From a virus: DNA of 61,456 nucleotides. Of this stretch, positions 1 through 61,456 are shown piece by piece; position 1 is the stretch's first letter; every line of letters begins with the position of its first letter. Position numbers and translations under genes: made by a program. The DNA is taken from positions 1-61,456 of IMG/VR virus record IMGVR_UViG_3300046559_000466; one strand, 5' to 3'. The notes beneath the pieces were generated by a model. It saw only the letters and a list, made by a program, of their open reading frames with translations, was not told the DNA's origin and searched no databases.

Positions 1-150
1 GTGCCACCCCAGTACCTTACGGCGAGTACGAATACTGCCAACGTGATCAACAGTGCGGCCGATACCCTGAGGAACCAGGCTGCGAACGGAATGACCGGCC
101 CAGTGCCGATACCGGGTCTGCCTTCTACGATACCGGCGGGGCCTGGGTAA
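1..150 (+). CDS. C-terminal end of a tail gene, cut by the window edge
   Basis: An open frame runs from the first base to a TAA whose last base is also the A of the next gene's ATG (TAATG), so the two are translationally coupled. About 49 residues are visible: an Ala/Asn-rich helix-like stretch followed by a Gly/Pro-rich tail. It sits directly before a gp43-like gene, so it is probably a tail protein; it could be the N-terminal half of a split DNA-circularisation protein. That identity is inference from gene order only. Confidence 0.6.
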   Translation: MPPQYLTASTNTANVINSAADTLRNQAANGMTGPVPIPGLPSTIPAGPG

Positions 151-818
151 TGGAAAAGCCAGACGTTAAAGACGCGGACAAGATTGTTCAGCGGCTTCTG
201 CAAAAGTTGCTCACCCGCATCAGGGATAAGGGAGAGCCTGGGGTTACTGCGAGGTTCAATATTGGATGGGTGATGGCCAATTCTTCCTTCCTTCTCGCGA
301 CTGACAAGATTGGATATTCACTCGATACCTGTTTCGACCTAGTACGACAGGCGGCAGCGACTATGGCAGACATGGAAGCAGTTCGCCAATCCTTAGCCGC
401 CGAGCTACCCAAGACCCTAGGGGGAACGATCGTTAGGGACAGATCCATCCTGCTGGCTCTGGCTCAGACTGCGAAGATCATTAGCGGTATGACGTTCGTT
501 AGTCGGTCTGACGTTGAGGCGCTGATCTACTCCATACAGGCCCCCTTCAATAGTGCTGAGGAGATGGCTGCAGATACCATGGATGGTTTCGACTACCAAG
601 CAATCGTCCGGTTGCGTAGCGCCATTGTTAACCACCTCGTATCGACGAGTAGGCCTCTACCGAGTATGTTGGTCTATCAATTCACTTCTTCCCTATCGAG
701 TCTGGTCATCTCATATCGATTATACGCCGACGCGCGCCGGTATGATGAGATCAGGAAAGAGAACAAGGTGGTCCACCCCGCATTCTGCCGCTCCAGTGGG
801 CGAGCTCTGTCTCAGTGA
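150..818 (+). CDS. DNA circularisation protein N-like, C-terminal part (Mu gp43 type)
   Basis: A 222-residue, mostly helical protein whose end (ENKVVHPAF then SGRALS) resembles the C-terminus of Mu gp43/DNA circularisation proteins. In Mu-like phages that family belongs to the tail/baseplate and lies just before gp44, as here. Family members are roughly twice this length, so only the C-terminal half appears to be encoded; the N-terminal half may be the preceding gene, which overlaps the start by one base. Six bases separate it from the gp44-like gene. Confidence 0.6.
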   Translation: MEKPDVKDADKIVQRLLQKLLTRIRDKGEPGVTARFNIGWVMANSSFLLATDKIGYSLDTCFDLVRQAAATMADMEAVRQSLAAELPKTLGGTIVRDRSILLALAQTAKIISGMTFVSRSDVEALIYSIQAPFNSAEEMAADTMDGFDYQAIVRLRSAIVNHLVSTSRPLPSMLVYQFTSSLSSLVISYRLYADARRYDEIRKENKVVHPAFCRSSGRALSQ

Positions 819-824
819 GGCACT

Positions 825-2072
825 ATGGCTGACCTACCCGATAATATTCTGACTAAGCCTCCTCCAGCTCCGGCTACGGTCCCGCCCTCTCCTACGGCCA
901 AGCCTAGTGTGAGTCAGTATGAGGTCCCCAAGAGGGCGGCAGACTCTCAGATCCCCTATGAGCAGGCGACGATCGAAGTTGGTGGGATGGATTGGAAAGA
1001 TTGGGAGAGCGTATTCGTTCAGCTGAGGTGGGCCGACTCCTTTGCCTACTTTCGCTTCACTACTGTTGAGCGACAGGCTGGGGGACTATCGCAGGGGGCA
1101 ATCATCTCTCCGCAGTTTGGCCCTGGGGCTCAATGCTCGATCAACCTCGGTGGGATACCTGTGGTCGCCGGGGTTATAGAGACGAGGCAGGTCGCCTACG
1201 ACGCGAACCGACATGGCGTCGAGCTTCAGGGCAAGAGCCTCACATCTGTCGTAGCGAGGAGCAGCGTCAACACCAAGAGCGGCAGCTTCGACGGGATGAC
1301 GTGGCTCCAGGTCGCGCAGAAGGTAGTCTCTCCCTACCCTACCAAGATCATTCCTATTGGGACGCTCAATAGTACTCCCTTCGATAAGCTGCAGAACCAG
1401 ACGGGTGAACACATCTGGGACTTCCTGGAGAGGACTGCGAGACCGAGGGGGATCATTCTTGGGAGTGACAGCTTCGGCAACTTCCTTGCTATCGGGGACC
1501 ACTCCGCCCCCGTACTCAATACCCAGCTGATCGAGGGACAGAACATCAAAAAGATGCAGTGCGTGATCCACAAGGACGAGGTCTATGCCCAGTATAACGT
1601 TACGGCGCAGGCACCGGCGAGCGACGATAATGCCTATACTAAGGCGAGCGAGCTAGAGGGCCGCTGGAGTGGTACGGGGATACTCAATAGCGTGCTGATC
1701 ACCCCCGCAGAGCAACCGGTGAAGACCGAGGCTGAGGTGACAGATCGAGCTAAGAACGAGGCGCTGTGGCACGAGGGTCCCGTTATCCAAGTCACCGTTA
1801 CTGTCCAGGGGTGGTTTAGAGACGACGAGAATATCTGGTGGCCTGGGGACAACGTCTTCGTCTACTCGCCAATGTGCCCGCTTAACATGATGATGAAGAT
1901 CCAGACGGCGACGTTCACCCAGGACAACAATAACGGTACAGAGACGACGCTTGAACTCAAGCAGCCGTGGGCCCTGAAGGATAACGCCCAGCTCAACCCA
2001 GGTTCGATGAGTACGAACACGACGATGCCCGCCCAGGATAATCCTAACGGGACTAGTGTAGAGCCACACTAG
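825..2072 (+). CDS. Baseplate hub protein, Mu gp44 (P) type
   Basis: 415 residues. After a Pro-rich N-terminus (about residues 1-45) the body carries features of the gp44/late-control-D class hub: VGGMDWKDWESV near the start of the hub domain, GKSLTSVVARSS in the middle and DNVFVYSPMCPLNM late. The position between gp43-like and gp45-like genes fits. In the virion this protein should form the hub at the tail tip that carries the spike. The last 25 residues are low-complexity Asn/Thr/Pro. A GGAGGAAG ribosome site for the next gene follows the stop. Confidence 0.8.
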   Translation: MADLPDNILTKPPPAPATVPPSPTAKPSVSQYEVPKRAADSQIPYEQATIEVGGMDWKDWESVFVQLRWADSFAYFRFTTVERQAGGLSQGAIISPQFGPGAQCSINLGGIPVVAGVIETRQVAYDANRHGVELQGKSLTSVVARSSVNTKSGSFDGMTWLQVAQKVVSPYPTKIIPIGTLNSTPFDKLQNQTGEHIWDFLERTARPRGIILGSDSFGNFLAIGDHSAPVLNTQLIEGQNIKKMQCVIHKDEVYAQYNVTAQAPASDDNAYTKASELEGRWSGTGILNSVLITPAEQPVKTEAEVTDRAKNEALWHEGPVIQVTVTVQGWFRDDENIWWPGDNVFVYSPMCPLNMMMKIQTATFTQDNNNGTETTLELKQPWALKDNAQLNPGSMSTNTTMPAQDNPNGTSVEPH

Positions 2073-2084
2073 GGAGGAAGACCT

Positions 2085-2888
2085 ATGCACCGCGCGACTC
2101 CTATCGGCACCTCGCTGCGCGCCTTCGCCGCCGGGGGCTCCCGCTCGACCATCCCAGAAGTGAATGACAAGACGCAGATGCAGGAGACCCAGGGCAACTT
2201 CCATGCTAACGAGCAGAGGAAGAATATAGAGGCTCCGCAGAATTACGGCTTCACTAGCGTCGTAATGGACGCCACCAAGGATAAGGCGGGCAAGATACTC
2301 GCCTGCGCAGAGAGCTTCGTTCAGTTTATGGGTGGCAATAAATCTTTCCCGGTAATGGGGAATATGGACGACCGCCGCCACCGGCTCAAGGAGCTCGAGA
2401 AGGGCGATGTGGCCCTGTTCCGCACCGTCGCCGACAAGCTGCAGATGCACTTCTCTGGCGACGGCGGCTTCATGACCGGTCCGAGGGACAAGATGCTGCG
2501 GATGCACCTGCTTGATGAGGATAGCGAGAAGCAGGACCAGCAGCAGCAGGGAGGCTCTCAGAAAGATGCGGGCCCGGAGCAGCAGGCAGGAGACGGAGGG
2601 TCCTCTGGAGGAGGAGGCCAGCAGGGAGGCCAGCAGCAGGCACCGAAGGGCCAGAAGGCGCGGTATAAGGACGGCCTCAAGTCCTATCGCTTTATCGAGG
2701 TAACCAAGGACAAGACACGCATGGGCGGGACCAACTGCCATATGGACCTCGACGATAAGAACACGTACGTCCACGTCCAGGGGAACGACAAGCACGTCTA
2801 CCTTGGTGCCGAGGCGACTAAGGCGAAGTTTGCCTATGTCGTTACGACTGGCGGACCCTGCGTCAATACTAAGGGAAAGATTGGGTAA
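2085..2888 (+). CDS. Baseplate spike/assembly protein, Mu gp45 (gpV) type
   Basis: 267 residues. The N-terminal part (FTSVVMDATKDKAGKILACAE, residues about 45-65) and the following VALFRTVADKLQMH stretch match the gp45-type baseplate protein V layout, with the spike-forming segment at the C-terminus. Residues about 145-195 form a Gln/Gly-rich, low-complexity linker not expected in the compact spike fold; it separates the OB-like part from the C-terminal spike. Good ribosome site (GGAGGAAG) nine bases before the ATG. Membrane-piercing role inferred from family. Confidence 0.75.
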   Translation: MHRATPIGTSLRAFAAGGSRSTIPEVNDKTQMQETQGNFHANEQRKNIEAPQNYGFTSVVMDATKDKAGKILACAESFVQFMGGNKSFPVMGNMDDRRHRLKELEKGDVALFRTVADKLQMHFSGDGGFMTGPRDKMLRMHLLDEDSEKQDQQQQGGSQKDAGPEQQAGDGGSSGGGGQQGGQQQAPKGQKARYKDGLKSYRFIEVTKDKTRMGGTNCHMDLDDKNTYVHVQGNDKHVYLGAEATKAKFAYVVTTGGPCVNTKGKIG

Positions 2889-2889
2889 G

Positions 2890-3414
2890 ATGCCCACCCA
2901 GATCGTTCAACGGGTCCCCGACGTTCGTCTCGTTCAGAACGTCTACTTCCCCAAGTATTCGGTCACTCTCGACTGGAGCTTGACGGATAACGGAACTCTG
3001 GATGATACCCAGGCCCTGGCGACCGCCGTCTGCGTGGCGCTTGGCACTAACTCTCTAGCCGATATTGACGACCGCCTGCCAGACCCAGATAGTACGGACC
3101 GCCAGGGGTGGTGGGGAGACATGGACGCCGAGGAGATCTGGAAGGGTTGGCCGATCGGCTGCAAGATATGGTTGGAGAGCCGCAGCGCCGTCGAGTCGAG
3201 AGAGTCGATGTGGGGAGCGACCCAGACGCGGGTTATGAATTATATCCGCGACTCAATGCAGGCCTTTGTCGACCATAAGATCGCCACCCAGTTCGCGTTA
3301 CTTTCGACAAGGGTTGACAAGCAGCGCATCGATGTAGGCGTGCGCCTCTATCGCGGTCCCAAGGCGGCCGTAGACCTGATGTACCAACTGCTCTGGCAGG
3401 AGATTAGAGCCTAA
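2890..3414 (+). CDS. Baseplate protein, Mu gp46 type
   Basis: 174 residues starting at MPTQIVQRVPDVRLV. Features typical of gp46 are visible: DRQGWWGD near residue 75, IGCKIWLE near residue 95, and a C-terminal GPKAAVDLMYQLLW. It lies one base after the gp45-like stop and its TAA overlaps the next ATG (TAATG). A longer upstream extension of the frame exists but overlaps the gp45-like gene, so the ATG at 2890 was chosen. Role: wedge component of the contractile-tail baseplate. Confidence 0.8.
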   Translation: MPTQIVQRVPDVRLVQNVYFPKYSVTLDWSLTDNGTLDDTQALATAVCVALGTNSLADIDDRLPDPDSTDRQGWWGDMDAEEIWKGWPIGCKIWLESRSAVESRESMWGATQTRVMNYIRDSMQAFVDHKIATQFALLSTRVDKQRIDVGVRLYRGPKAAVDLMYQLLWQEIRA

Positions 3415-4493
3415 TGCCCTGGTCAACCCCAACTCTCAAGGAAGTGCGTTCCTTTGTCAGGGACTCTATCCACGGTACCCTTCCTGGTAGCGATGCGTCT
3501 GTACCCAATAGCGTGCTGCGCGTGCTCAGTGACGCCCAGGGCGCGCTGTGCTTTCTGACCTTGGAGTATATCGATTGGCTGGCACTTCAACTCTTACCGG
3601 ATACAGCGGAGACCGAGTGGCTGGATCGCCATGGCCAGATCTGGCTGGTCAATGCCGACGGGACGACGGGAAGGAAGCTCGCCACGTTGTCAGTCGGCAC
3701 CGTGCTGGTGACGGGACCCCCAGAGGGGGCCACCGTCCCCTTGGCCTCCCAAGTCACCGACGGCTTCACTGTGTTCGAGACGACCGCTCCGGTTACCGTT
3801 ACTGATCAGCCGACTCCCGTGCCCATCAGGTCCCTGACACCAGGGACGATCACCAACCTCGACCCTGGCACTTACGTCAGCTTCATTGTGACGCCTCCCC
3901 TCGTAGAGACCGTCTGCGTGGTTGATACCCTCCAGGGCGGCACTGACCAGGAGACCGACGACGAGCTTCGCTATCGTGTCATCGAGCGCATCCAGCAGCC
4001 GCCGATGGGTGGCGACCAGGTGGACTATGTTCATTGGGCGCTGATGGTGCCTGGCGTGACCCGGGCCTGGTGCTACCCACTCGAGATGGGGATCGGTACC
4101 GTTACCGTTAGGTTCATGTGCGACGACCTGCGTGCCCTGGAGAATGATGGCTTTCCACTAGATGAGGACGTGCAGACTGTAACCCAGTTCATCGATAACG
4201 TGAGGCCGGTCACCGTAAAGGACTTCTTTGTTGAGGCTCCTCTGCGCTTCCCGATCAACTTAAAGATCATCAACCTGTCTCCTGACGACGTACCAACTCG
4301 CGCCAGCATTGAGAAGTCAGTCATTGCTATGTTCATGGAGCGCGCTAAGCCGGGGCAAGAGATTTACCGCTCATGGGTTTCGGAGGCAATCTCGGAGGCT
4401 CCTGGAGTTGACCACTTCGATCTTCAGTACGAGAACACAACCATGCCGTCGAATGGGTATATACCCATCGTCGGCACTATCTCCTACGGCTGA
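3414..4493 (+). CDS. Baseplate J-like wedge protein, Mu gp47 type
   Basis: 359 residues, close to the usual length of gp47/J. Diagnostic stretches are TEWLDRHGQIW (about residues 65-75), the beta-rich region with GTVLVTGPPEGATVP, the GGTDQETDDELRYRVIERIQ segment (about 178-197) and PMGGDQVDYVHWA. These match the baseplate J family. Start overlaps the gp46-like stop (TAATG). Downstream, in Mu, gp48 would follow directly; here gp48 is instead found at the end of the large fibre protein 8 kb away. Confidence 0.88.
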   Translation: MPWSTPTLKEVRSFVRDSIHGTLPGSDASVPNSVLRVLSDAQGALCFLTLEYIDWLALQLLPDTAETEWLDRHGQIWLVNADGTTGRKLATLSVGTVLVTGPPEGATVPLASQVTDGFTVFETTAPVTVTDQPTPVPIRSLTPGTITNLDPGTYVSFIVTPPLVETVCVVDTLQGGTDQETDDELRYRVIERIQQPPMGGDQVDYVHWALMVPGVTRAWCYPLEMGIGTVTVRFMCDDLRALENDGFPLDEDVQTVTQFIDNVRPVTVKDFFVEAPLRFPINLKIINLSPDDVPTRASIEKSVIAMFMERAKPGQEIYRSWVSEAISEAPGVDHFDLQYENTTMPSNGYIPIVGTISYG

Positions 4494-4508
4494 CGGGGAA
4501 GACCCACC

Positions 4509-5948
4509 ATGAAATATCAAGCGCCATATGGCATCCTCGATCCTAATGCCCCGTACATCAATGGCGATCCGTCTCAGGGTCGCCCTGGGTCGATCCCGCC
4601 CGCTGCCGCATTCGAGCAGCCGATGCGCGAGCTCGCCCAGTGCATCACTGGTTGCGGCTTGACGCCCTCCGATACCGATCTGACACAGATGTGGCAGGCG
4701 CTACAGATTGGTCCGTGGATCAATGAGTACGGGGTCGATACGGGGTCTGCCAATGTCTACTCTGCCTCGATTACTCCGGTGCCTACGCAATTGTACGTTG
4801 GGATGCGGGTGGCAGTGAAGATCGGCAACGCCAATACCGGACCATCGACATTCAACTGTAACTCGCTGGGTGCCCACGCCGTTCGGCGCGCAACTGGTGC
4901 AGACCTCGTATCGGGGGACTTACGGGCGGGTCAGATAGCCTATCTTGTTTTTGATGGTGCGTACTGGCAGGTCATCAACTTCTTGGGCTTTCAGTCTGAT
5001 ACAACGGTCAATAACTTTACCCTTAAGATCCCCTTCTCGACGGATACGGGCGCGGTCAATAATATTGTCGGTATCTTTAACCCGCACATTACAATTATGT
5101 CTGCGGGTGACCCGTTCCTGGTCAAGGTGATGAATACTAATACCGGGCCGGTCACCATCAAGATGGACGGCCTGGCCGCCGTGCAGTTGGTGTGGCCGGA
5201 CCAGAGCCAGCTCACTGCAGGGCAGATCGTTACTGGCGGCCTGATCTTCTGCGTATTCGATGGGATAAAGATGCAGTTGATGACTGTCATCAATGGCGGA
5301 GGCGGAGGCCCCCCGGCAATAACTGGGGGTGTCCCTGGTACAATTGATTTGTGGCCAACCGACGTACCGCCATCTGGCGCATATGAGTGTAACGGTCAGG
5401 CGCTGTCTCGGGTGACTGACTCGCGGCTGTTTGGCATTATTGGGGTACGCTACGGAGCGCCTGATCCCAATACATTTAAAGTGCCGGACTTCCGTGGTCA
5501 ATTCATTCGGGGCTGGAGCCATGGTAGCGGGGTTGACCCAGATGCCGCGACCCGCACAGATCGAGGCGACGGAGTTGCGGGAGACCACGTTGGTACTAAG
5601 CAGACCTCACAGGTTCAGTCGCATACGCATATGTTTCCTGCCGGCGGTGTGACGATCGATTTTGGAAACCCGCGTCAAGGAAATCCAGCCACCGGAGCCT
5701 ATGTTATTGACTCTACCGTTGCGCCGCCGAACGACAAGATTGATCTTGGCTCGCTGCTAGGGATGGCCGTCAAGATCAATGGTACTCCAGATCTCGGAGG
5801 CATTAACCTTCCAGACACCAGGGGAGCCTCGAGCGTGGCTATCGCCAACCGTATCACTGGCCTTCCGATTACTGGATCGCTCGCGACGACCGGTGGTGCA
5901 GAGACGAGGCCGGTCAACATTAATATGATGGCTATCATTTGGCGGTGA
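4509..5948 (+). CDS. Tail fibre protein with C-terminal collar domain
   Basis: 479 residues. The last 200 residues contain a phage tail-collar domain: WPTDVPPSGAYECNGQALSR, then YGAPDPNTFKVPDFRGQFIRG and SHTHMFP, the classic fold-defining strings. The N-terminal half is beta-rich with repeated NTGPSTFN / NTGPVTIKMDG units, typical of a fibre shaft. It follows the gp47-like gene after a GGGGAAG ribosome site. Function inferred: receptor-binding tail fibre anchored at the baseplate. Confidence 0.85.
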   Translation: MKYQAPYGILDPNAPYINGDPSQGRPGSIPPAAAFEQPMRELAQCITGCGLTPSDTDLTQMWQALQIGPWINEYGVDTGSANVYSASITPVPTQLYVGMRVAVKIGNANTGPSTFNCNSLGAHAVRRATGADLVSGDLRAGQIAYLVFDGAYWQVINFLGFQSDTTVNNFTLKIPFSTDTGAVNNIVGIFNPHITIMSAGDPFLVKVMNTNTGPVTIKMDGLAAVQLVWPDQSQLTAGQIVTGGLIFCVFDGIKMQLMTVINGGGGGPPAITGGVPGTIDLWPTDVPPSGAYECNGQALSRVTDSRLFGIIGVRYGAPDPNTFKVPDFRGQFIRGWSHGSGVDPDAATRTDRGDGVAGDHVGTKQTSQVQSHTHMFPAGGVTIDFGNPRQGNPATGAYVIDSTVAPPNDKIDLGSLLGMAVKINGTPDLGGINLPDTRGASSVAIANRITGLPITGSLATTGGAETRPVNINMMAIIWR

Positions 5949-5952
5949 GCAA

Positions 5953-6333
5953 ATGACGACCCAGCTTCTCGCTATACCCTTCTGCACCGTAGTAGTGGTG
6001 GTCTACACCAATGAGGATTGGTTGGATACACTTGCGTACTATGACGTCTCCGGGTCCCCCATTGACCTCTCTGGCATCGACTTCCAGCTTGAGATGCGTG
6101 CATCAGCCGAGGACGTAACCGCGCTCATCAACATCAGTAACAATCCCTACGATGACCCCGCAGACGGCAAGATCGGTATCGTTAGCAATCAGTTTGCCAT
6201 CAATGTACCGATATCTAAGATGTCGCGCATCCCAAAGGGTGACTATGTGCTCGATGCCGTAGGCCGTGCGGATGGGATGCAGCGCGTCATCATGAACGGG
6301 ACGATATCTGTGGTCCAGGGAGTAACCCGATGA
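5953..6333 (+). CDS. Small beta-rich tail-fibre-associated protein
   Basis: 126 residues with no family I can name. It is predicted from composition to be beta-rich (YDVSGSPIDLSGIDFQLEMR; VPISKMSRIPKGDYVLDAVG). The pattern resembles small proteins found among fibre genes in Mu-like phages of Alphaproteobacteria. It starts four bases after the collar fibre and ends in an ATGA overlap with the next gene, which places it in the same transcript. Possibly a fibre connector; this is inference. Confidence 0.7.
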   Translation: MTTQLLAIPFCTVVVVVYTNEDWLDTLAYYDVSGSPIDLSGIDFQLEMRASAEDVTALINISNNPYDDPADGKIGIVSNQFAINVPISKMSRIPKGDYVLDAVGRADGMQRVIMNGTISVVQGVTR

Positions 6334-6800
6334 CGATAGTCCAGCTTACGGTCGTACAGGGTATTGCTCTCCAGCCCGGACCTCCTGGCCAGGACGGTGC
6401 GCAGGGACCTCCCGGGCAGATCGTTGCGCTTGATGTGATGCGCGGCTGGACTACGCTGCAGTATTTTGTGCCGCAAGATATCGCCTATGCGGTAAGCGGC
6501 ACGACGGTGTGGGATACTAGGCAGTCGCCGAGCGCGCGGCTGGCGATGGTCGGTGGCAACTCCGCAATGGGGTCGCCGATGAATGTGGTCGAGGGCGCCT
6601 ACTACGCGCTGCGCATCGTCCAAGACCCGGTCACTCCACGCGTGCTCACTTGGCAAACGGGTCCGTATCATTGGCCGGGCGGTGCGGCTGCCGCGGTTGC
6701 GCCGTCGAACGTTGCTGGTGCAATCGATATTTTCCATTTCAGGGGAGCTCAGGGGAACGTGCTCGAATTTATTGGCGCGCAACTCAACATCAAGGCGTGA
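6330..6800 (+). CDS. Small fibre protein with short collagen-like segment
   Basis: 156 residues. Residues about 15-30 (PGPPGQDGAQGPPGQ) are a run of Gly-X-Y triplets, the collagen-like shaft element common in phage fibres. The remaining residues are Ala/Val-rich and contain WQTGPYHWPGG and a C-terminal FHFRGAQGNVLEFIG. Coupled to the preceding gene by ATGA. Likely a trimeric fibre or fibre-tip component. Exact partner unknown. Confidence 0.72.
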   Translation: MTIVQLTVVQGIALQPGPPGQDGAQGPPGQIVALDVMRGWTTLQYFVPQDIAYAVSGTTVWDTRQSPSARLAMVGGNSAMGSPMNVVEGAYYALRIVQDPVTPRVLTWQTGPYHWPGGAAAAVAPSNVAGAIDIFHFRGAQGNVLEFIGAQLNIKA

Positions 6801-6804
6801 TACC

Positions 6805-7857
6805 GTGTTCCACGTCAAAGCAATGGTTGGGCCGTTTCAGCGCGGGTGGGTGATCCCGAATGCGCTGCCACTCGTTGGCGGCTCACCCGTTCTCGGTATG
6901 CCCGCGCTTCAGTCGGTGCAACCTGGGTCATATTCACAAGTGGTACCCGGCACCGTCAACTTTCCGGTCCCGAACTATAATACGCTCACGGTGACGGTCG
7001 AGGGTGCAGGCGGCGGTGGTTCGTCGGACGTCGTTACGGTATCGGCAGGCGGCGGGGGTACGTCCTCGTTTGCGTCCAGTACGGCGCTGAGCGCGACTGG
7101 AGGACTCGCCGGTATCGGCCCAGTCCCTCCAGATCAAAGCGGAAGCGGTGGGAGCGGCAGTATCGTCACGACGGGCGGTGGCGGACTGGGCGGGAGTGGC
7201 ATCATCGGCGGGGCTGGCGGTACCGCCTCATTTCCCCCCGGTACTTATGGCTTCATGGTACCAACTTATACGGTGCTCACAGTCGATGTGGCTGCAGGTG
7301 GCGGTGGCGCGACTGATGGGAGTTTCGTTGGACAGAATGGCAATCCCAGCATATTTCCTTCCGTTACTGCAAATGGCGGCGGAGGCTGCGATCCTCAGCA
7401 CCTTCCGTCAGTGCCTGGTGGCGGTAGCGGCGGAACGGTGACGACCGGCGGTGGTGGAGCTGGGAGCCCTACTGGCTCGGCTAACGGCGTTCCCCAGTAC
7501 AACGGTGCTGCAGGTGGTCGTGTCGCCCAAGCGTTTACAGCGGGTGCCCTGGCTGTCGGAGGCTACATAACAGTCGTCATCGGCTCTGGTGGCCTCGACG
7601 GCGGTCGCCCCGTTCAGAACTCTGGCAACGGTTGGGTCAATATCTCATGGACCTACTCCCCGGCGCAACCGGCAGCCTACTATAACGGAAGTAAGGGAGG
7701 TCGCGTCACCAAGACGTGGCTACCGACTGATGCGGGCGCACCAGTGCCCGGCACTAATATCCTGTTGATGGTCGGTGCAGGTGGGGTGGGCGCCGTTACT
7801 CCGCTTGGACCGGCGCAACCAGGTGCAAACGGGAGAGCTAATATTTCGTGGTCATGA
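6805..7857 (+). CDS. Glycine-rich tail fibre protein
   Basis: 350 residues from a GTG start that has AAGGCG upstream; an in-frame ATG at 6823 is the alternative. Two repeats begin PGTVNFPVPNYNTLTVTVEG and PGTYGFMVPTYTVLTVDVAA, each followed by poly-Gly loops. This arrangement matches glycine-rich receptor-binding domains at the tips of fibres, where polyglycine-type loops vary. A third copy of the same unit opens the large protein at 8573. Codon usage and GC are a little below the rest of the window. Confidence 0.72.
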   Translation: MFHVKAMVGPFQRGWVIPNALPLVGGSPVLGMPALQSVQPGSYSQVVPGTVNFPVPNYNTLTVTVEGAGGGGSSDVVTVSAGGGGTSSFASSTALSATGGLAGIGPVPPDQSGSGGSGSIVTTGGGGLGGSGIIGGAGGTASFPPGTYGFMVPTYTVLTVDVAAGGGGATDGSFVGQNGNPSIFPSVTANGGGGCDPQHLPSVPGGGSGGTVTTGGGGAGSPTGSANGVPQYNGAAGGRVAQAFTAGALAVGGYITVVIGSGGLDGGRPVQNSGNGWVNISWTYSPAQPAAYYNGSKGGRVTKTWLPTDAGAPVPGTNILLMVGAGGVGAVTPLGPAQPGANGRANISWS

Positions 7858-7870
7858 AAGGAACCAAAAT

Positions 7871-8173
7871 ATGGCAGACGACGACAAGGCAAAGCCGCTT
7901 CCTCCTGGCGTGACGATGAACCCGGACGGAACGATCTATCACTACGGCAATACGGTGCGCATGGATCGCATGACTATGCCAAAGAACAATGGGCAGTTCG
8001 CTTGGGTCGTCTATGCACTAGTCCCTACGCAAGCCGGCGAGCACCCGACGGATGGTATTGGGGGGACGACGGAGCCTGCCGTCTGGGTACAGCAGGGTAT
8101 GGGCGAAGAGGCAGATGCAGCAGCGCTGTGCTCCCAGCTCTCGGGTATCAAGGCAACGGCAGTGGAGGAATGA
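7871..8173 (+). CDS. Hypothetical small protein in fibre cluster
   Basis: 100 residues, start supported by AAAGGAA ten bases before the ATG. Contains GVTMNPDGTIYHYGNTVR and a C-terminal acidic stretch. No recognised domain. Lies between two fibre genes in the same orientation with short gaps, so co-expression with late genes is likely. Confidence 0.65.
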   Translation: MADDDKAKPLPPGVTMNPDGTIYHYGNTVRMDRMTMPKNNGQFAWVVYALVPTQAGEHPTDGIGGTTEPAVWVQQGMGEEADAAALCSQLSGIKATAVEE

Positions 8174-8176
8174 GAT

Positions 8177-8557
8177 ATGGCAAACGTGGTTGGCGACTAC
8201 GCGCTGGACAACGGTCTTAACGCGATCAAGACCTATGCCACGCACATCTATCTTTGTACACAGGACCCCCTGACGTTCACCGACGCGACCTCGACCTACG
8301 CACTGGGTAACAAGAACTTCGGTGCGGGAGGCTGCTTTGGCGCATCGGGTGCTGGCTCGCCAAACGGCAGGCAGATCGCCTCGACGCCGATTACGGACGG
8401 GACCGTTACCGGCACAGCGACGGCGTCGAAGTGGGCCGCGGTCGATAGCGTCAACTCGCGCCTGCTGGCAAACGGTTCGCTCTCGGCCTCGCAAGCGGTG
8501 ACGGCGGGCAATACGTTCACGCTGGCGAGCTTCCTGATCCGGCTGCCGAACCAGTAA
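8177..8557 (+). CDS. Phage structural protein, fibre-associated
   Basis: 126 residues beginning MANVVGDYALDNGLNAI, rich in Thr, Ala and Gly, with a predicted beta character (SKWAAVDSVNSRLLANGSLS). The pattern of a short YAL-helix followed by 'IYLCTQDP' resembles small structural proteins that accompany fibre genes in Rhizobiales phages, which is family memory rather than a search result. Three bases downstream of the preceding gene. Confidence 0.65.
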   Translation: MANVVGDYALDNGLNAIKTYATHIYLCTQDPLTFTDATSTYALGNKNFGAGGCFGASGAGSPNGRQIASTPITDGTVTGTATASKWAAVDSVNSRLLANGSLSASQAVTAGNTFTLASFLIRLPNQ

Positions 8558-8572
8558 AACTCTAGGCGCCAG

Positions 8573-11500
8573 ATGCCGACTGTCAACTACACAACGCCGG
8601 GCACCTATACTTTTACCGTCGTAGCTTACACGACGTTAAGTGTCGATGTGAGTGCTCCCGGCGGAGGGTCAAGCTATGACCGCGTTACCAATGGTTCGAG
8701 TGGCGGCAATAGCTCGTTTGGCTCAAGCTCCGCAGTCGTTGCCTACGGTGGCACTGGCAATACGAGGACTGGTCAACCAGCCGCTCAAGGTGGCTTTGGA
8801 GGTGCAGTCACTGTAGGCGGTGGCGGCGCTGGCAGTAGTAGCGTTTCATCAGGAGGTGGCAGCTTCTATTGGGGCAGTGCAGGAGGTAGGGTCACTCAGA
8901 CATGGGCGCCAAGCGACGGCGGCGCTCCTGCCGCCTCGGCAAACATCACCGTCGTCGTCGGACAGGCAGGAACCGACGCTGGCGACGGTGTCACGGCTGG
9001 CACTGGCTATGTTTCGATCACCTACACGGCGTCTCTCGTCGCCACTCCGCTCTCGACCTCTCTGCTGCTGCACTTCGATGGCCCATATGCACCGGACAGC
9101 GCCGGTCGCCACGCGGTCAATCTGCAAAGCGGCGCGACACTCACGTCGGCTCGGTCTAAGATCGGTTCTGGCTCGCTATCGTGCGACGGAACGGCCGCAT
9201 CTTATGTCGTAACTGACGGTAATGCACCCCACTCTGACTTTGGTTTTGCGCTTGATGACTTCACGATTGAGACGTGGATATGGGTCAACTCGTTTAGGAA
9301 CGTCGGTTACGACGGCGGCATCTATGATGGCCGCAATGCTGGCGACGCGAACAATCCATATCTCGGCTTCTACTGGAATGGGTCGGCAGAGGTCGTTCAG
9401 TATTATACGCAGCAGGGCGCGCACACCATTACCACGACGACTCCAATCCCGGTCAATCAGTGGGTCCACGTCGCGCTCGTCCGCTATCTGCAAGTCTCTC
9501 GGGTCTACGTCAACGGCGTGTCGGAGGGCGGCACCTTCTCTGACACCTATTCGTATACCAACACATATGCAACGATCAACTACGGCCCCTGCGCAAACTG
9601 CTACATTGACGAGTATCGCATCTCAAGAGGCGCACGCTACACCGCGAACTTCACGCCGTCAGTCGCACCGTTCCCGCCGTACTATTTCGTTCCGCTGGCG
9701 CTCGCGCCGTCTGCGGACGGAACGGTTCTCTTGCTTCATCTCGATGGGGCAAATGGATCGACAGCCTATCCCGACGCGACGGCCCGCCATGTAGTTAATC
9801 CTGGCGGCTCAGGCGGTGCGCTATCGACCGCACTGTCGAAATTCGGCCCTTCGTCTTTCCATTCCGCAACTCAAAGCGGAATGCTTGTCAACGACGCCAG
9901 TGCCGACTTCCTTTTCGATACCAATAATTTCACCATCGACCTTTGGTTCTACCTGACCGCCCTGCCGTCTGTCGTAGGTGGCGATTTCGTATTGTACTGG
10001 CCTTATTTGACTGGGTCGGAGGCGAATGTTTCCATCGCAGTCACTGCTGGTGGCAATTTCCTTTACAGCACGAATAGGATTGTGGGAGCGACTGCCGTTA
10101 CAACGAATGTATGGCACCATGCTGCGCTGGTGCGCTCGGGAGGTACGTTAACTCTATACCTCGATGGCGTGTCTCAAGGCAGCATTGCCGATACGAGTAA
10201 CTATGGTCAGGTCGGTTCAACGAATTACCCACTTTTCTTGACCTACGGCTACCTTGATGAGGTGCGTGTCACCAAGGGTCGCGCGCTGTGGACAGGCAAC
10301 TTCACTCCACCCACCGCGCCGTACACCCCAACGCCGATGGTTGGCACGGCGGCGCTCGGCCTGCCGGGACTCACGACGGTGGACGGCAACACGGTCCTGC
10401 TGCTGCACTGCGAGGGAACGCAGTTCGCAACCACGTTCACCGACTACTCGGGCAAGAACCACGCAGTTACGTCGAACGGCGGCACGCGGGTCAATAATAA
10501 TACTGGCGCTGCAAGGTTTGGCGGAGGAGGCGCTGAGTTTGGAGGAACGACAGCCTTTTACCTATCGCTCGATAGCGGAGTAGACTTTGCGTTCGGCCTC
10601 GGCGACTTCACCATAGAGGCGTGGGTCAATCTGGTGGGATTGCCGTCCACAACGGGCGCGACATTCATCATCTACGATAGCCGCGATGCCGGGGCGACCG
10701 TCGCACCGTTCGTTGTGATCGACGGCCCGACGAACAAATTCCAGTTCGGCTACGATGGCGCGATCCCGATCACCGGCACGACCGTAGCCACGACTGGCGT
10801 GTGGTACCACGTCGCCGCCGTTCGCGCGGCAGGTGTCACCAAGCTCTACGTCAACGGCGTGCAGGAAGGCCCAATCTACGCCGACCCAAACAACTACGCG
10901 GTCGGCGCTGGCGGCTATCCACGCATTGGCGCGTCGGGGCCAGCCTATAGCCCAGGTTGCTTTAACGGCTTCATGGATGAAATTCGCGTCTCGCGGGTTG
11001 CCCGCTGGACGACGAACTTCTCGCCACCGACTGCGCCGTACCCGCCGTATCAGTTCTTCGCACAGCCACTCGCACCAGCTTCGCCAGTTCTCGGCAACGC
11101 ATGGCCGCTGCAGTCTATCGACGCCGCGACCGTCCTGTTGCTCCATTGCGACGGCTTCAACGGCTCGACCGTGGTGCCCGACACGTCAGGGCGCAATCAC
11201 CCGGTTACGCAAAACGGAAATGCAAAACTTGCAACTGCGCAGGAAAGGTTCGGAAGCTCATCGCTCTCAAATGATGGGACAATAGGCAGCTATCTCACAC
11301 TTGATGGGAGCAACGACTTTGCCTTTGGGACCGGGGACTTTACGGTTGATCTATGGTTCTTCCCAAATGCATCGGGCACAAATCAAACGATCTATGACAG
11401 CCGTCCTAATAGTGTGAATGGCTTATACCCGGTGATCTACTTCAGTGGATCGACCATTAACTTTTATCAAAATTCCCTGAATGTAATTGCCGGTGTGACG

Positions 11501-12811
11501 ACCCTAACTATAGGTGCTTGGTATCACGTCGCGCTCGTTCGCGCGGCGGGTGTCACTAAGCTCTACCTCAACGGCGTGCAGGAAGGCCCAAGCTACACCG
11601 ATACGAACAACTATCTCGTTGGTGCGTCTGCTCCGGTGATTTCCGGTAACGCTTTCACTAGCACTGGAAACACTGTCAACGGCTACTTAGACGAAATCCG
11701 CGTCACCAAGGGCGTGGCGCGGTGGACCAACAACTTCTCGCCGCCGAATGCGCCCTACGGCTACCTGTTCTACGGGACTCCGCTCGCGCCATCGTCGCCT
11801 GCCTTTGGTACGCCCGGCCTCGGCGGCAGCATGGCGGCGCTCGACCTCGTCACGTCCAGCCCGGTGTTCACCGCGCCCGCGCTCACGCACTTCTATGCGA
11901 TCCCGCACGCAATCGATCTCGTCACTGGCTCACCGTACCTCGGCCTCGGCTATTCGATAGGCGTTCTGCGTGCGAACAACCTCGTCACTGGTTCGCCTGT
12001 CGTGCCGGTCGATCCGACGCTGCAACAGCATCCGCAAATCCTCTATGGCGATGATCTGGTGCCGGATAGTCCGGTGCTCGGTAAACCTGGACGCATTCCG
12101 TCGCCGCCGCCGACCTATCCGGCCGACATGGATCGCCATGTGCGGCGATCAGGCGACGACTATGCGCAGGCGCTGATCGACCTATTGCCACGCGGACAAG
12201 CATGGCCGCGCGATCCTGGCTCGACCATGATCCAGGCGTTGACCGGCCTCGCGATGTTCTACGGCTACGTGGACGGCCGCGCCGCCGATCTGCTCGAAAC
12301 CGAATCCGATCCGCGCGCCACGCTCGAACTGTTGCCAGACTGGGAGCGCAATTGGGGTCTGCCCGATCCGTGCTTCCAGGAAACGACAACCATCGGCGAG
12401 CGGCGCGACATCCTCGTCATGAAAATGACGATGCTCGGCGGCCAGTCGCGCGACTTCTTTTTCAGCGTCGCCGAGTTCATGGGCTACAGCATCTTCATCG
12501 AGGAATATTCGCCGTTCATGGTCGGCATCAGCCAGTGCGGCGACACAAGCGCGCTCAGCCAGGATCGCAAGTCGCCGCGCTGGCAGATCGGTCGGCCCGA
12601 GATGCGATTCTACTGGACGATCCACGTCACCAACGCATCACTCAATTGGTTCCGCGCGAGCCAGGGCCAAGCGGGCGTCGATCCGCACTTGCGCATCGGC
12701 CTGTTCCTCGATCAGAACTGCCTGTTCAATCGCTGGAAGCCTGCGCACACCGAGATCGTCTACTCGTACTCGAACCTGCAGCCAGGGCATTCGATGGACG
12801 GCACGCCATGA
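8573..12811 (+). CDS. Giant fibre: Gly-rich domain + four LamG-like domains fused to Mu gp48-type baseplate protein
   Basis: 1412 residues. Order: glycine-rich unit (about 1-150); four concanavalin/LamG-like domains at roughly 158-369, 381-582, 603-824 and 848-1062, each opening with a (S/V)LLLH(F/L/C)(D/E)G motif and closing with a (I/L/M)DE(Y/V/I)R(I/V)(S/T) motif before an NF(T/S)P repeat; a low-complexity segment with repeats of DLVT(S/G)SP (about 1080-1185); and a gp48-like domain (about 1190-1412) with DDYAQALIDLLPRGQAWPRD and GERRDILVMKMTMLGG. Mu gp48 is normally a separate protein of about 200 residues that ties the baseplate to the fibres, so this is a fusion of fibre and connector. 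The LamG domains probably bind host glycans. The ATGA at its end overlaps the next gene. Domain 4 is less GC-rich than domain 3. Confidence 0.85.
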   Translation: MPTVNYTTPGTYTFTVVAYTTLSVDVSAPGGGSSYDRVTNGSSGGNSSFGSSSAVVAYGGTGNTRTGQPAAQGGFGGAVTVGGGGAGSSSVSSGGGSFYWGSAGGRVTQTWAPSDGGAPAASANITVVVGQAGTDAGDGVTAGTGYVSITYTASLVATPLSTSLLLHFDGPYAPDSAGRHAVNLQSGATLTSARSKIGSGSLSCDGTAASYVVTDGNAPHSDFGFALDDFTIETWIWVNSFRNVGYDGGIYDGRNAGDANNPYLGFYWNGSAEVVQYYTQQGAHTITTTTPIPVNQWVHVALVRYLQVSRVYVNGVSEGGTFSDTYSYTNTYATINYGPCANCYIDEYRISRGARYTANFTPSVAPFPPYYFVPLALAPSADGTVLLLHLDGANGSTAYPDATARHVVNPGGSGGALSTALSKFGPSSFHSATQSGMLVNDASADFLFDTNNFTIDLWFYLTALPSVVGGDFVLYWPYLTGSEANVSIAVTAGGNFLYSTNRIVGATAVTTNVWHHAALVRSGGTLTLYLDGVSQGSIADTSNYGQVGSTNYPLFLTYGYLDEVRVTKGRALWTGNFTPPTAPYTPTPMVGTAALGLPGLTTVDGNTVLLLHCEGTQFATTFTDYSGKNHAVTSNGGTRVNNNTGAARFGGGGAEFGGTTAFYLSLDSGVDFAFGLGDFTIEAWVNLVGLPSTTGATFIIYDSRDAGATVAPFVVIDGPTNKFQFGYDGAIPITGTTVATTGVWYHVAAVRAAGVTKLYVNGVQEGPIYADPNNYAVGAGGYPRIGASGPAYSPGCFNGFMDEIRVSRVARWTTNFSPPTAPYPPYQFFAQPLAPASPVLGNAWPLQSIDAATVLLLHCDGFNGSTVVPDTSGRNHPVTQNGNAKLATAQERFGSSSLSNDGTIGSYLTLDGSNDFAFGTGDFTVDLWFFPNASGTNQTIYDSRPNSVNGLYPVIYFSGSTINFYQNSLNVIAGVTTLTIGAWYHVALVRAAGVTKLYLNGVQEGPSYTDTNNYLVGASAPVISGNAFTSTGNTVNGYLDEIRVTKGVARWTNNFSPPNAPYGYLFYGTPLAPSSPAFGTPGLGGSMAALDLVTSSPVFTAPALTHFYAIPHAIDLVTGSPYLGLGYSIGVLRANNLVTGSPVVPVDPTLQQHPQILYGDDLVPDSPVLGKPGRIPSPPPTYPADMDRHVRRSGDDYAQALIDLLPRGQAWPRDPGSTMIQALTGLAMFYGYVDGRAADLLETESDPRATLELLPDWERNWGLPDPCFQETTTIGERRDILVMKMTMLGGQSRDFFFSVAEFMGYSIFIEEYSPFMVGISQCGDTSALSQDRKSPRWQIGRPEMRFYWTIHVTNASLNWFRASQGQAGVDPHLRIGLFLDQNCLFNRWKPAHTEIVYSYSNLQPGHSMDGTP

Positions 12812-13089
12812 TCGACAAGGCAAGAAGCTGGTTCAGTCAGAACCAGACGCTCGTCTATTTCCTGATCGCGCAATTCATCGCAATCGGCGCGGCCGTGCTC
12901 AGCGTCACGGCGTACATGGTCAGGCTGGAAACACGGGTGAGCACGCTTGAGGTGCGCGGCTCGCCGCATCTCGCCGAGATCAACAACCGTTTGACGGTCA
13001 CCGAGAAAGAGACTCAATCGAACAACCTCCGCCTTCAGAAGATCGTAGAAATCATGACGCGCGAGCTTCACATCAACCCGACGAAATGA
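12808..13089 (+). CDS. Small single-span membrane protein, end of late operon
   Basis: 93 residues starting MIDKARSWFSQNQTLVYF, with a hydrophobic segment about residues 14-38 (FLIAQFIAIGAAVLSVTAYM) and a helical, coiled-coil-prone C-terminus (RLETRVSTLEVRG...). Start is inside an ATGA overlap with the giant fibre gene. The topology is compatible with a holin or i-spanin-like protein, but no defining motif is present; its position as last gene before a strong terminator is the main hint. Confidence 0.7.
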   Translation: MIDKARSWFSQNQTLVYFLIAQFIAIGAAVLSVTAYMVRLETRVSTLEVRGSPHLAEINNRLTVTEKETQSNNLRLQKIVEIMTRELHINPTK

Positions 13090-13149
13090 ATTCCTGAATT
13101 CGGCGGCCCCATCCCAGTCACCGCCGGATAGACGGCCTCAGTACGACTT

Positions 13150-13180
13150 GGCCCCTGGCGAGAGCCAGGGGCCTTTTTTT
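13150..13180 (+). terminator. Rho-independent terminator of the late tail operon
   Basis: Perfect 10-bp stem (GGCCCCTGGC / GCCAGGGGCC) with a four-base loop, followed by seven T. It lies 60 bases after the last gene of the tail operon and before an independent gene at 13250. Confidence 0.9.
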
Positions 13181-13249
13181 GTTGCCGAAAATTTGCTTGA
13201 ATAGTGGCCCCAGCCACCGGGCCAAGGTGGCACCACAGGAGTAATCAAC

Positions 13250-13675
13250 ATGAACATGAACGTCACTCCCCCCATTGCGCCGCCAGTCGAAAAGCTGCGC
13301 ACCATTACCCTCACCAACCGTGCTCCGATCCAGATCAAGGAGAGTGAATGGCCGGTCATTGCACAAGGAGTTTGCGGCTGGGACCACCCCTGTATGGACG
13401 GAAGCGGATGGAGTGTCGAATTCCGGGTCCGTCACGGCAAATACAGCTACATCATCCACGCCAACTACGACTACACAAACGAAGACGGAGAAGATGGTCA
13501 GACCGTGCGCGTCGGGCGCATTATCACTTGCTACGAGGCCGCACTTGATCTGTGGAAGCATATGCTTGAAGTCGGCGACGAGTTGCGCGACCGCATCGCA
13601 AACGAGCACCTGAAAAAGCACGTGGTTTATGCGCTCGATGCCTGCTTCGCCAATCTGAAGCCGCTGACGTACTGA
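13250..13675 (+). CDS. Hypothetical protein, independently transcribed
   Basis: 141 residues, preceded by AGGAG eight bases before the ATG. Contains WPVIAQGVCGWDH, a YSYIIHANYDYT stretch and a basic helical C-terminus. No family recognised. It lies after the tail-operon terminator, so it must have its own promoter or depend on read-through. Its stop codon sits inside the first copy of a 30-bp repeat. Confidence 0.65.
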   Translation: MNMNVTPPIAPPVEKLRTITLTNRAPIQIKESEWPVIAQGVCGWDHPCMDGSGWSVEFRVRHGKYSYIIHANYDYTNEDGEDGQTVRVGRIITCYEAALDLWKHMLEVGDELRDRIANEHLKKHVVYALDACFANLKPLTY

Positions 13676-13703
13676 GAGTTGGCCCAACTCTGGATCAACT
13701 CTC
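13674..13703 (+). repeat. 30-bp imperfect direct repeat, copy A (with dyad)
   Basis: Begins GAGAGTTGGCCCAACTCT, itself a near-perfect dyad (AGAGTTGG c CCAACTCT), and ends AACTCTC. A second copy lies at 13997-14026 with 26 of 30 positions identical by eye. The two copies flank one minus-strand gene. Confidence 0.7.
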
Positions 13704-13968
13704 ATTGCGTGAACCGCCGTTCAATGCTCAGTGCCTCTGCCTTGCTCAACAGCCGATAGGTCATGCCCTCGTTGCGCAGAATTTCGACCCGCTCCTCGAA
13801 TTCTGCTGGCACGGCGAAGCCCTGGACCTCACCGCCGGGGTTAAGCTTGAGCAGCCACGAAGTGGCGATGGCTGCGGCGAACGTGTTGGATTCGATCAAG
13901 AGCGCACCGACAAACTTGTCGCCTTTGGGCCGCTCGGGATCAACGAACGAGAGCCAATACCACGTCAT
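13702..13968 (-). CDS. Hypothetical protein between two 30-bp repeats
   Basis: 88 residues starting MTWYWLSFVDPERPKGDKFV; upstream CGGAGA supports this ATG over a longer frame. Contains GALLIES and WLLKLNPGGEVQGF. Small proteins with a very similar opening are common in Rhizobiales phages and genomes (recalled, not searched). Flanked by the two copies of a 30-bp imperfect repeat and opposite in direction to the gene at 13250. Confidence 0.65.
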   Translation of the reverse strand: MTWYWLSFVDPERPKGDKFVGALLIESNTFAAAIATSWLLKLNPGGEVQGFAVPAEFEERVEILRNEGMTYRLLSKAEALSIERRFTQ

Positions 13969-13996
13969 CACCCATCTCCGAATTCTGCCCGAGGTC

Positions 13997-14026
13997 GAGA
14001 GTCGGCCCAACTATGGATTATCTCTC
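13997..14026 (+). repeat. 30-bp imperfect direct repeat, copy B
   Basis: Begins GAGAGTCGGCCCAACTATGG and ends ATCTCTC; differs from copy A (13674-13703) at four positions. The GAGAG...CTCTC ends can pair. Confidence 0.7.
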
Positions 14027-14037
14027 GATCTCCCCCC

Positions 14038-14071
14038 AAAAAAAAGGCCCGCCGATCTGCACCGGCGGGCC
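14038..14071 (-). terminator. Rho-independent terminator for the leftward gene at 14080
   Basis: On the minus strand a 9-bp stem (GGCCCGCCG / CGGCGGGCC) is followed by eight T. It begins nine bases after the stop of the 14080-14535 gene. Confidence 0.85.
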
Positions 14072-14079
14072 GTCTTTGG

Positions 14080-14535
14080 TTACCCTCTGATCGCTGCGAG
14101 CGCCGCCTTCCCGGTCAGTGGCATCCGCTTGGTGTCGCCAGCCTGGGCGGCCTTGAGCTTCGCAATCCGCCCCCTGGCCTTCGCCGTCTTCCGCTCGGCT
14201 TGCTCCTGGCGGATCGCCTCGGCGGCCTCGGCGTCCTTCGCCTTGGCCTCGGCCGTGCGCCGCAGGAAGTCAGGGATCGTTGGTTCCTCCGTCGCCTGCG
14301 GAAGCGGCAGCGGCTTCACGTCGGGCAGCTTCGGCTTTGGCTTGGGCTGCTCGACGGGCTTGGCCTTCTCGGCGGCGATGGCGCGGGCGAGCCGCTCGAC
14401 CTGTCTGCGCAGGCCCTTCAGCTTCGCCTCGTACCGCACGAGGTTCGTCAGACATGCATCGCGCTGGGCGGTGACCCGGCTCAATGCGTTCGTGGCGTCC
14501 TGATGACGACGCTCACGCAGTGTGGTAGTGCTCAT
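14080..14535 (-). CDS. Coiled-coil basic protein, unknown function
   Basis: 151 residues. Start MSTTTLRERRHQ chosen because GAGG lies eight bases upstream. Strongly helical, Lys/Arg/Ala/Glu-rich: residues about 20-50 look like a coiled coil (LKGLRRQVERLARAIAAEK), a Pro/Lys-rich linker (KPVEQPKPKPKLP) follows, then a second long helix with EAIRQEQAERKTAKARG. No catalytic motif. Could be a nucleic-acid-associated or scaffold-like protein; function unknown. Confidence 0.65.
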   Translation of the reverse strand: MSTTTLRERRHQDATNALSRVTAQRDACLTNLVRYEAKLKGLRRQVERLARAIAAEKAKPVEQPKPKPKLPDVKPLPLPQATEEPTIPDFLRRTAEAKAKDAEAAEAIRQEQAERKTAKARGRIAKLKAAQAGDTKRMPLTGKAALAAIRG

Positions 14536-14557
14536 GGTGCTCAACCTCATTTGACTG

Positions 14558-14585
14558 GCCCGCCGATGTGTCTGCATCGGCGGGC
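14558..14585. terminator. Hairpin with the same arms as the 14038 terminator
   Basis: 11-bp arms GCCCGCCGATG / CATCGGCGGGC with a six-base loop. Arms nearly match those of the terminator at 14038-14071. T-rich sequence (GCTTTTCATTTT) follows only on the plus strand, so for the leftward genes it may act as an mRNA stabiliser or attenuator rather than a terminator. Confidence 0.5.
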
Positions 14586-14596
14586 GCTTTTCATTT

Positions 14597-14845
14597 TCAG
14601 GGTAGGCAGACTTCGAACCGACCGTCGTCCAGGGTTTCGATTGACCCAGGACAGCAGTAGCCGAAGTCGTAGCCCAACTCCGCAGCCCGAACCGCGTTGT
14701 GCTTTGCGGCCTCGGCGCAAGCCTCGGCAGCAGCCCGATCCCGGTAGATGCGCCAACTGACTTTGCAGCCAGTCCGCATATCATCCGGGTCCGGGTATGG
14801 ACGATAATCAAATTTGGACGCGGTTCGTCGTTTGGCTTTCGCCAT
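14597..14845 (-). CDS. Hypothetical protein with C-terminal CCPGS motif
   Basis: 82 residues beginning MAKAKRRTASKFDYRPYPDP; GGAG lies upstream of the ATG. The C-terminal half (ELGYDFGYCCPGSIETLDDG) is compact and acidic. No recognised family. Leftward, probably co-transcribed with the 14080 gene across the intervening hairpin. Confidence 0.65.
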   Translation of the reverse strand: MAKAKRRTASKFDYRPYPDPDDMRTGCKVSWRIYRDRAAAEACAEAAKHNAVRAAELGYDFGYCCPGSIETLDDGRFEVCLP

Positions 14846-15149
14846 CGTCGTAGTCTCCTCACAATGTCAAATAACCCGCGCTGGCCGGTCATCGACCAGC
14901 GCGTGCGTAGTGTAGCAAATCGACTTTTCGGATTTTGCGATTCAGCGTTAGCGCGATTGCGCAAAGCCTATGAAACAAGGGACTCGCCGCCGATTTTCGG
15001 AAAGGTTGACTTCGATGGAATGGGCATAACTATCGCGTCGTCGCATGGCAATGAATGCAAAAAGCAATGACAGTGTAGCGGTCGCCTCGGCGAAAATAAT
15101 TATTTCACCAAGTTTGTGCCCCCGGCCCCACACCGGGGGGTTTTCGTGT
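14846..15149. other. Intergenic stretch without a recognisable gene
   Basis: About 300 bases. Apart from a hairpin near its right end (15119-15144) I see no convincing open frame with a ribosome site. It should hold the promoter of the leftward pair at 14080-14845, but no promoter could be assigned confidently. Confidence 0.4.
15119..15144 (+). terminator. Candidate terminator hairpin
   Basis: CCCCCGG / CCGGGGG stem, seven-base loop, then GTTTT on the plus strand. It sits just beyond the stop of the leftward gene at 15150, so it may act on that gene's transcript despite lacking a T-run on the minus strand. Confidence 0.4.
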
Positions 15150-15911
15150 TCAGACGCGATTACGCCGACGCTTGGCAAGCACCACGAGGCCGATGCATGC
15201 CGAGAGCAATCCCGGTAGTCCGGCGCCGACAACCGGAGCCGGAACGGCCGCAGGCTCCAGGAAGAAGGAATCCGGCCCGTCGTTGAGTCCCGTCATGCGA
15301 GCGGCGAAGATGATCTCGTCGCCTGCAGTGATGCCGTTGAGCGTGAAGCCGGACAAGGTGTAGTCCGGAAAGCCAGTGCCATTATGCTGCGACGGGATGT
15401 TGCCCGTCGTGCCGCCGGTGAATGCGGCAAGCACCGTGTGCGTCGTCAGATCGAGGAAAAAAAACGAGTTCAACGTCTGCGCCGTGTTGTTGTCGTTCAC
15501 GTCGAAGCCGAGGCTGAATCCGAGGTTGCCCGGTGTCGCACCGTTAGCGAGCAGGAACGCCAGAAAGAGACTACCGGTCCCGATTTGATAGCCGCCGGTG
15601 CTGGTGTTGTTGAAGGTGTTGTCGGCCAGAGTATTTCTGCCGCCATTGCCTTGGTCTGAGAAGGCGGTGACATTCGTCAGGTTGCCGCCGTTCTGGAAGT
15701 CGTTATAGCCGAAGCCCGCCGGTTGCTGCGGTTGGTTGTCGCCGCAGATCAAGCACGGAGTGTTCGTCGGTTGGTTGCCGCCCGGCACTGTTGCGGACAG
15801 GGTTAGGGTCGTTCCGGTGCCGGTCCAGGTTTGGCCGCCCAGCACCACATCGGCGGAAGCAGGCGAGGCAAGCGCCGCCAAAAGGACGGTCGTCGCCAGT
15901 AAGCGTCTCAT
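15150..15911 (-). CDS. Secreted protein with PEP-CTERM-like C-terminal sorting signal
   Basis: 253 residues. N-terminal signal peptide (MRRLLATTVLLAALASPASA, cleavage after ASA), a Gly/Asn/Thr-rich beta-type body with FNNTSTGGYQIGTGSLFLAF, and a tripartite C-terminus at about 223-253: VPAPVVGAGLPG, a hydrophobic segment (LLSACIGLVVLA) and KRRRNR. That tail matches the layout of PEP-CTERM-type signals common in Bradyrhizobium relatives, which are processed by exosortase-like enzymes of the host. No exosortase is in the window. AAAGGAA lies upstream of the ATG. The gene looks like host-type cargo in a phage; the exact sorting subfamily is uncertain. Confidence 0.75.
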   Translation of the reverse strand: MRRLLATTVLLAALASPASADVVLGGQTWTGTGTTLTLSATVPGGNQPTNTPCLICGDNQPQQPAGFGYNDFQNGGNLTNVTAFSDQGNGGRNTLADNTFNNTSTGGYQIGTGSLFLAFLLANGATPGNLGFSLGFDVNDNNTAQTLNSFFFLDLTTHTVLAAFTGGTTGNIPSQHNGTGFPDYTLSGFTLNGITAGDEIIFAARMTGLNDGPDSFFLEPAAVPAPVVGAGLPGLLSACIGLVVLAKRRRNRV

Positions 15912-15998
15912 TTTGTTGGTTTCCTTTTGTGAGGGTTGAGAACGTCACCACCACGCGTCGCTCCTTTAGCATGGCTTGTCGTTGCCCTCTCTAACATT

Positions 15999-16145
15999 TC
16001 ACATCGCAATCACAGCGCACGCCAATAGCGTCGCGAGCACACCGCAGACGAACGCGACGAACGCGACGAGCCACATGCCGTCGCGTAGCCGGTCGATCTG
16101 CTCCAACAGCAAGTGCTCGCGCGCGGAGTGCGGCGGCGGGATCAT
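15999..16145 (-). CDS. 48-aa membrane peptide
   Basis: Starts MIPPPHSAREHLLLEQIDRL, followed by a hydrophobic segment (LVAFVAFVCGVLATLLACAV). The ATG overlaps the stop of the upstream gene by ATGA. Single span with an N-terminal cytoplasmic helix is the likely topology. Function unknown. Confidence 0.6.
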   Translation of the reverse strand: MIPPPHSAREHLLLEQIDRLRDGMWLVAFVAFVCGVLATLLACAVIAM

Positions 16146-16279
16146 CGTGACAACAAGTGCGCCAATGCCAACCCGGCCATCGCCAGTCCCATGAGGATGC
16201 CGACGATCCGATTGAACATCACCTGACGGCTCAACTCGCGCACCAAGCGATCTTCCCGGTCAATGTCGTCTTTGTTCAT
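16142..16279 (-). CDS. 45-aa membrane peptide, paralogue of 24509-24637
   Basis: Starts MNKDDIDREDRLVRELSRQV, then a hydrophobic stretch (IVGILMGLAMAGLALAHLL). ATGA overlaps on both sides. It shares the opening MNKD, the (L/I)RELxRQ motif, FNRI and the M-A-G spacing with the 42-aa peptide at 24509-24637, so the two are paralogues. A charged amphipathic helix followed by one membrane span is the evident architecture. Function unknown. Confidence 0.65.
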   Translation of the reverse strand: MNKDDIDREDRLVRELSRQVMFNRIVGILMGLAMAGLALAHLLSR

Positions 16280-16776
16280 TGCCGCGTTCCTCGCACCGGC
16301 AGCAGTCCGACCATGCGGCCCTCTGTATAGCCGCTGCGGGGCGTATATCGCAGCGGGCCGAGGCGTGGCTTGCCGCTCCCGTTCCTGATGATCTCGCGAA
16401 GTGCCATGATCTGACCGGCATCGCGATCCTCGCAGGAGAACATCACGACCTCAACGCGATCAGGATGTTTTGAGACACCCTCGCGTTTGAGTCGTTCAAG
16501 CTCGCCCGGTGGGATCGCGTCTGGGCCGCTGTTGATCCGATCAAGTATCCACGCCTCATCGAGATAGACGTAGCGAACGACGTCGCGCAGTTCGAACAGC
16601 GCCCGCATCATCGCGACGGCTTCGTCTTTGGTTCTGCCGGGAGAGGGTGCGACGATGTTCTGACAGTCCGCCGTGATCATGTGATAGATCGGTGTGACCA
16701 CGCCGTATTTCTTGATCGCATGCTCGGCGAAGCGCGAGGCGTGCTCGATCAAGGCATGGGCGTCTTTCTCGCTCAT
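16276..16776 (-). CDS. Hypothetical protein, 166 aa
   Basis: Starts MSEKDAHALIEHASRFAEHA; contains GRTKDEAVAMMRALFELRDVVRYVY (helical) and a C-terminal basic segment. The segment MFSCEDRDAGQIMAL has one Cys only. No recognised family. Joined to both neighbours by ATGA overlaps within the leftward array. Confidence 0.65.
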   Translation of the reverse strand: MSEKDAHALIEHASRFAEHAIKKYGVVTPIYHMITADCQNIVAPSPGRTKDEAVAMMRALFELRDVVRYVYLDEAWILDRINSGPDAIPPGELERLKREGVSKHPDRVEVVMFSCEDRDAGQIMALREIIRNGSGKPRLGPLRYTPRSGYTEGRMVGLLPVRGTRQ

Positions 16777-16985
16777 TTCGGACTCGACAGGTCGAGCAGA
16801 ATATCTACGGCAGGCGGTGGCGCTTGATCGAGCGTGGCCGCCGCCAGATATTTGCTGATGACGCGCAGGCTGTCACCGTTCGCGCCTGGATAGATCGCGG
16901 CAATGAATTGCTGGTCGCTGTAGACCTCGATCATCTCCGCGCCCGGCAGCACAGAGTGCGGCTTGATTTCAAAGCGCATCGTCAT
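16773..16985 (-). CDS. Hypothetical protein, 70 aa
   Basis: Start MTMRFEIKPHSV chosen because its ATG forms an ATGA overlap with the upstream stop; a start six bases earlier is possible. Contains IEVYSDQQFIAAIYPG, a strand-turn-strand pattern, then a helix and LDLSSPK end. Small proteins of this type are frequent in Rhizobiales phages (recalled). Function unknown. Confidence 0.6.
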   Translation of the reverse strand: MTMRFEIKPHSVLPGAEMIEVYSDQQFIAAIYPGANGDSLRVISKYLAAATLDQAPPPAVDILLDLSSPK

Positions 16986-17473
16986 GACCACACCTTCCGC
17001 CAGAACACGAGCGCCACGCCTGCGATGTGCGGCAGCGATTCAGGATCGTCGTCTGGATGCATGTCCAGCCAGTTGGCCCGGTAGATCGCGGTCGCTGCCT
17101 CGTTGCGCGGCAATTCATCGAGCACGCCACATTCGTCCACGAACATGTCGTGCGGCGTGCCGTTGAACAGCACGTTGACGTGCTCAAGGTTTCGCTTCTC
17201 GCCGTCGATCTCAAGGTACGGATCGATGATCGCGTGCAGTTCGTCCAGCGACGGCCGCTTCGCCATGCGGACGTTGACGATCTCCGGTTCGGGTTGGCCC
17301 GGCCGATAGATCGACAATGCGCAGCCGACCAGCGGGCCGGGATCGATATGGAAGAGATGGCAGTTGCCGCAGTAGCGATTGCGCACGTCGGACGAATTGT
17401 GCGACGTCATTCCGCAGCGCAAGCATGTGATCCACTTGCCGTCAGAACCGATGATGTAGGTGGCGGACGTCAT
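16982..17473 (-). CDS. Hypothetical protein with N-terminal zinc-ribbon
   Basis: 163 residues. Residues about 17-41 form a C4-type ribbon (CLRCG ... NRYCGNCHLFH), typical of the ITCLRCG...RYCGxCH family seen in Bradyrhizobium proteins. The remainder has a short helix with PSLDELHAII and a C-terminal VALVFWRKVW. Zinc binding is inferred from the four Cys. Coupled both sides by ATGA. Confidence 0.7.
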   Translation of the reverse strand: MTSATYIIGSDGKWITCLRCGMTSHNSSDVRNRYCGNCHLFHIDPGPLVGCALSIYRPGQPEPEIVNVRMAKRPSLDELHAIIDPYLEIDGEKRNLEHVNVLFNGTPHDMFVDECGVLDELPRNEAATAIYRANWLDMHPDDDPESLPHIAGVALVFWRKVWS

Positions 17474-17838
17474 GAGGCTTCTTCATCGCCAGGATTGAAT
17501 TTGCTGTTTGCTGGCTGATCCGGGCGGGAGGACGTCAAATCGAATTCGTTCGAGATCGTCATGCCCCCGGCATCGTAGAGCGGCACGTAGGCGTCCGGAT
17601 TGAAGCCAAGCCGCTCATAGATCAGATAGCGGAACGTTCCGCCCTCCTGCGCGTGCTCGACAATCGCGCGCATCACCCAGGCGGTCACGGCGAGCTTCAT
17701 CTCATAGGGGCACGCCTCGACCAGCGCCGGGTAGCGTGCCTTGATGTCGGCGAACCGCGCCCTCAGCGAGGCCGAAATCTGCTCCATCAGTTCGGGCGTG
17801 AGCGGGATAAATCCCGGCGGCGTCTTGTCGTTCCTCAT
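17470..17838 (-). CDS. Hypothetical protein, 122 aa
   Basis: Starts MRNDKTPPGFIPLTPELMEQ, with a helical core (EACPYEMKLAVTAWVMRAIV) and acidic C-terminus. No recognised domain. ATGA overlaps at both ends. Confidence 0.62.
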   Translation of the reverse strand: MRNDKTPPGFIPLTPELMEQISASLRARFADIKARYPALVEACPYEMKLAVTAWVMRAIVEHAQEGGTFRYLIYERLGFNPDAYVPLYDAGGMTISNEFDLTSSRPDQPANSKFNPGDEEAS

Positions 17839-17993
17839 CCCAGTTCCTCATCGGCGTATTTGGCCAAGGCGTTGTGCGCAGCAACCAGCCGGTCGAGAGG
17901 CTCGCGGTTTTCCCGACGCTCCTGCACCGTCAGCCGATCAATCGCCTTCTGTGCGTCGCGCCACTCACGAACAAGTTTTTCAAGCCTCGTCAT
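17835..17993 (-). CDS. 52-aa helical protein
   Basis: Starts MTRLEKLVREWRDAQKAIDR and ends NALAKYADEELG; one long amphipathic helix by composition. ATGA overlaps with both neighbouring genes are the main evidence that it is real. Confidence 0.6.
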   Translation of the reverse strand: MTRLEKLVREWRDAQKAIDRLTVQERRENREPLDRLVAAHNALAKYADEELG

Positions 17994-18340
17994 CCTTGGC
18001 CTTTCGTCGGCATCCGCTTGAGCAGTTCGTTGTTGCGAAATCGCTCAAGCTCGTCGTGGATCAAATCCATGCGCTTAAGGTCTTTCGCGGTCGGCTCTTC
18101 GCCTTCCTCCAAGAATTTCAGCATCGCGACGAACAGGTGATCCGCGCCAGCGAAGAACGCGAGCCGCATCTCATCGATCTGAATCTGCGCTGCGTCGGCC
18201 GGAACGGCGCTCCTGCGGAAGCCTTCCCAGCCCGCTGCGATCAGCAGACCCTCGTCGGTCAACTTCTTGGTGATCTCGGTGACGAGATGTTCGAACCCCG
18301 CCGCGCCAATCCGTTCGCGTTTCTGCTTTGCTTCACCCAT
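17990..18340 (-). CDS. Hypothetical protein, 116 aa
   Basis: Starts MGEAKQKRERIGAAGFEHLV after a GGAGGAG ribosome site. Helical; FLEEGEEPTAKDLKRMDLIH near residue 85. Proteins opening MGEAKxK are recurrent in phages of this host group (recalled). Function unknown. Confidence 0.65.
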   Translation of the reverse strand: MGEAKQKRERIGAAGFEHLVTEITKKLTDEGLLIAAGWEGFRRSAVPADAAQIQIDEMRLAFFAGADHLFVAMLKFLEEGEEPTAKDLKRMDLIHDELERFRNNELLKRMPTKGQG

Positions 18341-18365
18341 GGCTTCTCCTCCATTGCGGCGCGGG

Positions 18366-18434
18366 CTAAACGTATCGGTGAAGTTGCCGTGCCCACCAAA
18401 TTATCCCGCATATCGCTTTCCATAGTCGTTTCAT
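18366..18434 (-). CDS. Possible 22-aa peptide
   Basis: ATG overlaps the upstream stop (ATGA) and the frame encodes MKRLWKAICGIIWWARQLHR plus two residues before TAG; basic and amphipathic. The overlap fits the pattern of the array, but the frame is short enough to arise by chance. It fills the only gap in this stretch of the operon. Confidence 0.3.
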   Translation of the reverse strand: MKRLWKAICGIIWWARQLHRYV

Positions 18435-18658
18435 CCGCGCCATCTCCATGCACCTTCGTCCCAAACGTACTCGCCCACGACCACCCGATATTCGGACGCC
18501 ATGTCGAGCGCAACGCCGTGCGCCTCTGCATGGGCCAGCAGTGCCAAAATCTCGGGCGGAATTGGCTCGCGCACCGCAACCGGATAGCGGCTTGCATCAT
18601 GCGCAAGCTGTTGCCCGGCGAGCGGGCCGCCGTCGCACCATCCGGCGTAGATCGTCAT
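18431..18658 (-). CDS. Hypothetical protein, 75 aa
   Basis: Start MTIYAGWCDGGPLAGQQLAH chosen for the ATGA overlap with the upstream stop. The opening 'AGWCDGGPLAGQ' is typical of a small phage protein family seen in Rhizobiales (recalled). Ends VGEYVWDEGAWRWRG. Function unknown. Confidence 0.65.
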   Translation of the reverse strand: MTIYAGWCDGGPLAGQQLAHDASRYPVAVREPIPPEILALLAHAEAHGVALDMASEYRVVVGEYVWDEGAWRWRG

Positions 18659-18990
18659 GCGCTTTGCTCCTCGGCCATCAGCCGTGCCGCGTGGGCGCGC
18701 ACCTCGTCCTCGGTCATCTGCCAGCCACGCTCCTGCGGGAGCTTGGCAACGACGGCCCACTTGAACCGCTGGTGGAGATGCACGGCCGTCTCGTCATCGC
18801 TGAGCGCGTCGGCCAGAAGCGCCAACGCCAGTTGCGCCGGGCCGCTGCCGGGATAGCCCCACTCCAATCCGGTGGGAGAATGGTTGTCCAGATCGCGCCG
18901 CATGCGCAGCGGCGTCGCGCGGCGGCCGTCGCGCTGCACGAGGACGCTGGCACACCGGTCGATGTCTCGCACGCCGCGATAGACCTTCAT
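18655..18990 (-). CDS. DUF6166-like protein
   Basis: 111 residues. MKVYRGVRD at the start, RRDLDNHSPTGLEWGYPGSG and PAQLALALLADALSDD match the pattern of DUF6166 (a small domain of unknown function found in phages and their hosts). C-terminal helix WQMTEDEVRAHAARL follows. ATGA overlaps at both ends. Confidence 0.72.
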   Translation of the reverse strand: MKVYRGVRDIDRCASVLVQRDGRRATPLRMRRDLDNHSPTGLEWGYPGSGPAQLALALLADALSDDETAVHLHQRFKWAVVAKLPQERGWQMTEDEVRAHAARLMAEEQSA

Positions 18991-19637
18991 GGCTTCTTCT
19001 CCCGCACTAGATTGAGCGGCGGCGCGATCACGAATTTCTCAAGCTCGGCAAGCTGCAGCGCCAGCGCCGTGCATTCACCCTTGACGTACTCGACGGTGCG
19101 ATAGGTGACCGGATCACCCCACGGCGTCGGCGCACCGAGGCCGACATGCTTGTCGTGTTCGGCGAAGGCGCGTGTCGTGCTGTCCTTGATGTGCATCCGT
19201 TTCAGCAGAGCGTGCAGTCCCGGTGAGAAGTCGCCAGCGTGGCCGCAGTCGAAACCGAACCACCATCGCCCGCTCGTGTCATCGCGCAGCCCACCCGAAA
19301 AATTGACGCCGCCGTGCGCCTTGAGCGCAATGCCCAGCGGAATGGTCCCGTGCTCGTGCGCGCCGCTCAACGCATAAATGAAAAGATCGACGGCACCGTA
19401 GTCGTTCTTGCCCAACTTCTCGAATTCCGGGCGCACGGGCACGTCGTCGTCATAGCCCCAGCCGTGCAGCGCGTGGCCGGGCGGCACGCCGACGTAGCCG
19501 CACAGCGATCCGGTGATGTCCGTATTACGGCGGATCGCGCAGGCGAGGCCCGTCGCCTCGTCGCGCCAGTCGAGCCTGTTCGGTTCGTCCTGCCACGGAC
19601 CCGGTCCCCACTGCGATTTGCGAGGTGCTTCGCTCAT
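18987..19637 (-). CDS. Hypothetical phage protein (GPWQDEPN family)
   Basis: 216 residues. The segments GPGPWQDEPNRLDWRDEATG, YVGVPPGHALHGWGYDD and WWFGFDCGHAGDFSPGL recur together in a protein family common in Rhizobiales phages (recalled). The conserved His, Cys and Asp residues (GFDCGHAGD) suggest a metal site, but no reaction is known to me. Overlaps the next gene by ATGA. Confidence 0.68.
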   Translation of the reverse strand: MSEAPRKSQWGPGPWQDEPNRLDWRDEATGLACAIRRNTDITGSLCGYVGVPPGHALHGWGYDDDVPVRPEFEKLGKNDYGAVDLFIYALSGAHEHGTIPLGIALKAHGGVNFSGGLRDDTSGRWWFGFDCGHAGDFSPGLHALLKRMHIKDSTTRAFAEHDKHVGLGAPTPWGDPVTYRTVEYVKGECTALALQLAELEKFVIAPPLNLVREKKP

Positions 19638-19640
19638 CGC

Positions 19641-19889
19641 CTAATCCGAATTCACGATGACGTTGTCATCCACGGCACAGTCGAAAAAGTCGCGCACGTC
19701 TGGATCGTTGCCGCAACCAACGAGCACGAGCGCGGTCGCCATCGCGAGCGCGTTGAGCACCTCCATTGCTGTCGCACGCGCCTTCGGTCGTTCGTCGCAG
19801 TGCTCGCGGATAGCCGCGTGGAATTTACCGAACAACCGCTCGGTTGGTTCGCGTTCGACCGGCACCGGTTCTACTTCGTCGTCGCTCAT
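19641..19889 (-). CDS. Hypothetical protein, 82 aa
   Basis: Starts MSDDEVEPVPVEREPTERLF. Helical middle with a mildly hydrophobic segment (MEVLNALAMATALVLVGCG), then acidic C-terminus ending NVIVNSD. ATGA overlap with the upstream gene; three bases to the downstream start. Function unknown. Confidence 0.6.
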   Translation of the reverse strand: MSDDEVEPVPVEREPTERLFGKFHAAIREHCDERPKARATAMEVLNALAMATALVLVGCGNDPDVRDFFDCAVDDNVIVNSD

Positions 19890-20092
19890 TCGTGCTCAGC
19901 CTCGATGTGCGCGATTACGGCCGCGCGGTCGCGGGGAAGATCAGGCACCTGATCGCCGCGCAATCCCTTCATGGCGATGCAGTACCGGCATGCATAGCGG
20001 GCTTCTTTCGGTCGATCAAACGACGTCACCACGACCGGCTCGCGCCAGGGCAAGTCTGGCCAGAACTTTTCACACTCTCGCGCCGTGATCAC
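19886..20092 (-). CDS. Small Cys/His protein, GTG start
   Basis: 68 residues from a GTG that overlaps the upstream stop as GTGA; the same frame is open further upstream but would run into the neighbouring gene. Contains YACRYCIAMKGLRG and, later, HIEAEH: a CxxC...H...H pattern consistent with a small zinc finger (AVIAHIEAEHE). Ends with ATGA overlap. Could be DNA- or protein-binding. Confidence 0.6.
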   Translation of the reverse strand: MITARECEKFWPDLPWREPVVVTSFDRPKEARYACRYCIAMKGLRGDQVPDLPRDRAAVIAHIEAEHE

Positions 20093-20316
20093 AGCCACGT
20101 CTCCACGATCTGCGGCTCGTCCTGCGGGCTGCGCGTGATGCACGTTAACCCCAGCCGCATCAGCCGCGCACGCAGCACGTCGAGCGCATCCTCCCGCATG
20201 ATGTCATCGGTCGATACCGACCCATTCGCATCCACCAGGAACCGCCGCGCCACGAAGCTGTCTGGGTAATCCAGCGGGTGCGCGTACACGGTCCACATCG
20301 GCAGCGCGTCGGTCAT
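20089..20316 (-). CDS. Hypothetical protein, 75 aa
   Basis: Starts MTDALPMWTVYAHPLDYPDS and contains RRFLVDANGSVSTDDI, a pattern typical of small phage proteins of this host group (recalled). Ends QIVETWL. ATGA upstream and GTGA downstream overlaps. Confidence 0.62.
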   Translation of the reverse strand: MTDALPMWTVYAHPLDYPDSFVARRFLVDANGSVSTDDIMREDALDVLRARLMRLGLTCITRSPQDEPQIVETWL

Positions 20317-21188
20317 TCCGGCTTGACTCCCAGCTTGCGGCAGTGGGCCTCGCCTTCCTCGCGTTCTAGCTGCCAGCCGTGCTGCCAGTATTCGACCTTG
20401 ATGTAGGGGCGCTTGGGGAAGATGACGCCGCCCGCCAGCGTCCGCTTGAATCGTTGCCCGCGCGCCAGCACTGCGACGAACATTTCTGGCCGCACTTCAG
20501 CGGCCGTCGATGGCGAATCCATCGCCGTCTGGTCGATCACCGGCGTCGGATCATTGGGCCGCAGCGTGCCGCCGTGGATCAGCTTGGCGTAGCTCGGTGC
20601 GGCAAGATACGGGCAGACGCGCAGCGCGTAATGTGCGCATTCCGTATGCATCGGCGGGTCGATGTAGGCACCACGCGGCTCGACCGAGAACGCCGACTTT
20701 TCGCCACCGATGAACCACCGGCCACGCAGCAGTCGCTCGCCGCAGATCGAGCAGCGGTCCTGGGCGATCAGGCGTCGGCGCTCCGTTTCGTCGTTGACAG
20801 TGAAATGCGCGCGACCGTCCATATCGCGATAGGCCATCACGAAGATCGGAAAGCCACGCGGGTCGCGCGGCAGATGCTTCATGCGATCCGGCACCGGCAC
20901 GTTGCGCCAGTCGGCGCGGTGCTCGCGATATTCACCGCTGAACTTCTGCGCCAGCAGCATTGTCTTGTCGCCAGCAAGTTGCTCGATCTCTTCGTCGTTC
21001 GGCTCGCGAAACGCCAGATCGTCGCCGAAGATCATCAGGTGTCCGCAGTAGACACAGACGGACGCGTCACCGGGCTGTGGCCCAGATTTGCCCAGCCATG
21101 AAGTCGCGCCGTCGAGTGCGCGCCCGCACGACAAGCACTTGCTGGTCGCGACCCGGTGCGAGTGAATGTGGACAACGGGCTTCGTCAT
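20313..21188 (-). CDS. Zinc-ribbon-rich hypothetical protein
   Basis: 291 residues; start MTKPVVHIHSHRVATSKCLS chosen for the ATGA overlap (a longer frame reads into the upstream gene). Three Cys clusters: CLSCG and CVYCGH in the first 60 residues, CSICGERLLRG near residue 145, and HTECAHYALRVCPYL near 190. Repeated CxxC pairs imply structural zinc. No enzymatic motif seen. Role unknown. Confidence 0.65.
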   Translation of the reverse strand: MTKPVVHIHSHRVATSKCLSCGRALDGATSWLGKSGPQPGDASVCVYCGHLMIFGDDLAFREPNDEEIEQLAGDKTMLLAQKFSGEYREHRADWRNVPVPDRMKHLPRDPRGFPIFVMAYRDMDGRAHFTVNDETERRRLIAQDRCSICGERLLRGRWFIGGEKSAFSVEPRGAYIDPPMHTECAHYALRVCPYLAAPSYAKLIHGGTLRPNDPTPVIDQTAMDSPSTAAEVRPEMFVAVLARGQRFKRTLAGGVIFPKRPYIKVEYWQHGWQLEREEGEAHCRKLGVKPE

Positions 21189-21448
21189 TGTCCTTTCTCG
21201 AACAGCGCACGCGGCGAAAATTTCTCCTTGTAGGCGGTCCAGTCGCTGCCCGTGCCACGATGACCGATGGCCTGGGCGAACAGCAGGCTCTTGCCGACGA
21301 TGGTCACGTTGTAGCGTTCGCCGCAGCCGACGCATTCGACGTTCTGCGCCGAGCCGCCGCGCGGGCCGGGCTGAAACATTTCGCCGTTGCACCTCGGACA
21401 ACGGCCGCGTTGCAGCCGGTAAAATCCGTACCCGCTGACTTCACGCAT
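21185..21448 (-). CDS. Small zinc-ribbon protein
   Basis: 87 residues with CPRCNGEMF and CVGCGERYN, a classic four-Cys ribbon, followed by a basic C-terminus. Overlaps the neighbouring genes by 8 and 4 bases. Function unknown. Confidence 0.65.
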   Translation of the reverse strand: MREVSGYGFYRLQRGRCPRCNGEMFQPGPRGGSAQNVECVGCGERYNVTIVGKSLLFAQAIGHRGTGSDWTAYKEKFSPRALFEKGQ

Positions 21449-21893
21449 GGCCTTCCTTCTTCGGCTCGACCAGCACGATGATGTTCACCGCGTGGCGGCC
21501 CGGCTCGTATTCCTCAAGCCAGACGCTGCCGACGTTCGCGCCTTTCGGGTCGATGCCGAACGCCTCGGCGATCATCTGGAAAGCCGGAACGCTCGGATTC
21601 CATTTCGGATCATCGCGCTCGACTGACACCGACAGGTGCATGAAGATGCCAGCGGGCTGCTCTTCGAAGCTGAGCATGGCGCGATAGCCGACCGGGATCA
21701 GCACTTGCTCTGGTCGATGGCGCGTCGTGTCCCGGTTCGGCGCGCCTGGGCGGCGGTCAGCGAGCTTGACCACCTGCCGATCTTCAACCGCCATCCGGCG
21801 GCCGACGTCCCACGGAAGCGGGCGCTTGCGGGCACGCTCCATGGCGGCCGTGATGTCCGCCTTCTCCTTCGTGCCGATGATCAGGATCGCCAT
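21441..21893 (-). CDS. Hypothetical protein, 150 aa
   Basis: Starts MAILIIGTKEKADITAAMER. Middle part RPEQVLIPVGYRAMLSFEEQ, then beta-type HLSVSVERDDPKWNPSVPAF and VNIIVLVEP at the end. No recognised family. Its start lies 54 bases after the XRE gene's stop; the gap contains a 15-codon ATGA-coupled frame (21903-21950) that may be spurious. Confidence 0.6.
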   Translation of the reverse strand: MAILIIGTKEKADITAAMERARKRPLPWDVGRRMAVEDRQVVKLADRRPGAPNRDTTRHRPEQVLIPVGYRAMLSFEEQPAGIFMHLSVSVERDDPKWNPSVPAFQMIAEAFGIDPKGANVGSVWLEEYEPGRHAVNIIVLVEPKKEGHA

Positions 21894-21946
21894 CAGTGTA
21901 TCCTAAACGTTCGCCAGCAGCATCGCACGGTTCGCCGCCGTGGCCA

Positions 21947-22330
21947 TCATCGCGCTCGCCCCGATTCCACAACCACGCCCACGAGTCGAAGGACCATCGT
22001 TTTGGTCGCCGCATCGCGGATTTTGCCGAACAGTTCAAGCAAGCGTGTCGCGTCGCGGCTCGGCTCGGTGAACACCTGGGCGCTGATGCCGTTGACGCGG
22101 TCCATGCTCGGCAACAGGACCGTCACCGGCTGACCGAGCGCGGCGGCGATGGCCTCAAGGCGTCCCGACGAAATGCGGTTCGTCCCCTTCTCGTATTTCT
22201 GAATCTGCTGAAACGACACACCGATCTTGGTCGCAAGCTCGGTTTGCGATAGGCCCTTCTGCATGCGAAATGTTCGGACTCTCTTGCCGACTTCTGCATC
22301 GGCCTTGGTCGTGCTCCGCTTCCCAGCCAT
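21947..22330 (-). CDS. XRE-family helix-turn-helix regulator
   Basis: 127 residues. Residues about 14-70 form an HTH_XRE domain: VGKRVRTFRMQKGLSQTELA, then KIGVSFQQIQKYEKGTNRIS with the canonical recognition helix 'SFQQIQKYEKG'. The C-terminal half is helical and lacks a protease-type domain. Sequences like this are widespread in Rhizobiales chromosomes. Located inside the leftward array rather than at a divergent promoter, so its target is unclear. Confidence 0.85.
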   Translation of the reverse strand: MAGKRSTTKADAEVGKRVRTFRMQKGLSQTELATKIGVSFQQIQKYEKGTNRISSGRLEAIAAALGQPVTVLLPSMDRVNGISAQVFTEPSRDATRLLELFGKIRDAATKTMVLRLVGVVVESGRAR

Positions 22331-22342
22331 GGTATGTTTCCT

Positions 22343-23443
22343 CTATGTGACTTCGTAGGTGCTTCGTTGAATCTCCCCCTTCTTTGCATCGCCGCGCAGG
22401 AACGGTGACCACCAGTAGACGCCGGTGCGGCGAATCTTGAAGTGGCCGCGCACGAGGTGCGCCCGCGCGGCCTCGCGGCTGATCCCGCGTGCGTCGGCGA
22501 TGCGGCCCTGGCTGCGCGACATGGCGAGCCGCGTCTTCGTGTACGACAGGAATTCCGCCTTGCCACTCTTGCGCCGTGACCGGTTGAGCTTGGTCAGATC
22601 GACTGGCTCTTGCTCGACCACCGGATTTTTCGAATTGAGCATCGCCAGGAAGCACTCGATGAACGTGCCCTCGCCCTGGATGTCGGCCTGCCAGTTCTGA
22701 ATAAAGTGCTTCAACTCGTCCGGCGTTGCCTTCGCCAGGAAGATCGCCACGAACTCGGCGCCGTGCGGCGACAGGCCCGGCAGCGCGTGGTGATCCAGGT
22801 AGCGGATCGCCTCGACCTCCTCCGCGTTGTTCGCGAATTTTTTCCAAGTGTTGTGACCGGTGAAGAAGTGTGAGACAGCTTCGTGCGATGAAATCCTACA
22901 CCACTGCATTTCCAGCGCCGCGACGTAGATTTCGAGCAGCCGATAGAACGACGCATCGCGATAGATTTTCAAGATGGCGCGGTGCGTGGCCTCGATCACG
23001 CGGCGCACGTCGCCGTCCTCGCGCCAGTCGAAGTAGACCGAGATCGGCGTGAAGTTCACCGCGTCGGGAAGGTCTTTGTAGTGCGTGTGGACCCAGGCGG
23101 CCGTCATGAAGCCGACGCGCCCGGCGAACGCCGGATCGGGCGGCGTCTCGATCAACATGCCTTGGCGGGCCGGTGTCGGCGCAGCTTCCTCGCCACGAAA
23201 ATTCTCCGGGCCAAGCCCGCCGCGCCATTCGAGCCACATGGTGGGGTACGGCAACCGGCACAGCGGCAGCACGGCGGCAAGCGCAGTCGGCCGCGAGTTG
23301 ACCAAGTCACCCGCCGCCCGCGCGACGTCTTCGGCGATCTCGAACCGCTGCGCCTTCGCGATGTGGTGCGACAGCTTGGTGGCGAACCCGCCCATGTCCA
23401 TGAGCGAGCCGCGCGCCGCGAGCATGAAGTCAGCCAGTCGCAT
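22343..23443 (-). CDS. Hypothetical phage protein, 366 aa
   Basis: Start MRLADFMLAARGSLMDMGGF chosen because AGGAG lies just upstream; a start 24 bases earlier is possible. Features: LPYPTMWLEWRGG near 65, FMTAAWVHTHYKDLPD near 115, and a C-terminal HTH-like segment with RGISREAARAHLVRGHFKIR and GVYWWSPFLRG. The C-terminal block recurs in phage proteins of this host group (recalled). Possibly DNA-binding; not assigned. Confidence 0.68.
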   Translation of the reverse strand: MRLADFMLAARGSLMDMGGFATKLSHHIAKAQRFEIAEDVARAAGDLVNSRPTALAAVLPLCRLPYPTMWLEWRGGLGPENFRGEEAAPTPARQGMLIETPPDPAFAGRVGFMTAAWVHTHYKDLPDAVNFTPISVYFDWREDGDVRRVIEATHRAILKIYRDASFYRLLEIYVAALEMQWCRISSHEAVSHFFTGHNTWKKFANNAEEVEAIRYLDHHALPGLSPHGAEFVAIFLAKATPDELKHFIQNWQADIQGEGTFIECFLAMLNSKNPVVEQEPVDLTKLNRSRRKSGKAEFLSYTKTRLAMSRSQGRIADARGISREAARAHLVRGHFKIRRTGVYWWSPFLRGDAKKGEIQRSTYEVT

Positions 23444-23984
23444 CGGTGCCTGTCTCCTCTGCGACAATCTCCTGCGCGATCTGGCGCAGCCTGCAATCCG
23501 GTGGCGGCGGCGGGCCGCCCGGCGGGTAGCGGCATCCCTCGGTGCCGCAGATGAGGCACGGCATGCTTTCGGCCGTCTTCAGGCAGTTGGGGCAATTCGC
23601 ATCATCCCGCTCATAGAAGCCGACCCACAGGTGATTGCGCGGCCAATCGACCGGCGCTTTGTACATGAAGCGGCAGAGCGGCAACCCGTAGTTCAGGATG
23701 TGGACGACCGGCTTGTCGTCGGGCGCGGCCTTGGTGCGCTCGATGATCTGTGAGAACGTGAGGTCCGGCTCGATCTTCGTCATCTCGATCATCTCGGCGG
23801 CCGAGAGCGTCGGCGATTCCGTCAGCACCTCGAAATGGCAACCGGGATGCGCGACATCGAAGTCGCGCAGATGCTGCAGCCACGCCTGCGCCAAGCCCTG
23901 CGGAACATGCGCGACGGTGAACACCTTGACCGGCTCGGCGAGCTTCGCCGCGCGCATCACCTTGTCCTCGATCTCGTCGGCCAT
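23430..23984 (-). CDS. Hypothetical protein with HPGCHxEV block and Cys cluster
   Basis: 184 residues from the ATG that overlaps the upstream stop by one base (TGATG). The block LRDFDVAHPGCHFEVL (about residue 45) is shared with the 96-aa protein at 24693. The C-terminus carries CPNCLKTAESMPCLICGTEGC (two CxxC pairs plus extra Cys), a likely zinc ribbon, then a Pro run. Function unknown. Confidence 0.65.
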   Translation of the reverse strand: MADEIEDKVMRAAKLAEPVKVFTVAHVPQGLAQAWLQHLRDFDVAHPGCHFEVLTESPTLSAAEMIEMTKIEPDLTFSQIIERTKAAPDDKPVVHILNYGLPLCRFMYKAPVDWPRNHLWVGFYERDDANCPNCLKTAESMPCLICGTEGCRYPPGGPPPPPDCRLRQIAQEIVAEETGTDATG

Positions 23985-24250
23985 CAGTGCATCGCCTCGT
24001 GCTTGCGCCTGATCTCGACCGGCGCGCTGTTGATGATCGCGACGAACGTGCCGTCGTCGCGCTGGAACACCTGCATCTTGCCCGCGTACCCGTCGAGGAT
24101 CGCTTCGAACATGAGCATGAGTGACCGGCCGTTCGGCGACGCGAGCGTCACCATGCCCTCGACCGTGCGGCCATTGCATGTGATCAGGACGAACTCGCCG
24201 CGCTTGAACGGCACGCCAATCGGCGGCAGCATTGGGATGTCGTCGCTCAT
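23984..24250 (-). CDS. Hypothetical protein, 88 aa
   Basis: Starts MSDDIPMLPPIGVPFKRGEF; contains VLITCNGRTVEGMVTLASPN and a C-terminal FVAIINSAPVEIRRK. The beta-rich pattern suggests a small SH3-like or OB-like domain, but no homology is claimed. The longer frame upstream overlaps the neighbour and is rejected. ATGA upstream, TGATG downstream. Confidence 0.65.
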   Translation of the reverse strand: MSDDIPMLPPIGVPFKRGEFVLITCNGRTVEGMVTLASPNGRSLMLMFEAILDGYAGKMQVFQRDDGTFVAIINSAPVEIRRKHEAMH

Positions 24251-24507
24251 TCCATCCCCCACGGTCGCGCCCCGCGATGGCGATGCCGTACGGCGTGCTG
24301 GCACTCGGCGAGCGTCACGCCGGGCGCGAGCCGATAGTGCCGCACGACCATGCTGCCGGGCGGCAGGTTCATCACCGGCATCGGCACATCCTCGATCACC
24401 TCGATCAGGCCAAGCTTGCGCAGATGCTCGCTGCAGCCGACGCATGTCCCGCGTCCCATGTGCAGGATGGCAAAGCCGACTTCAGGTTTCGGCGAGGCGT
24501 CGATCAT
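24247..24507 (-). CDS. Hypothetical protein, 86 aa
   Basis: Starts MIDASPKPEVGFAILHMGRG, with CVGCSEHLRKLG (CxxC) near residue 22, MVVRHYRLAPGVTLAECQHA in the C-terminal half. One base after the stop of the 42-aa peptide upstream. Possible metal binding; unknown role. Confidence 0.62.
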   Translation of the reverse strand: MIDASPKPEVGFAILHMGRGTCVGCSEHLRKLGLIEVIEDVPMPVMNLPPGSMVVRHYRLAPGVTLAECQHAVRHRHRGARPWGME

Positions 24508-24508
24508 T

Positions 24509-24637
24509 TTATCTGCCCCACCATGTGATCAATGCCGTTCCGGCCATAAACACGCCCATGGCGATGGCCATGATCCTGTTGAATCGAATCTGTCGCCGTA
24601 GTTCACGGATCAGTTTTTCCTCCTCATCCTTGTTCAT
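24509..24637 (-). CDS. 42-aa membrane peptide, paralogue of 16142-16279
   Basis: MNKDEEEKLIRELRRQIRFN, then a hydrophobic segment (IMAIAMGVFMAGTALITWW) ending GR. Same architecture and conserved positions as the 45-aa peptide 8 kb away. Its ATG overlaps the stop of the 20-aa ORF upstream (ATGA). Confidence 0.65.
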   Translation of the reverse strand: MNKDEEEKLIRELRRQIRFNRIMAIAMGVFMAGTALITWWGR

Positions 24638-24696
24638 TCCTCCGCCGTCCTCCACGTCCTCTGGATCAAGGCATTTGCTTCAGGGTTCTCGCTCAT
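24634..24696 (-). CDS. 20-aa ORF coupled on both sides
   Basis: Encodes MSENPEANALIQRTWRTAEE. ATG overlaps the stop of the 24693 gene and its own TGA overlaps the next ATG, both as ATGA. Two precise overlaps make chance unlikely, although a peptide this short may serve only to carry ribosomes to the membrane peptide. Confidence 0.5.
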   Translation of the reverse strand: MSENPEANALIQRTWRTAEE

Positions 24697-24983
24697 TCTT
24701 CGACCGTGTCGAGAAAGACAATTTTTTTCACCTCGATATGGCAACCGGGATGACTGGCCTCGAAATCGCGCAGGCTCCTTCGCCACATGAACAACCACTC
24801 GCTCGGCAGAGACACGAGCGCGCAAAGCCTGCCGCGATTGGCGTGATCGACGCCCTGACCGACCTCACTGATCGGGCATACAACGCGGCGCACCATCTCA
24901 AAACAATCGATGTAGCCAACGTTGCTCTCAGGCGTGTTTTCCATCAGCATGTGATAGTCGATGTTGTTGCTGTCGTTTCCCAT
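24693..24983 (-). CDS. Hypothetical protein, 96 aa, HPGCHxEV block
   Basis: Starts MGNDSNNIDYHMLMENTPES behind an AGGAGA site six bases upstream, which supports this start although it overlaps the YkgJ-like gene by 56 bases. C-terminal half LRDFEASHPGCHIEVKK matches the block in the protein at 23430 (FDVAHPGCHFEV). Paralogous domain of unknown function. Confidence 0.68.
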   Translation of the reverse strand: MGNDSNNIDYHMLMENTPESNVGYIDCFEMVRRVVCPISEVGQGVDHANRGRLCALVSLPSEWLFMWRRSLRDFEASHPGCHIEVKKIVFLDTVEE

Positions 24984-25614
24984 GATTGTCTCCTGGCTCC
25001 TTCGTCCACTCTTCGGGTGGTGCGAGGTGGTGCTCGCGATGCATCATCTCACCGCGCGCCTCGATCCAGCCGCCGGTGTCGTTGGCCGATGGCGGCCAGA
25101 GAATGAAGCCATCGGTTTCGCTGTAGCGGATCATTGCGACCACGCCGCCATTTCGCTGGCTTTGCCGTTCCAGGTAGGCACGCAGTGCCGGATCGCGGTG
25201 GGCGTCGGGATAGCCGGGATCGACCCACACCTGGATGGCCGGGACGTTGAACGGCTCGCCACCGCTGTTCGGCACGCAGCGCACGACGTCGGGCATGATG
25301 TCGATGACGTAGTGGCAGCGATCCGGGCGCGGCAGATCGGCCGTGTCGTCGTTGACCAGCCAGAGGCAATTCCAGACCCGACAGCAAAACGGCCGGTTGG
25401 AGTAGATCATGCAGCCCTTGTGGACGCGTTGATGCGGACACCGCGCGCCTGCGCGCTTGGGAAATTCCGGGACCATGCCGACAAAATCATCGGCGGTCGC
25501 GAGGCCCGCGCCGATCATCGCCGGGATTGTTTCACCAACCAGCGGACTCTTGCGCTCGCCTTGCATCGGCAGAAGCTTGCAGCACGCGGTACACTCCCCG
25601 CACCTACGCGACAT
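24928..25614 (-). CDS. YkgJ-like cysteine-cluster protein (putative Fe/Zn binding)
   Basis: 228 residues. Starts MSRRCGECTACCKLLPM with the CxxCxxCC signature at residues 5-12, followed by CPHQRVHKGCMIYSNRPFCC (about 65-85) and RVWNC. These match the YkgJ-type cysteine-cluster family, believed to chelate zinc or iron. Start chosen for GGAG six bases upstream; an in-frame ATG two codons earlier is the alternative. C-terminal part (ILWPPSANDTGGWIEARGEM) has no known motif. Confidence 0.75.
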   Translation of the reverse strand: MSRRCGECTACCKLLPMQGERKSPLVGETIPAMIGAGLATADDFVGMVPEFPKRAGARCPHQRVHKGCMIYSNRPFCCRVWNCLWLVNDDTADLPRPDRCHYVIDIMPDVVRCVPNSGGEPFNVPAIQVWVDPGYPDAHRDPALRAYLERQSQRNGGVVAMIRYSETDGFILWPPSANDTGGWIEARGEMMHREHHLAPPEEWTKEPGDNHGKRQQQHRLSHADGKHA

Positions 25615-26113
25615 ACGCATCTCCGTAAATTTCCTGCGCAGCTTTGACCCACGCCATGCCTGCATCCTTGGCCGTGTCGAAGAGTCCAAGGCCAACGCGC
25701 TGGCCGTGAATGTCCAATGCGGCTCGGAACCGTAGACGGCCCGCTGGCGTCCGATACTGCGACACACCGCGATAGCCTGTGGTGTTGTTCACGCCTTTGC
25801 GACGGTTGAGCACGACCTTCGAATGCGGAAGCTCCCGAAGGTTGCTCCACCGGTTATTCGTCTGATCGCGATCCCGCCTCGAAATCTCGTGACGCGGCCA
25901 TCGACCTCTGACGATCACAAATGCAATCACATGAGCGAGATAATGATGGCCATCGATGTAGAGCCGCCAATAATTTCGTACAGATTTGTTCCCGGCGAAC
26001 CATCTCTTCGGTTGGCGCACGGTCGGCCGCTTCCACCTGAACTGCCCTGTGGTCCGGTCGTAGTCGAGCAGCGCGCGAATGCGCGTGGGGGGTGGACGTT
26101 GCCGCATGGTCAT
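25604..26113 (-). CDS. HNH-like homing endonuclease with AP2 domain, degenerate HNH
   Basis: 169 residues from MTMRQRPPPTRIRALL (start uncertain). The N-terminal part follows the HNH/AP2 homing-nuclease pattern: RTTGQFRWKRP, YLAHVIAFVIVRGRWP and NNRWSNLREL. The expected IDHxNGD metal-binding string is replaced by ISRRDRDQT, so the central Asp-His pair is missing. The AP2 DNA-binding part (TGYRGVSQYRTPAGRLRFRA, about 100-150) is intact. Probably inactive as a nuclease or a DNA-binding relic; probably a mobile insertion in the array. Confidence 0.72.
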   Translation of the reverse strand: MTMRQRPPPTRIRALLDYDRTTGQFRWKRPTVRQPKRWFAGNKSVRNYWRLYIDGHHYLAHVIAFVIVRGRWPRHEISRRDRDQTNNRWSNLRELPHSKVVLNRRKGVNNTTGYRGVSQYRTPAGRLRFRAALDIHGQRVGLGLFDTAKDAGMAWVKAAQEIYGDAYVA

Positions 26114-26168
26114 GCGTCGCGTTCTTGTGCGCGTGTTCGCCAGTCGCCCGATGGCTCTTCGCGCGGTC

Positions 26169-26843
26169 CTACTCCAAATCAACGACGATGTGCATGTCTC
26201 GGGTGATGCGCAGCTTGAGGCCGCTGCGCTTTTCCAACTCGGTCTTGAGCGCGCTGACTTGGCGCAGCATGACTGCGAGCCGAACGCGCAATTGATCGTT
26301 GGTGACGTCGGCGCCGATCTGCAGGCTCTTGTCGGCCTTGGCGGGTGGCGCGGTCGGACTGCCGTTGCCTGTCTTGGCGACAGCGCCAGTGGTCATATTG
26401 GCTGGAAGCCGATGCACCGTGCTGCTGGGCGGACCATCGACCCATGGCGATTGCGCCTTGATCCATTCTGGCGGCATCCCGCCGACGTGAATCTTGCCAT
26501 CCTTGACGCGCGCCGCCACCGCGACGGTGCGGCGCTCAACCTTGGTGAGCTTGGTCGGCACGAACGCGAGGGTCAGCACGATGCTGCGCGGCGACTGCCG
26601 GTAGTTGATTGCGTATGTCCCCGTCTCTTTGCTCTTGGTCGGCTCGATGATGAACCCCTCGTATGGCGAGCCGCGCACCGCGATGCGTGACGGCTCATCG
26701 AGCTTCACCAGCAGCGTGCGCGGCACCACCGCACGCAGGGAAAAATATCCGGCGCTGCTCTTCGGCGTCGAGAACTTGATCTCCGACTCGTGCGCAACGC
26801 CGTTGATGTCCTTGGTGGCCTGAGTGCTCGGCAAGACGGTCAT
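26169..26843 (-). CDS. Hypothetical protein, first gene of the leftward array
   Basis: 224 residues starting MTVLPSTQATKDINGVAHES. Beta-rich N-terminal half (IKFSTPKSSAGYFSLRAVVP), linker rich in Pro/Ser, then a C-terminal helix LRQVSALKTELEKRSGLKLR that could be coiled coil. No recognised domain. It is the promoter-proximal gene of the small-gene array; the putative promoter lies in 26844-26992. Confidence 0.62.
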   Translation of the reverse strand: MTVLPSTQATKDINGVAHESEIKFSTPKSSAGYFSLRAVVPRTLLVKLDEPSRIAVRGSPYEGFIIEPTKSKETGTYAINYRQSPRSIVLTLAFVPTKLTKVERRTVAVAARVKDGKIHVGGMPPEWIKAQSPWVDGPPSSTVHRLPANMTTGAVAKTGNGSPTAPPAKADKSLQIGADVTNDQLRVRLAVMLRQVSALKTELEKRSGLKLRITRDMHIVVDLE

Positions 26844-26992
26844 TGGTTATTTCCCCTTCTGGACGCAACTTCCCCGCATGACAATCTTACGACAGTGTTG
26901 TCTGTGCGCAATGGTTATATCCATCACACGTTCCACGTTATGCGAAATTTTTCGTGACAGGTGGCCAATTTGGCCCGCCGACCGCGAAGTCG
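26844..26992 (-). promoter_or_regulatory. Intergenic promoter/operator region of the leftward array
   Basis: AT-richer than its surroundings. On the minus strand TTGCGC and AAGATT are spaced by 17 bases and could be a sigma70-type promoter. Between them lies ACAGACAACACTGTCGT, containing the dyad GACAnnnnTGTC. Weak evidence; position upstream of the array is the main support. Confidence 0.35.
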
Positions 26993-27379
26993 TTACCATT
27001 CCAGCTTGGACAACGCTGCCGCCGCATCGATGATGATCTTGCAGGCCCGCGCGAGATTCTCCGCGTGCTGTGGCTCTAACAAAATCGTCATGTTGATGCC
27101 GAGGCGTTGCCGCCCGATGTAGCGGACGTATCCCTTTGCTCTGAGACCGGCGAGCCGACGCCGCAACGTCTTGATTGGGATACCGATGTGCTTGGCGAGC
27201 GCAGGCGTGGTGAAGGGCGTCCCATCGGCTTCGGCGATGAAGATCGCGTTGGAGATCGCCGACACTTCGATGGCTTCTGGCAGCGGCAACTCGGGATAGT
27301 AGCTGCTGGCCGCATTCCGCTGCAGGTCCGCCTGCATGCGGAGATAAACGAGTCTCGGCTCGCGGAAGGGAATATCCAT
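26993..27379 (-). CDS. Winged-helix DNA-binding regulator
   Basis: 128 residues starting MDIPFREPRLVYLRMQADLQ. The middle (TPALAKHIGIPIKTLRRRLA, then GLRAKGYVRYIGRQRLGI) is a winged-helix HTH: 'PIKTLRRRLAGLRAKGYV' is a clear recognition helix and wing. The C-terminus is helical. It faces the XRE gene at 27586 across a 206-base gap, an arrangement typical of a regulatory pair. The alternative TTG start 33 bases upstream is less likely. Confidence 0.75.
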   Translation of the reverse strand: MDIPFREPRLVYLRMQADLQRNAASSYYPELPLPEAIEVSAISNAIFIAEADGTPFTTPALAKHIGIPIKTLRRRLAGLRAKGYVRYIGRQRLGINMTILLEPQHAENLARACKIIIDAAAALSKLEW

Positions 27380-27450
27380 TGGCCGCCCCAAACAGACGAG
27401 CGTCGGTAACAAATTCCGTGCCGTCGCAATTGCGATAGATCAACATCCTA

Positions 27451-27463
27451 AACATTGTATGTT
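27451..27463. promoter_or_regulatory. Palindromic operator candidate between two regulators
   Basis: AACATTGTATGTT is a perfect 5-bp-arm palindrome with three-base spacer in the gap between the leftward winged-helix gene and the rightward XRE gene. TTGCGA (27429 area) lies about one promoter spacing to the left on the plus strand. Binding by either regulator is inference. Confidence 0.4.
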
Positions 27464-27585
27464 CATATCGCGAAACGTGTGCTGTGCCAACATCCACGTA
27501 CCGCGTGGCGCCTAGCCAGATAATGTCTATTGAATGGATATTTCCTTCCCGAGTACCTTCGATTCCGGCGGGAGGTGCCGAAATT

Positions 27586-27798
27586 GTGGGCAAGACACGG
27601 CTATACATCGGGGAGTGGCGCGCCGTGCGCGGCATGACCCAGGCGCGGCTTAGCCAGCTTCTGCGGGTTACTCCGATGACGGTTTCCCGCTGGGAGCGCG
27701 GCGCTACGCCATTGATCCGGCGACTCGAACAGGTCGCCAAGGCTCTGCATGTCGAGGTCATCGATCTGTTTTCGCTCCCGCGAAAGCGACGGCGGTAA
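27586..27798 (+). CDS. Small XRE/Cro-type repressor
   Basis: 70 residues from a GTG with GGAGG ten bases upstream; a longer frame from 27484 lacks such a site. The protein is a single HTH domain: YIGEWRAVRGMTQARLSQLL and RVTPMTVSRWERG (recognition helix MTVSRWERG). Ends with basic PRKRRR. It ends exactly where the convergent gene 27799 ends, with no spacer. Probably partners the winged-helix gene opposite it. Confidence 0.8.
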   Translation: MGKTRLYIGEWRAVRGMTQARLSQLLRVTPMTVSRWERGATPLIRRLEQVAKALHVEVIDLFSLPRKRRR

Positions 27799-28347
27799 TC
27801 ACCAGCAGCACTCCGGTGTCCCGTGTGGGTAGTGGCCCACGCGGCGGACCTGCCCGCCGCCGTGGGCCGCGTAGGTGTTCTTGGCCGGGACCGGATCGAC
27901 ATGCACCGGCGCGCGTGGCCAGCGCAGCCGCGACTTGTCCACCAATGCCGTGCCGACGTACCAACAGCGCCGCCCATCGATCTCGCGCCACATCCACCGA
28001 ACAGTGCTCTTGTCGGGGCCGCTCGCGCAGATGATCGGGTGACTCTGTGCTGGCGGCTTGAGCTTCGGCATCGGCGGTTGCAGCGGGACCGGCCTGGGCG
28101 GCGTCGGCGGCGGCTCGTCGGCCGCCGCCCAGGCGTTGACGAAGCTCGCCGCGTCGAACGCGCTCGGTGCGGCGAGATCGTGCGGCCAGCGGTCCTCGAT
28201 TGGACCGCCGTGCGCAAGCTGCGGGTTGAGCAAGCTGGCCACGATCACGATCACCATGGCGAACGCGATCCAGGCGACCACCTCGGCGGCGATGCTCGCG
28301 TAGAACAGCGCGAGCACCAACCGCTGATCGGTGCGGGAGCGGGACAT
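27799..28347 (-). CDS. Membrane-anchored protein with periplasmic Cys domain
   Basis: 182 residues. Hydrophobic span at about residues 11-40 (YASIAAEVVAWIAFAMVIVI), Pro-rich linker (PPPTPPRPVPLQPPMPKLKP), then a C-terminal domain with IICASGPDKSTVRWMWREID and RCWYVG. The 'WREIDGRRCWYVG' string is familiar from Bradyrhizobium membrane proteins (recalled). GGAG upstream. The stop abuts the convergent XRE gene stop. Confidence 0.68.
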   Translation of the reverse strand: MSRSRTDQRLVLALFYASIAAEVVAWIAFAMVIVIVASLLNPQLAHGGPIEDRWPHDLAAPSAFDAASFVNAWAAADEPPPTPPRPVPLQPPMPKLKPPAQSHPIICASGPDKSTVRWMWREIDGRRCWYVGTALVDKSRLRWPRAPVHVDPVPAKNTYAAHGGGQVRRVGHYPHGTPECCW

Positions 28348-28359
28348 CGCCCCACTCCA

Positions 28360-28911
28360 TCAACTGGCGACACCGTCGCTGTGCGCGGTAGCTCCTTCGC
28401 GGCGGGCGAGCGTTCCGAGTTGCTCGGCGATGGCGTCGAGATCAGGGGTCGCGGCGGGCGTCGGTTCGCCCGTCTCGGCATGGACGTGCGCGGCCGTCTC
28501 GACCTCCTGGGGTGGCGGCGGGGGCTGCGGCTGGTCGCGATGCTCGACCGAACGCTGCATCACCCTGGCGGCCTCGGCGCACGTCGTGACGACCCTGACG
28601 TAGTTGGCCAGCCGTTCGTTGGCGACCACGCCAGAATGGCGCACCCGCCTCGCCGCCTCGCGCAGGACGTCGGCTACCTCGCGCCCGGCCTCTTCGACTT
28701 GGTCGGCGGTGCGCTCGATCTGCTCGGCCGACATCGAGGTGATGTCGTCCACGTTCTGCAGGGTGTGGGTGCCAAGCTCGTGCGGGCCTGCGTGAGGCTT
28801 TGGCGCGTAGTGCTGCACCTCGGGCGGTGGGGCGGGCGGATAGGGCGGCGGCTCGACACGCGCCTGGGCGGCCTTCCCGTTGCCATTGCGGCCTAAGCTG
28901 AGCATCGACAT
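28360..28911 (-). CDS. Hypothetical Pro-rich/coiled-coil protein
   Basis: 183 residues starting MSMLSLGRNGNGKAAQARVE behind GGAGGA. Pro-rich segment near 20-35, long helical middle (SAEQIERTADQVEEAGREVA), second Pro run near 125, acidic C-terminus. Probably a coiled-coil oligomer. Function unknown. Confidence 0.65.
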   Translation of the reverse strand: MSMLSLGRNGNGKAAQARVEPPPYPPAPPPEVQHYAPKPHAGPHELGTHTLQNVDDITSMSAEQIERTADQVEEAGREVADVLREAARRVRHSGVVANERLANYVRVVTTCAEAARVMQRSVEHRDQPQPPPPPQEVETAAHVHAETGEPTPAATPDLDAIAEQLGTLARREGATAHSDGVAS

Positions 28912-28968
28912 TGGCAGTCCTCCTTCGCTGGTGTGAACCCGTTGAGCGGGAGAACGAAAGGGGGAAAA

Positions 28969-29096
28969 ACGTTGGAATTCGACTTTCCAACGGGCCAACG
29001 GCGGCTAGATTTTTCAAAGACTTAGTCCAAATTGGCGATTTGGCTGGGCCTTTGATTCATCTAGAGAATCTTGCTCCGTTGGAAATCCGTTGGAAA
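28969..29096. repeat. CCGTTGGAAA elements (four copies)
   Basis: Copies at 28969-28978 (ACGTTGGAAT), 28984-28993 (inverted), 29076-29085 and 29087-29096. The last two are 11 bases apart, on the same DNA face. A CCAACGG remnant follows the inverted copy. Confidence 0.6.
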
Positions 29097-29130
29097 CCCG
29101 TGTTCCCCCTTCCGTCCTACTCCGACGAGA

Positions 29131-29151
29131 CTCCTAGGAGACTCCTAGGAG
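29131..29151. repeat. Tandem pair of a 10-bp palindrome
   Basis: CTCCTAGGAG occurs at 29131-29140 and 29142-29151 (second copy's last base G), separated by one A. Each is self-complementary. A two-site operator or integrase/excisionase site is plausible. Confidence 0.6.
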
Positions 29152-29204
29152 TTGTCTCACTTCGTGTTTCTCCCAATGATCTCAGTGACGTCCGCGTTCT
29201 CTCA

Positions 29205-29237
29205 ACTAATCCGGACTAATCCGGACTAATCCGGACT
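29205..29237. repeat. 10-bp tandem repeat ending in the integrase stop region
   Basis: Three and a third copies of CCGGACTAAT (29205-29237). The unit overlaps the last codons and stop of the leftward integrase gene, so the last three residues (SPD) and the stop are encoded by the repeat. Confidence 0.8.
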
Positions 29238-30557
29238 CGCCTTTTTGCGCGCCGCAACGCGCTTGGTGAGCACATGCTTGGCGTTCTCCATGTGCTCGCG
29301 CTTGTAGCCACGCGTCTGTTCGGCAGTGCCATGCGTGGCGACCCTTTGGGTGCGCCCGCTCTCGACGCCAGCGTCGTCTGCCTCGGTGATCGCGCCCGCG
29401 CGGGCATCCCGGTTCTGCACGGCCTTGGGAATGCCAGCCGCGTTGGCCACCCGTCGCCATTTTTCATGGTACGCAGAACGGTCATAGGGACGCCCCGTCA
29501 TCTCGTTGATCACCACCGGCCCGATGCGTTGCTCGCGCGGAATCCGTTCCAGCCACGCCTTCGCCAGGGGCGACGCATTCAGGTAGGCCATGGCGGTCTT
29601 CTTGCCCTTGCTCTTCGATGTCGGCTTTTTTAACTCGAACGTCACCGGATCGAGGTGTGTGCCCCAGGTCAGCCCGCGCCATTGGTAGCCGTCGCGCACC
29701 AGCGTGCCGTTCGCAGACTTCTCGACCGGCCACCACTGGCCGATGATGTCGGCCTGCCGCACGCCCGCCTCGAATTGCAGGACCGTGCCGAGCGCCAGCG
29801 AAAAATACGGTTTGCCATTCCATCGCATTTTGTCAGCCGCTGCGCAGAACGTTAGCAGTTGCTTGTGTGTGAGTTGCTCGTCGCGGCGCTCCGGGTTGGG
29901 GAAGCGGAACGGACTCCCTAGGCCGCCACCGGTCAGAATCAAAGCTAGCCTGTCGCAGCCTTCGATCCCGACCGTGAGGCCAAACTTCACCAGCCGCGTG
30001 AACTGCCCCATCGCGTTCTTGCCACGCGCGATCCGCTCAGGACCGCCCTCTCGATCCGGCTCGATCAAATGGTCGTACCATTGCCAGATTTGCTCGCCCG
30101 TGATGTTGACGAGCACGCGCGGGCCGACGAAATCGTAAAGTATCTTGTTCTGGTCGAGATACATTTTGCGCGAGTTGAACTTCACGCCAGTCGGCGTCTT
30201 CGAGTCTGGATTGTACGGTCGATTGATCGGCGACGCCGGGCTTGTCTCGTAGGCCCGAATGAGTCCCGCGACCGTCCCGTCGCAACGCGCGGCCACTTTC
30301 ACGTTCGCGCGGTCGGCCGATCCCTGCCACTCGCGCATCGTGTTGGTCAGGTGACGGCACAACGCAGCGAGCGCCTCGGGCTTGGCGTCGTCGGCGAGCT
30401 TCACCGACTTGGGCCGGTAGCCAGCCTTCACGGCTTTCTTGGCGGCGACCCAAATGGGAATACGTTTTCCTCCTGCCCGCTCGCGCCACTCAAGTCCTGG
30501 GGCGTCGAGGGTGTTGGCGTCGGCTTCGGTGGCAGTCTTGGTTTCTGCTTTGGCCAT
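29226..30557 (-). CDS. int: Tyrosine recombinase / phage integrase
   Basis: 443 residues. Catalytic residues recognised: R267 in GVRQADIIG, R386 in NRDARAGAITEADDAG, H409 in THGTAEQTRGY and the nucleophile Y418. The first position of the usual HxxR box is Arg (R383), a substitution seen in related alphaproteobacterial integrases as I recall them. N-terminal arm-binding region about 1-90, core-binding about 90-210. Overlaps the upstream Xis-like frame by 130 bases, so the precise start is uncertain. Catalyses site-specific integration and, with Xis, excision. Confidence 0.88.
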   Translation of the reverse strand: MAKAETKTATEADANTLDAPGLEWRERAGGKRIPIWVAAKKAVKAGYRPKSVKLADDAKPEALAALCRHLTNTMREWQGSADRANVKVAARCDGTVAGLIRAYETSPASPINRPYNPDSKTPTGVKFNSRKMYLDQNKILYDFVGPRVLVNITGEQIWQWYDHLIEPDREGGPERIARGKNAMGQFTRLVKFGLTVGIEGCDRLALILTGGGLGSPFRFPNPERRDEQLTHKQLLTFCAAADKMRWNGKPYFSLALGTVLQFEAGVRQADIIGQWWPVEKSANGTLVRDGYQWRGLTWGTHLDPVTFELKKPTSKSKGKKTAMAYLNASPLAKAWLERIPREQRIGPVVINEMTGRPYDRSAYHEKWRRVANAAGIPKAVQNRDARAGAITEADDAGVESGRTQRVATHGTAEQTRGYKREHMENAKHVLTKRVAARKKASPD

Positions 30558-30799
30558 CTTTCAGGTCCGTCTACCTTGAGTGAAGTGTTGCCCGGCGCGC
30601 ATCCATTGCGCCGGTCGAAGAACATGCGAACCGCCGGGAGATATCGGCCGCCCATGAGCGGGTCGATCTTGGGCAAGCCCTCGCGTTCAAGCAGCACCGC
30701 TTTCTCGCGCCAATCGCGAAGGTGGCCGGGACCAAGGACCATTTCCGAAATCTGGTCTTCGGTCCCGTACAACGCTGGCTCTCGGGCGCGTGCCGCCAT
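30428..30799 (-). CDS. Excisionase-like small DNA-binding protein
   Basis: 123 residues starting MAAR after GGGAG. Residues about 13-60 (DQISEMVLGPGHLRDWREKA, then PLMGGRYLPAVRMFFDRRNG) have the winged-helix pattern of phage proteins that lie just upstream of an integrase, where they act in excision. The C-terminal 60 residues are Pro/Lys-rich and overlap the integrase in another frame. Assignment as Xis is by position and pattern. Confidence 0.6.
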   Translation of the reverse strand: MAARAREPALYGTEDQISEMVLGPGHLRDWREKAVLLEREGLPKIDPLMGGRYLPAVRMFFDRRNGCAPGNTSLKVDGPERWPKQKPRLPPKPTPTPSTPQDLSGASGQEENVFPFGSPPRKP

Positions 30800-30803
30800 C
30801 GGC

Positions 30804-31031
30804 CTACTCCCTCACATTGATACCATGCGAGTCGTTGAGATGGAAATATCCATGCGTTGCCGAACCATGGCTCAACTCTTGGCCGACTTGGCCGTTTGAT
30901 GGCTTCCGCGATTTCACCGGATGCATCTTCGAACCTGCTGCCCTCCGGAATCGCGGCTTGTAGCGCCTTGCACGCTCGCCCGTTGCCATCGCGGCTGCGG
31001 GTGAAGTCGGCAGCAGGTAACCTCGCCTCAT
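30804..31031 (-). CDS. Doubtful 75-aa basic ORF
   Basis: Starts MRRGYLLPTSPAAAMATGER with an ATGA overlap to the upstream stop, and ends four bases before the Xis-like start. The Arg/Lys/Ser-rich sequence has no fold-like pattern, so the overlap is the only support. Confidence 0.35.
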   Translation of the reverse strand: MRRGYLLPTSPAAAMATGERARRYKPRFRRAAGSKMHPVKSRKPSNGQVGQELSHGSATHGYFHLNDSHGINVRE

Positions 31032-31240
31032 CCCTCGGCACGAAACAGCTTGGCGCGAACAGCGCAGTCTTTCGCCTCAAGCAGCTTGCGCAACGCGACG
31101 GTGCGCTCGGGATTGCGCGGCAGCGTGTCTACGATCTGCTTGGCAAGCCCGGCGAACGGCGCACTGATCTCGCGCAATTCTGGCTTCAAGTGCTCGAACG
31201 TGAAGAACTGCAGCATCGGCTCGTGATTGTTGTTCGGCAT
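31028..31240 (-). CDS. Hypothetical protein, MPNNNHEPMLQFF family
   Basis: 70 residues, MPNNNHEPMLQFFTFEHLKP, then VDTLPRNPERTVALRKLLEA and KDCAVRA. A very conserved small-protein family in Rhizobiales phages and prophages (recalled). The start at 31240 matches those homologues; the frame is open further upstream. Function unknown. Confidence 0.75.
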   Translation of the reverse strand: MPNNNHEPMLQFFTFEHLKPELREISAPFAGLAKQIVDTLPRNPERTVALRKLLEAKDCAVRAKLFRAEG

Positions 31241-31254
31241 GGCTGTTCCCCGAT

Positions 31255-31848
31255 CTAGAGCCGCGTCGAGAGCGCCGCGCGCTCGACCTCGGTGAGATTC
31301 CACATCGCGCAGATCACCCACAGATCGCCCTTGCCGATCCGCCGCAGCAGGTACGGGTCACGCGGCGCGATGCGGGTCCACTCGGCTTCCCACAGGATGT
31401 GATAGTTGGCCTGACCGCGCGCCGGGCGCAGATGCACCGGCACGCCCGGCACCAGCGCGGTGGCGCGCCATATCTCGCGCGTGGCGGCGAACGACCCGCG
31501 CGGGAAGCGGAAGTAGGCGCGCTGCGTCAGCCACTCGCGCGTGTCGTCGCCGCCCCTGTAGCCCTTCTCCTTGCGCCCATCGAACACCGCCGCCCCGCTC
31601 GCATAGACGCGGCAGTCGCACGTCGTCGCGTTCATCGGCGCAATGGCGAGCCTGGGCAAGCCTTCGGCGTTGAGGCCCGCCGCCTTGATGCTCTCCAATG
31701 CCTTGATGAGCAGCCGCCCCTGCGCCAGCAACTGATAGGCGCGCAGGCACTCGTGATCGATCCGCTCAGAATGGTGGAGGTGCTGCTTGTACTTCCGATA
31801 GAGATCGCGCGCCTCGCTGGGCGGCATCTTCACGCTGACGGTTTCCAT
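31255..31848 (-). CDS. Hypothetical phage protein, 197 aa
   Basis: Starts METVSVKMPPSEARDLYRKY. Helical N-terminal half (QHLHHSERIDHECLRAYQLL), then a beta-rich domain with ATTCDCRVYASGAAVF, PRGSFAATREIWRA and LLRRIGKGDLWVICAMWNLT. No recognised fold. Its neighbours are the 57-aa gene upstream and the small conserved gene downstream. Confidence 0.65.
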   Translation of the reverse strand: METVSVKMPPSEARDLYRKYKQHLHHSERIDHECLRAYQLLAQGRLLIKALESIKAAGLNAEGLPRLAIAPMNATTCDCRVYASGAAVFDGRKEKGYRGGDDTREWLTQRAYFRFPRGSFAATREIWRATALVPGVPVHLRPARGQANYHILWEAEWTRIAPRDPYLLRRIGKGDLWVICAMWNLTEVERAALSTRL

Positions 31849-31949
31849 GTCCTGTCTCCATCATTTTTGGTCCGCTGCCGCTCGCCCCAGCAGCGGGTCG
31901 TTTCGGGGATGGTGATTGGCGGCAAGCCCGATTCGATTTTGATGATCAC

Positions 31950-32123
31950 TCACTCATGTTTTCTCTCGACCATGATGTTCGCTCGCCTGATCGTCTCGTC
32001 CTTGCGCTTTTCCGTTTGCGCCATCAGGCGGCCCCATACGACCCGACGAACGTGGAAGCCGTTGCGCTGCTGGCGGCCGATGGCCCACGCCCGGTAGTTG
32101 GCCGCGAATTGCAACGCGCTCAT
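31950..32123 (-). CDS. 57-aa basic protein
   Basis: MSALQFAANYRAWAIGRQQR, then VRRVVWGRLMAQTEKRKDET; basic helix. ATG overlaps the stop of the 189-aa gene (ATGA). About 100 bases separate it from the next gene downstream. Confidence 0.58.
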   Translation of the reverse strand: MSALQFAANYRAWAIGRQQRNGFHVRRVVWGRLMAQTEKRKDETIRRANIMVERKHE

Positions 32124-32689
32124 TCGGCTGCGACCCTCTCATCCTTTCCACCCGGCTTCGGCGGATCGCGCCGTCGCGTGGCATCGATTTCCAGTTGGTC
32201 GATCTCGTCGCGCATCGCGTCGATTGCATCGTTGAGATGGGGAAGCGCGCGGCTCAACGTGAGCACGCTGGCATATTTCTTGAGAAAAGATTCGAGTTCG
32301 CGTTTCGCCCTGGCGATGACTTGCCCACGCAGATCGCGGTCGGACAGGACGCGGCTTCGCGGCACATATCCCTGTCGGTCATCCGGCGTGCGAACCGAAT
32401 AGAATGCGCGGCTTGAGATCGTGGGATTGTGCCTGACTTCGACGCGAACGATCTGTAGGCGGCGAACCAAGTGACGCGCTTGCTCGATCCGATAAAGATG
32501 CGCCGCTTCCTTGTCGCGCCAATCAAACGCCAGATGAATCGGGCTGGATCGCGGACGCGCTTTCTCTACGATCAATTCTGGCTGCACCGATCCTGGCGCA
32601 GCACCGGCCGCAAGTTCTTCGACAATTTCGCCAAAGACGTCGGCAGATACTGCCGGTTTTGGGCCTTCCGTCCATGTGTATTTAGCCAT
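32120..32689 (-). CDS. Hypothetical protein, 189 aa, directly downstream of the pentamer tract
   Basis: Starts MAKYTWTEGPKPAVSADVFG after AACAGGAG. Contains AFDWRDKEAAHLYRIEQARH, RGQVIARAKRELESFLKKYA and a C-terminal acidic helix, pattern consistent with a helical protein of unknown role. Its gene begins about 25 bases beyond the periodic tract, so the leader of its mRNA either starts there or carries the G-rich tract. Confidence 0.65.
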   Translation of the reverse strand: MAKYTWTEGPKPAVSADVFGEIVEELAAGAAPGSVQPELIVEKARPRSSPIHLAFDWRDKEAAHLYRIEQARHLVRRLQIVRVEVRHNPTISSRAFYSVRTPDDRQGYVPRSRVLSDRDLRGQVIARAKRELESFLKKYASVLTLSRALPHLNDAIDAMRDEIDQLEIDATRRRDPPKPGGKDERVAAE

Positions 32690-32714
32690 CTAAGTTGCTC
32701 CTGTTGTTTGGTGT

Positions 32715-34230
32715 AAAAAAGAACCATTCCGCTCCTTGCCGCTCCACTCCACGCCTTGCCGATGCGATGCACTCCGCTCCTGCCGCGCCGCGCCATTCCT
32801 CGCCCGTCCGCTCCTCGCCTTTGCTATGCGTGCCGCTCCTGCCAATGCTCGCCATTCCTCGCCTCTTGCCATCCCTTCCGCACCCCTGCCGTTGCTCTCC
32901 GCTCCTGCCGATCCGCTCCGTTGCTCGCCCGTCCAGTGCTTGGCCGTCCGCGCCTCTGCGGTGCGAGCCGTTCCTGCCCTGCCGGTCCCTCACTTGCCGT
33001 TCCATTCAGATGCACGCCAGTACGCTCCGCTCCTGCCGCGCCGGTGCATTGCCGACCTGTGCCGTCCAGGCCCATGCGTGCCGCTGCTTTCCTTTCCTGC
33101 CGCGCCTATGCGTTGCGGGCCGATCCTGGCCCATGCACGACCATCCCCGCCGTTCCTGCCAACCCGCGCCGATCCGAGCCATCGCACTCCTTGCCCGTGC
33201 ATGACGAGCCGCGCCAAGCCGTTGCATTGCGATCCGCTCCTGCCGTTTCAGTCCTCGCCGCGTCCACTCCTGCCGTTCCTATCCCAGGCTTTCCAAGCCT
33301 TTGCCGTCCATGTCCCGACGAGCCGATGCGTGCCGCTCCTGCCGCGCCGCGCCGATGCAGACCCGTCCAGTGCTTGCCGTTGCCGTCCGCGCCGTTTCGT
33401 GCCGCCGCCATCCGCTCCTGCCACTCCTCGCCTCGCCCTTCCCCGCCTCGCCGATGCATGCCATTGCGGGCCGTTGCGCTCCGGTCCTGCCGCGCCGCTC
33501 CGCGCCGCTCCGTGCCACTCCTATGCTCGCCGATCCCACGCGTGCCGCTGCCATCCGCTCCACTCCTGCCGTTCCAAACCTCGCCGGGCCTAGCCGCACC
33601 GCTGCCTGCCTCTACCGTCCGCGCCGGTCCATGCCTATCCGCTCCTGCCGTTGCCTTCCTCTACGGTCCCAGACTGTCCGAGCCACTGCTTTCCAAGCCA
33701 CTCCTGCCGCTCCCCTTCACTGCTGGCCGTTACATTCCTGCGCTCTGCTGTGCGGTGCCGTTCCACTCCTGCCGTTGCCCGCCGTACCTTTGCGTTCCTT
33801 CGCCATCCGATGCGGGCCGCTCCACTCCTGCCGTTCCAGTCCTCGCCGCGCCGCTCCTATGCTCGCCGACCATGCGCGCCGTGCCTCTCCTGCCGCTCCA
33901 CTCCACGCCTTGCCGATGCGATGCACTCCGCTCCTGCCGCGCCGCGCCAATCCACGCCGCGCCCTCGCGATCCCTGCCCCGCCGATCCACGCCCCTCCTG
34001 CCGCGCCGAGCCTATGCGTGGCCGAACCTCTCCATGCCTCGCCCCGCACGCCGAGACGTTGCTCGCCTGTCCGCTCCTGCCGTTCCACTGCTGTGCGTGC
34101 CGGGACCATCCGCACCGTTTCGATGCCTTGCTTTCCGCTCCTGCCACTGCTTGCCGTGACCATACGAGCCATCCCGGTACCATCCCTGCCTGTGCCAGCC
34201 CAGCCGCTCCGAACGCGGGCCGGTACGCAA
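32715..34230. repeat. 1.5-kb pentanucleotide-periodic tract (G[G/C]NNN on minus strand)
   Basis: Read on the plus strand in steps of five, almost every unit ends in CC or GC. Example: the 14 consecutive units from 33487 to 33556 all do. On the minus strand this is G(G/C) every five bases for about 300 units with occasional slips. CTCCTGCC, an element inside the pattern, occurs about 18 times exactly, at spacings close to multiples of five. Not coding: plus-strand frames of hundreds of codons stay open in several phases because the C-rich strand rarely forms stops, minus frames are broken, and no ribosome site fits. No recognised element type matches. The spacing GG-N3-GG meets the formal rule for two-tier G-quadruplexes along much of the tract. 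Confidence 0.85.
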
Positions 34231-34254
34231 CCGACCCGCGCCAATCACAATGTT

Positions 34255-35070
34255 TTATTCGGCGGCTTCGCGAAGAGCCTGCTGCACACCACCAAACAAA
34301 AGACCTTTCTCGAAAAGCTCAACCTCCTCGGCGGTCGCGAGCCGCCAAGTGCCATAGGTGCCGCTCTTCGATTCCTTGCTGCCCGGCCGCCATTCGCACA
34401 AGCCATCGATGTGCCCGGCCATCGCGATGCCCTGCAGCAATTGGTTCGCCGAGATCATGCTCGGAAGATATTGAACGGAGATCGCCATCGCCCACGGCCA
34501 GTATTCCGGACGATGACGGATATCCACGACGCCGGTCTGATTTCGCACGACGTCCTCACGCATGCGCGGCCATTGACCCGGCGCATCGACCGGCAACTTC
34601 ATTTGTTCGGCGCTCAGCCTTGGCCCGATGATGCGCACCAGATTGATGCGAGGATCGTCGGCGATGACGCGCAAGCCCTTCGCGGATTTTTGCGTGACGC
34701 CGCTGCCCTTCGGGAATCCGTTGGTGATCGCCGCCTTGATGCCGCCTGCCGGGACGCCATCGCTGCCGTCCGAGAGGCGATAGCGCGCCGCCTCGAAATT
34801 GGCTTCCGGGTCTTTCGCCTCGCGACCCTCGCTCGCCTTGCCCATGTGCTTGTCGCGGATTGAGCCGATCACCTTCTGATCGAACTGGTGCGCGATCATT
34901 GGCGCTGTCCCGACAATCAGTGTGGTCAGCGTCATGGTCTTGACGCCGGGAATGATCATGATCCCGGTCTTGCTGGTGATGATCTTTTCCGCAGGCTTCA
35001 CGATTGCGGTCGCGATCTTCCTGGCCTCTGGCTTGTCTTCAACCTTTTTCGTCGTCGGTGCTTTGGTCAT
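34255..35070 (-). CDS. Conserved phage protein of unknown function, 271 aa
   Basis: After a Lys-rich N-terminus (PTTKKVEDKPEARKIA) the body contains GTAPMIAHQFDQKVIGSIRD, RYRLSDGSDGVPAGGIKAAI, and VVDIRHRPEYWPWAMAISVQ. I recall this arrangement from uncharacterised proteins of many proteobacterial phages. Its stop lies about 25 bases from the periodic tract. Because of the neighbouring recombination genes a DNA-related role is possible, but nothing in the sequence proves it. Confidence 0.7.
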   Translation of the reverse strand: MTKAPTTKKVEDKPEARKIATAIVKPAEKIITSKTGIMIIPGVKTMTLTTLIVGTAPMIAHQFDQKVIGSIRDKHMGKASEGREAKDPEANFEAARYRLSDGSDGVPAGGIKAAITNGFPKGSGVTQKSAKGLRVIADDPRINLVRIIGPRLSAEQMKLPVDAPGQWPRMREDVVRNQTGVVDIRHRPEYWPWAMAISVQYLPSMISANQLLQGIAMAGHIDGLCEWRPGSKESKSGTYGTWRLATAEEVELFEKGLLFGGVQQALREAAE

Positions 35071-35132
35071 TGTCGGCCTCTCGATGTTTCACTCCATTTT
35101 TTTACAACCGTCAGCGTGGAGTGGTGTCGCTG

Positions 35133-35495
35133 TTAGTCCTTCTCCAACGTGATCCAGTCCGTTGCTGCTCGCTCCAACTCAACGGCAAGGTCTTCGGCGC
35201 GCGGCTGCAGCGTCGGCTCGTTCTGCAGCATGTGCTCGGCCAGTGTCAGGCAAGCCGGATCGCATACCGGCGCGCGCCAGCCGCGCACGACGTGGCCTTC
35301 TTGGCGGTCGAAGATCGCGGTCGCTCTGCATCCTGGCGCTTTGCGAATCGCGTTCGCCATCTCGTTGGCGACGTAGACATCGTCGGCCCAGCCGATGACG
35401 GTCTGCTCTTCCTTCGGATAGCCGGTGGCGCGGACCTCGTATCGCTGGCCCCGATCCCCGACGTTCTCGTGCGGCTTGCCACCTGAATGCGTCAT
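35133..35495 (-). CDS. Hypothetical protein, 120 aa
   Basis: Starts MTHSGGKPHENVGDRGQRYE; YEVRATGYPKEEQTVIGWAD then helical ANEMANAIRKAPGCRATAIF, and an acidic C-terminal helix ending ITLEKD. No family recognised. Gap of 62 bases before it and 26 after. Confidence 0.6.
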   Translation of the reverse strand: MTHSGGKPHENVGDRGQRYEVRATGYPKEEQTVIGWADDVYVANEMANAIRKAPGCRATAIFDRQEGHVVRGWRAPVCDPACLTLAEHMLQNEPTLQPRAEDLAVELERAATDWITLEKD

Positions 35496-35521
35496 GGCTT
35501 CATCTCCGATGTGCGAATCCT

Positions 35522-35743
35522 CTAGTCAGGCGCCTTTCGCTTCGGCCATCGCCGCATTTCCTCGGCGCACGCGTGGGCTTCCAGCACCTTGTCGTGATCG
35601 CATCCGAGCGACCCAGCCCGGATCGCCCACATTTCCACGAAGTCGGCTGCTTCCGAATCCTGCCCACGCAAGATGAAGAACGGCTCATCCGGATCGAGCT
35701 TGGCATAGCAGTCGAATTGGCCGGGTCGGTTCTTCGTGCTCAT
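35522..35743 (-). CDS. Hypothetical phage protein, FDCYAKxxPDEPFF family
   Basis: 73 residues; GQFDCYAKLDPDEPFFILRG followed by FVEMWAIRAG. Small proteins with this core are common in phages (recalled). C-terminal acidic-to-basic helix EMRRWPKRKAPD. ATGA overlap with the upstream gene. Confidence 0.68.
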   Translation of the reverse strand: MSTKNRPGQFDCYAKLDPDEPFFILRGQDSEAADFVEMWAIRAGSLGCDHDKVLEAHACAEEMRRWPKRKAPD

Positions 35744-35934
35744 GGTTTTTTCCCCGTCGGCATTTTGCGCATCAGTTCTTGCCTCGTTATGACTCGGCCG
35801 CGCTTGTGGCTTTCGATCTCTGCCAACGCATCATAGAATGCACGCAAGCGTGCGCTCAGATTGACCATTATCACGCGCGGCGGCATCGTGGCGTGACTCA
35901 ACAATTCACGTTTGCGCAACCCGCGTTGAGTCAT
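35740..35934 (-). CDS. Small basic protein, 64 aa
   Basis: MTQRGLRKRELLSHATMPPR; then VNLSARLRAFYDALAEIESH. Basic and helical. ATGA overlaps with the endolysin gene upstream and the 73-aa gene downstream. Confidence 0.6.
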   Translation of the reverse strand: MTQRGLRKRELLSHATMPPRVIMVNLSARLRAFYDALAEIESHKRGRVITRQELMRKMPTGKKP

Positions 35935-36926
35935 GCCTTGGCCTCTGCGACAGCCGCCTGCGTTTCAATCCCGTCGATGTATCGCTGCACCGCGCGGAAC
36001 ATGTCGTCGGCGTCACGGCGGATTTCGACTTCGCGGCGATTGATCGGCCCGTAGTGCTGGCGCAAATTGCGCAGCACGAGCGCGCAGCTTTCGACCGCGA
36101 ACGCCGGTTCGTGCTTGCACAACTCCTGAAAGTCTTTGCCGCGCCCGCTGCCGTAGCAGTCCCAGTCAGAGTCGGAGCATTCGACTTCGCGCGCGAACGC
36201 CTGGGAGAAGCCAGCGACAGTCTCGCCCGCCGCGAACTCGTCCATCAGCGGATCGAACGTGCGATGACAGCTATGCGCGTTGTAGCTCGTCTGAAACAGG
36301 CCAGCCTCGCAAGTGTCGCTGGTGGTGTTCTCGGCCGAGGTGTCGCGTCCGCAACAGTGCTCGCCGCTCGTCTCGCGCATGCCGAGGCCGAGCAGCAGCA
36401 CATAGAGATGGCGCAGCGTATCGGCCCCGAATTCCTCATTGGTCAGCCCGACCTCAACGAAATCCGAGTTGAGCCAGGAGAGCGCATCGGTGTCGTCGTC
36501 GTGGGTGTTGGCCTTCGCCATCTCGACCACCGCGTGATGCCCGGCCTGCAGCCGCAGGTACGATTGGGCGAAGCTCAGCGCCATGCCCCACATGTATCCG
36601 GTCGGCGCGGTGCCTCTATCGCGCCATTGGTATGAAGCGATCTCCGACATGCTCGCGATCATCATCACGCCAGCCATCGTGCTGGTCGGCAGCGCCGGAA
36701 GGACCGGCGGCATGTGGGCTTCAAGCGCGGCCCATGTTGCGTCGTCCACGATGCCGGTCACCGGCAGGCGGCGCGTGCGCTGGAAATCTCGCACTTCGTC
36801 GTCGGTGATCGGACCAAAATCGCCGTCGTGGGAGTGTGGCAGCAAGGTTTGCATGTAGGCGACCGCTGGGCCTTCGTCGCCTTCGCGCAGCGTCGGCAGC
36901 GGCAGATCGGCGAAACGTGACGTCAT
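35931..36926 (-). CDS. Endolysin-like protein: peptidoglycan-binding domain + lysozyme-like domain
   Basis: 331 residues. Residues about 12-70 form a PG_binding_1-type domain (LREGDEGPAVAYMQTLLPHS, then GDFGPITDDEVRDFQRTRRL and GIVDDATWAAL). The rest resembles a goose-type/lytic-transglycosylase fold with the putative catalytic Glu185 in GLGMRETSGEHC, a Cys-rich loop (CCGRDTSAENTTSDTCEAG) and GLFQTSYNAHS. No signal peptide, so release would need a holin. Unusual location in the leftward cluster, far from the tail genes. Degrades host peptidoglycan by inference. Confidence 0.78.
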   Translation of the reverse strand: MTSRFADLPLPTLREGDEGPAVAYMQTLLPHSHDGDFGPITDDEVRDFQRTRRLPVTGIVDDATWAALEAHMPPVLPALPTSTMAGVMMIASMSEIASYQWRDRGTAPTGYMWGMALSFAQSYLRLQAGHHAVVEMAKANTHDDDTDALSWLNSDFVEVGLTNEEFGADTLRHLYVLLLGLGMRETSGEHCCGRDTSAENTTSDTCEAGLFQTSYNAHSCHRTFDPLMDEFAAGETVAGFSQAFAREVECSDSDWDCYGSGRGKDFQELCKHEPAFAVESCALVLRNLRQHYGPINRREVEIRRDADDMFRAVQRYIDGIETQAAVAEAKA

Positions 36927-37057
36927 GGCGTTTGCTCCTTCGAAATTGTGAGGGCCGTACCTACCGGCCGGGTCCGGTCACTGGTCGTGCCCTCTGGCTT
37001 CCGACTGTCCGGTCCCGCGTCGGCCGTGGCCGGGCGGGCAGCTTCAGCCAACTCAAT

Positions 37058-37285
37058 TCATTCCTCTGTGACTTTGCGGTAGAGCATCGCTTGCATCGCC
37101 GCGATGATGGTTGGCACCATGGCGCGGGCGACAACTATTTCGCAAATTGGTTTGCTGTCATCGTCGTATGCGATGATGTGCGGCCCGCAGGCCGGGTCGC
37201 TGCATTGCGTGAGATCGAAGTGGTGAGCGCGCTTCATCATGGTGGACTGCCGAATCCAGTTAGCTTGAGGTGGCTTCGTGCGCAT
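37058..37285 (-). CDS. Hypothetical phage protein, HHFDLTQCSDP family
   Basis: 75 residues if the ATG at 37285 (AAGGA about 11 bases upstream) is used; the conserved part starts at a later MMKRAHHFDL (37240), which may be the real start. Core: HFDLTQCSDPACGPHIIAYD and ARAMVPTIIAAMQAMLYRKV. Conserved small protein (recalled). Function unknown. Confidence 0.65.
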   Translation of the reverse strand: MRTKPPQANWIRQSTMMKRAHHFDLTQCSDPACGPHIIAYDDDSKPICEIVVARAMVPTIIAAMQAMLYRKVTEE

Positions 37286-37291
37286 CAAAAC

Positions 37292-37882
37292 CTATGTCCT
37301 TGGCGGCGTTGGCAGGGCACCGGTCTGAAATGCCGTCAGCAAACGCTGATTGGCCCCTGTTTTTTTTGCTGATCGGACGCCGGTCGCCTTGCGCGAACCG
37401 CCACTGCGTCCTTCTTCAGAACGCTGCCGGTACGGATGCAATTTAATGGTGATCGGTCCATCTCTTTCGATTCGAGCAAGCAGCCGACGTTGGCCATCCC
37501 TTGTATCGTTCAGTCTCGCAATTTCGTCGTCATGCTCGTAGGCGTAGCAGACATCTGGCAATCCGTGGCTATCAAGCCGCGAGGCGATGAAGACGCGCGA
37601 ATAAGTCCAGTCAGTATAGCCAACGACCGGATGATAAGGCGCAAACGACGCGGCATGATCATAGGTGCAAATCGCAGCCGCGCATGTCGCGGTATTGCCA
37701 ACTCCTTTAAGCTCCATCGATCTTTTGACGTGCTCGGCAGTCAATGTGAGAATGACGGGCTTTCTGGCCTTGATCACTCGCGCCATCTTCTGTTTGACGA
37801 TCACACTCCCATCAGGAAGCGTGACCTTGTAAAGGAATGGATGGCGCACGGGAGCGTATTTACTTGATCTGCGCTTGGTCAT
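37292..37882 (-). CDS. Hypothetical protein, 196 aa
   Basis: Starts MTKRRSSKYAPVRHPFLYKV behind GAGGA. Contains VILTLTAEHVKRSMELKGVG, CAAAICTYDHAASFAPYHPV and YAYEHDDEIARLNDTRDGQR; ends with a Lys/Arg/Ser-rich tail. No recognised family. Overlaps the upstream gene by 23 bases. Confidence 0.62.
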   Translation of the reverse strand: MTKRRSSKYAPVRHPFLYKVTLPDGSVIVKQKMARVIKARKPVILTLTAEHVKRSMELKGVGNTATCAAAICTYDHAASFAPYHPVVGYTDWTYSRVFIASRLDSHGLPDVCYAYEHDDEIARLNDTRDGQRRLLARIERDGPITIKLHPYRQRSEEGRSGGSRKATGVRSAKKTGANQRLLTAFQTGALPTPPRT

Positions 37883-38525
37883 GGCTGTCCTCTTTAGCCA
37901 AGATGGGTTTGGTCCGTCGCGTCGCCGGGGCCGTTATCGCCTCGACATCGGTTGCGAGTTTCGTCCACTCGTCTGCGGCTCTTCGCACCAGTTCGATCAT
38001 CGTCGTCCAGTCGGCTGGACACGGTTTCGTTTGATTGACGACGCCGGGCAGGCAAGCGGCTGCTTGTTGCGCCAGTTGCCATGCGTCGCTCGCGCGAATC
38101 GTAAGGGCGAGAAATGGCGAGTCCGGATTTTCCTTATCCAGTCGGTCAACGACTTCCTCGGTGTGATCCTCTATAGTCTCGACATCGGCCTCTAATGGCG
38201 CGCCACCGTTAGTTCGTCCGCCGTGCGGCGGACGCCTCTTGTTTTTTCTGGCTTTTTTGTCCCGCTGATCCCGAAGCGCCCGCGTCTGCTCGACCGTGCG
38301 CGTCCCGTCCGCGAGTTTCATCAGTTCGTAAGCCCGCGTCTTGCGAAGGCTGCAACGCTCGTGCACGATCTTTTCCCATTCGGTCTTGGTTCTGCCCGCA
38401 CGCAAGGTGGCGAGATGGCGGCCAGCAGCGACGTAGAACTGCTCCGCTTTCTCGGCGGCATGGTCGCCCTTCTCGATCAGCACCTTGATCGTGCTGGTCA
38501 GCGTGGCAATGTTCGTTTCTCTCAT
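37860..38525 (-). CDS. DUF3102-like phage protein
   Basis: 221 residues; start MRETNIATLTSTIKVLIEKG from the ATGA overlap. Residues about 20-75 (AEQFYVAAGRHLATLRAGRT, KTEWEKIVHERCSLRKTRAY, ELMKL) match the DUF3102 layout, a helical domain often next to ParB-like proteins, in phage and plasmid replication regions. Middle is basic, C-terminal half helical (LTIRASDAWQLAQQAAACLP). Function of the domain is not established. Confidence 0.62.
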   Translation of the reverse strand: MRETNIATLTSTIKVLIEKGDHAAEKAEQFYVAAGRHLATLRAGRTKTEWEKIVHERCSLRKTRAYELMKLADGTRTVEQTRALRDQRDKKARKNKRRPPHGGRTNGGAPLEADVETIEDHTEEVVDRLDKENPDSPFLALTIRASDAWQLAQQAAACLPGVVNQTKPCPADWTTMIELVRRAADEWTKLATDVEAITAPATRRTKPILAKEDSHDQAQIK

Positions 38526-38764
38526 GGTGGACACCCCCACAACCAGGACGGCCCAAGCGATGGCCGCACGCATGCAGTGTCGGAGCGGAACGCTGGGAAC
38601 ATCAGAATGCCGACGATTACGGCAACGCTGAGCATTAGCGCGAGAAACATCGCGGACCCTGCCTCTTCCCAGCGCCAGCGCAGACGGCGGCCGTCATGAT
38701 GCGACGCGAACGGCAGCAGGATCAGCGCCCGCAACACCAGCAGGATCGCGCGCAGCCAACTCAT
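38522..38764 (-). CDS. Membrane protein, 80 aa
   Basis: MSWLRAILLVLRALILLPFA, then a second span (MFLALMLSVAVIVGILMFPA) after a basic loop (RRLRWRWEEAG). Two-span hairpin by composition. ATGA overlaps on both sides. Candidate holin-like protein because it is near the endolysin (2.6 kb), but without a specific motif. Confidence 0.62.
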   Translation of the reverse strand: MSWLRAILLVLRALILLPFASHHDGRRLRWRWEEAGSAMFLALMLSVAVIVGILMFPAFRSDTACVRPSLGPSWLWGCPP

Positions 38765-39018
38765 TGACGCGTTCCCCGGTGTTCGGCGAGGCGGTGCTTG
38801 ACGCCATCGGCCAGGATGGTGAGCACCTTCTCGCCATCGACCACGACGTCCAGCGTTTCATCGCGAGATTGTTTCAAAGCAAACAGGATGACGCCGAGCA
38901 CGACGGTTTCGAGGAGCACGAGCACGTCGGTGATTTGTCCGCCCGATTCCAGCGGCGGCTTGACGATGGCGGCGACGATCTTGCCCGCGAGTTCGTTGTG
39001 CAGTTCGGATTGGGTCAT
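38761..39018 (-). CDS. Membrane-associated protein, 85 aa
   Basis: MTQSELHNELAGKIVAAIVK, one hydrophobic segment (ITDVLVLLETVVLGVILFAL) and a charged C-terminal helix with VDGEKVLTILADGVKHRLAE. ATGA overlaps both sides. One membrane span likely; could work with the preceding membrane protein. Confidence 0.62.
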   Translation of the reverse strand: MTQSELHNELAGKIVAAIVKPPLESGGQITDVLVLLETVVLGVILFALKQSRDETLDVVVDGEKVLTILADGVKHRLAEHRGTRQ

Positions 39019-39263
39019 TGTTCGCGTCCGCGTCGAAGTGGCACGCCCGTGGAGGTGAGGATCGGGACTGATGGAATTGTCTGTTGTGCAAGATGCGCGG
39101 CGGCCATCTCCACCTTGAGCGTATCGAGAATTGCGCGCGCAAGACCGACGTGCAGCCGCACCTCCGATGACGTGATTTTTTTGTCGTCAACCTGTTTCCA
39201 GATATCCAACAGCTTGGCCCGAATATCAGCCGTGTCCTTGATTGCAGTCGCCGGAATGCTCAT
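39015..39263 (-). CDS. Hypothetical helical protein, 82 aa
   Basis: MSIPATAIKDTADIRAKLLD, IWKQVDDKKITSSEVRLHVG, then LARAILDTLKVEMAAAHLAQ. The pattern 'KKITSSEVRLHVGLARAILDTLKVE' recalls a small phage helical family. ATGA overlaps both sides. Confidence 0.62.
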   Translation of the reverse strand: MSIPATAIKDTADIRAKLLDIWKQVDDKKITSSEVRLHVGLARAILDTLKVEMAAAHLAQQTIPSVPILTSTGVPLRRGREQ

Positions 39264-39508
39264 CGCGCAATTCTCCTCTTCAGTCGCCGGATCAGGAATT
39301 CAACACCTCGGATGCGAAGCTCTGCCAGTTTCATCTCTTCACGTTCTCGCCGCCGCGCCTCGCCGACAGTGCGCGCATGCTCGCTCAGTATCGGCCGACA
39401 CGATCCACAACGCTCACCATCATCCGGTGCGAGCGGGGCACCGCAGCCGAGACAGCGGCGGTTGTCCTGCATTCCGGGTTGCTTGCTTTCTGACCTGATG
39501 CGCTTCAT
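39260..39508 (-). CDS. Small zinc-ribbon/coiled-coil protein
   Basis: 82 residues; CLGCGAPLAPDDGERCGSCR (two CxxC pairs) then a long charged helix (EARRREREEMKLAELRIRGV). Likely zinc-binding. ATGA overlap with the next gene. Confidence 0.62.
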   Translation of the reverse strand: MKRIRSESKQPGMQDNRRCLGCGAPLAPDDGERCGSCRPILSEHARTVGEARRREREEMKLAELRIRGVEFLIRRLKRRIAR

Positions 39509-39511
39509 GGC

Positions 39512-40459
39512 CTATACCGACGCCGTCCGCAGCTTGTGCTCGTCAAGCAACTCCTTCACGCATACCCTGATCCGATCCACATCGTGACAGCCGAGCGAAT
39601 TGCAGATTCTCCCTTCGGTCCAAACATACGGAGCGGTGCCCTCGATCAGCTTCAGGATCGCGCGCTTTAAAGTATCGTTGTCCGGATAGATGACAGGCTT
39701 GCCGAAGTTGGGGCCAAGTTCGAGCGCGTAACGCAGCGCATGGTCGATAGTCTCTTTCGCCTGCTTGATTGCCGCCTCGGTTTGCTCATTTGCTTTCCCG
39801 GTTGCCGGTTCGGTTTGCGCATGCAATTCAGCTTTTGCCTTTTCGGCCTCGGCCAAGCGGCTTTCAGCCTCGGCCTTTGCGCGCGCGAACCGCTCGTTTC
39901 TGTTCAGACGCGCGTACCGCTCGTCGTTGGTTTCATATTTCTCGACGCCCTCTTCATCGAGCTTCCATTGCGGAACGTAGTGTCGCTTGTGGGTCTTGCC
40001 GAAAGCTCGCTTTACCGGGGCCGCATCCTCCCACTCTCTGTCCCCAATCAAATCGCGCAACCTGCGACGCTTATCGGCCACTTCCCATTCGATGCGTTCG
40101 CGCTCCAACTCTTTGTCGGCGATTTCCTTTTCGGCCCTTCGCAGCGCCCGCCGTGCATGCCATGCACTGGTACGCGCCAATCGAAGCTCGCGTTGCTCTG
40201 GCGTCTCGACGTTCGGACTGCGCGGCGGTCGTCCGATCCTGCGCACAACGTCTGGCGCGACCGTGTAGGGCGTGCGCCAGAATTCCAGTTCCTCCAGCAG
40301 GACGCTTGTGGTGCTTTGCACATCACCGTTCGCGACTCCGCGCTTCTTCACATATTCGAGGAAGTCGAGATCATCAGCATCGAGGTAACGTGCCCAGAAC
40401 CCGTTGTTGACGGCCTTCAAGCATGCTCTTGAGTAAGACGTTCGATAGAAAGGGTCCAC
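39512..40459 (-). CDS. Coiled-coil protein with terminal HTH-like domain
   Basis: 315 residues from a GTG (an in-frame stop lies four codons upstream, so no earlier start exists). Central region about 95-230 is highly charged coiled coil (LRRAEKEIADKELERERIEW; ARAKAEAESRLAEAEKAKAE). The C-terminal 50 residues (TEGRICNSLGCHDVDRIRVC VKELLDEHKL) look like a winged helix. Could be a structural or DNA-associated factor. No family recognised. Confidence 0.65.
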   Translation of the reverse strand: MDPFYRTSYSRACLKAVNNGFWARYLDADDLDFLEYVKKRGVANGDVQSTTSVLLEELEFWRTPYTVAPDVVRRIGRPPRSPNVETPEQRELRLARTSAWHARRALRRAEKEIADKELERERIEWEVADKRRRLRDLIGDREWEDAAPVKRAFGKTHKRHYVPQWKLDEEGVEKYETNDERYARLNRNERFARAKAEAESRLAEAEKAKAELHAQTEPATGKANEQTEAAIKQAKETIDHALRYALELGPNFGKPVIYPDNDTLKRAILKLIEGTAPYVWTEGRICNSLGCHDVDRIRVCVKELLDEHKLRTASV

Positions 40460-40538
40460 GGTTCGTCAGCAGTCCCTGCCCTTGCAGATCGACGGCGGCG
40501 GCGGCGGATAGGGCTGCAGCCGCTCGATCTGGCTCTCG

Positions 40539-40775
40539 TTATCGGTAGACGGGTAGAAAGTGCGGCAGGCCGGGGCCTGCCCCCAACAGTCCAGCGAGCC
40601 ATGTGGCGATGGCGATCAGGCAGAGCAAAGCGACGATGACCTTGCCCCACTTGTAGACGTCGGGATCGATCTCCCTTTCGGCGAACCATCTGAACGCCCA
40701 CACGAGGCAGAACGCGATGAAGACGATGACCGCGATGTAGAGCAGCAGGTTCAGGAAGCTGATCAGGATGGCCAT
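40539..40775 (-). CDS. Two-span membrane protein, 78 aa
   Basis: MAILISFLNLLLYIAVIVFI, then FAEREIDPDVYKWGKVIVAL and LCLIAIATWLAGLLGAGPGL. Two hydrophobic spans separated by a short acidic loop (REIDPDVYKWGK). Typical of small inner-membrane phage proteins. 12 bases after the 403-aa gene. Confidence 0.68.
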   Translation of the reverse strand: MAILISFLNLLLYIAVIVFIAFCLVWAFRWFAEREIDPDVYKWGKVIVALLCLIAIATWLAGLLGAGPGLPHFLPVYR

Positions 40776-40787
40776 GCGATTCCTCCG

Positions 40788-41999
40788 TTACTTTTTCTTG
40801 TCGAACTGCGCGACCTTCTGCCCGATCAGGTCTTTGATCTGATTGAACAGCGTCATATCGACGTGGCACGCGTTGCGCAGCTTGCGCTCGGCGTCCGACG
40901 CCCACCATGGTTCAAGCTTGGCTGCACTTGCGCGGTCCTGCGCCGCATCGATGATCGCCCGCGCGTGCTGCTCATAGGTGTCGGGATCAATCGGCGTCGG
41001 CGCTGAAGCGCCGCCCGGTGCCGCTTCGCCCGCGCGGCGGACGACGGACTCCTGAGTGTCCGCCGTGTCTGCTTCATGCGCATGCGTTGTGGCACCGGGC
41101 GACTCCTCCCCCTCTCCCCCGCTCGTACCCGCCCCGAACTGATCGAGCTTCTCGTCCACCGTGGCGGGTCCGCTGCCGCTCTGATCCGGTTTCGGCTCGG
41201 GCTTGTTCGGGTCGGGAAAGGTTTCGTCGGCGGTCGCCATCCCATCGGCTATCGCCTTCATCATCGAGATGATTTTCGCGACGTCCGGTGCCAGCCAATC
41301 TTTCGAGGCGCGGCCCATCACGCGCTCGACGCGCTTGATATCGACGGGAATTTTCCCGATGCCTTCGATGGTGCGCCTGCGCCAATTTTCGAGATCGGCA
41401 CCGACTTTCTTGACGAGCGCATCACGCGCTTCCTCGAACGCGAAGTCGGCAAAGGTTTGCAGCGCGTTCACCGCGACGTTGCGGATCGCCTTGCTGCAGC
41501 CGATCTGGAACGCGATGTCTTGCGCCCGGCCAGGGTCTTTCGTGTTCATGCTCGTCTGCGCCTTCCGCTGCTGGAACGGGCGCGTGAGCGAGTAGCCGGA
41601 TTCGAGATCGATGAAGCGCGCGTAGAACAGCCACGAGTCGCCGAGATCGATCACCCGCGTGTCCACATCGCAGTTGCCGTAGATGCGGCAGAGATCGTTC
41701 GCGAGCTTGATCGACGGCCCCTCGATGAAATCGGTACCCCACGTCTCGCGGCCGGTCGCCTCGTCCACCATCTTCTTGCGCACCGGGAATCGGTAGTACC
41801 ACTCGCCACCGGCGGCGCTGGCGAGCACCTTCAGCTTCTGCATCACCTTCGCTTCGTCGCGATGGACCTGAACTTGCTGCGCGCCGAACACGCGCTCGAC
41901 GCCCGCCATCGGGCGCACGCTCGGCACGCCCCCGGCCTGCGGCGAAAAATCCGGCTGGTGCTGTTCGGTCGTGCCTCTGGCGACGTTGCTGCTGTTCAT
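40788..41999 (-). CDS. Candidate single-strand annealing protein
   Basis: 403 residues. Conserved-looking core about 60-240: FIEGPSIKLANDLCRIYGNC, DVDTRVIDLGDSWLFYARFI, SLTRPFQQRKAQTS and SKAIRNVAVNALQTFADFAF. I recall this pattern from uncharacterised phage proteins next to YqaJ/lambda-type exonucleases. C-terminal 150 residues are low-complexity then helical (MTLFNQIKDLIGQKVAQF). The YqaJ-type nuclease lies 2.5 kb upstream in the same operon, the usual annealase/exonuclease pairing. Role inferred from context. Confidence 0.55.
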   Translation of the reverse strand: MNSSNVARGTTEQHQPDFSPQAGGVPSVRPMAGVERVFGAQQVQVHRDEAKVMQKLKVLASAAGGEWYYRFPVRKKMVDEATGRETWGTDFIEGPSIKLANDLCRIYGNCDVDTRVIDLGDSWLFYARFIDLESGYSLTRPFQQRKAQTSMNTKDPGRAQDIAFQIGCSKAIRNVAVNALQTFADFAFEEARDALVKKVGADLENWRRRTIEGIGKIPVDIKRVERVMGRASKDWLAPDVAKIISMMKAIADGMATADETFPDPNKPEPKPDQSGSGPATVDEKLDQFGAGTSGGEGEESPGATTHAHEADTADTQESVVRRAGEAAPGGASAPTPIDPDTYEQHARAIIDAAQDRASAAKLEPWWASDAERKLRNACHVDMTLFNQIKDLIGQKVAQFDKKK

Positions 42000-42583
42000 C
42001 GGGTGGTTTCCTTTCGAGGAAGGCCAAGGCTGGCGCGAGCGCGGTCAATGGCCGCTTGGGGGATGCCTTGCGGTGGCGGTGGCGGCGGCTCGGCTTGCGG
42101 GACAACCGGCGGCGCTTCGTGCGAACGAATCACCTTGTTGAGGCAAACGCGCAGCACTTGCGTCGCCCATAGCTGTGGATCGTCTTGTTCTCTCGGGTCT
42201 TCCGGGCCGAGCGACTCGCGCAAGGCACGCAGGATCGACTGGTCCGTCTTCGCGAGACGGGCAAGCCCACCGCGAATGCTCATCATCAGCGACATGCCTT
42301 GCGCCGTGGGATCAGGTTCGCTCGGGCTGGCATTACGATTGTTTGCCTCACGTTTCTTCGTCGGAATCGCGTGATCGGGGCAAAGGTCAAACGCCGGATT
42401 GCGGTCGATGTGCCATTGCATGATCGTGAATTTCTTCTTGACGATTTCCGGCGGAAGCGTGTGATCCCGATTCATCTGAATCGTTTCGGTGCGTTCGCAT
42501 TTCGAGCACTTGACGCGGAAGCCCGACCCGCCGGGCGTCCGCACCACGTCAGCGTGGCTGAAGCGATACGTGCCGTCTCTCAC
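41996..42583 (-). CDS. Zinc-ribbon protein, GTG start
   Basis: 195 residues from a GTG that overlaps the DGQHR gene stop (GTGA); frame is open upstream but overlaps that gene. Residues about 10-60 contain FRVKCSKCERTETIQMNRDH and AFDLCPDHAIP, a likely zinc site. Middle helical (SLMMSIRGGLARLAKTDQSI), Pro-rich, then DRARASLGLPRKET. Overlaps the next gene by ATGA. Confidence 0.65.
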   Translation of the reverse strand: MRDGTYRFSHADVVRTPGGSGFRVKCSKCERTETIQMNRDHTLPPEIVKKKFTIMQWHIDRNPAFDLCPDHAIPTKKREANNRNASPSEPDPTAQGMSLMMSIRGGLARLAKTDQSILRALRESLGPEDPREQDDPQLWATQVLRVCLNKVIRSHEAPPVVPQAEPPPPPPQGIPQAAIDRARASLGLPRKETTR

Positions 42584-43704
42584 GCCGCCACCTCGCTGTC
42601 GTCGTCTTCGTCGTCCTTCGGCGGCAGACCGTTGCCGGTCTTCCAACGATCAACGAGACGGTTCGTGCTGCGGCCCTTGTTGAGGTTATGCACCACCGTT
42701 TCGTACAGGATGTCAGTCGCGGCCCTGCCGCGATGCAGCAGGTTCATGATGTTTGGATCGGTGAGGCTGATGCGCCGCAGATCGTGCAAGATGCGTGCTG
42801 GCACGACCAACTCTTTCTCATCTGGCTGTTTCCAGAACACCTCATGATCGGACAGCAGCCGCGCGAGCATGAACAGGAACGGCTCACGCATTTGCAGTCG
42901 CCGCGCGTGGACCGATTCTTCGAGAAACGGCCAACAACTTTCGACCGTGCCGAAAAATGTCACGAGGTTCTGACGCAGCATCGGAAGGCCGATGCGATTG
43001 ACCTTGCGCTCGATGCGAGCAAGCAACTTAAGGCAATCACCACCGCCGCTCACCGACCGACCAAACTTGTGGCCATGCAGGAAGCCGCTCACGCGCAGCA
43101 ACATCATCCCACGCACAAGCTCGTCTTGCCCGGCGGCGTTCTTGCCGGGGCGGTCGTCCCATGCGACCCTATCGCACAGCACAAAATTCTTTTCGGTTTG
43201 CGACATGCCGTAGAGCGTAGCGGCGACGCGACTGTGATCGCGTTCGTTGCGAATGATGATGCTCGGCGAGACGCTTTTTCGCGTCGTGTTCCAAATCTTG
43301 AACCAATCACGCTCCATCTCCTGCGTGGTGTTGAAAAACACTTGCGCGCCGAGCCGGATCGGGATTTTGCCTTCGGTGTCGTCTTCAATCGTCATCAACG
43401 CGCCGACGATGCGGTGATAGCCATCGATCACGTAAACATCGTCAAGCAATTCGACATTGTTCTCGTCAACGTCGCGGAAGCGGACACCGCGCATGCCCAG
43501 CGCGATGTCGAGAAACGGCGTTCGCTCTTGAAAGCCCTTGATGATGCTCGTCAGCGTCGAGGGCGTGTGCCGCTTGCGTTGGTAGATATCGACGCCGATG
43601 GCGCGCAACGACGTCGGCGATATCGTGCCGCGCAAAACCTCTTGCGGTTTGCCGTAGCCGTCGATGCGCTCATCGAGTGATGCGTTGCAGATGACGATAC
43701 TCAT
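42580..43704 (-). CDS. DGQHR-domain (DndB/ParB-like) protein
   Basis: 374 residues. YQRKRHTPSTLTSIIKGFQE (about 41-60) and VIDGYHRIVGAL with the DGxHR motif at 94-98 place it with the DGQHR-domain proteins, a branch related to DndB, a regulator of DNA modification. Downstream RDWFKIWNTTRKSVSPSIII and MGLPMLRQNLVTFFGTVE-type helices. Acidic C-terminus (DDEDDDSEVAA). Coupled by ATGA to the ParB-like gene and by GTGA to the next. Possible roles: modification control or DNA-binding; not resolved. Confidence 0.7.
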   Translation of the reverse strand: MSIVICNASLDERIDGYGKPQEVLRGTISPTSLRAIGVDIYQRKRHTPSTLTSIIKGFQERTPFLDIALGMRGVRFRDVDENNVELLDDVYVIDGYHRIVGALMTIEDDTEGKIPIRLGAQVFFNTTQEMERDWFKIWNTTRKSVSPSIIIRNERDHSRVAATLYGMSQTEKNFVLCDRVAWDDRPGKNAAGQDELVRGMMLLRVSGFLHGHKFGRSVSGGGDCLKLLARIERKVNRIGLPMLRQNLVTFFGTVESCWPFLEESVHARRLQMREPFLFMLARLLSDHEVFWKQPDEKELVVPARILHDLRRISLTDPNIMNLLHRGRAATDILYETVVHNLNKGRSTNRLVDRWKTGNGLPPKDDEDDDSEVAA

Positions 43705-44492
43705 GACGCTTTTTGCTCCCTCAGAAAAAGACCACGCAGCAGGCAGAACGCTTCGCGCTCCGCCGGGCTGGCGACATCCCACGCGCGGTTGAGACGTTTC
43801 AGGCCGAGCGGCACTGCGGGTTGCGTCGCCGCGACCGCGCTGACGTGTTCTCCCGCTGCAGCGCGCTCGACCAGGGCGCTGCGGTCGGTTTCTGGCATCT
43901 TGATGAGGGCATCCAACTCCTTCGGTTTATCGAGTGATGTGCCTCGCACCTTGTCGATGACCGGAAGGCCAAGTGCGGCAGCGCGGCGCACGCTTTGTCT
44001 GATCGCCCGTTCCGACCGGCCGGTCTTGGCGGCCGTGTCGGCGGTGAAGCACGGAGTAGTAGCGGTGGCAGTTTTTGCCGTTGCTGCTCGACCGTTGCCA
44101 CCGGCCTTGCCGCCAGCAACGCCCCCCTTTGTCTCGGGATGCTTGGCCTCATAGATCGCCTTGCGCCGCTTGAGCACCTTTGCTTCCTCGCTCGGCGTGA
44201 GCTTCATCCGCACGAGGTTTTCATCGATCTGCGCAAGCTCGTCACGGTCCCGATCTGGCTTGCCTGATCTGATCTCGACGCCAATGGTCTTGTGACCAAG
44301 CTGGCGCGCTGCCTCGATGCGATTGGCCCCTGCGATCAACCGAAATCCCTTGCCGTCCCGCCGCACGACCGGCGGCTCGATGATGCCAACACCGGATACG
44401 ATGCTGTCCTTGAGCGCGGCGATGACCTTCGGCTTCAAGTCGATCAGCCGATCCTCGATGATGATCTGGTCGATTGCGACCTCTGTGCTCAT
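43701..44492 (-). CDS. ParB/Srx-fold protein
   Basis: 263 residues. N-terminal ParB-type domain: IDLKPKVIAALKDSIVSGVG, PPVVRRDGKGFRLIAGANRI (GxRRxxA-like GANRIEAARQLG) and KTIGVEIRSG; then a helical middle with a Gly/Ala/Lys linker and an HTH-like stretch (KTGRSERAIRQSVRRAAALG). Probably binds DNA and may have CTPase/nuclease activity known for the fold. Stop overlaps the DGQHR gene start. Confidence 0.82.
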   Translation of the reverse strand: MSTEVAIDQIIIEDRLIDLKPKVIAALKDSIVSGVGIIEPPVVRRDGKGFRLIAGANRIEAARQLGHKTIGVEIRSGKPDRDRDELAQIDENLVRMKLTPSEEAKVLKRRKAIYEAKHPETKGGVAGGKAGGNGRAATAKTATATTPCFTADTAAKTGRSERAIRQSVRRAAALGLPVIDKVRGTSLDKPKELDALIKMPETDRSALVERAAAGEHVSAVAATQPAVPLGLKRLNRAWDVASPAEREAFCLLRGLFLREQKAS

Positions 44493-44505
44493 TGCATTGT
44501 TCCTC

Positions 44506-45423
44506 TCAGGACAGGACGCGCGAAATGCGCAGTTGACGAAAGGTGCTTTCCTTCACCTGATGCGCCTTGCGGATCACCTCGCGCAGCGTGACGCGCCAGC
44601 CGCCGACCAGCCCGATCTCGGCATCTTCCAGCTTGCTGCGAATTTCGGCCTCGATCTCGCTCTTGCGCTCTTCGCGCTGTTTGATCTCGGCAATCAACCG
44701 CTCGCGCTCCGAAAGAACTTCGGGCAATCGGTTGTCGGCACCGAGATCGACCGTCTTGCCCTCGACCGTGGTCGGCCACAGCGCAGCGATCAGCTTCGCA
44801 TCGCGCAGGAAGTCGAAATTCGGCATCCGCTGTTCGGCGATGGCGGCCCAGAATTCGCGCGACGTCGAGCGCAGCCGCAACTCAGATGCCGGGTGGCGCG
44901 GCACGGTGAAGATTTCCAGTTCATCGAGTGGCGACCACTCATCGACCACCAGGACCGCGATCATGGCCTCGACGGCATTGGCGAGCGATGCTTCGGTGAG
45001 CGCCTGCAGCATGATCCAGAACGGCGGACCATCGGCCCAATTGCGCGCGAACGCGCCGCGACCAGCGGTCTTCAATTGAACGGTGACCAGCGCGCTGTCT
45101 GGCCGGTGCAGGTAGACATCGGGCGTGCAGCCGAGCCGGTTCTCTGGCTCGCGCAGATATTCGTCGGCTGGTTCGATGCGACAGTTGGGGAACAGGTCGC
45201 GCAGGAGCGGCAGGAACACCGGCTCAAGCCGCTTGCCTCGGCTCAGCACGTTCGTGCTTTTCTTGGGCGGCAACGCGCGCCCGGTCTTCTCGGCATAGAC
45301 CTGGGCTGGCGTCTTGTAGGGGTGCAGGCCGAGCGGAGCGGCAACGTCCGACGCGGTCAGATCGCGGCGGCGAAGCTCGTGCCACTGCTGCGCAGACTCG
45401 ATCCGGATGCGCTCCACAACCAT
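44506..45423 (-). CDS. YqaJ-type viral recombinase/exonuclease
   Basis: 305 residues from MVVERIRIESAQQWHELRRR. YqaJ pattern: LTASDVAAPLGLHPYKTPAQ, RGKRLEPVF (E68), the GCTPDVYL (D102) and VTVQLKTA motifs. The usual ExK position is QLK (Q116-K118), so one of the metal-binding acids is replaced. C-terminal helical region has ERERLIAEIKQREERKSEIE. Start at 45423 or 45444; no convincing ribosome site for either. Degrades DNA ends to feed the annealing protein by family analogy. Confidence 0.75.
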   Translation of the reverse strand: MVVERIRIESAQQWHELRRRDLTASDVAAPLGLHPYKTPAQVYAEKTGRALPPKKSTNVLSRGKRLEPVFLPLLRDLFPNCRIEPADEYLREPENRLGCTPDVYLHRPDSALVTVQLKTAGRGAFARNWADGPPFWIMLQALTEASLANAVEAMIAVLVVDEWSPLDELEIFTVPRHPASELRLRSTSREFWAAIAEQRMPNFDFLRDAKLIAALWPTTVEGKTVDLGADNRLPEVLSERERLIAEIKQREERKSEIEAEIRSKLEDAEIGLVGGWRVTLREVIRKAHQVKESTFRQLRISRVLS

Positions 45424-45631
45424 GGAAAAATGCCTAGTCACCATTCAGGCGGCGACGAGGCTAGCGCCGATCAAATCCCGGCGCAATGGTTTTTTCCGTG
45501 CGCCGACGGCTCGGCGACTCGGCGCGCAGAAATAATCTTTCCACGCTATGGAGTTAGAGCGAAAGCAAAAATAATTGGCGCACCCATGCCGGGGCTGGGC
45601 GCGGAAAACAGATCAGCGATGCAGATTTGGA

Positions 45632-46450
45632 TTAGAGAAGCGGCTGCAGATGTGCGTAGGCCAGCCCGACCACGGCGACCGGCTTGCTGGTGTCGTAGTC
45701 GAGATCGCGGCCGACACGCAGCACATCCTTACCGTTGATGTAGTCGCGAAGCTCGATGCCGTCTGGCAGTATCTTGGCGACCCGCACGCTGACTTCGACT
45801 TGGCCGTCGCTGTTCTTGCGCTGGATCGCGTAGGTCTTGCCGTCCGCCACCGGCATCGCCTCGGCCTCGACGCAGAGTGCGTAGCCTTTGCGGTCATGCG
45901 CGTTGTCGCGTGCGGCATTGTCGCGCAATTGAATCGCAAAATGCTGTGCGTCGGGCAGCATCCGATTGGTGATGCCATCGATCATCTGCTCGTTATTCCA
46001 GTCGAACGGGTCGGCTTGAAATACGCCGATCTGAGCGAATCCGACGACTCGGATGGGCCGCACTCCGTGGCGTCGCAACGCCGGTGGGGTTGGCGATACC
46101 GGGCCGTTTCCTCTCACGCTCGCATCATCATGCTGCCCGAGCAGATATGCAACATCTGTCTGTAGAATTTCCGCGATGCGTCCGAGCGCCTCTTGACGCG
46201 GCTGCAAGACTTTGCCTGCGATCACGTCGCGCACCAGTCCAGGGTTAAATCCGGCTTGTTTCGATACGATCTGCGCCTTCGTGCGGCGCATCACGATCAT
46301 CTTGGCGAGACGCTGCTGCAGGATCGTCGGCGGTCGATCCGGTTTGGCCTTGGGTGTATTTTTCTCGGGCATTTGTCGTCTTGTCTGCCACTCAAAGTTA
46401 ATGCGTTGCTGACCGAAATGCGCGGTGGTTGTGCCGATGGTTTTATCCAT
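45632..46450 (-). CDS. CI-like repressor: HTH + S24-like C-terminal domain
   Basis: 272 residues if the ATG at 46450 (GAGGCGAG upstream) is used; a second ATG at 46372 is possible. HTH about residues 50-105 (KAQIVSKQAGFNPGLVRDVI, AGKVLQPRQEALGRIAEILQ). C-terminal half carries RVVGFAQIGVFQADPFDW, YALCVEAEAMPVADGKTYAI and the terminal PVAVVGLAYA, a LexA/S24-like beta pattern. Self-cleavage residues were not certain. Divergent from a Cro-like gene. Likely the lysogenic repressor acting on the intergenic operators. Confidence 0.82.
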   Translation of the reverse strand: MDKTIGTTTAHFGQQRINFEWQTRRQMPEKNTPKAKPDRPPTILQQRLAKMIVMRRTKAQIVSKQAGFNPGLVRDVIAGKVLQPRQEALGRIAEILQTDVAYLLGQHDDASVRGNGPVSPTPPALRRHGVRPIRVVGFAQIGVFQADPFDWNNEQMIDGITNRMLPDAQHFAIQLRDNAARDNAHDRKGYALCVEAEAMPVADGKTYAIQRKNSDGQVEVSVRVAKILPDGIELRDYINGKDVLRVGRDLDYDTSKPVAVVGLAYAHLQPLL

Positions 46451-46451
46451 C
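46436..46451. promoter_or_regulatory. Operator candidate GATGGTTTTATCCATC
   Basis: 16-bp dyad (GATGG / CCATC, spacer TTTTAT) overlapping the repressor's first codons. The identical 16-mer occurs at 59198-59213 and a related GGATAAAACC dyad at 46537-46550. Identity of two 16-mers far apart beside gene starts suggests a repressor site. Confidence 0.5.
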
Positions 46452-46463
46452 TCGCCTCTACTG

Positions 46464-46490
46464 TGGCAAGTGCAATCTGCGCTTGGCAAG
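46464..46490 (+). promoter_or_regulatory. Direct repeat TGGCAAG, 20 bp apart
   Basis: TGGCAAG at 46464-46470 and 46484-46490, two helical turns apart, in the divergent CI/Cro gap. Confidence 0.4.
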
Positions 46491-46528
46491 CTAGACGTTC
46501 GGTCATCCAACGAAAAATGCGACGGTGG

Positions 46529-46557
46529 TTGACGCAGGGATAAAACCCTCCTACGCT
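46529..46557 (+). promoter_or_regulatory. Promoter of the rightward early operon with operator in spacer
   Basis: TTGACG (46529-46534), 17-base spacer, TACGCT (46552-46557). The spacer contains the dyad AGGGATAAAACCCT (46537-46550). Expected transcription start falls within a few bases of the ATG at 46566, and no ribosome site is visible, so the first gene may be leaderless. Confidence 0.6.
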
Positions 46558-46565
46558 CCAAAACC

Positions 46566-46826
46566 ATGCCACACGCCTATCCGACCGAGCAGGAAATCCG
46601 GGCCGCGCTCATCGAGCGCGTGACGGCATACTGCCATACCGCAGACATCACGCCCCGCATCCTGTTCAAGCGCGCGATCAACGATCCCAACTTCTTCAAG
46701 AAGCTTGAGAAAGGCGGCAATTTCACCCTGCGCACCTACCAGCGGGTCCACCACTGGCTCGACCGGCATCCGCGCAAGGGCACCAAGAAGCGCCGCACCA
46801 TGAATGGTCACGGGGGCAACCAATGA
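46566..46826 (+). CDS. Cro-like regulator
   Basis: 86 residues. ALIERVTAYCHTADITPRIL, FKRAINDPNFFKKLEKGGNF and TLRTYQRVHHWLDRHP form a short helical DNA-binding domain of a type found as Cro/antirepressor genes opposite a CI-like gene (pattern recalled). Basic C-terminus (RKGTKKRRTMNGH). First gene of the rightward operon; coupled by ATGA to the next. Confidence 0.7.
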   Translation: MPHAYPTEQEIRAALIERVTAYCHTADITPRILFKRAINDPNFFKKLEKGGNFTLRTYQRVHHWLDRHPRKGTKKRRTMNGHGGNQ

Positions 46827-47101
46827 GCATCGACTCGGTCGATCTCACGGCGGCCGGATCGCATGTCGCGGTGGTGCAGACGCTTGAGACCCTTCGCATT
46901 TGCGGCTGTCGGGCCGAGGCCATCGCGGTGGCACGCGGCGCGATGAATGGCATCGCCGAATGGCTGACCGCCAATCTCGGCCGGGACGCGGCGATGGCTG
47001 CGTTCCAGCGCAAGGCAGATTCGATCATCGCGGCTTCGACCGCACCAGGAGGATTCAATGGCGACCAAGCGGAAGGCTTCAAGGAGCGGCGGCACGCGTA
47101 G
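46823..47101 (+). CDS. Hypothetical helical protein, 92 aa
   Basis: MSIDSVDLTAAGSHVAVVQT, helical (ICGCRAEAIAVARGAMNGIA), then EWLTANLGRDAAMAAFQRKA. No family recognised. Overlaps the GapR-like gene by 44 bases in another frame. Confidence 0.6.
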   Translation: MSIDSVDLTAAGSHVAVVQTLETLRICGCRAEAIAVARGAMNGIAEWLTANLGRDAAMAAFQRKADSIIAASTAPGGFNGDQAEGFKERRHA

Positions 47102-47648
47102 CAGCAAAGCGAAACCATCGGCGCGTCCGCGCGTTGCGCGTCCCGGCGACAACACGCTTGAAGGCAAGGCGCAGCCGTTCCTCAAGCGCATCGAGACGAA
47201 GCTGGACGATCTGGACTCGAAGCGCGGCGCGTACATGGCGGCCTGCAAGGTCGTGCGCGAGGACATCAAAGAAATCTACGGTGAGTCTAAAGACCACGGC
47301 ATCCCGGTGAAGGCGCTCAAGGCGCTGGTCGAGTACCGCGTCTTGGAGAAGCGGCAGGCGAAGCTCGCCGCTTCGTTCGATGACATCGATGAGTCCGCCG
47401 CCTACTCGCAGCTTGTCTCGACGCTCGGCCCGCTCGGCTTCGCAGCGGCGCAGCGCGCCGGTTATCTCCCGACCAACAACAGCGGCAGCGATGACGAGGA
47501 GCGCGACGTGCGCCCGCGCCACATGCGCCAGCCCGAGGCGACGACTAGCGAGCCTGCGCCACGCGCCGACGAGGCCGAGCTTGCTCGCCTCGGCCGTGGC
47601 CATGACGGCGATCCGCCCACCGCGCCCGAGCCGCCGCTTGCGCACTGA
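47058..47648 (+). CDS. GapR/DUF2312-like DNA-binding protein
   Basis: 196 residues, GAGG upstream of the ATG. Residues about 40-105 (FLKRIETKLDDLDSKRGAYM, AACKVVREDIKEIYGESKDH, GIPVKALKALVEYRVLEKRQ) follow the GapR/DUF2312 domain pattern: a coiled-coil helix followed by a 'GIPVKALK' turn. GapR of Caulobacter binds overtwisted DNA and supports replication. Here the N-terminus is basic and the C-terminus is an added acidic Pro/Glu-rich tail. Function by analogy. Confidence 0.68.
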   Translation: MATKRKASRSGGTRSSKAKPSARPRVARPGDNTLEGKAQPFLKRIETKLDDLDSKRGAYMAACKVVREDIKEIYGESKDHGIPVKALKALVEYRVLEKRQAKLAASFDDIDESAAYSQLVSTLGPLGFAAAQRAGYLPTNNSGSDDEERDVRPRHMRQPEATTSEPAPRADEAELARLGRGHDGDPPTAPEPPLAH

Positions 47649-47750
47649 TTCAGAAGGCCGCTCCGACCGAAGCCCCCGAAACCTATCGGAGCGGGAAACG
47701 CCGACGACCAAAAAACACCCTGTCGGAAATCCGACACTACGGGGCGAACC

Positions 47751-48320
47751 GTGCAGCGCATCGTGTTTCCCGAAGGTGGTCGCGTGCTCGCCCTCGATCC
47801 GGCGAGCACCACCGGCTTTGCCTATGGTGCGCCTGACGCGGACGCGCCTGAGATCGGCAGCGTAAAATTCTCCAGAGAGCATGATGTGCGGGCCGACGTG
47901 TTCGGCCGCGCGGTGGCGTGGTGGCGGATGCGAATGCAGACACGCCAACCACATTTGTTGGTGATCGAGCCGCCGATCCCGCCGGGCGACCTGTGGGGCA
48001 AGTCGAACTACGACTCGACCGTCATCCTGCACGGCCTCTACGCGATCTTCATCGGCTTGGCGATGGAATGGCCGATGCCGGTGATCGAAGCGCCGACGCG
48101 GACGTGGCGCAAATATTTTCTCGGCATGGGCAACCTGCGGCGCGACGAGGCCAAGCTCGCCGCCAAGCGCATGTGCCGCCGCCTCAAGTGGGGCGATCCC
48201 GAAAAGTTGGACGACAACGCCGCTGACGCTGCGGGCATGTGGGCCTGGGGCTGCTCGCAAGTCGAGCCAAAGTTGGTTCGACGTATCGAGCCGCTGTTCA
48301 ATGTCGGGGGAGCGCAATGA
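47751..48320 (+). CDS. RuvC-like resolvase/nuclease
   Basis: 189 residues from GTG. RNase-H-fold acids visible: D16 in RVLALDPASTTGFAYG, E73 in LLVIEPP and D155/D159 in DDNAADAAG, with KRMCRRLKWGDP before the last pair. This is the order seen in RuvC-like Holliday-junction resolvases of phages. Expected to resolve branched DNA before packaging. Ends in an ATGA overlap with the next gene. Confidence 0.8.
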   Translation: MQRIVFPEGGRVLALDPASTTGFAYGAPDADAPEIGSVKFSREHDVRADVFGRAVAWWRMRMQTRQPHLLVIEPPIPPGDLWGKSNYDSTVILHGLYAIFIGLAMEWPMPVIEAPTRTWRKYFLGMGNLRRDEAKLAAKRMCRRLKWGDPEKLDDNAADAAGMWAWGCSQVEPKLVRRIEPLFNVGGAQ

Positions 48321-48799
48321 TCGACGTTGTGCTCAATGAAATCGAGTTGATGGTCGCTTCCCACGTCGGCTGCATGCGTCGCGTGTCTTCGATCAAGAGC
48401 GGTTACGACAAGTACAAGCACGCCCCGATCAGCAATTGGCAGACCGACATCGATGGCGCGTGCGCCGAATGTGCTGTGGCGAAGGCGCTCGGCATCTATT
48501 GGACGCCGGGCGTGCGCACGTTCAAAGCGCCCGACGTGGGCGTATATCAGGTGCGCTCGACGGAATATTTTGAAGGCCACCTGATCATCAGACCGAACGA
48601 CAGGAAGGATCACGAGACATTCGTGCTCGTCATCTGCAGTGACGTCCCGGTTTTTCACATCATCGGTTCATGTCTGTGCGGCTATGCCAAGCAGGCTCAC
48701 TTCTGGCGCGAGGACAAGAACGGATGGTGGGTGCCGCAGTGTGAATTGCTCGAATTCACAATCGAACCGCAGCCGCAACGGCAAGAGGCAGCAGAATGA
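48317..48799 (+). CDS. Phage protein with possible PD-(D/E)XK-like core
   Basis: 160 residues; start MIDVVLNEIELMVASHVGCM from the ATGA overlap. The segments DGACAECAVAKALGIYW and APDVGVYQVRST, then LVICSDVPVFHIIG and AKQAHFWREDKNGWWVPQ, recur in an uncharacterised phage family (recalled). The PDxG...QVR order is reminiscent of a nuclease core with Q for E. Function unproven. Confidence 0.62.
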   Translation: MIDVVLNEIELMVASHVGCMRRVSSIKSGYDKYKHAPISNWQTDIDGACAECAVAKALGIYWTPGVRTFKAPDVGVYQVRSTEYFEGHLIIRPNDRKDHETFVLVICSDVPVFHIIGSCLCGYAKQAHFWREDKNGWWVPQCELLEFTIEPQPQRQEAAE

Positions 48800-49131
48800 C
48801 CCGCCTCGTCCTGCCGCAGCGCCGCCCAACGTTCACGCTCGACATGTGCGACGAGGCGGGCCGTCCGGACCTCACTGTCGCGTACTCGATTTTCGAGCCG
48901 CCCGATGCGCCGCCGCCGTACAGCGTGGCCGAGGTGTTTCTCACCTCGCGCAAGATCGGATCGAGCTTTGAGGCCATTGCGCGCGACGCCGCGATCCTGA
49001 TGTCGCTGGCGCTGCAGCACGGCTGTCCGCTCGACACGATCCGGCATGCGCTCACCCGCAACGCGGATGGCACGGCGCAAAGCCTGATGGGCCGGGTGGT
49101 GGATCGTATCAGCGAGGAGTCACGCGAATGA
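48796..49131 (+). CDS. Stand-alone TSCPD-domain protein
   Basis: 111 residues. VAEVFLTSRKIGSSFEAIAR, DAAILMSLALQHGCPLDTIR and HALTRNADGTAQSLMG match the TSCPD region normally found at the C-terminus of B12-dependent ribonucleotide reductases. No reductase gene is in the window. As a free domain it may bind the host enzyme, which is inference. ATGA overlaps both sides. Confidence 0.7.
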   Translation: MTRLVLPQRRPTFTLDMCDEAGRPDLTVAYSIFEPPDAPPPYSVAEVFLTSRKIGSSFEAIARDAAILMSLALQHGCPLDTIRHALTRNADGTAQSLMGRVVDRISEESRE

Positions 49132-49406
49132 TGAAGGTCGGCAAATGTCACGCACCTTTGGCCAATGGCAGCGATTGCCATGTCTGCCGGATTGCTCAGG
49201 CGCTCATCGCGGCCGAGCTTGCCTCGAACAACAAGGGGCCGCTCGACGCCAAGCGATGCGTTGAGGCTTTGACGGAAGTGCTCGCACGCTTCCTGTCCGA
49301 AGCAAACGAATTCGAGACGTGGGGATTTCTCACCGATCTCTATGGCATGAGCCGCCACTATCGCGATGAAGACGATCCGCTTGCACATCCGATGGGGCAC
49401 GCATGA
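49128..49406 (+). CDS. Hypothetical protein, 92 aa
   Basis: Starts MMKVGKCHAPLANGSDCHVC (CHVC, with further C/H spaced like a small metal site), then helices (KRCVEALTEVLARFLSEANE). No family recognised. ATGA overlaps both sides. Confidence 0.6.
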   Translation: MMKVGKCHAPLANGSDCHVCRIAQALIAAELASNNKGPLDAKRCVEALTEVLARFLSEANEFETWGFLTDLYGMSRHYRDEDDPLAHPMGHA

Positions 49407-49573
49407 TCCGCACAGTTGAAATCCATACGCCGCAGGAAGTTGACGCGATGGTCGAAAAATTACGCTCGCAGCTTCCGCGCTTGCTACGCGAACAGATCGT
49501 CAGGCCGTTTTGCATCGAGGATGACCTGAGAACGCTGGCGTACAACACACTGACTGACGAGAAGTGGCGATGA
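49403..49573 (+). CDS. 56-aa helical protein
   Basis: MIRTVEIHTPQEVDAMVEKL, RSQLPRLLREQIVRPFCIED. ATG overlaps the preceding stop and the TGA overlaps the methyltransferase ATG, both as ATGA, which is the main support. Confidence 0.62.
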   Translation: MIRTVEIHTPQEVDAMVEKLRSQLPRLLREQIVRPFCIEDDLRTLAYNTLTDEKWR

Positions 49574-50178
49574 TCGAAAACGGACCATTCGCTGGTCTGC
49601 AGCGCGAACGCTACGGCGTGATCCTGGCCGATCCGCCGTGGAAATTCGAGACGTGGGGATCGCAAGCAAATTCACCGACTGACGCCAATCGCTACTACGC
49701 GACGATGAGCATTGCGGAGATTGCCGCGCTTCCGATTGGCGACCTCGCTGCTCGCGATTGCGTGCTCCTGGTCTGGATCGTCTGGCCGACGATGCATCGC
49801 GCGCTCAACGTCATCGACTGCTGGGGCTTCACCTATAAGACGTGTGCGTTCGCGTGGATGAAGGCCAACGGCTCGCAGCTTCAGATGTTCGATGACGATG
49901 TGCCGGTGCAGATCGGCAACGGCTATTGGACGCGGGCCAACTCCGAGGTGTGTCTGCTTGCGACGCGCGGAAGTCCCAAGCGTCTGAACGCGGACGTGCG
50001 CCAGGGCATCATCGAGCCGCGTCGCGAGCACAGCCGCAAGCCCGACTGCATCCACGAGCGCATCGAGCGGCTGGTCGCTGGCCCCTACGTCGAACTGTTC
50101 GCGCGGCAGCGGCGACCCGGCTGGGATTGCTGGGGCAACGAGGTGGATAAATTCAACGAGCGAAGGGTGACCGCATGA
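49570..50178 (+). CDS. MT-A70 family adenine DNA methyltransferase
   Basis: 202 residues. Catalytic DPPW at 21-24 in GVILADPPWKFETWG; further family features YYATMSIAEIAALPIGDLAA, LLVWIVWPTMHRALN (motif X-like) and RREHSRKPDCIHERIERLV. Methylates adenine N6 in DNA, probably for protection from host restriction or regulation. Coupled by ATGA to both neighbours. Confidence 0.9.
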   Translation: MIENGPFAGLQRERYGVILADPPWKFETWGSQANSPTDANRYYATMSIAEIAALPIGDLAARDCVLLVWIVWPTMHRALNVIDCWGFTYKTCAFAWMKANGSQLQMFDDDVPVQIGNGYWTRANSEVCLLATRGSPKRLNADVRQGIIEPRREHSRKPDCIHERIERLVAGPYVELFARQRRPGWDCWGNEVDKFNERRVTA

Positions 50179-50438
50179 CCGACCATTTGACCCGCTGCGG
50201 CGTGCCGTTTGGCCCGATCAAGCTGCGCATCTTCGACCTGATCGTGACCCAGCCGGGCATCACCACGCGCGAGATCGCACGCACCATGTTCCCGTTACGC
50301 GAGGAGCATTCCGCACACGACAACGTTCGCACGCATATCCACCAGATCAATGTCGCGCTCGCCAACACGAGCTTCAGCATCAAGGGAAAATCCGGCAAGG
50401 GCTTCCGCTTGGTCTTCAAGACTGCGGTTGCTGCGTGA
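50175..50438 (+). CDS. Winged-helix DNA-binding protein
   Basis: 87 residues. GPIKLRIFDLIVTQPGITTR then EIARTMFPLREEHSAHDNVR and THIHQINVALANTSFSIKGK form a winged-helix HTH with a transcription-regulator wing (SGKGFRLVF). Small relatives are typical of alphaproteobacterial phages (recalled). ATGA overlap with the methyltransferase. Confidence 0.72.
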   Translation: MTDHLTRCGVPFGPIKLRIFDLIVTQPGITTREIARTMFPLREEHSAHDNVRTHIHQINVALANTSFSIKGKSGKGFRLVFKTAVAA

Positions 50439-50445
50439 GGTTCAC

Positions 50446-50781
50446 ATGAAAACCGGCGACACCGAGCACATCGATCCTGCCGGGCTGACAGCCTGGTTTT
50501 CCGAAGCGCAGCCCGGCGCGCGGCTCATCTATGCACGCGGCAATCTCGCGCGTGATCGTGGGACTGCGTTCTGCACCTACCCGGCCACGACGCTCGACGT
50601 CGTCGCGCGGCAAGTGCGGAACTGGGAGCACAAGGGCTTTGCGTTCCTGCTGCAGCGGCGCATACGCGACCAGCGGTACGCCTACATCGTCGTGCGTGCG
50701 CACGCGAAACGCAAGGAGATCGGGGACGAACGTGCAGAGCTTTCAGTGCGGCTGGGGGCAATGGCGGACGATGCTGCATGA
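50446..50781 (+). CDS. Hypothetical protein, 111 aa
   Basis: MKTGDTEHIDPAGLTAWFSE, AQPGARLIYARGNLARDRGT, then a basic helical half (QRRIRDQRYAYIVVRAHAKR). GAGG upstream of the ATG; a longer frame reads through the preceding gene and is rejected. ATGA overlap with the PriCT-2 gene. Confidence 0.6.
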   Translation: MKTGDTEHIDPAGLTAWFSEAQPGARLIYARGNLARDRGTAFCTYPATTLDVVARQVRNWEHKGFAFLLQRRIRDQRYAYIVVRAHAKRKEIGDERAELSVRLGAMADDAA

Positions 50782-51089
50782 CACCGGAACGCACCAAGAA
50801 TGATATCGAGGATGCATTGCAGTGCATCTCGCCAGATTGTTCGCAGGACGTTTGGTGGCGTGTCGCCGCTGCGATCTACGACGCTTTGGGCGACGAAGGT
50901 TTCGATCTTTTCGATGCGTGGTCGGCGACGGCGCGCAAGCCGGGCATGTATCCAGGTCGCCGGGCATGTTGGCGCAAGTGGGTGAACACCCGCAAATATT
51001 CCAAACGGTGGGGCAACTACAATAGCGACACGCGGCGACCGATTACGGTCGGGACACTGTTCTTCTATGCCGAGACGGGAGGCCGGTAA
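50778..51089 (+). CDS. PriCT-2 domain protein (primase-associated)
   Basis: 103 residues. DVWWRVAAAIYDALGDEGFD, LFDAWSATARKPGMYPGRRA, CWRKWVNTRKYSKRWGNYN and ITVGTLFFYAE match the PriCT-2 domain, normally the C-terminal domain of primases of mobile elements. Here it stands alone; the TOPRIM/helicase lies 1.5 kb further on. Stop and next ATG overlap (TAATG). Confidence 0.72.
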   Translation: MTPERTKNDIEDALQCISPDCSQDVWWRVAAAIYDALGDEGFDLFDAWSATARKPGMYPGRRACWRKWVNTRKYSKRWGNYNSDTRRPITVGTLFFYAETGGR

Positions 51090-51508
51090 TGATCTATCGC
51101 GGCCGATCCGATCTACGCGCGCATGGCCTCGAAATGTATCTCACGCTGCCGTGCGCCTGCCCTGGTCCTTGGTATCGGATCGTTGCGAAGCGGCAGGCAA
51201 ATGGCATCGAACGATTCCAGCTTCAATGTATGGACTGCGATCATCTCTGTGGCGGTTCGATTGCGCTCGCGAAGCTTTCCAAGGATGTGCAGCGCGCCGC
51301 TTCACGCATCGATGTCGGTAACCCCGCGCAGGCGTGCGCACGGTGTGGTGAAGCCGAGGCTGAGCTTCATCACTGGGCACCGTTTGCGGTGTTCAATGAT
51401 TTTGACCAATGGCCGACGTCCTGGTTATGCCGCAAGTGTCATTGGACGTGGCACACCCGGATGAACGGCTACCGGTGGGCACCTCCGTCAGGAGTGCGCG
51501 GGCCATGA
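51089..51508 (+). CDS. HNH-like Cys-rich protein
   Basis: 139 residues. C-terminal half CARCGEAEAELHHWAPFAVF, DQWPTSWLCRKCHWTWHTRM carries CxxC...HH...CxxC...H, the zinc-HNH arrangement of recombination-associated or homing nucleases. N-terminal CACPGPWYRIV and CMDCDH are further Cys pairs. Probably a structure-specific nuclease or DNA-binding protein. Confidence 0.68.
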   Translation: MIYRGRSDLRAHGLEMYLTLPCACPGPWYRIVAKRQANGIERFQLQCMDCDHLCGGSIALAKLSKDVQRAASRIDVGNPAQACARCGEAEAELHHWAPFAVFNDFDQWPTSWLCRKCHWTWHTRMNGYRWAPPSGVRGP

Positions 51509-52350
51509 CCGATCCCCGCCCCGCTCCGCTAGTCCCTCCCGAGGTCGATTTGCGCGACTTCGGGTTCATGCCGTTAGAGGGTGACCGGCTGCGCAAAAGT
51601 CGCACTTGGTTGCGTGCTGCAACCGACCCATGGGTGGCTTACGCGTGCATCAATTTGTGGATCGAGGCATGGCACCAAGTGCCCGCCGGATCGCTGCCCG
51701 GCGACCGGGTAGCTGTCGGCCGGATGTCGGGTAGCACCCCGAAGGTCTGGCGTCGCATTGCCGATCAGGTGCTCGATGGTTGGATCGGTCCATGTACCGA
51801 TGGGCGTTACTATCATCCGGTCGTATGCGAGAAGGCGCTTGATGCTTGGGAACGAAAAAGGAAACAGCGACAACGCACTAAGGCGGCGACGGATGCCGCA
51901 GCCGAACGCCGTCGCCAAGAGCGGCGCACATCCGTAACGGACGACAGCAGAATGGACGTAACGGACAACGTAACGGATCAAAGGAACCATCCGTTACGGA
52001 ATCCAAGGGACAGGGACAGAGACAGTAAGGGAAAAGAAGACTCCCTCTTCCCCTCCGGGGAAGAGGGCGAAACGCATTCTTCGCCCTTGAGGGGCGAAGC
52101 GAAAGAATCCGTAACGGACGTTTCACATGAAACGCAGGTCTATCGCCGAGGGAAAGAAATCCTCGGCGACAATACCGCCGCCCTGATCAAAAAACTCGTC
52201 AATGCCACCAACGGCGACTGGGCTGAAGCCCTCACAATCATCGAGATGGCCGCGAAGAAGGAAAACCCGCGCGAGTACATCGGTGGCGCAATCGTAAAAC
52301 GAAAACCAACCAGCAAAATGGACGAAGGCTATGGCGACTGGGCGCTGTGA
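51505..52350 (+). CDS. DUF1376-type replication protein
   Basis: 281 residues; start MTDPRPAPLVPPEVDLRDFG from the ATGA overlap. About 20-120 match DUF1376 (ATDPWVAYACINLWIEAWHQ, PAGSLPGDRVAVGRMSGSTP, DGWIGPCTDGRYYHPVVCEK), a domain of phage replication initiator-like proteins. Then a basic linker rich in Arg/Lys/Asp and a C-terminal helix with IGGAIVKRKPTSK. Followed by primase components. Confidence 0.72.
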   Translation: MTDPRPAPLVPPEVDLRDFGFMPLEGDRLRKSRTWLRAATDPWVAYACINLWIEAWHQVPAGSLPGDRVAVGRMSGSTPKVWRRIADQVLDGWIGPCTDGRYYHPVVCEKALDAWERKRKQRQRTKAATDAAAERRRQERRTSVTDDSRMDVTDNVTDQRNHPLRNPRDRDRDSKGKEDSLFPSGEEGETHSSPLRGEAKESVTDVSHETQVYRRGKEILGDNTAALIKKLVNATNGDWAEALTIIEMAAKKENPREYIGGAIVKRKPTSKMDEGYGDWAL

Positions 52351-52639
52351 CAGCGCACATGAGGCACTGCAAAAACTGCACATCGTTGTGCCACGTCAAA
52401 ACGTCGGCGCGTATCTCACGATATGCCCGCAATGCTCGCATCTGCGGCGCAAAAAACGCAATCGCTGCCTGTCGGTGAAGATCACCACCGATGCGGTGCT
52501 CTACCACTGCTTCCACTGCGACTGGAAAGGAGCCGAGTTCTATGGACAGCAAAGTGCTCGGCATGAAGGCCGCCGAGGCTTTCGAAACCCGCGGGATCAG
52601 TTGCGAGACGGCCGCGCGGTTCGAAATCTATACCGCTAG
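52331..52639 (+). CDS. Primase zinc-binding domain encoded separately
   Basis: 102 residues; GAAGG precedes the ATG. Core CPQCSHLRRKKRNRCLSVKI, TTDAVLYHCFHCDWKGAEFY is a CPxC...CxxC ribbon followed by WKG, the signature of DnaG/T7-type primase zinc domains. The frame then runs 98 bases into the helicase gene in another phase (residues about 72-102 are probably unimportant). In related phages the ribbon is fused to the helicase. Confidence 0.68.
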   Translation: MATGRCDSAHEALQKLHIVVPRQNVGAYLTICPQCSHLRRKKRNRCLSVKITTDAVLYHCFHCDWKGAEFYGQQSARHEGRRGFRNPRDQLRDGRAVRNLYR

Positions 52640-54110
52640 ATCGGTGCAAAATTCGAACGGCAGACGCGAAGTCGTGCCCGATCCAGACGGCAACATCATC
52701 GTCTTTCCAACTATCGAGCACGGTACCACCGTCGCCGAAAAATATCGCCGCATGCCGTGGGAAATCGAGGACGGCCGACCGCGCTTCTGGCAACGTGAAG
52801 GCGGACGCCGCACATTCTGGAATTCCGACGTCTTGGACGATCCCGCACTCACCGATGGCAGGATGCCGCTCGTCATCACCGAAGGCGAAGTCGATGGATT
52901 GACCGCAATCGAAAGCGGCTGGCCACTCACCGTCTCAGTGCCGGATGGCGCACCACCCGTGCCCGAAGGCCGTAAGCCTGACGATCTTGACCCTCTCGAT
53001 CCCGAAGCTGAGCGAACGAGCAAATTTCAGTTCATCTGGAATAATCGCGACCGCCTCAAGCCGATCAAACGATTCATCATCGCCAGCGACGACGACGAAC
53101 CCGGCCAACGTCTCGCCGCCGAACTCGTGCGCCGATTGTCGGCAGCACGCTGCCTGTACGTGACGTATCCGGAAGAGCCAAGAGTTCTCGGCAAGAACGG
53201 CAAGCTGCGCCCGTGCAAAGACCTCAACGAAGTCTGTATGCATTTCGGATTAGAGGCCGTGCGCGATGTGCTCAATAACGCCAAGCCATACCCAGTGCGC
53301 GGACTCTATCGGCTGTTCGACTATCCCGATCTGCCGCCGCTCGTCACCTACAAGACCGGCCTCGGAATGCTTGACCACAACCTCACGATCTTTCCCGGCG
53401 AGTTCATGGTAGTCACCGGGATTCCAGGCCACGGCAAAAGCACTTGGGTACTCAACATCGCGCGACAAATGTCCGACAAGCACGAATGGCGCACCGCGAT
53501 CTACTCGCCGGAAATGTCGATCATCCCCCACCTCCGCGACAAGCTGCGCCGCATCAAGCTCGGGCGTAGACCGTTCTACCTCGATCTCAACGAAATCGCC
53601 CGCGTCGATGGCTGGATCAACGATTGGTTTCTATTCATCGATGACGATCCAGCAGGCAACGATCTCGATACAGACCTCACGCTCGATTGGATTCTCGACC
53701 GTGCAACCGACGCAGTGTTGCGTGATGGCATACGCCTACTGATCATCGATCCCTGGAACGAGGTCGAACACGCGAGACGCAAGGACGAATCAACCGGGGA
53801 ATATATCGGCCGGGCGATCCGCATGCTGCGTCGATGGGGAAAACAATACGGTGTCGCCGTCATCGTCGTCGCACACCCAACCAAAGACGTCGGCAAGGAC
53901 GGCAAGTCGCGACCACCGACGCTGTACGACATCGATGGGTCCGCGCACTGGTACAACAAGCCCGACCATGGCGTCGTGATCTACACCGACGAGCCAAACA
54001 CCGCGACCGCGTACATCCGCAAAGTTCGGTTCGATGACTCAGGCTCAAAAGGCCACATCAAATTTCGCTTCGACGTCGAAGCCTGCGCCTACAAATCCCT
54101 GGATGACTGA
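52542..54110 (+). CDS. TOPRIM-helicase (DnaB/Twinkle-like replicative helicase-primase)
   Basis: 522 residues from MDSKVLGMKAAEAFETRGIS, with AAAGGAG nine bases upstream. TOPRIM motifs EGEVDG (about 112-117) and SDDDEPG (about 182-188). RecA-like domain from about 270: Walker A TGIPGHGKST (about 290), Walker B-type RLLIIDPW (about 405) and VIVVAHPTKD. Unwinds DNA at the fork and possibly primes, together with the zinc domain encoded just before it. Confidence 0.88.
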   Translation: MDSKVLGMKAAEAFETRGISCETAARFEIYTARSVQNSNGRREVVPDPDGNIIVFPTIEHGTTVAEKYRRMPWEIEDGRPRFWQREGGRRTFWNSDVLDDPALTDGRMPLVITEGEVDGLTAIESGWPLTVSVPDGAPPVPEGRKPDDLDPLDPEAERTSKFQFIWNNRDRLKPIKRFIIASDDDEPGQRLAAELVRRLSAARCLYVTYPEEPRVLGKNGKLRPCKDLNEVCMHFGLEAVRDVLNNAKPYPVRGLYRLFDYPDLPPLVTYKTGLGMLDHNLTIFPGEFMVVTGIPGHGKSTWVLNIARQMSDKHEWRTAIYSPEMSIIPHLRDKLRRIKLGRRPFYLDLNEIARVDGWINDWFLFIDDDPAGNDLDTDLTLDWILDRATDAVLRDGIRLLIIDPWNEVEHARRKDESTGEYIGRAIRMLRRWGKQYGVAVIVVAHPTKDVGKDGKSRPPTLYDIDGSAHWYNKPDHGVVIYTDEPNTATAYIRKVRFDDSGSKGHIKFRFDVEACAYKSLDD

Positions 54111-54878
54111 ATGACGAAGCACACACAGCGCCGACCTCGCCAGCGCAAAGCCAAGCCGCAACGCGTCCACGATCTGCGACCGCTCTACGGCCCGATCCCA
54201 GGCCAGCCGCAGATGGCTGCGCTTACCATCGAAGAACCGGGTGGCCTGCTCTCGACCGACCAAGCCACCCGCGAGATCGGGCAGCGACGCGACGGGCTGC
54301 TCGCCCATCCACGCGGTGAACACGAATGGGTGCCACCGATGCGGCCCACCATCATCGTCGCCCAAACCATTCGCGGCGATCCGCTCGGCAAGATGTTCGC
54401 TCGCCATCAGATCAATCCGGTGCGCTACGCCGCTGGCCGCAGCTACCAGGAACTCCACACCGTCAGCCAAGTCGGCCGCATCGCTGCCACCGATCCATCC
54501 CGCCCCTACGTGCAGGGTGGCCGCTTCGCCGAACTCATCACGGATCGCCAACGCCGGGCTGCTCGCCGCCTGCGGATGATCGATGCTGCGATTCTGAAAT
54601 ATCTCGGCTCGCTCGGGCTGTTCGTCGTCCGCACCGTCCTGATCGACTGCAAGCCGCTCGCAGCCGCAGCAGACCGCACAAAAACCGACAAATGGACGCG
54701 CGGCTTCCTGTTCTCGGCAAGCCTGACCATGATTGCGATCAAGCTCGGCATGGCCACCGTGGGCCTGGAACGCGAGGACACCGAAGCCAAAGCCGAGGCC
54801 GACCGCGCCAGGGCCAACCACGAGCGCCAGCAGGCACAACGGGTAGTGGGACCATCGTCCAAGGTTCGATCATCTTGA
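54111..54878 (+). CDS. Hypothetical phage protein, 255 aa
   Basis: Starts directly after the helicase stop. Basic N-terminus (MTKHTQRRPRQRKAKPQRVH), then FARHQINPVRYAAGRSYQEL, HTVSQVGRIAATDPSRPYVQ and RLRMIDAAILKYLGSLGLFV. Helical; no recognised family although this pattern is familiar from the ends of early operons, where late regulators lie (inference). Confidence 0.62.
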   Translation: MTKHTQRRPRQRKAKPQRVHDLRPLYGPIPGQPQMAALTIEEPGGLLSTDQATREIGQRRDGLLAHPRGEHEWVPPMRPTIIVAQTIRGDPLGKMFARHQINPVRYAAGRSYQELHTVSQVGRIAATDPSRPYVQGGRFAELITDRQRRAARRLRMIDAAILKYLGSLGLFVVRTVLIDCKPLAAAADRTKTDKWTRGFLFSASLTMIAIKLGMATVGLEREDTEAKAEADRARANHERQQAQRVVGPSSKVRSS

Positions 54879-54975
54879 CGGATGGGATGAAATGAGCGTA
54901 TTAAAAAAATCAGATTCGCGGAATCCGGGTTTTCTCCTTCCCTGGGTTTTCGTTGGTCACCCCGCAAACGATGCA

Positions 54976-55013
54976 CGCCGCCTCGGCTTTCCGCCCTGGC
55001 GGCGTTTGCTTTT
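54976..55013 (+). terminator. Candidate terminator of the rightward early operon
   Basis: Stem ACGCCGCC / GGCGGCGT with a 14-base loop, then TTGCTTTT. Lies 100 bases after the last gene of the operon. Confidence 0.5.
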
Positions 55014-55028
55014 GGGGAGCTTCCTCCC

Positions 55029-55220
55029 ATGATCGAGATCGTCTTCAGCATCAAAGCGCCGCGCTTCACTGCAGGCGTTGTCACGCGTGACAACCGGGTG
55101 ATCGCCGCTGCACCCATCGTGCGCAGGCTGATCGGCATGACCGATCAACAGGTCGCCGAGCAATGTCGCGCCAACGGCTGGACGCTCGAACACAGTGCGC
55201 CTGTCGTCAGCGATGACTGA
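55029..55220 (+). CDS. Hypothetical protein, 63 aa
   Basis: MIEIVFSIKAPRFTAGVVTR, RLIGMTDQQVAEQCRANGWT. Beta-then-helix pattern of a small domain. Overlaps the HNH gene start by 8 bases. Confidence 0.62.
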   Translation: MIEIVFSIKAPRFTAGVVTRDNRVIAAAPIVRRLIGMTDQQVAEQCRANGWTLEHSAPVVSDD

Positions 55221-55551
55221 GCCGCTGCAGCCACCCATTGCGCTCAAGGACTGGCGCAAGAACTGGTACGGCACCTCAATCTGGCAGCGACGTCGCACCC
55301 TGCAGCTACAGCAGCATCCCCTTTGCGCCATGTGCTTGGCACAGGGCGTCACCACGCTTGCTACCGTAGCTGACCACGTCGAGTCGCATGGTGGTGACTG
55401 GAATAAGTTTCGCCTCGGCAAGCTGCAGTCTGTCTGCAAGCCCTGCCATGACAGACACAAGCGTGTGCTCGATGAGCGTGGCTACACATGCGATGTGGAC
55501 AATGATGGCTGGCCTACGGACCCACGCCATCCAGCCAATCGTACTGCATAA
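55213..55551 (+). CDS. HNH endonuclease (packaging-module type)
   Basis: 112 residues from MTEPLQPPIALKDWRKNWYG. HPLCAMCLAQGVTTLATVAD, HVESHGGDWNKFRLGKLQSV and CKPCHDRHK give CxxC...H...H...CxxCH, the phage HNH pattern of genes next to terminases. Such nucleases assist cleavage at packaging. No terminase gene follows in the window, a point of note. Confidence 0.82.
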   Translation: MTEPLQPPIALKDWRKNWYGTSIWQRRRTLQLQQHPLCAMCLAQGVTTLATVADHVESHGGDWNKFRLGKLQSVCKPCHDRHKRVLDERGYTCDVDNDGWPTDPRHPANRTA

Positions 55552-55562
55552 GGAACGCCACC

Positions 55563-55964
55563 ATGCACGTCTACGTCACATGCAATACGACGAAGGTGAC
55601 CAAACGAATATTGAAGATGACGCGTCGTCTTCGGCACATCAAGCAAGTCGAAGTCGGCACGATGTTGAGCGATTGGCAAACACAAGACATGCATCGCCAT
55701 CGTCCTGGTACAAAACGATATAGAGGTCTAGGCAAAGCACTCACACTCGTGCGTCCGCATTCGTTGTACGAGATGGAGCACAGCAAAGCGTATGGGCGCA
55801 AGCTCACACGCATCGCCAAGCGGTCATCCCGATCCAAGCGCAAGAGAGACTACGTGCTGCCGACAAGTTACCTTCTAGCGTCCCAGCGTCCCATCTTGCG
55901 TGAGGTACTGCAGGACAAGCTCATAGGGCGCTTCCAAACGTTGAGAGACAGCATTCGTTGGTGA
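55563..55964 (+). CDS. Hypothetical basic protein, 133 aa
   Basis: MHVYVTCNTTKVTKRILKMT, then DMHRHRPGTKRYRGLGKALT and LTRIAKRSSRSKRKRDYVLP. Highly basic; nucleic-acid binding is possible. AGGAACGCCACC before the ATG. No family recognised. GC is lower than in neighbouring genes. Confidence 0.55.
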   Translation: MHVYVTCNTTKVTKRILKMTRRLRHIKQVEVGTMLSDWQTQDMHRHRPGTKRYRGLGKALTLVRPHSLYEMEHSKAYGRKLTRIAKRSSRSKRKRDYVLPTSYLLASQRPILREVLQDKLIGRFQTLRDSIRW

Positions 55965-56473
55965 AAGGTGGGGGGTAGGTGCCGCACTCCCGTCCTCGCG
56001 ATTGATGACTGATCCGAAAAGCATCCCCACATTCGACACGCGCCGCTCTCTCCATGCCGATCATCGGCACAGGCTCAGCAAAGGCAGGGGGGGGAGTGCC
56101 AAAAATTTTTGGATCGCCATTAGTCGCGGCGCGCCCGCAGTCATTTTTTAGCGCCCGCGAAATTGGCTTATGCCCCAATGGGTTTGGCGATCTGCCCGGC
56201 CGCACAAAGGCCGAGAGTCTGGCCAACGTTGGTTTGAGGTTAAGTGGTTGGCGCGCTGCCGGTTAGGATGCGGGCACGTTAACGCCGATCAGGCGTGACT
56301 CCTGTCCAGGTTGGACAAGGGTCGAATCGGGAACGAAGGCAGGACAGGCTGGGAGAGGTGCAGGTTAAAAGCCCTGCAGAGCTTGCTGGCGCGCTCGTGG
56401 GTGCGACTTTGGGGCGGCCCGCTGGGACCATGGCCCGGCGGGTCGTCGCCGCTGAGCGGCCGAGGGAAAAGGG
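55965..56473. other. Long intergenic stretch before the ParB-like gene
   Basis: About 510 bases. Contains a run of eight G, AT-rich AAAAATTTTT and a GC-rich inverted repeat near 56420. Short plus frames (56054-56266; 56295-56477, whose stop overlaps the next ATG as ATGA) have weak codon character and no ribosome site, so I do not call them. Could hold a promoter for the packaging-side genes. Confidence 0.35.
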
Positions 56474-57046
56474 ATGAAGCTGGCAATCGAGTATCGGCAG
56501 GCTGAGGCGCTCAAGCCCGATCCGCGTAATGCGCGGCTGCATTCGGACGCACAGATAGATCAGATCGCGACGTCCATTCGCCGGTTCGGGTTCGTCAACC
56601 CGGTGCTGGTGCGCGAGGGCGGCGAGATCATCGCGGGCGAAGGGCGCTGGCGAGCGGCACGCAAGCTCGGGCTGGCCGAGGTGCCGGTGATTGAGCTTCG
56701 CGATCTGACCGAGACGCAGTGCCGGGCGCTGGCGCTGGCCGACAACCGGATCGCGCTCAACGCGTCATGGGATGCCGAGCTACTGGCGCACGAGATTGGC
56801 GCGATGATCGCGAGCGGCGAGAAGGCGAGCGATCTGGGCTTCGACGTCAAGGAGATCGACGCGCTGATGCATCCTGATGTCGCGACGGTCGAACAGGTCA
56901 AGGTCGGCGCGCTGGAAGACCGGTTCTGGATCGCGGTGCGCGGGCCGCTGAAGGATCAGGCGCAGGCGCTGCACCGGCTGCGACAGGTGATGGCGGACTT
57001 CCCGGCCATCGAGGTCGAGCTAGGTACGACCGGGTACGAGGAGTGA
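56474..57046 (+). CDS. ParB-like nuclease-domain protein
   Basis: 190 residues, GAGGGAAAAGGG upstream of the ATG. N-terminal ParB/Srx domain: LKPDPRNARLHSDAQIDQIA, FGFVNPVLVREGGEIIAGEG, RWRAARKLGLAEVPVIELRD with the GEGRWRAAR core; then LADNRIALNASWD, and a C-terminal helical part. Proteins of this type precede terminases and methyltransferases in many alphaproteobacterial phages. Confidence 0.85.
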   Translation: MKLAIEYRQAEALKPDPRNARLHSDAQIDQIATSIRRFGFVNPVLVREGGEIIAGEGRWRAARKLGLAEVPVIELRDLTETQCRALALADNRIALNASWDAELLAHEIGAMIASGEKASDLGFDVKEIDALMHPDVATVEQVKVGALEDRFWIAVRGPLKDQAQALHRLRQVMADFPAIEVELGTTGYEE

Positions 57047-57058
57047 GACAATGCGCAG

Positions 57059-57742
57059 ATGCGCAGGGGCGGCTATCGGATTGTCTTTCTCGATGTCGGC
57101 ACTCGCCCGCCGCTCGTGTTTGTCCCCGACCGCCTGATGTTTCTCGCCAGCACGCGGGCCGCCAAGATCAAGAACGCGCAGGCGAGCAAGCCCGCCAAGG
57201 TCGAGATCAGGCGCAACGTGCTCGACGCGCTCGGGCGCGACGTCGCGGTGTTCGATGCGTTCGCGGGTGCGGGCGAGATGTATCGCAACGTCTGGCACGA
57301 GGCTCGCGCGTGCGTCGGCTGCGACCTCGACTGGCATCGCGACGAACGCGTGGCCTACGTCGCCGACAATCGCCGGGTGATGCGCTGCATCGATCTCGGC
57401 GCGTTCGCGGTCTTCGATCTCGACGCACACGGGTCGCCGTGGGAGCAAGCGACGATCCTGGCGGCGCGGCGCAAGGCGGCACCGGGCGAGCGCATCGGCC
57501 TCGTGCTGACCGACGGCTCGGGCCTCGACGTGAAGCGGGGCAACCTCTCCTACGCTTTGGCGCATCTTGTCGGGATGCCGCGCCACGTCACCGGCGCGAT
57601 CCGCTGGCACGACGAGATCATCACGCGGGCGATCAACGAGGTGGCGCGGCGGATGGGGTGCGAGATTGAGACGCGCTGGCAGGCTGGCAAGGGCAAGGGC
57701 GCGGCGGTGGTCTACGTCGGCGTGGTCCTGCGCGGGCGCTAG
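57059..57742 (+). CDS. SAM-dependent methyltransferase-like protein
   Basis: 227 residues. AVFDAFAGAGEMYRNVWHEA (66-82) is a glycine-rich motif-I-like loop, then VGCDLDWHRD (acid D89-L-D91 for the ribose), RVMRCIDLGAFAVFDLDAHG SPWEQ and LVLTDGSG. A similar protein often follows the ParB-like gene in Rhizobiales phages (recalled). Substrate unknown. Its stop overlaps that of the convergent gene at 57739 by four bases. Confidence 0.7.
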   Translation: MRRGGYRIVFLDVGTRPPLVFVPDRLMFLASTRAAKIKNAQASKPAKVEIRRNVLDALGRDVAVFDAFAGAGEMYRNVWHEARACVGCDLDWHRDERVAYVADNRRVMRCIDLGAFAVFDLDAHGSPWEQATILAARRKAAPGERIGLVLTDGSGLDVKRGNLSYALAHLVGMPRHVTGAIRWHDEIITRAINEVARRMGCEIETRWQAGKGKGAAVVYVGVVLRGR

Positions 57743-57954
57743 TGCTGCTGCACGAACACGCGCCATAAGATCGCAACGGTCATCGCAAGGTTGAAGCCGA
57801 TCATCCACTTCACCAGCAAAAGATCAGCGCGAATCTCGGCGATCCTGTTTTCGAAAGCCGCCACTTCCTCGGCAGCTTCGCGCGCAAGATCATCGGATGC
57901 ATTCGCCGCGCGCAGTGCCGCGTACAGCTTGCCCATCATGATTGCCATTTTCAT
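57739..57954 (-). CDS. Coiled-coil membrane protein, 71 aa
   Basis: MKMAIMMGKLYAALRAANAS, acidic coiled coil (DDLAREAAEEVAAFENRIAE), then a membrane span (MIGFNLAMTVAILWRVFV). Typical DUF1640-like design. Convergent with the methyltransferase gene and overlapping it by four bases. Confidence 0.68.
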   Translation of the reverse strand: MKMAIMMGKLYAALRAANASDDLAREAAEEVAAFENRIAEIRADLLLVKWMIGFNLAMTVAILWRVFVQQH

Positions 57955-58163
57955 TTTTCCTCGAACCGATAGAGCCGCCCGTCGCGATCCCTGCAGACCC
58001 AGTTGTGCGCGTTCGCTCCCATGCTGAGATATTCCATCCCGTGGGTAGCGCAGACGGCCTGCTGGGCGGGACGCGTCACCATGAAGTAGTTGGCGAACAG
58101 CATTCCGAGTCCGAAGAGGGTGAGGGCCGCCACGCCGAGGACAAGAGCCGTTCCATACGTCAT
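57951..58163 (-). CDS. Single-span membrane protein, 70 aa
   Basis: MTYGTALVLGVAALTLFGLG, span to about residue 28, then periplasmic CATHGMEYLSMGANAHNWVC and RDRDGRLYRFEEK. Two Cys could form a disulfide. ATGA overlap with the next gene. Confidence 0.66.
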   Translation of the reverse strand: MTYGTALVLGVAALTLFGLGMLFANYFMVTRPAQQAVCATHGMEYLSMGANAHNWVCRDRDGRLYRFEEK

Positions 58164-58164
58164 T

Positions 58165-58479
58165 CTAGTGCCCCGTCAGCCTGACCAGCGCGAGCATGGT
58201 GCCGACGTTGACGAGCCACGATGACACGACCAAGCCGATGATCCATTTCAGGATGTCATTTTGGCTTCCGGTGATGACGCTGCGCACGTCGGCGATGGCC
58301 GCGCGCAACTCGTCCTTGGTCGCTAGCGCCGCGAGATCATCCTTGGTCGCGAGCACCGTCAGATCAGGCAGGCCCGCCGCTTGGTTCACCGCGTCGGCGA
58401 CGGCTTCGGCCTGATCCTGCGTGAAGCCGTGCTGCCGCAGATCACGGGCGATGGCGAGGGTGTCGAAGCGCGGGTTCAT
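58165..58479 (-). CDS. DUF1640-like coiled-coil membrane protein
   Basis: 104 residues. FDTLAIARDLRQHGFTQDQA, EAVADAVNQAAG, coiled coil (ATKDDLAALATKDELRAAIA), then a span (ILKWIIGLVVSSWLVNVGTM). Pattern matches the CCDC90/DUF1640 layout of phage and host membrane coiled coils. ATGA overlap with the upstream gene. Confidence 0.7.
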   Translation of the reverse strand: MNPRFDTLAIARDLRQHGFTQDQAEAVADAVNQAAGLPDLTVLATKDDLAALATKDELRAAIADVRSVITGSQNDILKWIIGLVVSSWLVNVGTMLALVRLTGH

Positions 58480-58724
58480 GGCTGCACAAACTTCATGAAC
58501 GCGGCACCGGCCGCAAACAGTGCTGCCCCAGCGGTCAGTAAACTAACCGCAATCGGCAAAATGAGCACCCACGGCGCGTAGCGGATTTCCTGCCGCTTGC
58601 GGTCATGATCCGCATTGATGCGCTTTGTGTCGGCGTAGATGCGCTCGTGGTCGGCGAGCATCTGATCGATGTGGGCGATCTTCTCGCGAACATCGAGTTC
58701 GACATGCGATTCGGCCGTGGTCAT
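58476..58724 (-). CDS. Small coiled-coil membrane protein, 82 aa
   Basis: MTTAESHVELDVREKIAHID chosen as the start (a long upstream frame is spurious). Charged coiled coil (QMLADHERIYADTKRINADH) and a C-terminal hairpin of hydrophobic residues (LILPIAVSLLTAGAALFAAG). ATGA overlap downstream. Holin-like topology is possible. Confidence 0.66.
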   Translation of the reverse strand: MTTAESHVELDVREKIAHIDQMLADHERIYADTKRINADHDRKRQEIRYAPWVLILPIAVSLLTAGAALFAAGAAFMKFVQP

Positions 58725-58864
58725 GCATCGAATCCTTTGTGATCGGATCGTAGCACACCGAAGTGGAAAAAACCACCAGCGGTGAGAGCACTGGACCGTC
58801 CCCGCTCGCGGTTGTTGACCTCCTCTAGGCTCTCCGCAAGTCGCCGGGGCGGGCCGCGCACTCT

Positions 58865-59179
58865 TCAGGGTTTGGCGGCTGCGGCCACCGGCACGGGCGT
58901 GACAAGCTCCCACTTGTAGCCTGCCGCTTCCATGCACGAGAAGAACAGTTTCTGATTGGTGATCATCGTTCCGTAGCTGGACCCGCCGTAGCCGTTCACG
59001 TAGCTGCCGGTCTGCGGCTGCTGTGCCTGTTGAAGGCAGGCATAGCGTTCCTTCAGGAACATCTCTTCGGTAGCGCCCGCTTTCACCCAGTGCATCGGCG
59101 GCGGCGGTGCCGTCGCGCAGCCCGCCATGGTCGCCAGTAAGGCCAGCGGAAGCGCCCGCAACACTCTCATTTTGGTCAT
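58865..59179 (-). CDS. Putative outer-membrane lipoprotein
   Basis: 104 residues from MTKMRVLRALPLALLATMAG. Lipobox LATMAGCATAPP with Cys at about residue 21; the mature part (FLKERYACLQQAQQPQTGSY) has Cys residues for disulfides (SCMEAAGYKW). Such lipoproteins recur in Rhizobiales genomes and phages (recalled). The identical 16-bp operator-like site lies just upstream at 59198. An ATG at 59212 in frame (MDKTI...) is the alternative start. Confidence 0.72.
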   Translation of the reverse strand: MTKMRVLRALPLALLATMAGCATAPPPPMHWVKAGATEEMFLKERYACLQQAQQPQTGSYVNGYGGSSYGTMITNQKLFFSCMEAAGYKWELVTPVPVAAAAKP

Positions 59180-59197
59180 CCCCCGTTTCTTGGTTGA

Positions 59198-59213
59198 GAT
59201 GGTTTTATCCATC
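59198..59213. promoter_or_regulatory. Operator candidate, identical to 46436-46451
   Basis: GATGGTTTTATCCATC, same 16 bases as beside the CI-like repressor gene, in front of the lipoprotein gene. Suggests repressor control of the gene cluster at 58.8 kb. Confidence 0.5.
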
Positions 59214-59284
59214 GATCAGCCAATGGTCAACGGCAAGCCGCTGGCACCATGGCCAAGAGTTGGGTCATCTCTCGGCACTGGGCA

Positions 59285-59316
59285 CAAAAAAAGGGGCGGC
59301 CCGCGAAGGCCGCCCC
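59285..59316 (-). terminator. Terminator for the leftward gene at 59327
   Basis: Minus-strand stem GGGGCGGCC / GGCCGCCCC with a six-base loop, followed by eight T. It lies ten bases after the stop of 59327-59734 and separates that group from the lipoprotein gene. Confidence 0.88.
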
Positions 59317-59326
59317 GATCCTCTGG

Positions 59327-59734
59327 TCACGACCCCTGCCTCGGCTGTCTCGGGCAGGGGTAAGCCTTGCGCAGCCCGGCGAACGCCGTGACCGACGCCG
59401 GGGCCTCAAGCTTTAGCGACGAGTAACCGCGCGCACCGCCCGCCTCTTCGCGCGTGAAGGCGATTACCTCGTTGGCACCGATCTGCAATGGCATGCAAAT
59501 GCCAGCGAAGCTGACGTACTGCGAGGTTGGGTCATACGTCGCGAGCGCAAGCGCGCGATAGGCATCGGCGATGGCCGCCGCGTAGAAGCTGCAAGCGACC
59601 TGATGATAATCGACAGGGCTGTCGCAGTGAGCAAGGAATGCGCTCGTGGTGAAGTAGTCGGCCGCGCGAGCTTGCCCGGTCGCTAGAGTAGCGACGGCCA
59701 GGATGGTGGCCGCCAGAGACTTGATCGTGTTCAT
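59327..59734 (-). CDS. Secreted Rap1a/Tai-like protein
   Basis: 135 residues; MNTIKSLAATILAVATLATG QARA signal peptide, mature part YFTTSAFLAHCDSPVDYHQV, ACSFYAAAIADAYRALA, then CMPLQIG. The Cys/Ala-rich pattern of small Rap1a/Tai immunity-like secreted proteins is similar, as recalled. Periplasmic. Preceded by the AAAGGAGTCACC leader. Confidence 0.65.
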   Translation of the reverse strand: MNTIKSLAATILAVATLATGQARAADYFTTSAFLAHCDSPVDYHQVACSFYAAAIADAYRALALATYDPTSQYVSFAGICMPLQIGANEVIAFTREEAGGARGYSSLKLEAPASVTAFAGLRKAYPCPRQPRQGS

Positions 59735-59751
59735 GGTGGTGGGTGACTCCT

Positions 59752-60093
59752 TTAGCGTGCGTCTTCGACGCGACAGTTGGCGCTTGCGCCTGCGTCTTTG
59801 ACCGTGATCATCACTTCGCCATAGACGGTGGCACCAGCGCCGACATTTTCCAGTGTGGTAAAATCGACCGCAAGCGGCCGTTTGTTGGCGTCGAGCAGCG
59901 CGCATTGAACCTTGATACTTTTGTAAGGGCGCGGCCCATTGATGAGCGTGAATGTCGTGTTCTGATAGTTGCCCGTGTTGCTGTAGGTGCGTCCCACCGT
60001 CACTTTGATGGCATCGTCGGAATCGGCGCTGGCGTTCTGTCCGCTTGCGGCGAGCGCAGCGGCGAGCACGATGGTTGCGAGTATGGTCTTCAT
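59752..60093 (-). CDS. Secreted hypothetical protein
   Basis: 113 residues; MKTILATIVLAAALAASGQN, signal peptide to about residue 23, mature beta-rich part (VTVGRTYSNTGNYQNTTFTL, then KVQCALLDANKRPLA, NCRVED). Two Cys may form one disulfide. GGAGTCACC leader. Confidence 0.65.
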   Translation of the reverse strand: MKTILATIVLAAALAASGQNASADSDDAIKVTVGRTYSNTGNYQNTTFTLINGPRPYKSIKVQCALLDANKRPLAVDFTTLENVGAGATVYGEVMITVKDAGASANCRVEDAR

Positions 60094-60115
60094 GGTCGGT
60101 GACTCCTTCATGGGT

Positions 60116-60334
60116 TTAGGCGCGCAGCGTGCGCACCCGCTCTTCGTACTCTGGCAAGAACGCCGTGTGGATCGCGATGGCGAAATGCGCGCGGTCGCCC
60201 GCGTCGTTGAACAGGGCGGTGGGCGGGATCAGGTCGGCCGAGATTTTGTTGGCCTTGCCCTCGTCCACCATCGCTTGCGCGACGATGGCGTCGATCTGGC
60301 TGAAGATCGAATAGATTTCGGTTTGCTTTTTCAT
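60116..60334 (-). CDS. Hypothetical protein, 72 aa
   Basis: MKKQTEIYSIFSQIDAIVAQ, helical (ADLIPPTALFNDAGDRAHFA), no signal peptide, probably cytoplasmic. TAGGAGTCACC leader before the ATG. Confidence 0.6.
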   Translation of the reverse strand: MKKQTEIYSIFSQIDAIVAQAMVDEGKANKISADLIPPTALFNDAGDRAHFAIAIHTAFLPEYEERVRTLRA

Positions 60335-60373
60335 GGTGGTGACTCCTATCCTTCGGGGCTGGTTGGTAGATGG

Positions 60374-60682
60374 TCACTGCTCTTTCACGAAGTAGCAGGT
60401 GCCGGGACGAATGCTGCAGATCGTATCGCAGCTTTGCTCCTTCCTCTTGAGCAGTTGTGATGCGTAGGTGACGCCGTCCTTGAAGTCGTGGGAGTTGCCA
60501 GACCGGTTGCCTTCAACGTGTTTGATCTTACGGACAGCGTCGCCATCGACCTGCATGGCAGGACATTCCTGTGCGATGCCATAGGCGACACCCTTGAGAA
60601 ACATCACGCTGCGCCCGTCAGCACTGGCCGGAAGCGGGGCCAGCGCCGTTAGACACAACGCTGCTAGGATTGTTCGTCTCAT
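60374..60682 (-). CDS. Secreted Cys-rich protein
   Basis: 102 residues from MRRTILAALCLTALAPLPAS; signal peptide, then DGRSVMFLKGVAYGIAQECP and a C-terminal CDTICSIRPGTCYF. Cys pattern suggests two disulfides. Lacks the GGAGTCACC leader of its neighbours. Confidence 0.63.
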   Translation of the reverse strand: MRRTILAALCLTALAPLPASADGRSVMFLKGVAYGIAQECPAMQVDGDAVRKIKHVEGNRSGNSHDFKDGVTYASQLLKRKEQSCDTICSIRPGTCYFVKEQ

Positions 60683-60686
60683 GTTT

Positions 60687-60875
60687 TTACCCTTCGTAGT
60701 CGTCTTGATGAAGATCATAGAGCGTCGTCAGTTCGATCCGAGCGCGACGGCAAGTTGCGCCTATCTCCCCTCCTTCGCTTTTCGGCATCATCTCGATTGC
60801 TTCTTTTTCGCGAGCTTCGAGCCAGCGGATCGTAGCCAGAACGGCGTCTTCGGGCATTTCGCTCACGTCGATCAT
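60687..60875 (-). CDS. Hypothetical acidic protein, 62 aa
   Basis: MIDVSEMPEDAVLATIRWLE, AREKEAIEMMPKSEGGEIGA, then CRRARIELTTLYDLHQDDYE. AAGGAGTCACC leader. The upstream frame extension is not used. Confidence 0.62.
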   Translation of the reverse strand: MIDVSEMPEDAVLATIRWLEAREKEAIEMMPKSEGGEIGATCRRARIELTTLYDLHQDDYEG

Positions 60876-60897
60876 TGGGTGACTCCTTCGTTGGATT

Positions 60898-61116
60898 TCA
60901 GTCGAGTTCGGATTCGTCGCACGCGTCGTAGGCGTCTGGCGCGGGCACGATGGGTTCAAGGCCGTTGGCGATGCGCTGCGGGTTAACCCGCTCGACGCAC
61001 TCGCGGCAGATCGGCTCGCGGTTGCCATTGATCGGAATGCTCGGCACGCGAACCGGATTGTACGAGAACAATTGTCCGCAATCGATGCAGTGGCTGGTAC
61101 AGAGAACGTAGGCCAT
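60898..61116 (-). CDS. Small zinc-ribbon protein
   Basis: 72 residues. MAYVLCTSHCIDCGQLFSYN and PICRECVERVN give C...CxxC and CxxC pairs. Acidic C-terminus. Shares its first base pair region with the stop of the upstream broken gene (TGATG). Family common in Rhizobiales phages (recalled). Confidence 0.66.
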   Translation of the reverse strand: MAYVLCTSHCIDCGQLFSYNPVRVPSIPINGNREPICRECVERVNPQRIANGLEPIVPAPDAYDACDESELD

Positions 61117-61338
61117 CAGGGTGACTCCAGTGCTTTCGCCAACGCCTCGGTGGCTTCCTCTTGTGACGCGTAGCTGGTGCCGACGTCGAAGGCGCGATAC
61201 TGCGTTTCGGGCAGCGTTCGGCTCAACGCGACGAATGACCAGTCACGGTCCACGTTGTCTATCAGCACGATGCCAAGCAGCGGGCCGCATTGAAACCAAG
61301 CCCGCTCGGTTGTCAGACCGAGCGGCGGATTCGGTCAT
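61116..61338 (-). pseudogene. Frameshifted small gene
   Basis: A good ribosome site (AAAGGAGTCACC) leads to ATG at 61338 whose frame ends after about 31 residues of arginine-rich nonsense. In another frame, from the ninth base onwards, the sequence encodes a normal-looking protein: AWFQCGPLLGIVLIDNVDRD, then VALSRTLPETQYRAFDVGTS and EEATEALAKALES, ending at 61116 where it overlaps the next ATG. One extra base (or two missing) near 61325-61338 would restore it. Either a real frameshift, a sequence error or a non-ATG start. Confidence 0.6.
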
Positions 61339-61351
61339 GAGGTGACTCCTT

Positions 61352-61456
61352 TCAGTGATGCTGCGGGACGCGCAGTGCGTTGGGATAGTTCGGCGGCAGG
61401 TAGCCTTGCAGGTCGCGCTTGATGTAGTGGCGCGCACCGACACGATTGAGCACGTC
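61352..61456 (-). CDS. C-terminal part of a gene cut by the window end
   Basis: 35 codons visible, reading DVLNRVGARHYIKRDLQGYL then PPNYPNALRVPQHH and stop. Ends 13 bases before the ribosome-site-bearing start of the frameshifted gene, in the same leftward cluster. Identity unknown. Confidence 0.55.
   Translation of the reverse strand, partial: DVLNRVGARHYIKRDLQGYLPPNYPNALRVPQHH

Follow-up and report, generated by a model that had tools for sequence, protein, structure and literature searches.

The window analyzed here is an entire virus contig record of 61,456 bases. Around 46 kb it carries two divergent genes. The leftward one is the presumed lysogeny repressor (45632-46450, minus strand), which has 272 aa if read from an MDKTI start and more likely 246 aa, read from 46372. 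The rightward one (46566-46826, plus strand, 86 aa) occupies the Cro position as the first ORF of an early operon that includes RuvC-like, DNA primase/helicase, and ParB-like genes, and it is almost leaderless from the TACGCT of its promoter. The HTH part of the presumed repressor has weak matches to the transcriptional repressors of PHROG 4 (E 4e-4), to an S24-type regulator of NCBIfam (E 7.5e-4), and to PHROG 5823. The HTH_3 profile has no match in this protein. Peptidase_S24 (PF00717) finds nothing in the whole window, in a search with the limited sensitivity of HMMs, and a decayed S24 domain is possible in the presumed repressor. Its single-sequence fold, with a pLDDT of 32, is too poor for use. 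We found no homologues in phage, IMG/VR, or genome collections, nor in 398 genomes of one phylum. The HTH_3 cut-off is passed by two other proteins of the window, a second HTH regulator of the Cro/C1 type (27586-27798, plus strand) and another HTH protein (21947-22330).

At 59.2 kb, on the minus strand, lies a lipoprotein gene (58865-59170) that starts with MRVLRALPLALLATMAGC and whose frame is open to 59212. Downstream of it, on the same strand, are the genes of an 82-aa protein whose sequence reads as a coiled coil plus a membrane segment (58476-58724) and of a 104-aa CCDC90-like protein (58165-58479; PF07798, E 4.7e-8, at the cut-off). A strong leftward intrinsic terminator (59293-59316, minus strand), with a GC-rich stem followed by T7, precedes the lipoprotein promoter by about 60 bp. 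Elsewhere in the window, a probable tyrosine integrase of 443 aa (29226-30557, minus strand) matches the catalytic part of PF00589 below the cut-off (E 0.045/7e-4) and has R..H..Y-type residues by eye; as a putative integrase, it would support a temperate life cycle. The small ORF before it (30428-30799, minus strand) matched nothing in an in-frame search and might, as a guess, encode an excisionase. Finally, an HNH endonuclease gene (25604-26182) comes after a gene for a 224-aa protein of unassigned function (26169-26843, minus strand).

The repressor and lipoprotein loci share a 16-mer, GATGGTTTTATCCATC, with exact plus-strand copies at 46436-46451 and 59198-59213, where a preliminary description of this DNA had placed them. 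The minus strand reads GATGGATAAAACCATC, and the core of the site is the dyad ATGG-W6-CCAT (46437-46450 at the repressor). The same description had reported a relative, AGGGATAAAACCCT, between the two hexamers of the rightward promoter; it does lie inside this 17-nt spacer, at 46536-46549 rather than 46537-46550, where it forms a perfect AGGG-W6-CCCT dyad within CAGGGATAAAACCCTC (46535-46550, plus strand). A whole-phage scan for GATGGTTTTATCCATC, which had been proposed as a check, returned four matches at up to three mismatches: the two exact copies, 46535-46550 on the minus strand, and 26910-26925, which the description had not listed. The window has four copies of the pattern ATGG-W6-CCAT, at 26911, 30840, 46437, and 59199. 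The copies at 26.9 and 30.8 kb were found afterwards and played no part in defining the motif. One of them, GATGGATATAACCATT (26910-26925, minus strand), lies upstream of the gene of the 224-aa protein and contains TATAAC as a possible -10; the other, CATGGATATTTCCATC (30839-30854, minus strand), lies upstream of the small ORF and the integrase.

The same phage is present in other samples (contigs L005/L104, L006/L007, and L161), and the sites at 46.4, 46.5, 59.2, 26.9, and 30.8 kb are conserved in such other-sample contigs. The lipoprotein site is found in L006/L007/L174, and L161 keeps those at 26.9 and 30.8 kb. Additional candidate operators are a perfect GTGG-W6-CCAC dyad in the gap that follows the lipoprotein gene (58763-58776, minus strand), ACGGAAAAAACCAT, with one mismatch, 41 nt upstream of a RecE-like exonuclease gene (45486-45499, minus strand), and ATGGATATTTCCTT upstream of the second HTH regulator (27534-27547, plus strand). 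The latter and a 13/14 match to the dyad at 27366-27379 (minus strand) flank the second HTH gene. The dyad at 58763-58776 may alternatively be the tail of a weak terminator.

The excess of dyads is beyond chance. An exact 16-mer repeat of any sequence is unremarkable taken alone, with about 0.8 expected in 61 kb by our own estimate. GATGGTTTTATCCATC is the longest distant repeat once local repeat arrays and paralogous stretches are left aside, and it is non-random because of its dyad, its promoter position, and its further copies. The four matches at up to three mismatches compare with 0.21 expected, and none of 100 shuffles reached four, whereas the four ATGG-W6-CCAT copies compare with zero in each of 300 Markov shuffles. 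The full pattern with up to two mismatches has 11 matches, against 1.73 expected. Perfect dyads of the form NNGG-W6-CCNN number nine (shuffle mean 0.08, largest 2), six of them upstream of genes. The 30840 copy, counted among these six, may overlap the end of another ORF, itself doubtful (30804-31031). The perfect dyads at 4454, 17803, and 41345 are intragenic and probably incidental, and were set aside. The shuffles had the composition of the whole genome and intergenic gaps are probably richer in A+T, so that the true expectations are somewhat higher; the counts should stay far above them. Counting 5-bp dyads in general is uninformative, because dyads in coding sequence dominate.

The dyads of the three core loci coincide with predicted promoters. 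We scored about 370,000 -35/-10 pairs on both strands with a weighted scan. The lipoprotein promoter, TTGACC-17-TAAAAC (59202-59230, minus strand), is tied second to seventh among the pairs of the window; the repressor promoter, TTGCCA-18-TAAAAC (46440-46469, minus strand), is among the best 16, and the rightward early promoter, TTGACG-17-TACGCT (46529-46557, plus strand, with hexamers at 46529-46534 and 46552-46557), among the best 24. At each of these loci, one dyad per promoter overlaps a promoter-like pair ranked in the best 24 of the set. It covers the -10 in the first two cases (TAAAAC at 46445-46440 for the repressor) and fills the spacer in the third. The divergent repressor and early genes have symmetric sites common to both promoters, at 46437 over the repressor -10 and at 46536 in the early spacer, 99 bp apart. 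A stricter scan, which required T at the last -10 position and 9/12 matches, found none of the three promoters. No convincing -35 was found for the sites at 26911 and 30840, and the weighted scan gave no convincing promoter at 30840. The strong terminator isolates the predicted lipoprotein promoter, in a way that would fit an independent promoter.

We consider it likely that these dispersed dyads are operators of one phage-encoded repressor, probably the divergent 246/272-aa protein, acting at several promoters. We infer binding, repression, and the binder itself (ORF 45632-46372/46450) from the sites, their symmetry, their excess, and their overlap with promoters at three loci. During dormancy, a dimer of the repressor would occupy dyads over core promoter elements. 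It would silence the rightward early operon through the site between -35 and -10 and the operon of the lipoprotein and membrane protein at 59.2 kb through the site over its -10, and it would probably also silence the integrase region at 30.8 kb and the gene pair at 26.8 kb. A site over its own -10 would let the repressor limit its own synthesis. Upon induction, all these promoters would open together.

The preliminary description had put an envelope cluster at 58-61 kb under the lysogeny repressor. The lipoprotein part of this proposal is supported by the dyad over the -10, its symmetry, the isolation by the terminator, and the two further perfect copies, whereas the full extent is not. The predicted control would cover a short leftward operon from 59.2 to 57.7 kb, but not the genes at 59.3-61.4 kb, which lie upstream of the strong leftward terminator (59316-59293) and would for this reason form a separate unit. 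From the sequence, the tie that the shared operator makes between the lipoprotein gene and the immunity region is well supported. This link is likely correct and broader than originally proposed, as the putative regulon would extend beyond the lipoprotein cluster to the integrase region and the gene at 26.8 kb, and probably to more genes.

Could the repeat be a coding or chance coincidence, with two unrelated genes both beginning with MDKTI? As had been noticed, the minus strand of either 16-mer does translate to MDKTI, since GATGGATAAAACCATC spells ATG GAT AAA ACC ATC, and beyond it the protein sequences diverge. Besides the fact that such repeats are not rare in 61 kb, this explanation draws on our IMG/VR scan, where 96 stretches contain the exact 16-mer and none outside this phage has a second promoter-seated copy. 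We nevertheless regard coincidence, which the earlier description also disfavored, as highly improbable: the phage has four perfect copies where the shuffles yielded none, a third variant lies in the paired promoter, and the two proteins are alike in nothing further. Moreover, with TAAAAC as the -10, transcription starts downstream of the MDKTI ATG, so that translation must begin later. MDKTI was rejected as a true start on these grounds, and its reading is a by-product of the letters of the dyad. The probable start of the repressor is 46372 (246 aa); that of the lipoprotein is 59170 (59179 being an alternative), with a GGGGG upstream of 59170 at ribosome-site spacing. A repeated -10 module, GGATAAAAC, with symmetry by chance, or the site of a host regulator, would be another way to account for the copies, and TAAAAC or TATAAC does fit a -10 hexamer at three sites. 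However, the arms GATGG/CCATC are conserved beyond the hexamer, the 46536 dyad lies between the hexamers of another, better promoter, and the 30840 copy keeps its arms while its centre is ATATTT. As for a host regulator, relatives identified through the helicase and RecE-like genes, which have just a few modules of replication or recombination genes in common with this phage, carry no perfect copy of the dyad or its class in the approximately 142 kb scanned and one single-mismatch copy, in G002. This absence from distant phages, which may have other hosts, is in keeping with a factor of this phage, as opposed to a host-wide one. The searched collection of named phages contained no close relative. 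An inverted pair of sites 75-105 bp apart occurs in IMG/VR in this phage only; the genomes gave 33 scattered matches, with no relative of the repressor beside any of them. Overall, a promoter module or host site seems to us very unlikely.

If the dyads are operators, their main binder could be another phage protein, namely the one in the Cro position (46566-46826) or one of the HTH proteins at 27586-27798 and 21947-22330. The two HTH proteins could serve as the trans factor: both pass the HTH_3 cut-off, which the presumed repressor does not, and the gene at 27586-27798 has a similar site before its own start, among the near-copies at 27534 and 27366. In lambda-type switches, the repressor and Cro usually bind common operators. 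On the other hand, the dyad is imperfect at 27.5 kb, and two perfect dyads close together on divergent genes are present solely at 46.4-46.6 kb, beside the presumed repressor. A different main binder is in our judgment unlikely, and the divergent 246/272-aa protein is probably the one that binds the operators.

The organization proposed here, with one repressor acting on dispersed operators, recalls several known systems. Lambda CI and Cro act on tripartite operators at two promoters, with several cooperative sites at each. The likeness lies in a repressor promoter that diverges from the early one and in symmetric operators placed over promoter elements, whereas here there is one site per promoter, extra sites lie kilobases away, and an S24 cleavage domain is not recognised. 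In distribution, the sites resemble those of phage P1, whose C1 repressor has 22 dispersed operators, which are asymmetric and 17 bp long (PMC8546580). In both cases the operators serve several separate transcription units, the repressor's own promoter included, but the P1 sites are asymmetric 17-mers, whereas those described here are short symmetric ATGG-W6-CCAT dyads, about 5 to 9 of them. Kinship between the repressor sequences was neither seen nor expected. Mycobacteriophages of the L5 type also have dispersed repressor sites, many of them in short intergenic gaps; these stoperators are asymmetric 13-mers, bound by monomers, present in 20-30 copies per genome, and oriented with transcription, and they have been proposed to stop elongation (PMC9283540, PMC6550527). 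In contrast, the sites of this phage are symmetric, few, and placed on core promoter elements at three loci.

The design in which one operator sequence serves many units has precedents in a few other phages, and in this one the four perfect copies at 26.9, 30.8, 46.4, and 59.2 kb and the variant at 46.5 kb lie at separate units. More tentatively, and with considerable doubt, one may envisage a multi-locus immunity in which one symmetric operator joins three regulator genes (the presumed repressor at 46 kb and, at 27.4 kb, the second HTH gene and a divergent winged-helix gene), the integrase region, and the envelope operon, such that a lipoprotein-dependent change of the surface would take place only once dormancy ends. 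If the proposed repressor does act at these dispersed sites, the motif alone would predict which genes of this otherwise uncharacterised phage are silenced in dormancy, among them those of an envelope operon that one might otherwise take to be constitutive, and the phage would be one more example of operators that are dispersed, symmetric, and seated on promoters. With the motif, one could also test in a simple way whether accessory operons at a distance are part of the lysogeny switch.

Part of the phage lies outside the virus record. A contig of the same phage from another sample (L007:1-7756) extends 7.7 kb beyond the window end, with genes that include an ATPase and an HNH endonuclease, and the record is therefore incomplete. 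This contig and L006, also of the same phage and from another sample, share a stop at window position 56140, which suggests either an assembly break or a variable junction.

Repeated sequences of different kinds were observed along the window. The region 32700-34150 is a dense array of imperfect, C/T-rich short repeats (CTCCTGCCGYTCC and its relatives) with a strong strand skew, and it contains two copies, at 32737 and 33891, of a 59-bp exact direct repeat. Ahead of each small gene at 59730-61350 (minus strand) we found a nearly identical ribosome-site block, GGAGTCACC, a pattern that would fit the duplication of a start cassette. Another sequence, ACTAATCCGG, is repeated in tandem at the integrase gene's 3' end (29205-29238), and this may be an attachment or core site.

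The first early ORF starts approximately 8 nt past the -10 hexamer (46552-46566), so that its message, judging from this spacing, would be leaderless or nearly leaderless. Elsewhere, a divergent pair of regulator genes is accompanied by two inverted near-copies (13/14 bases) of the sequence ATGGATATTYCCTT, at 27366-27379 and 27534-27547. This is a possible second switch region.
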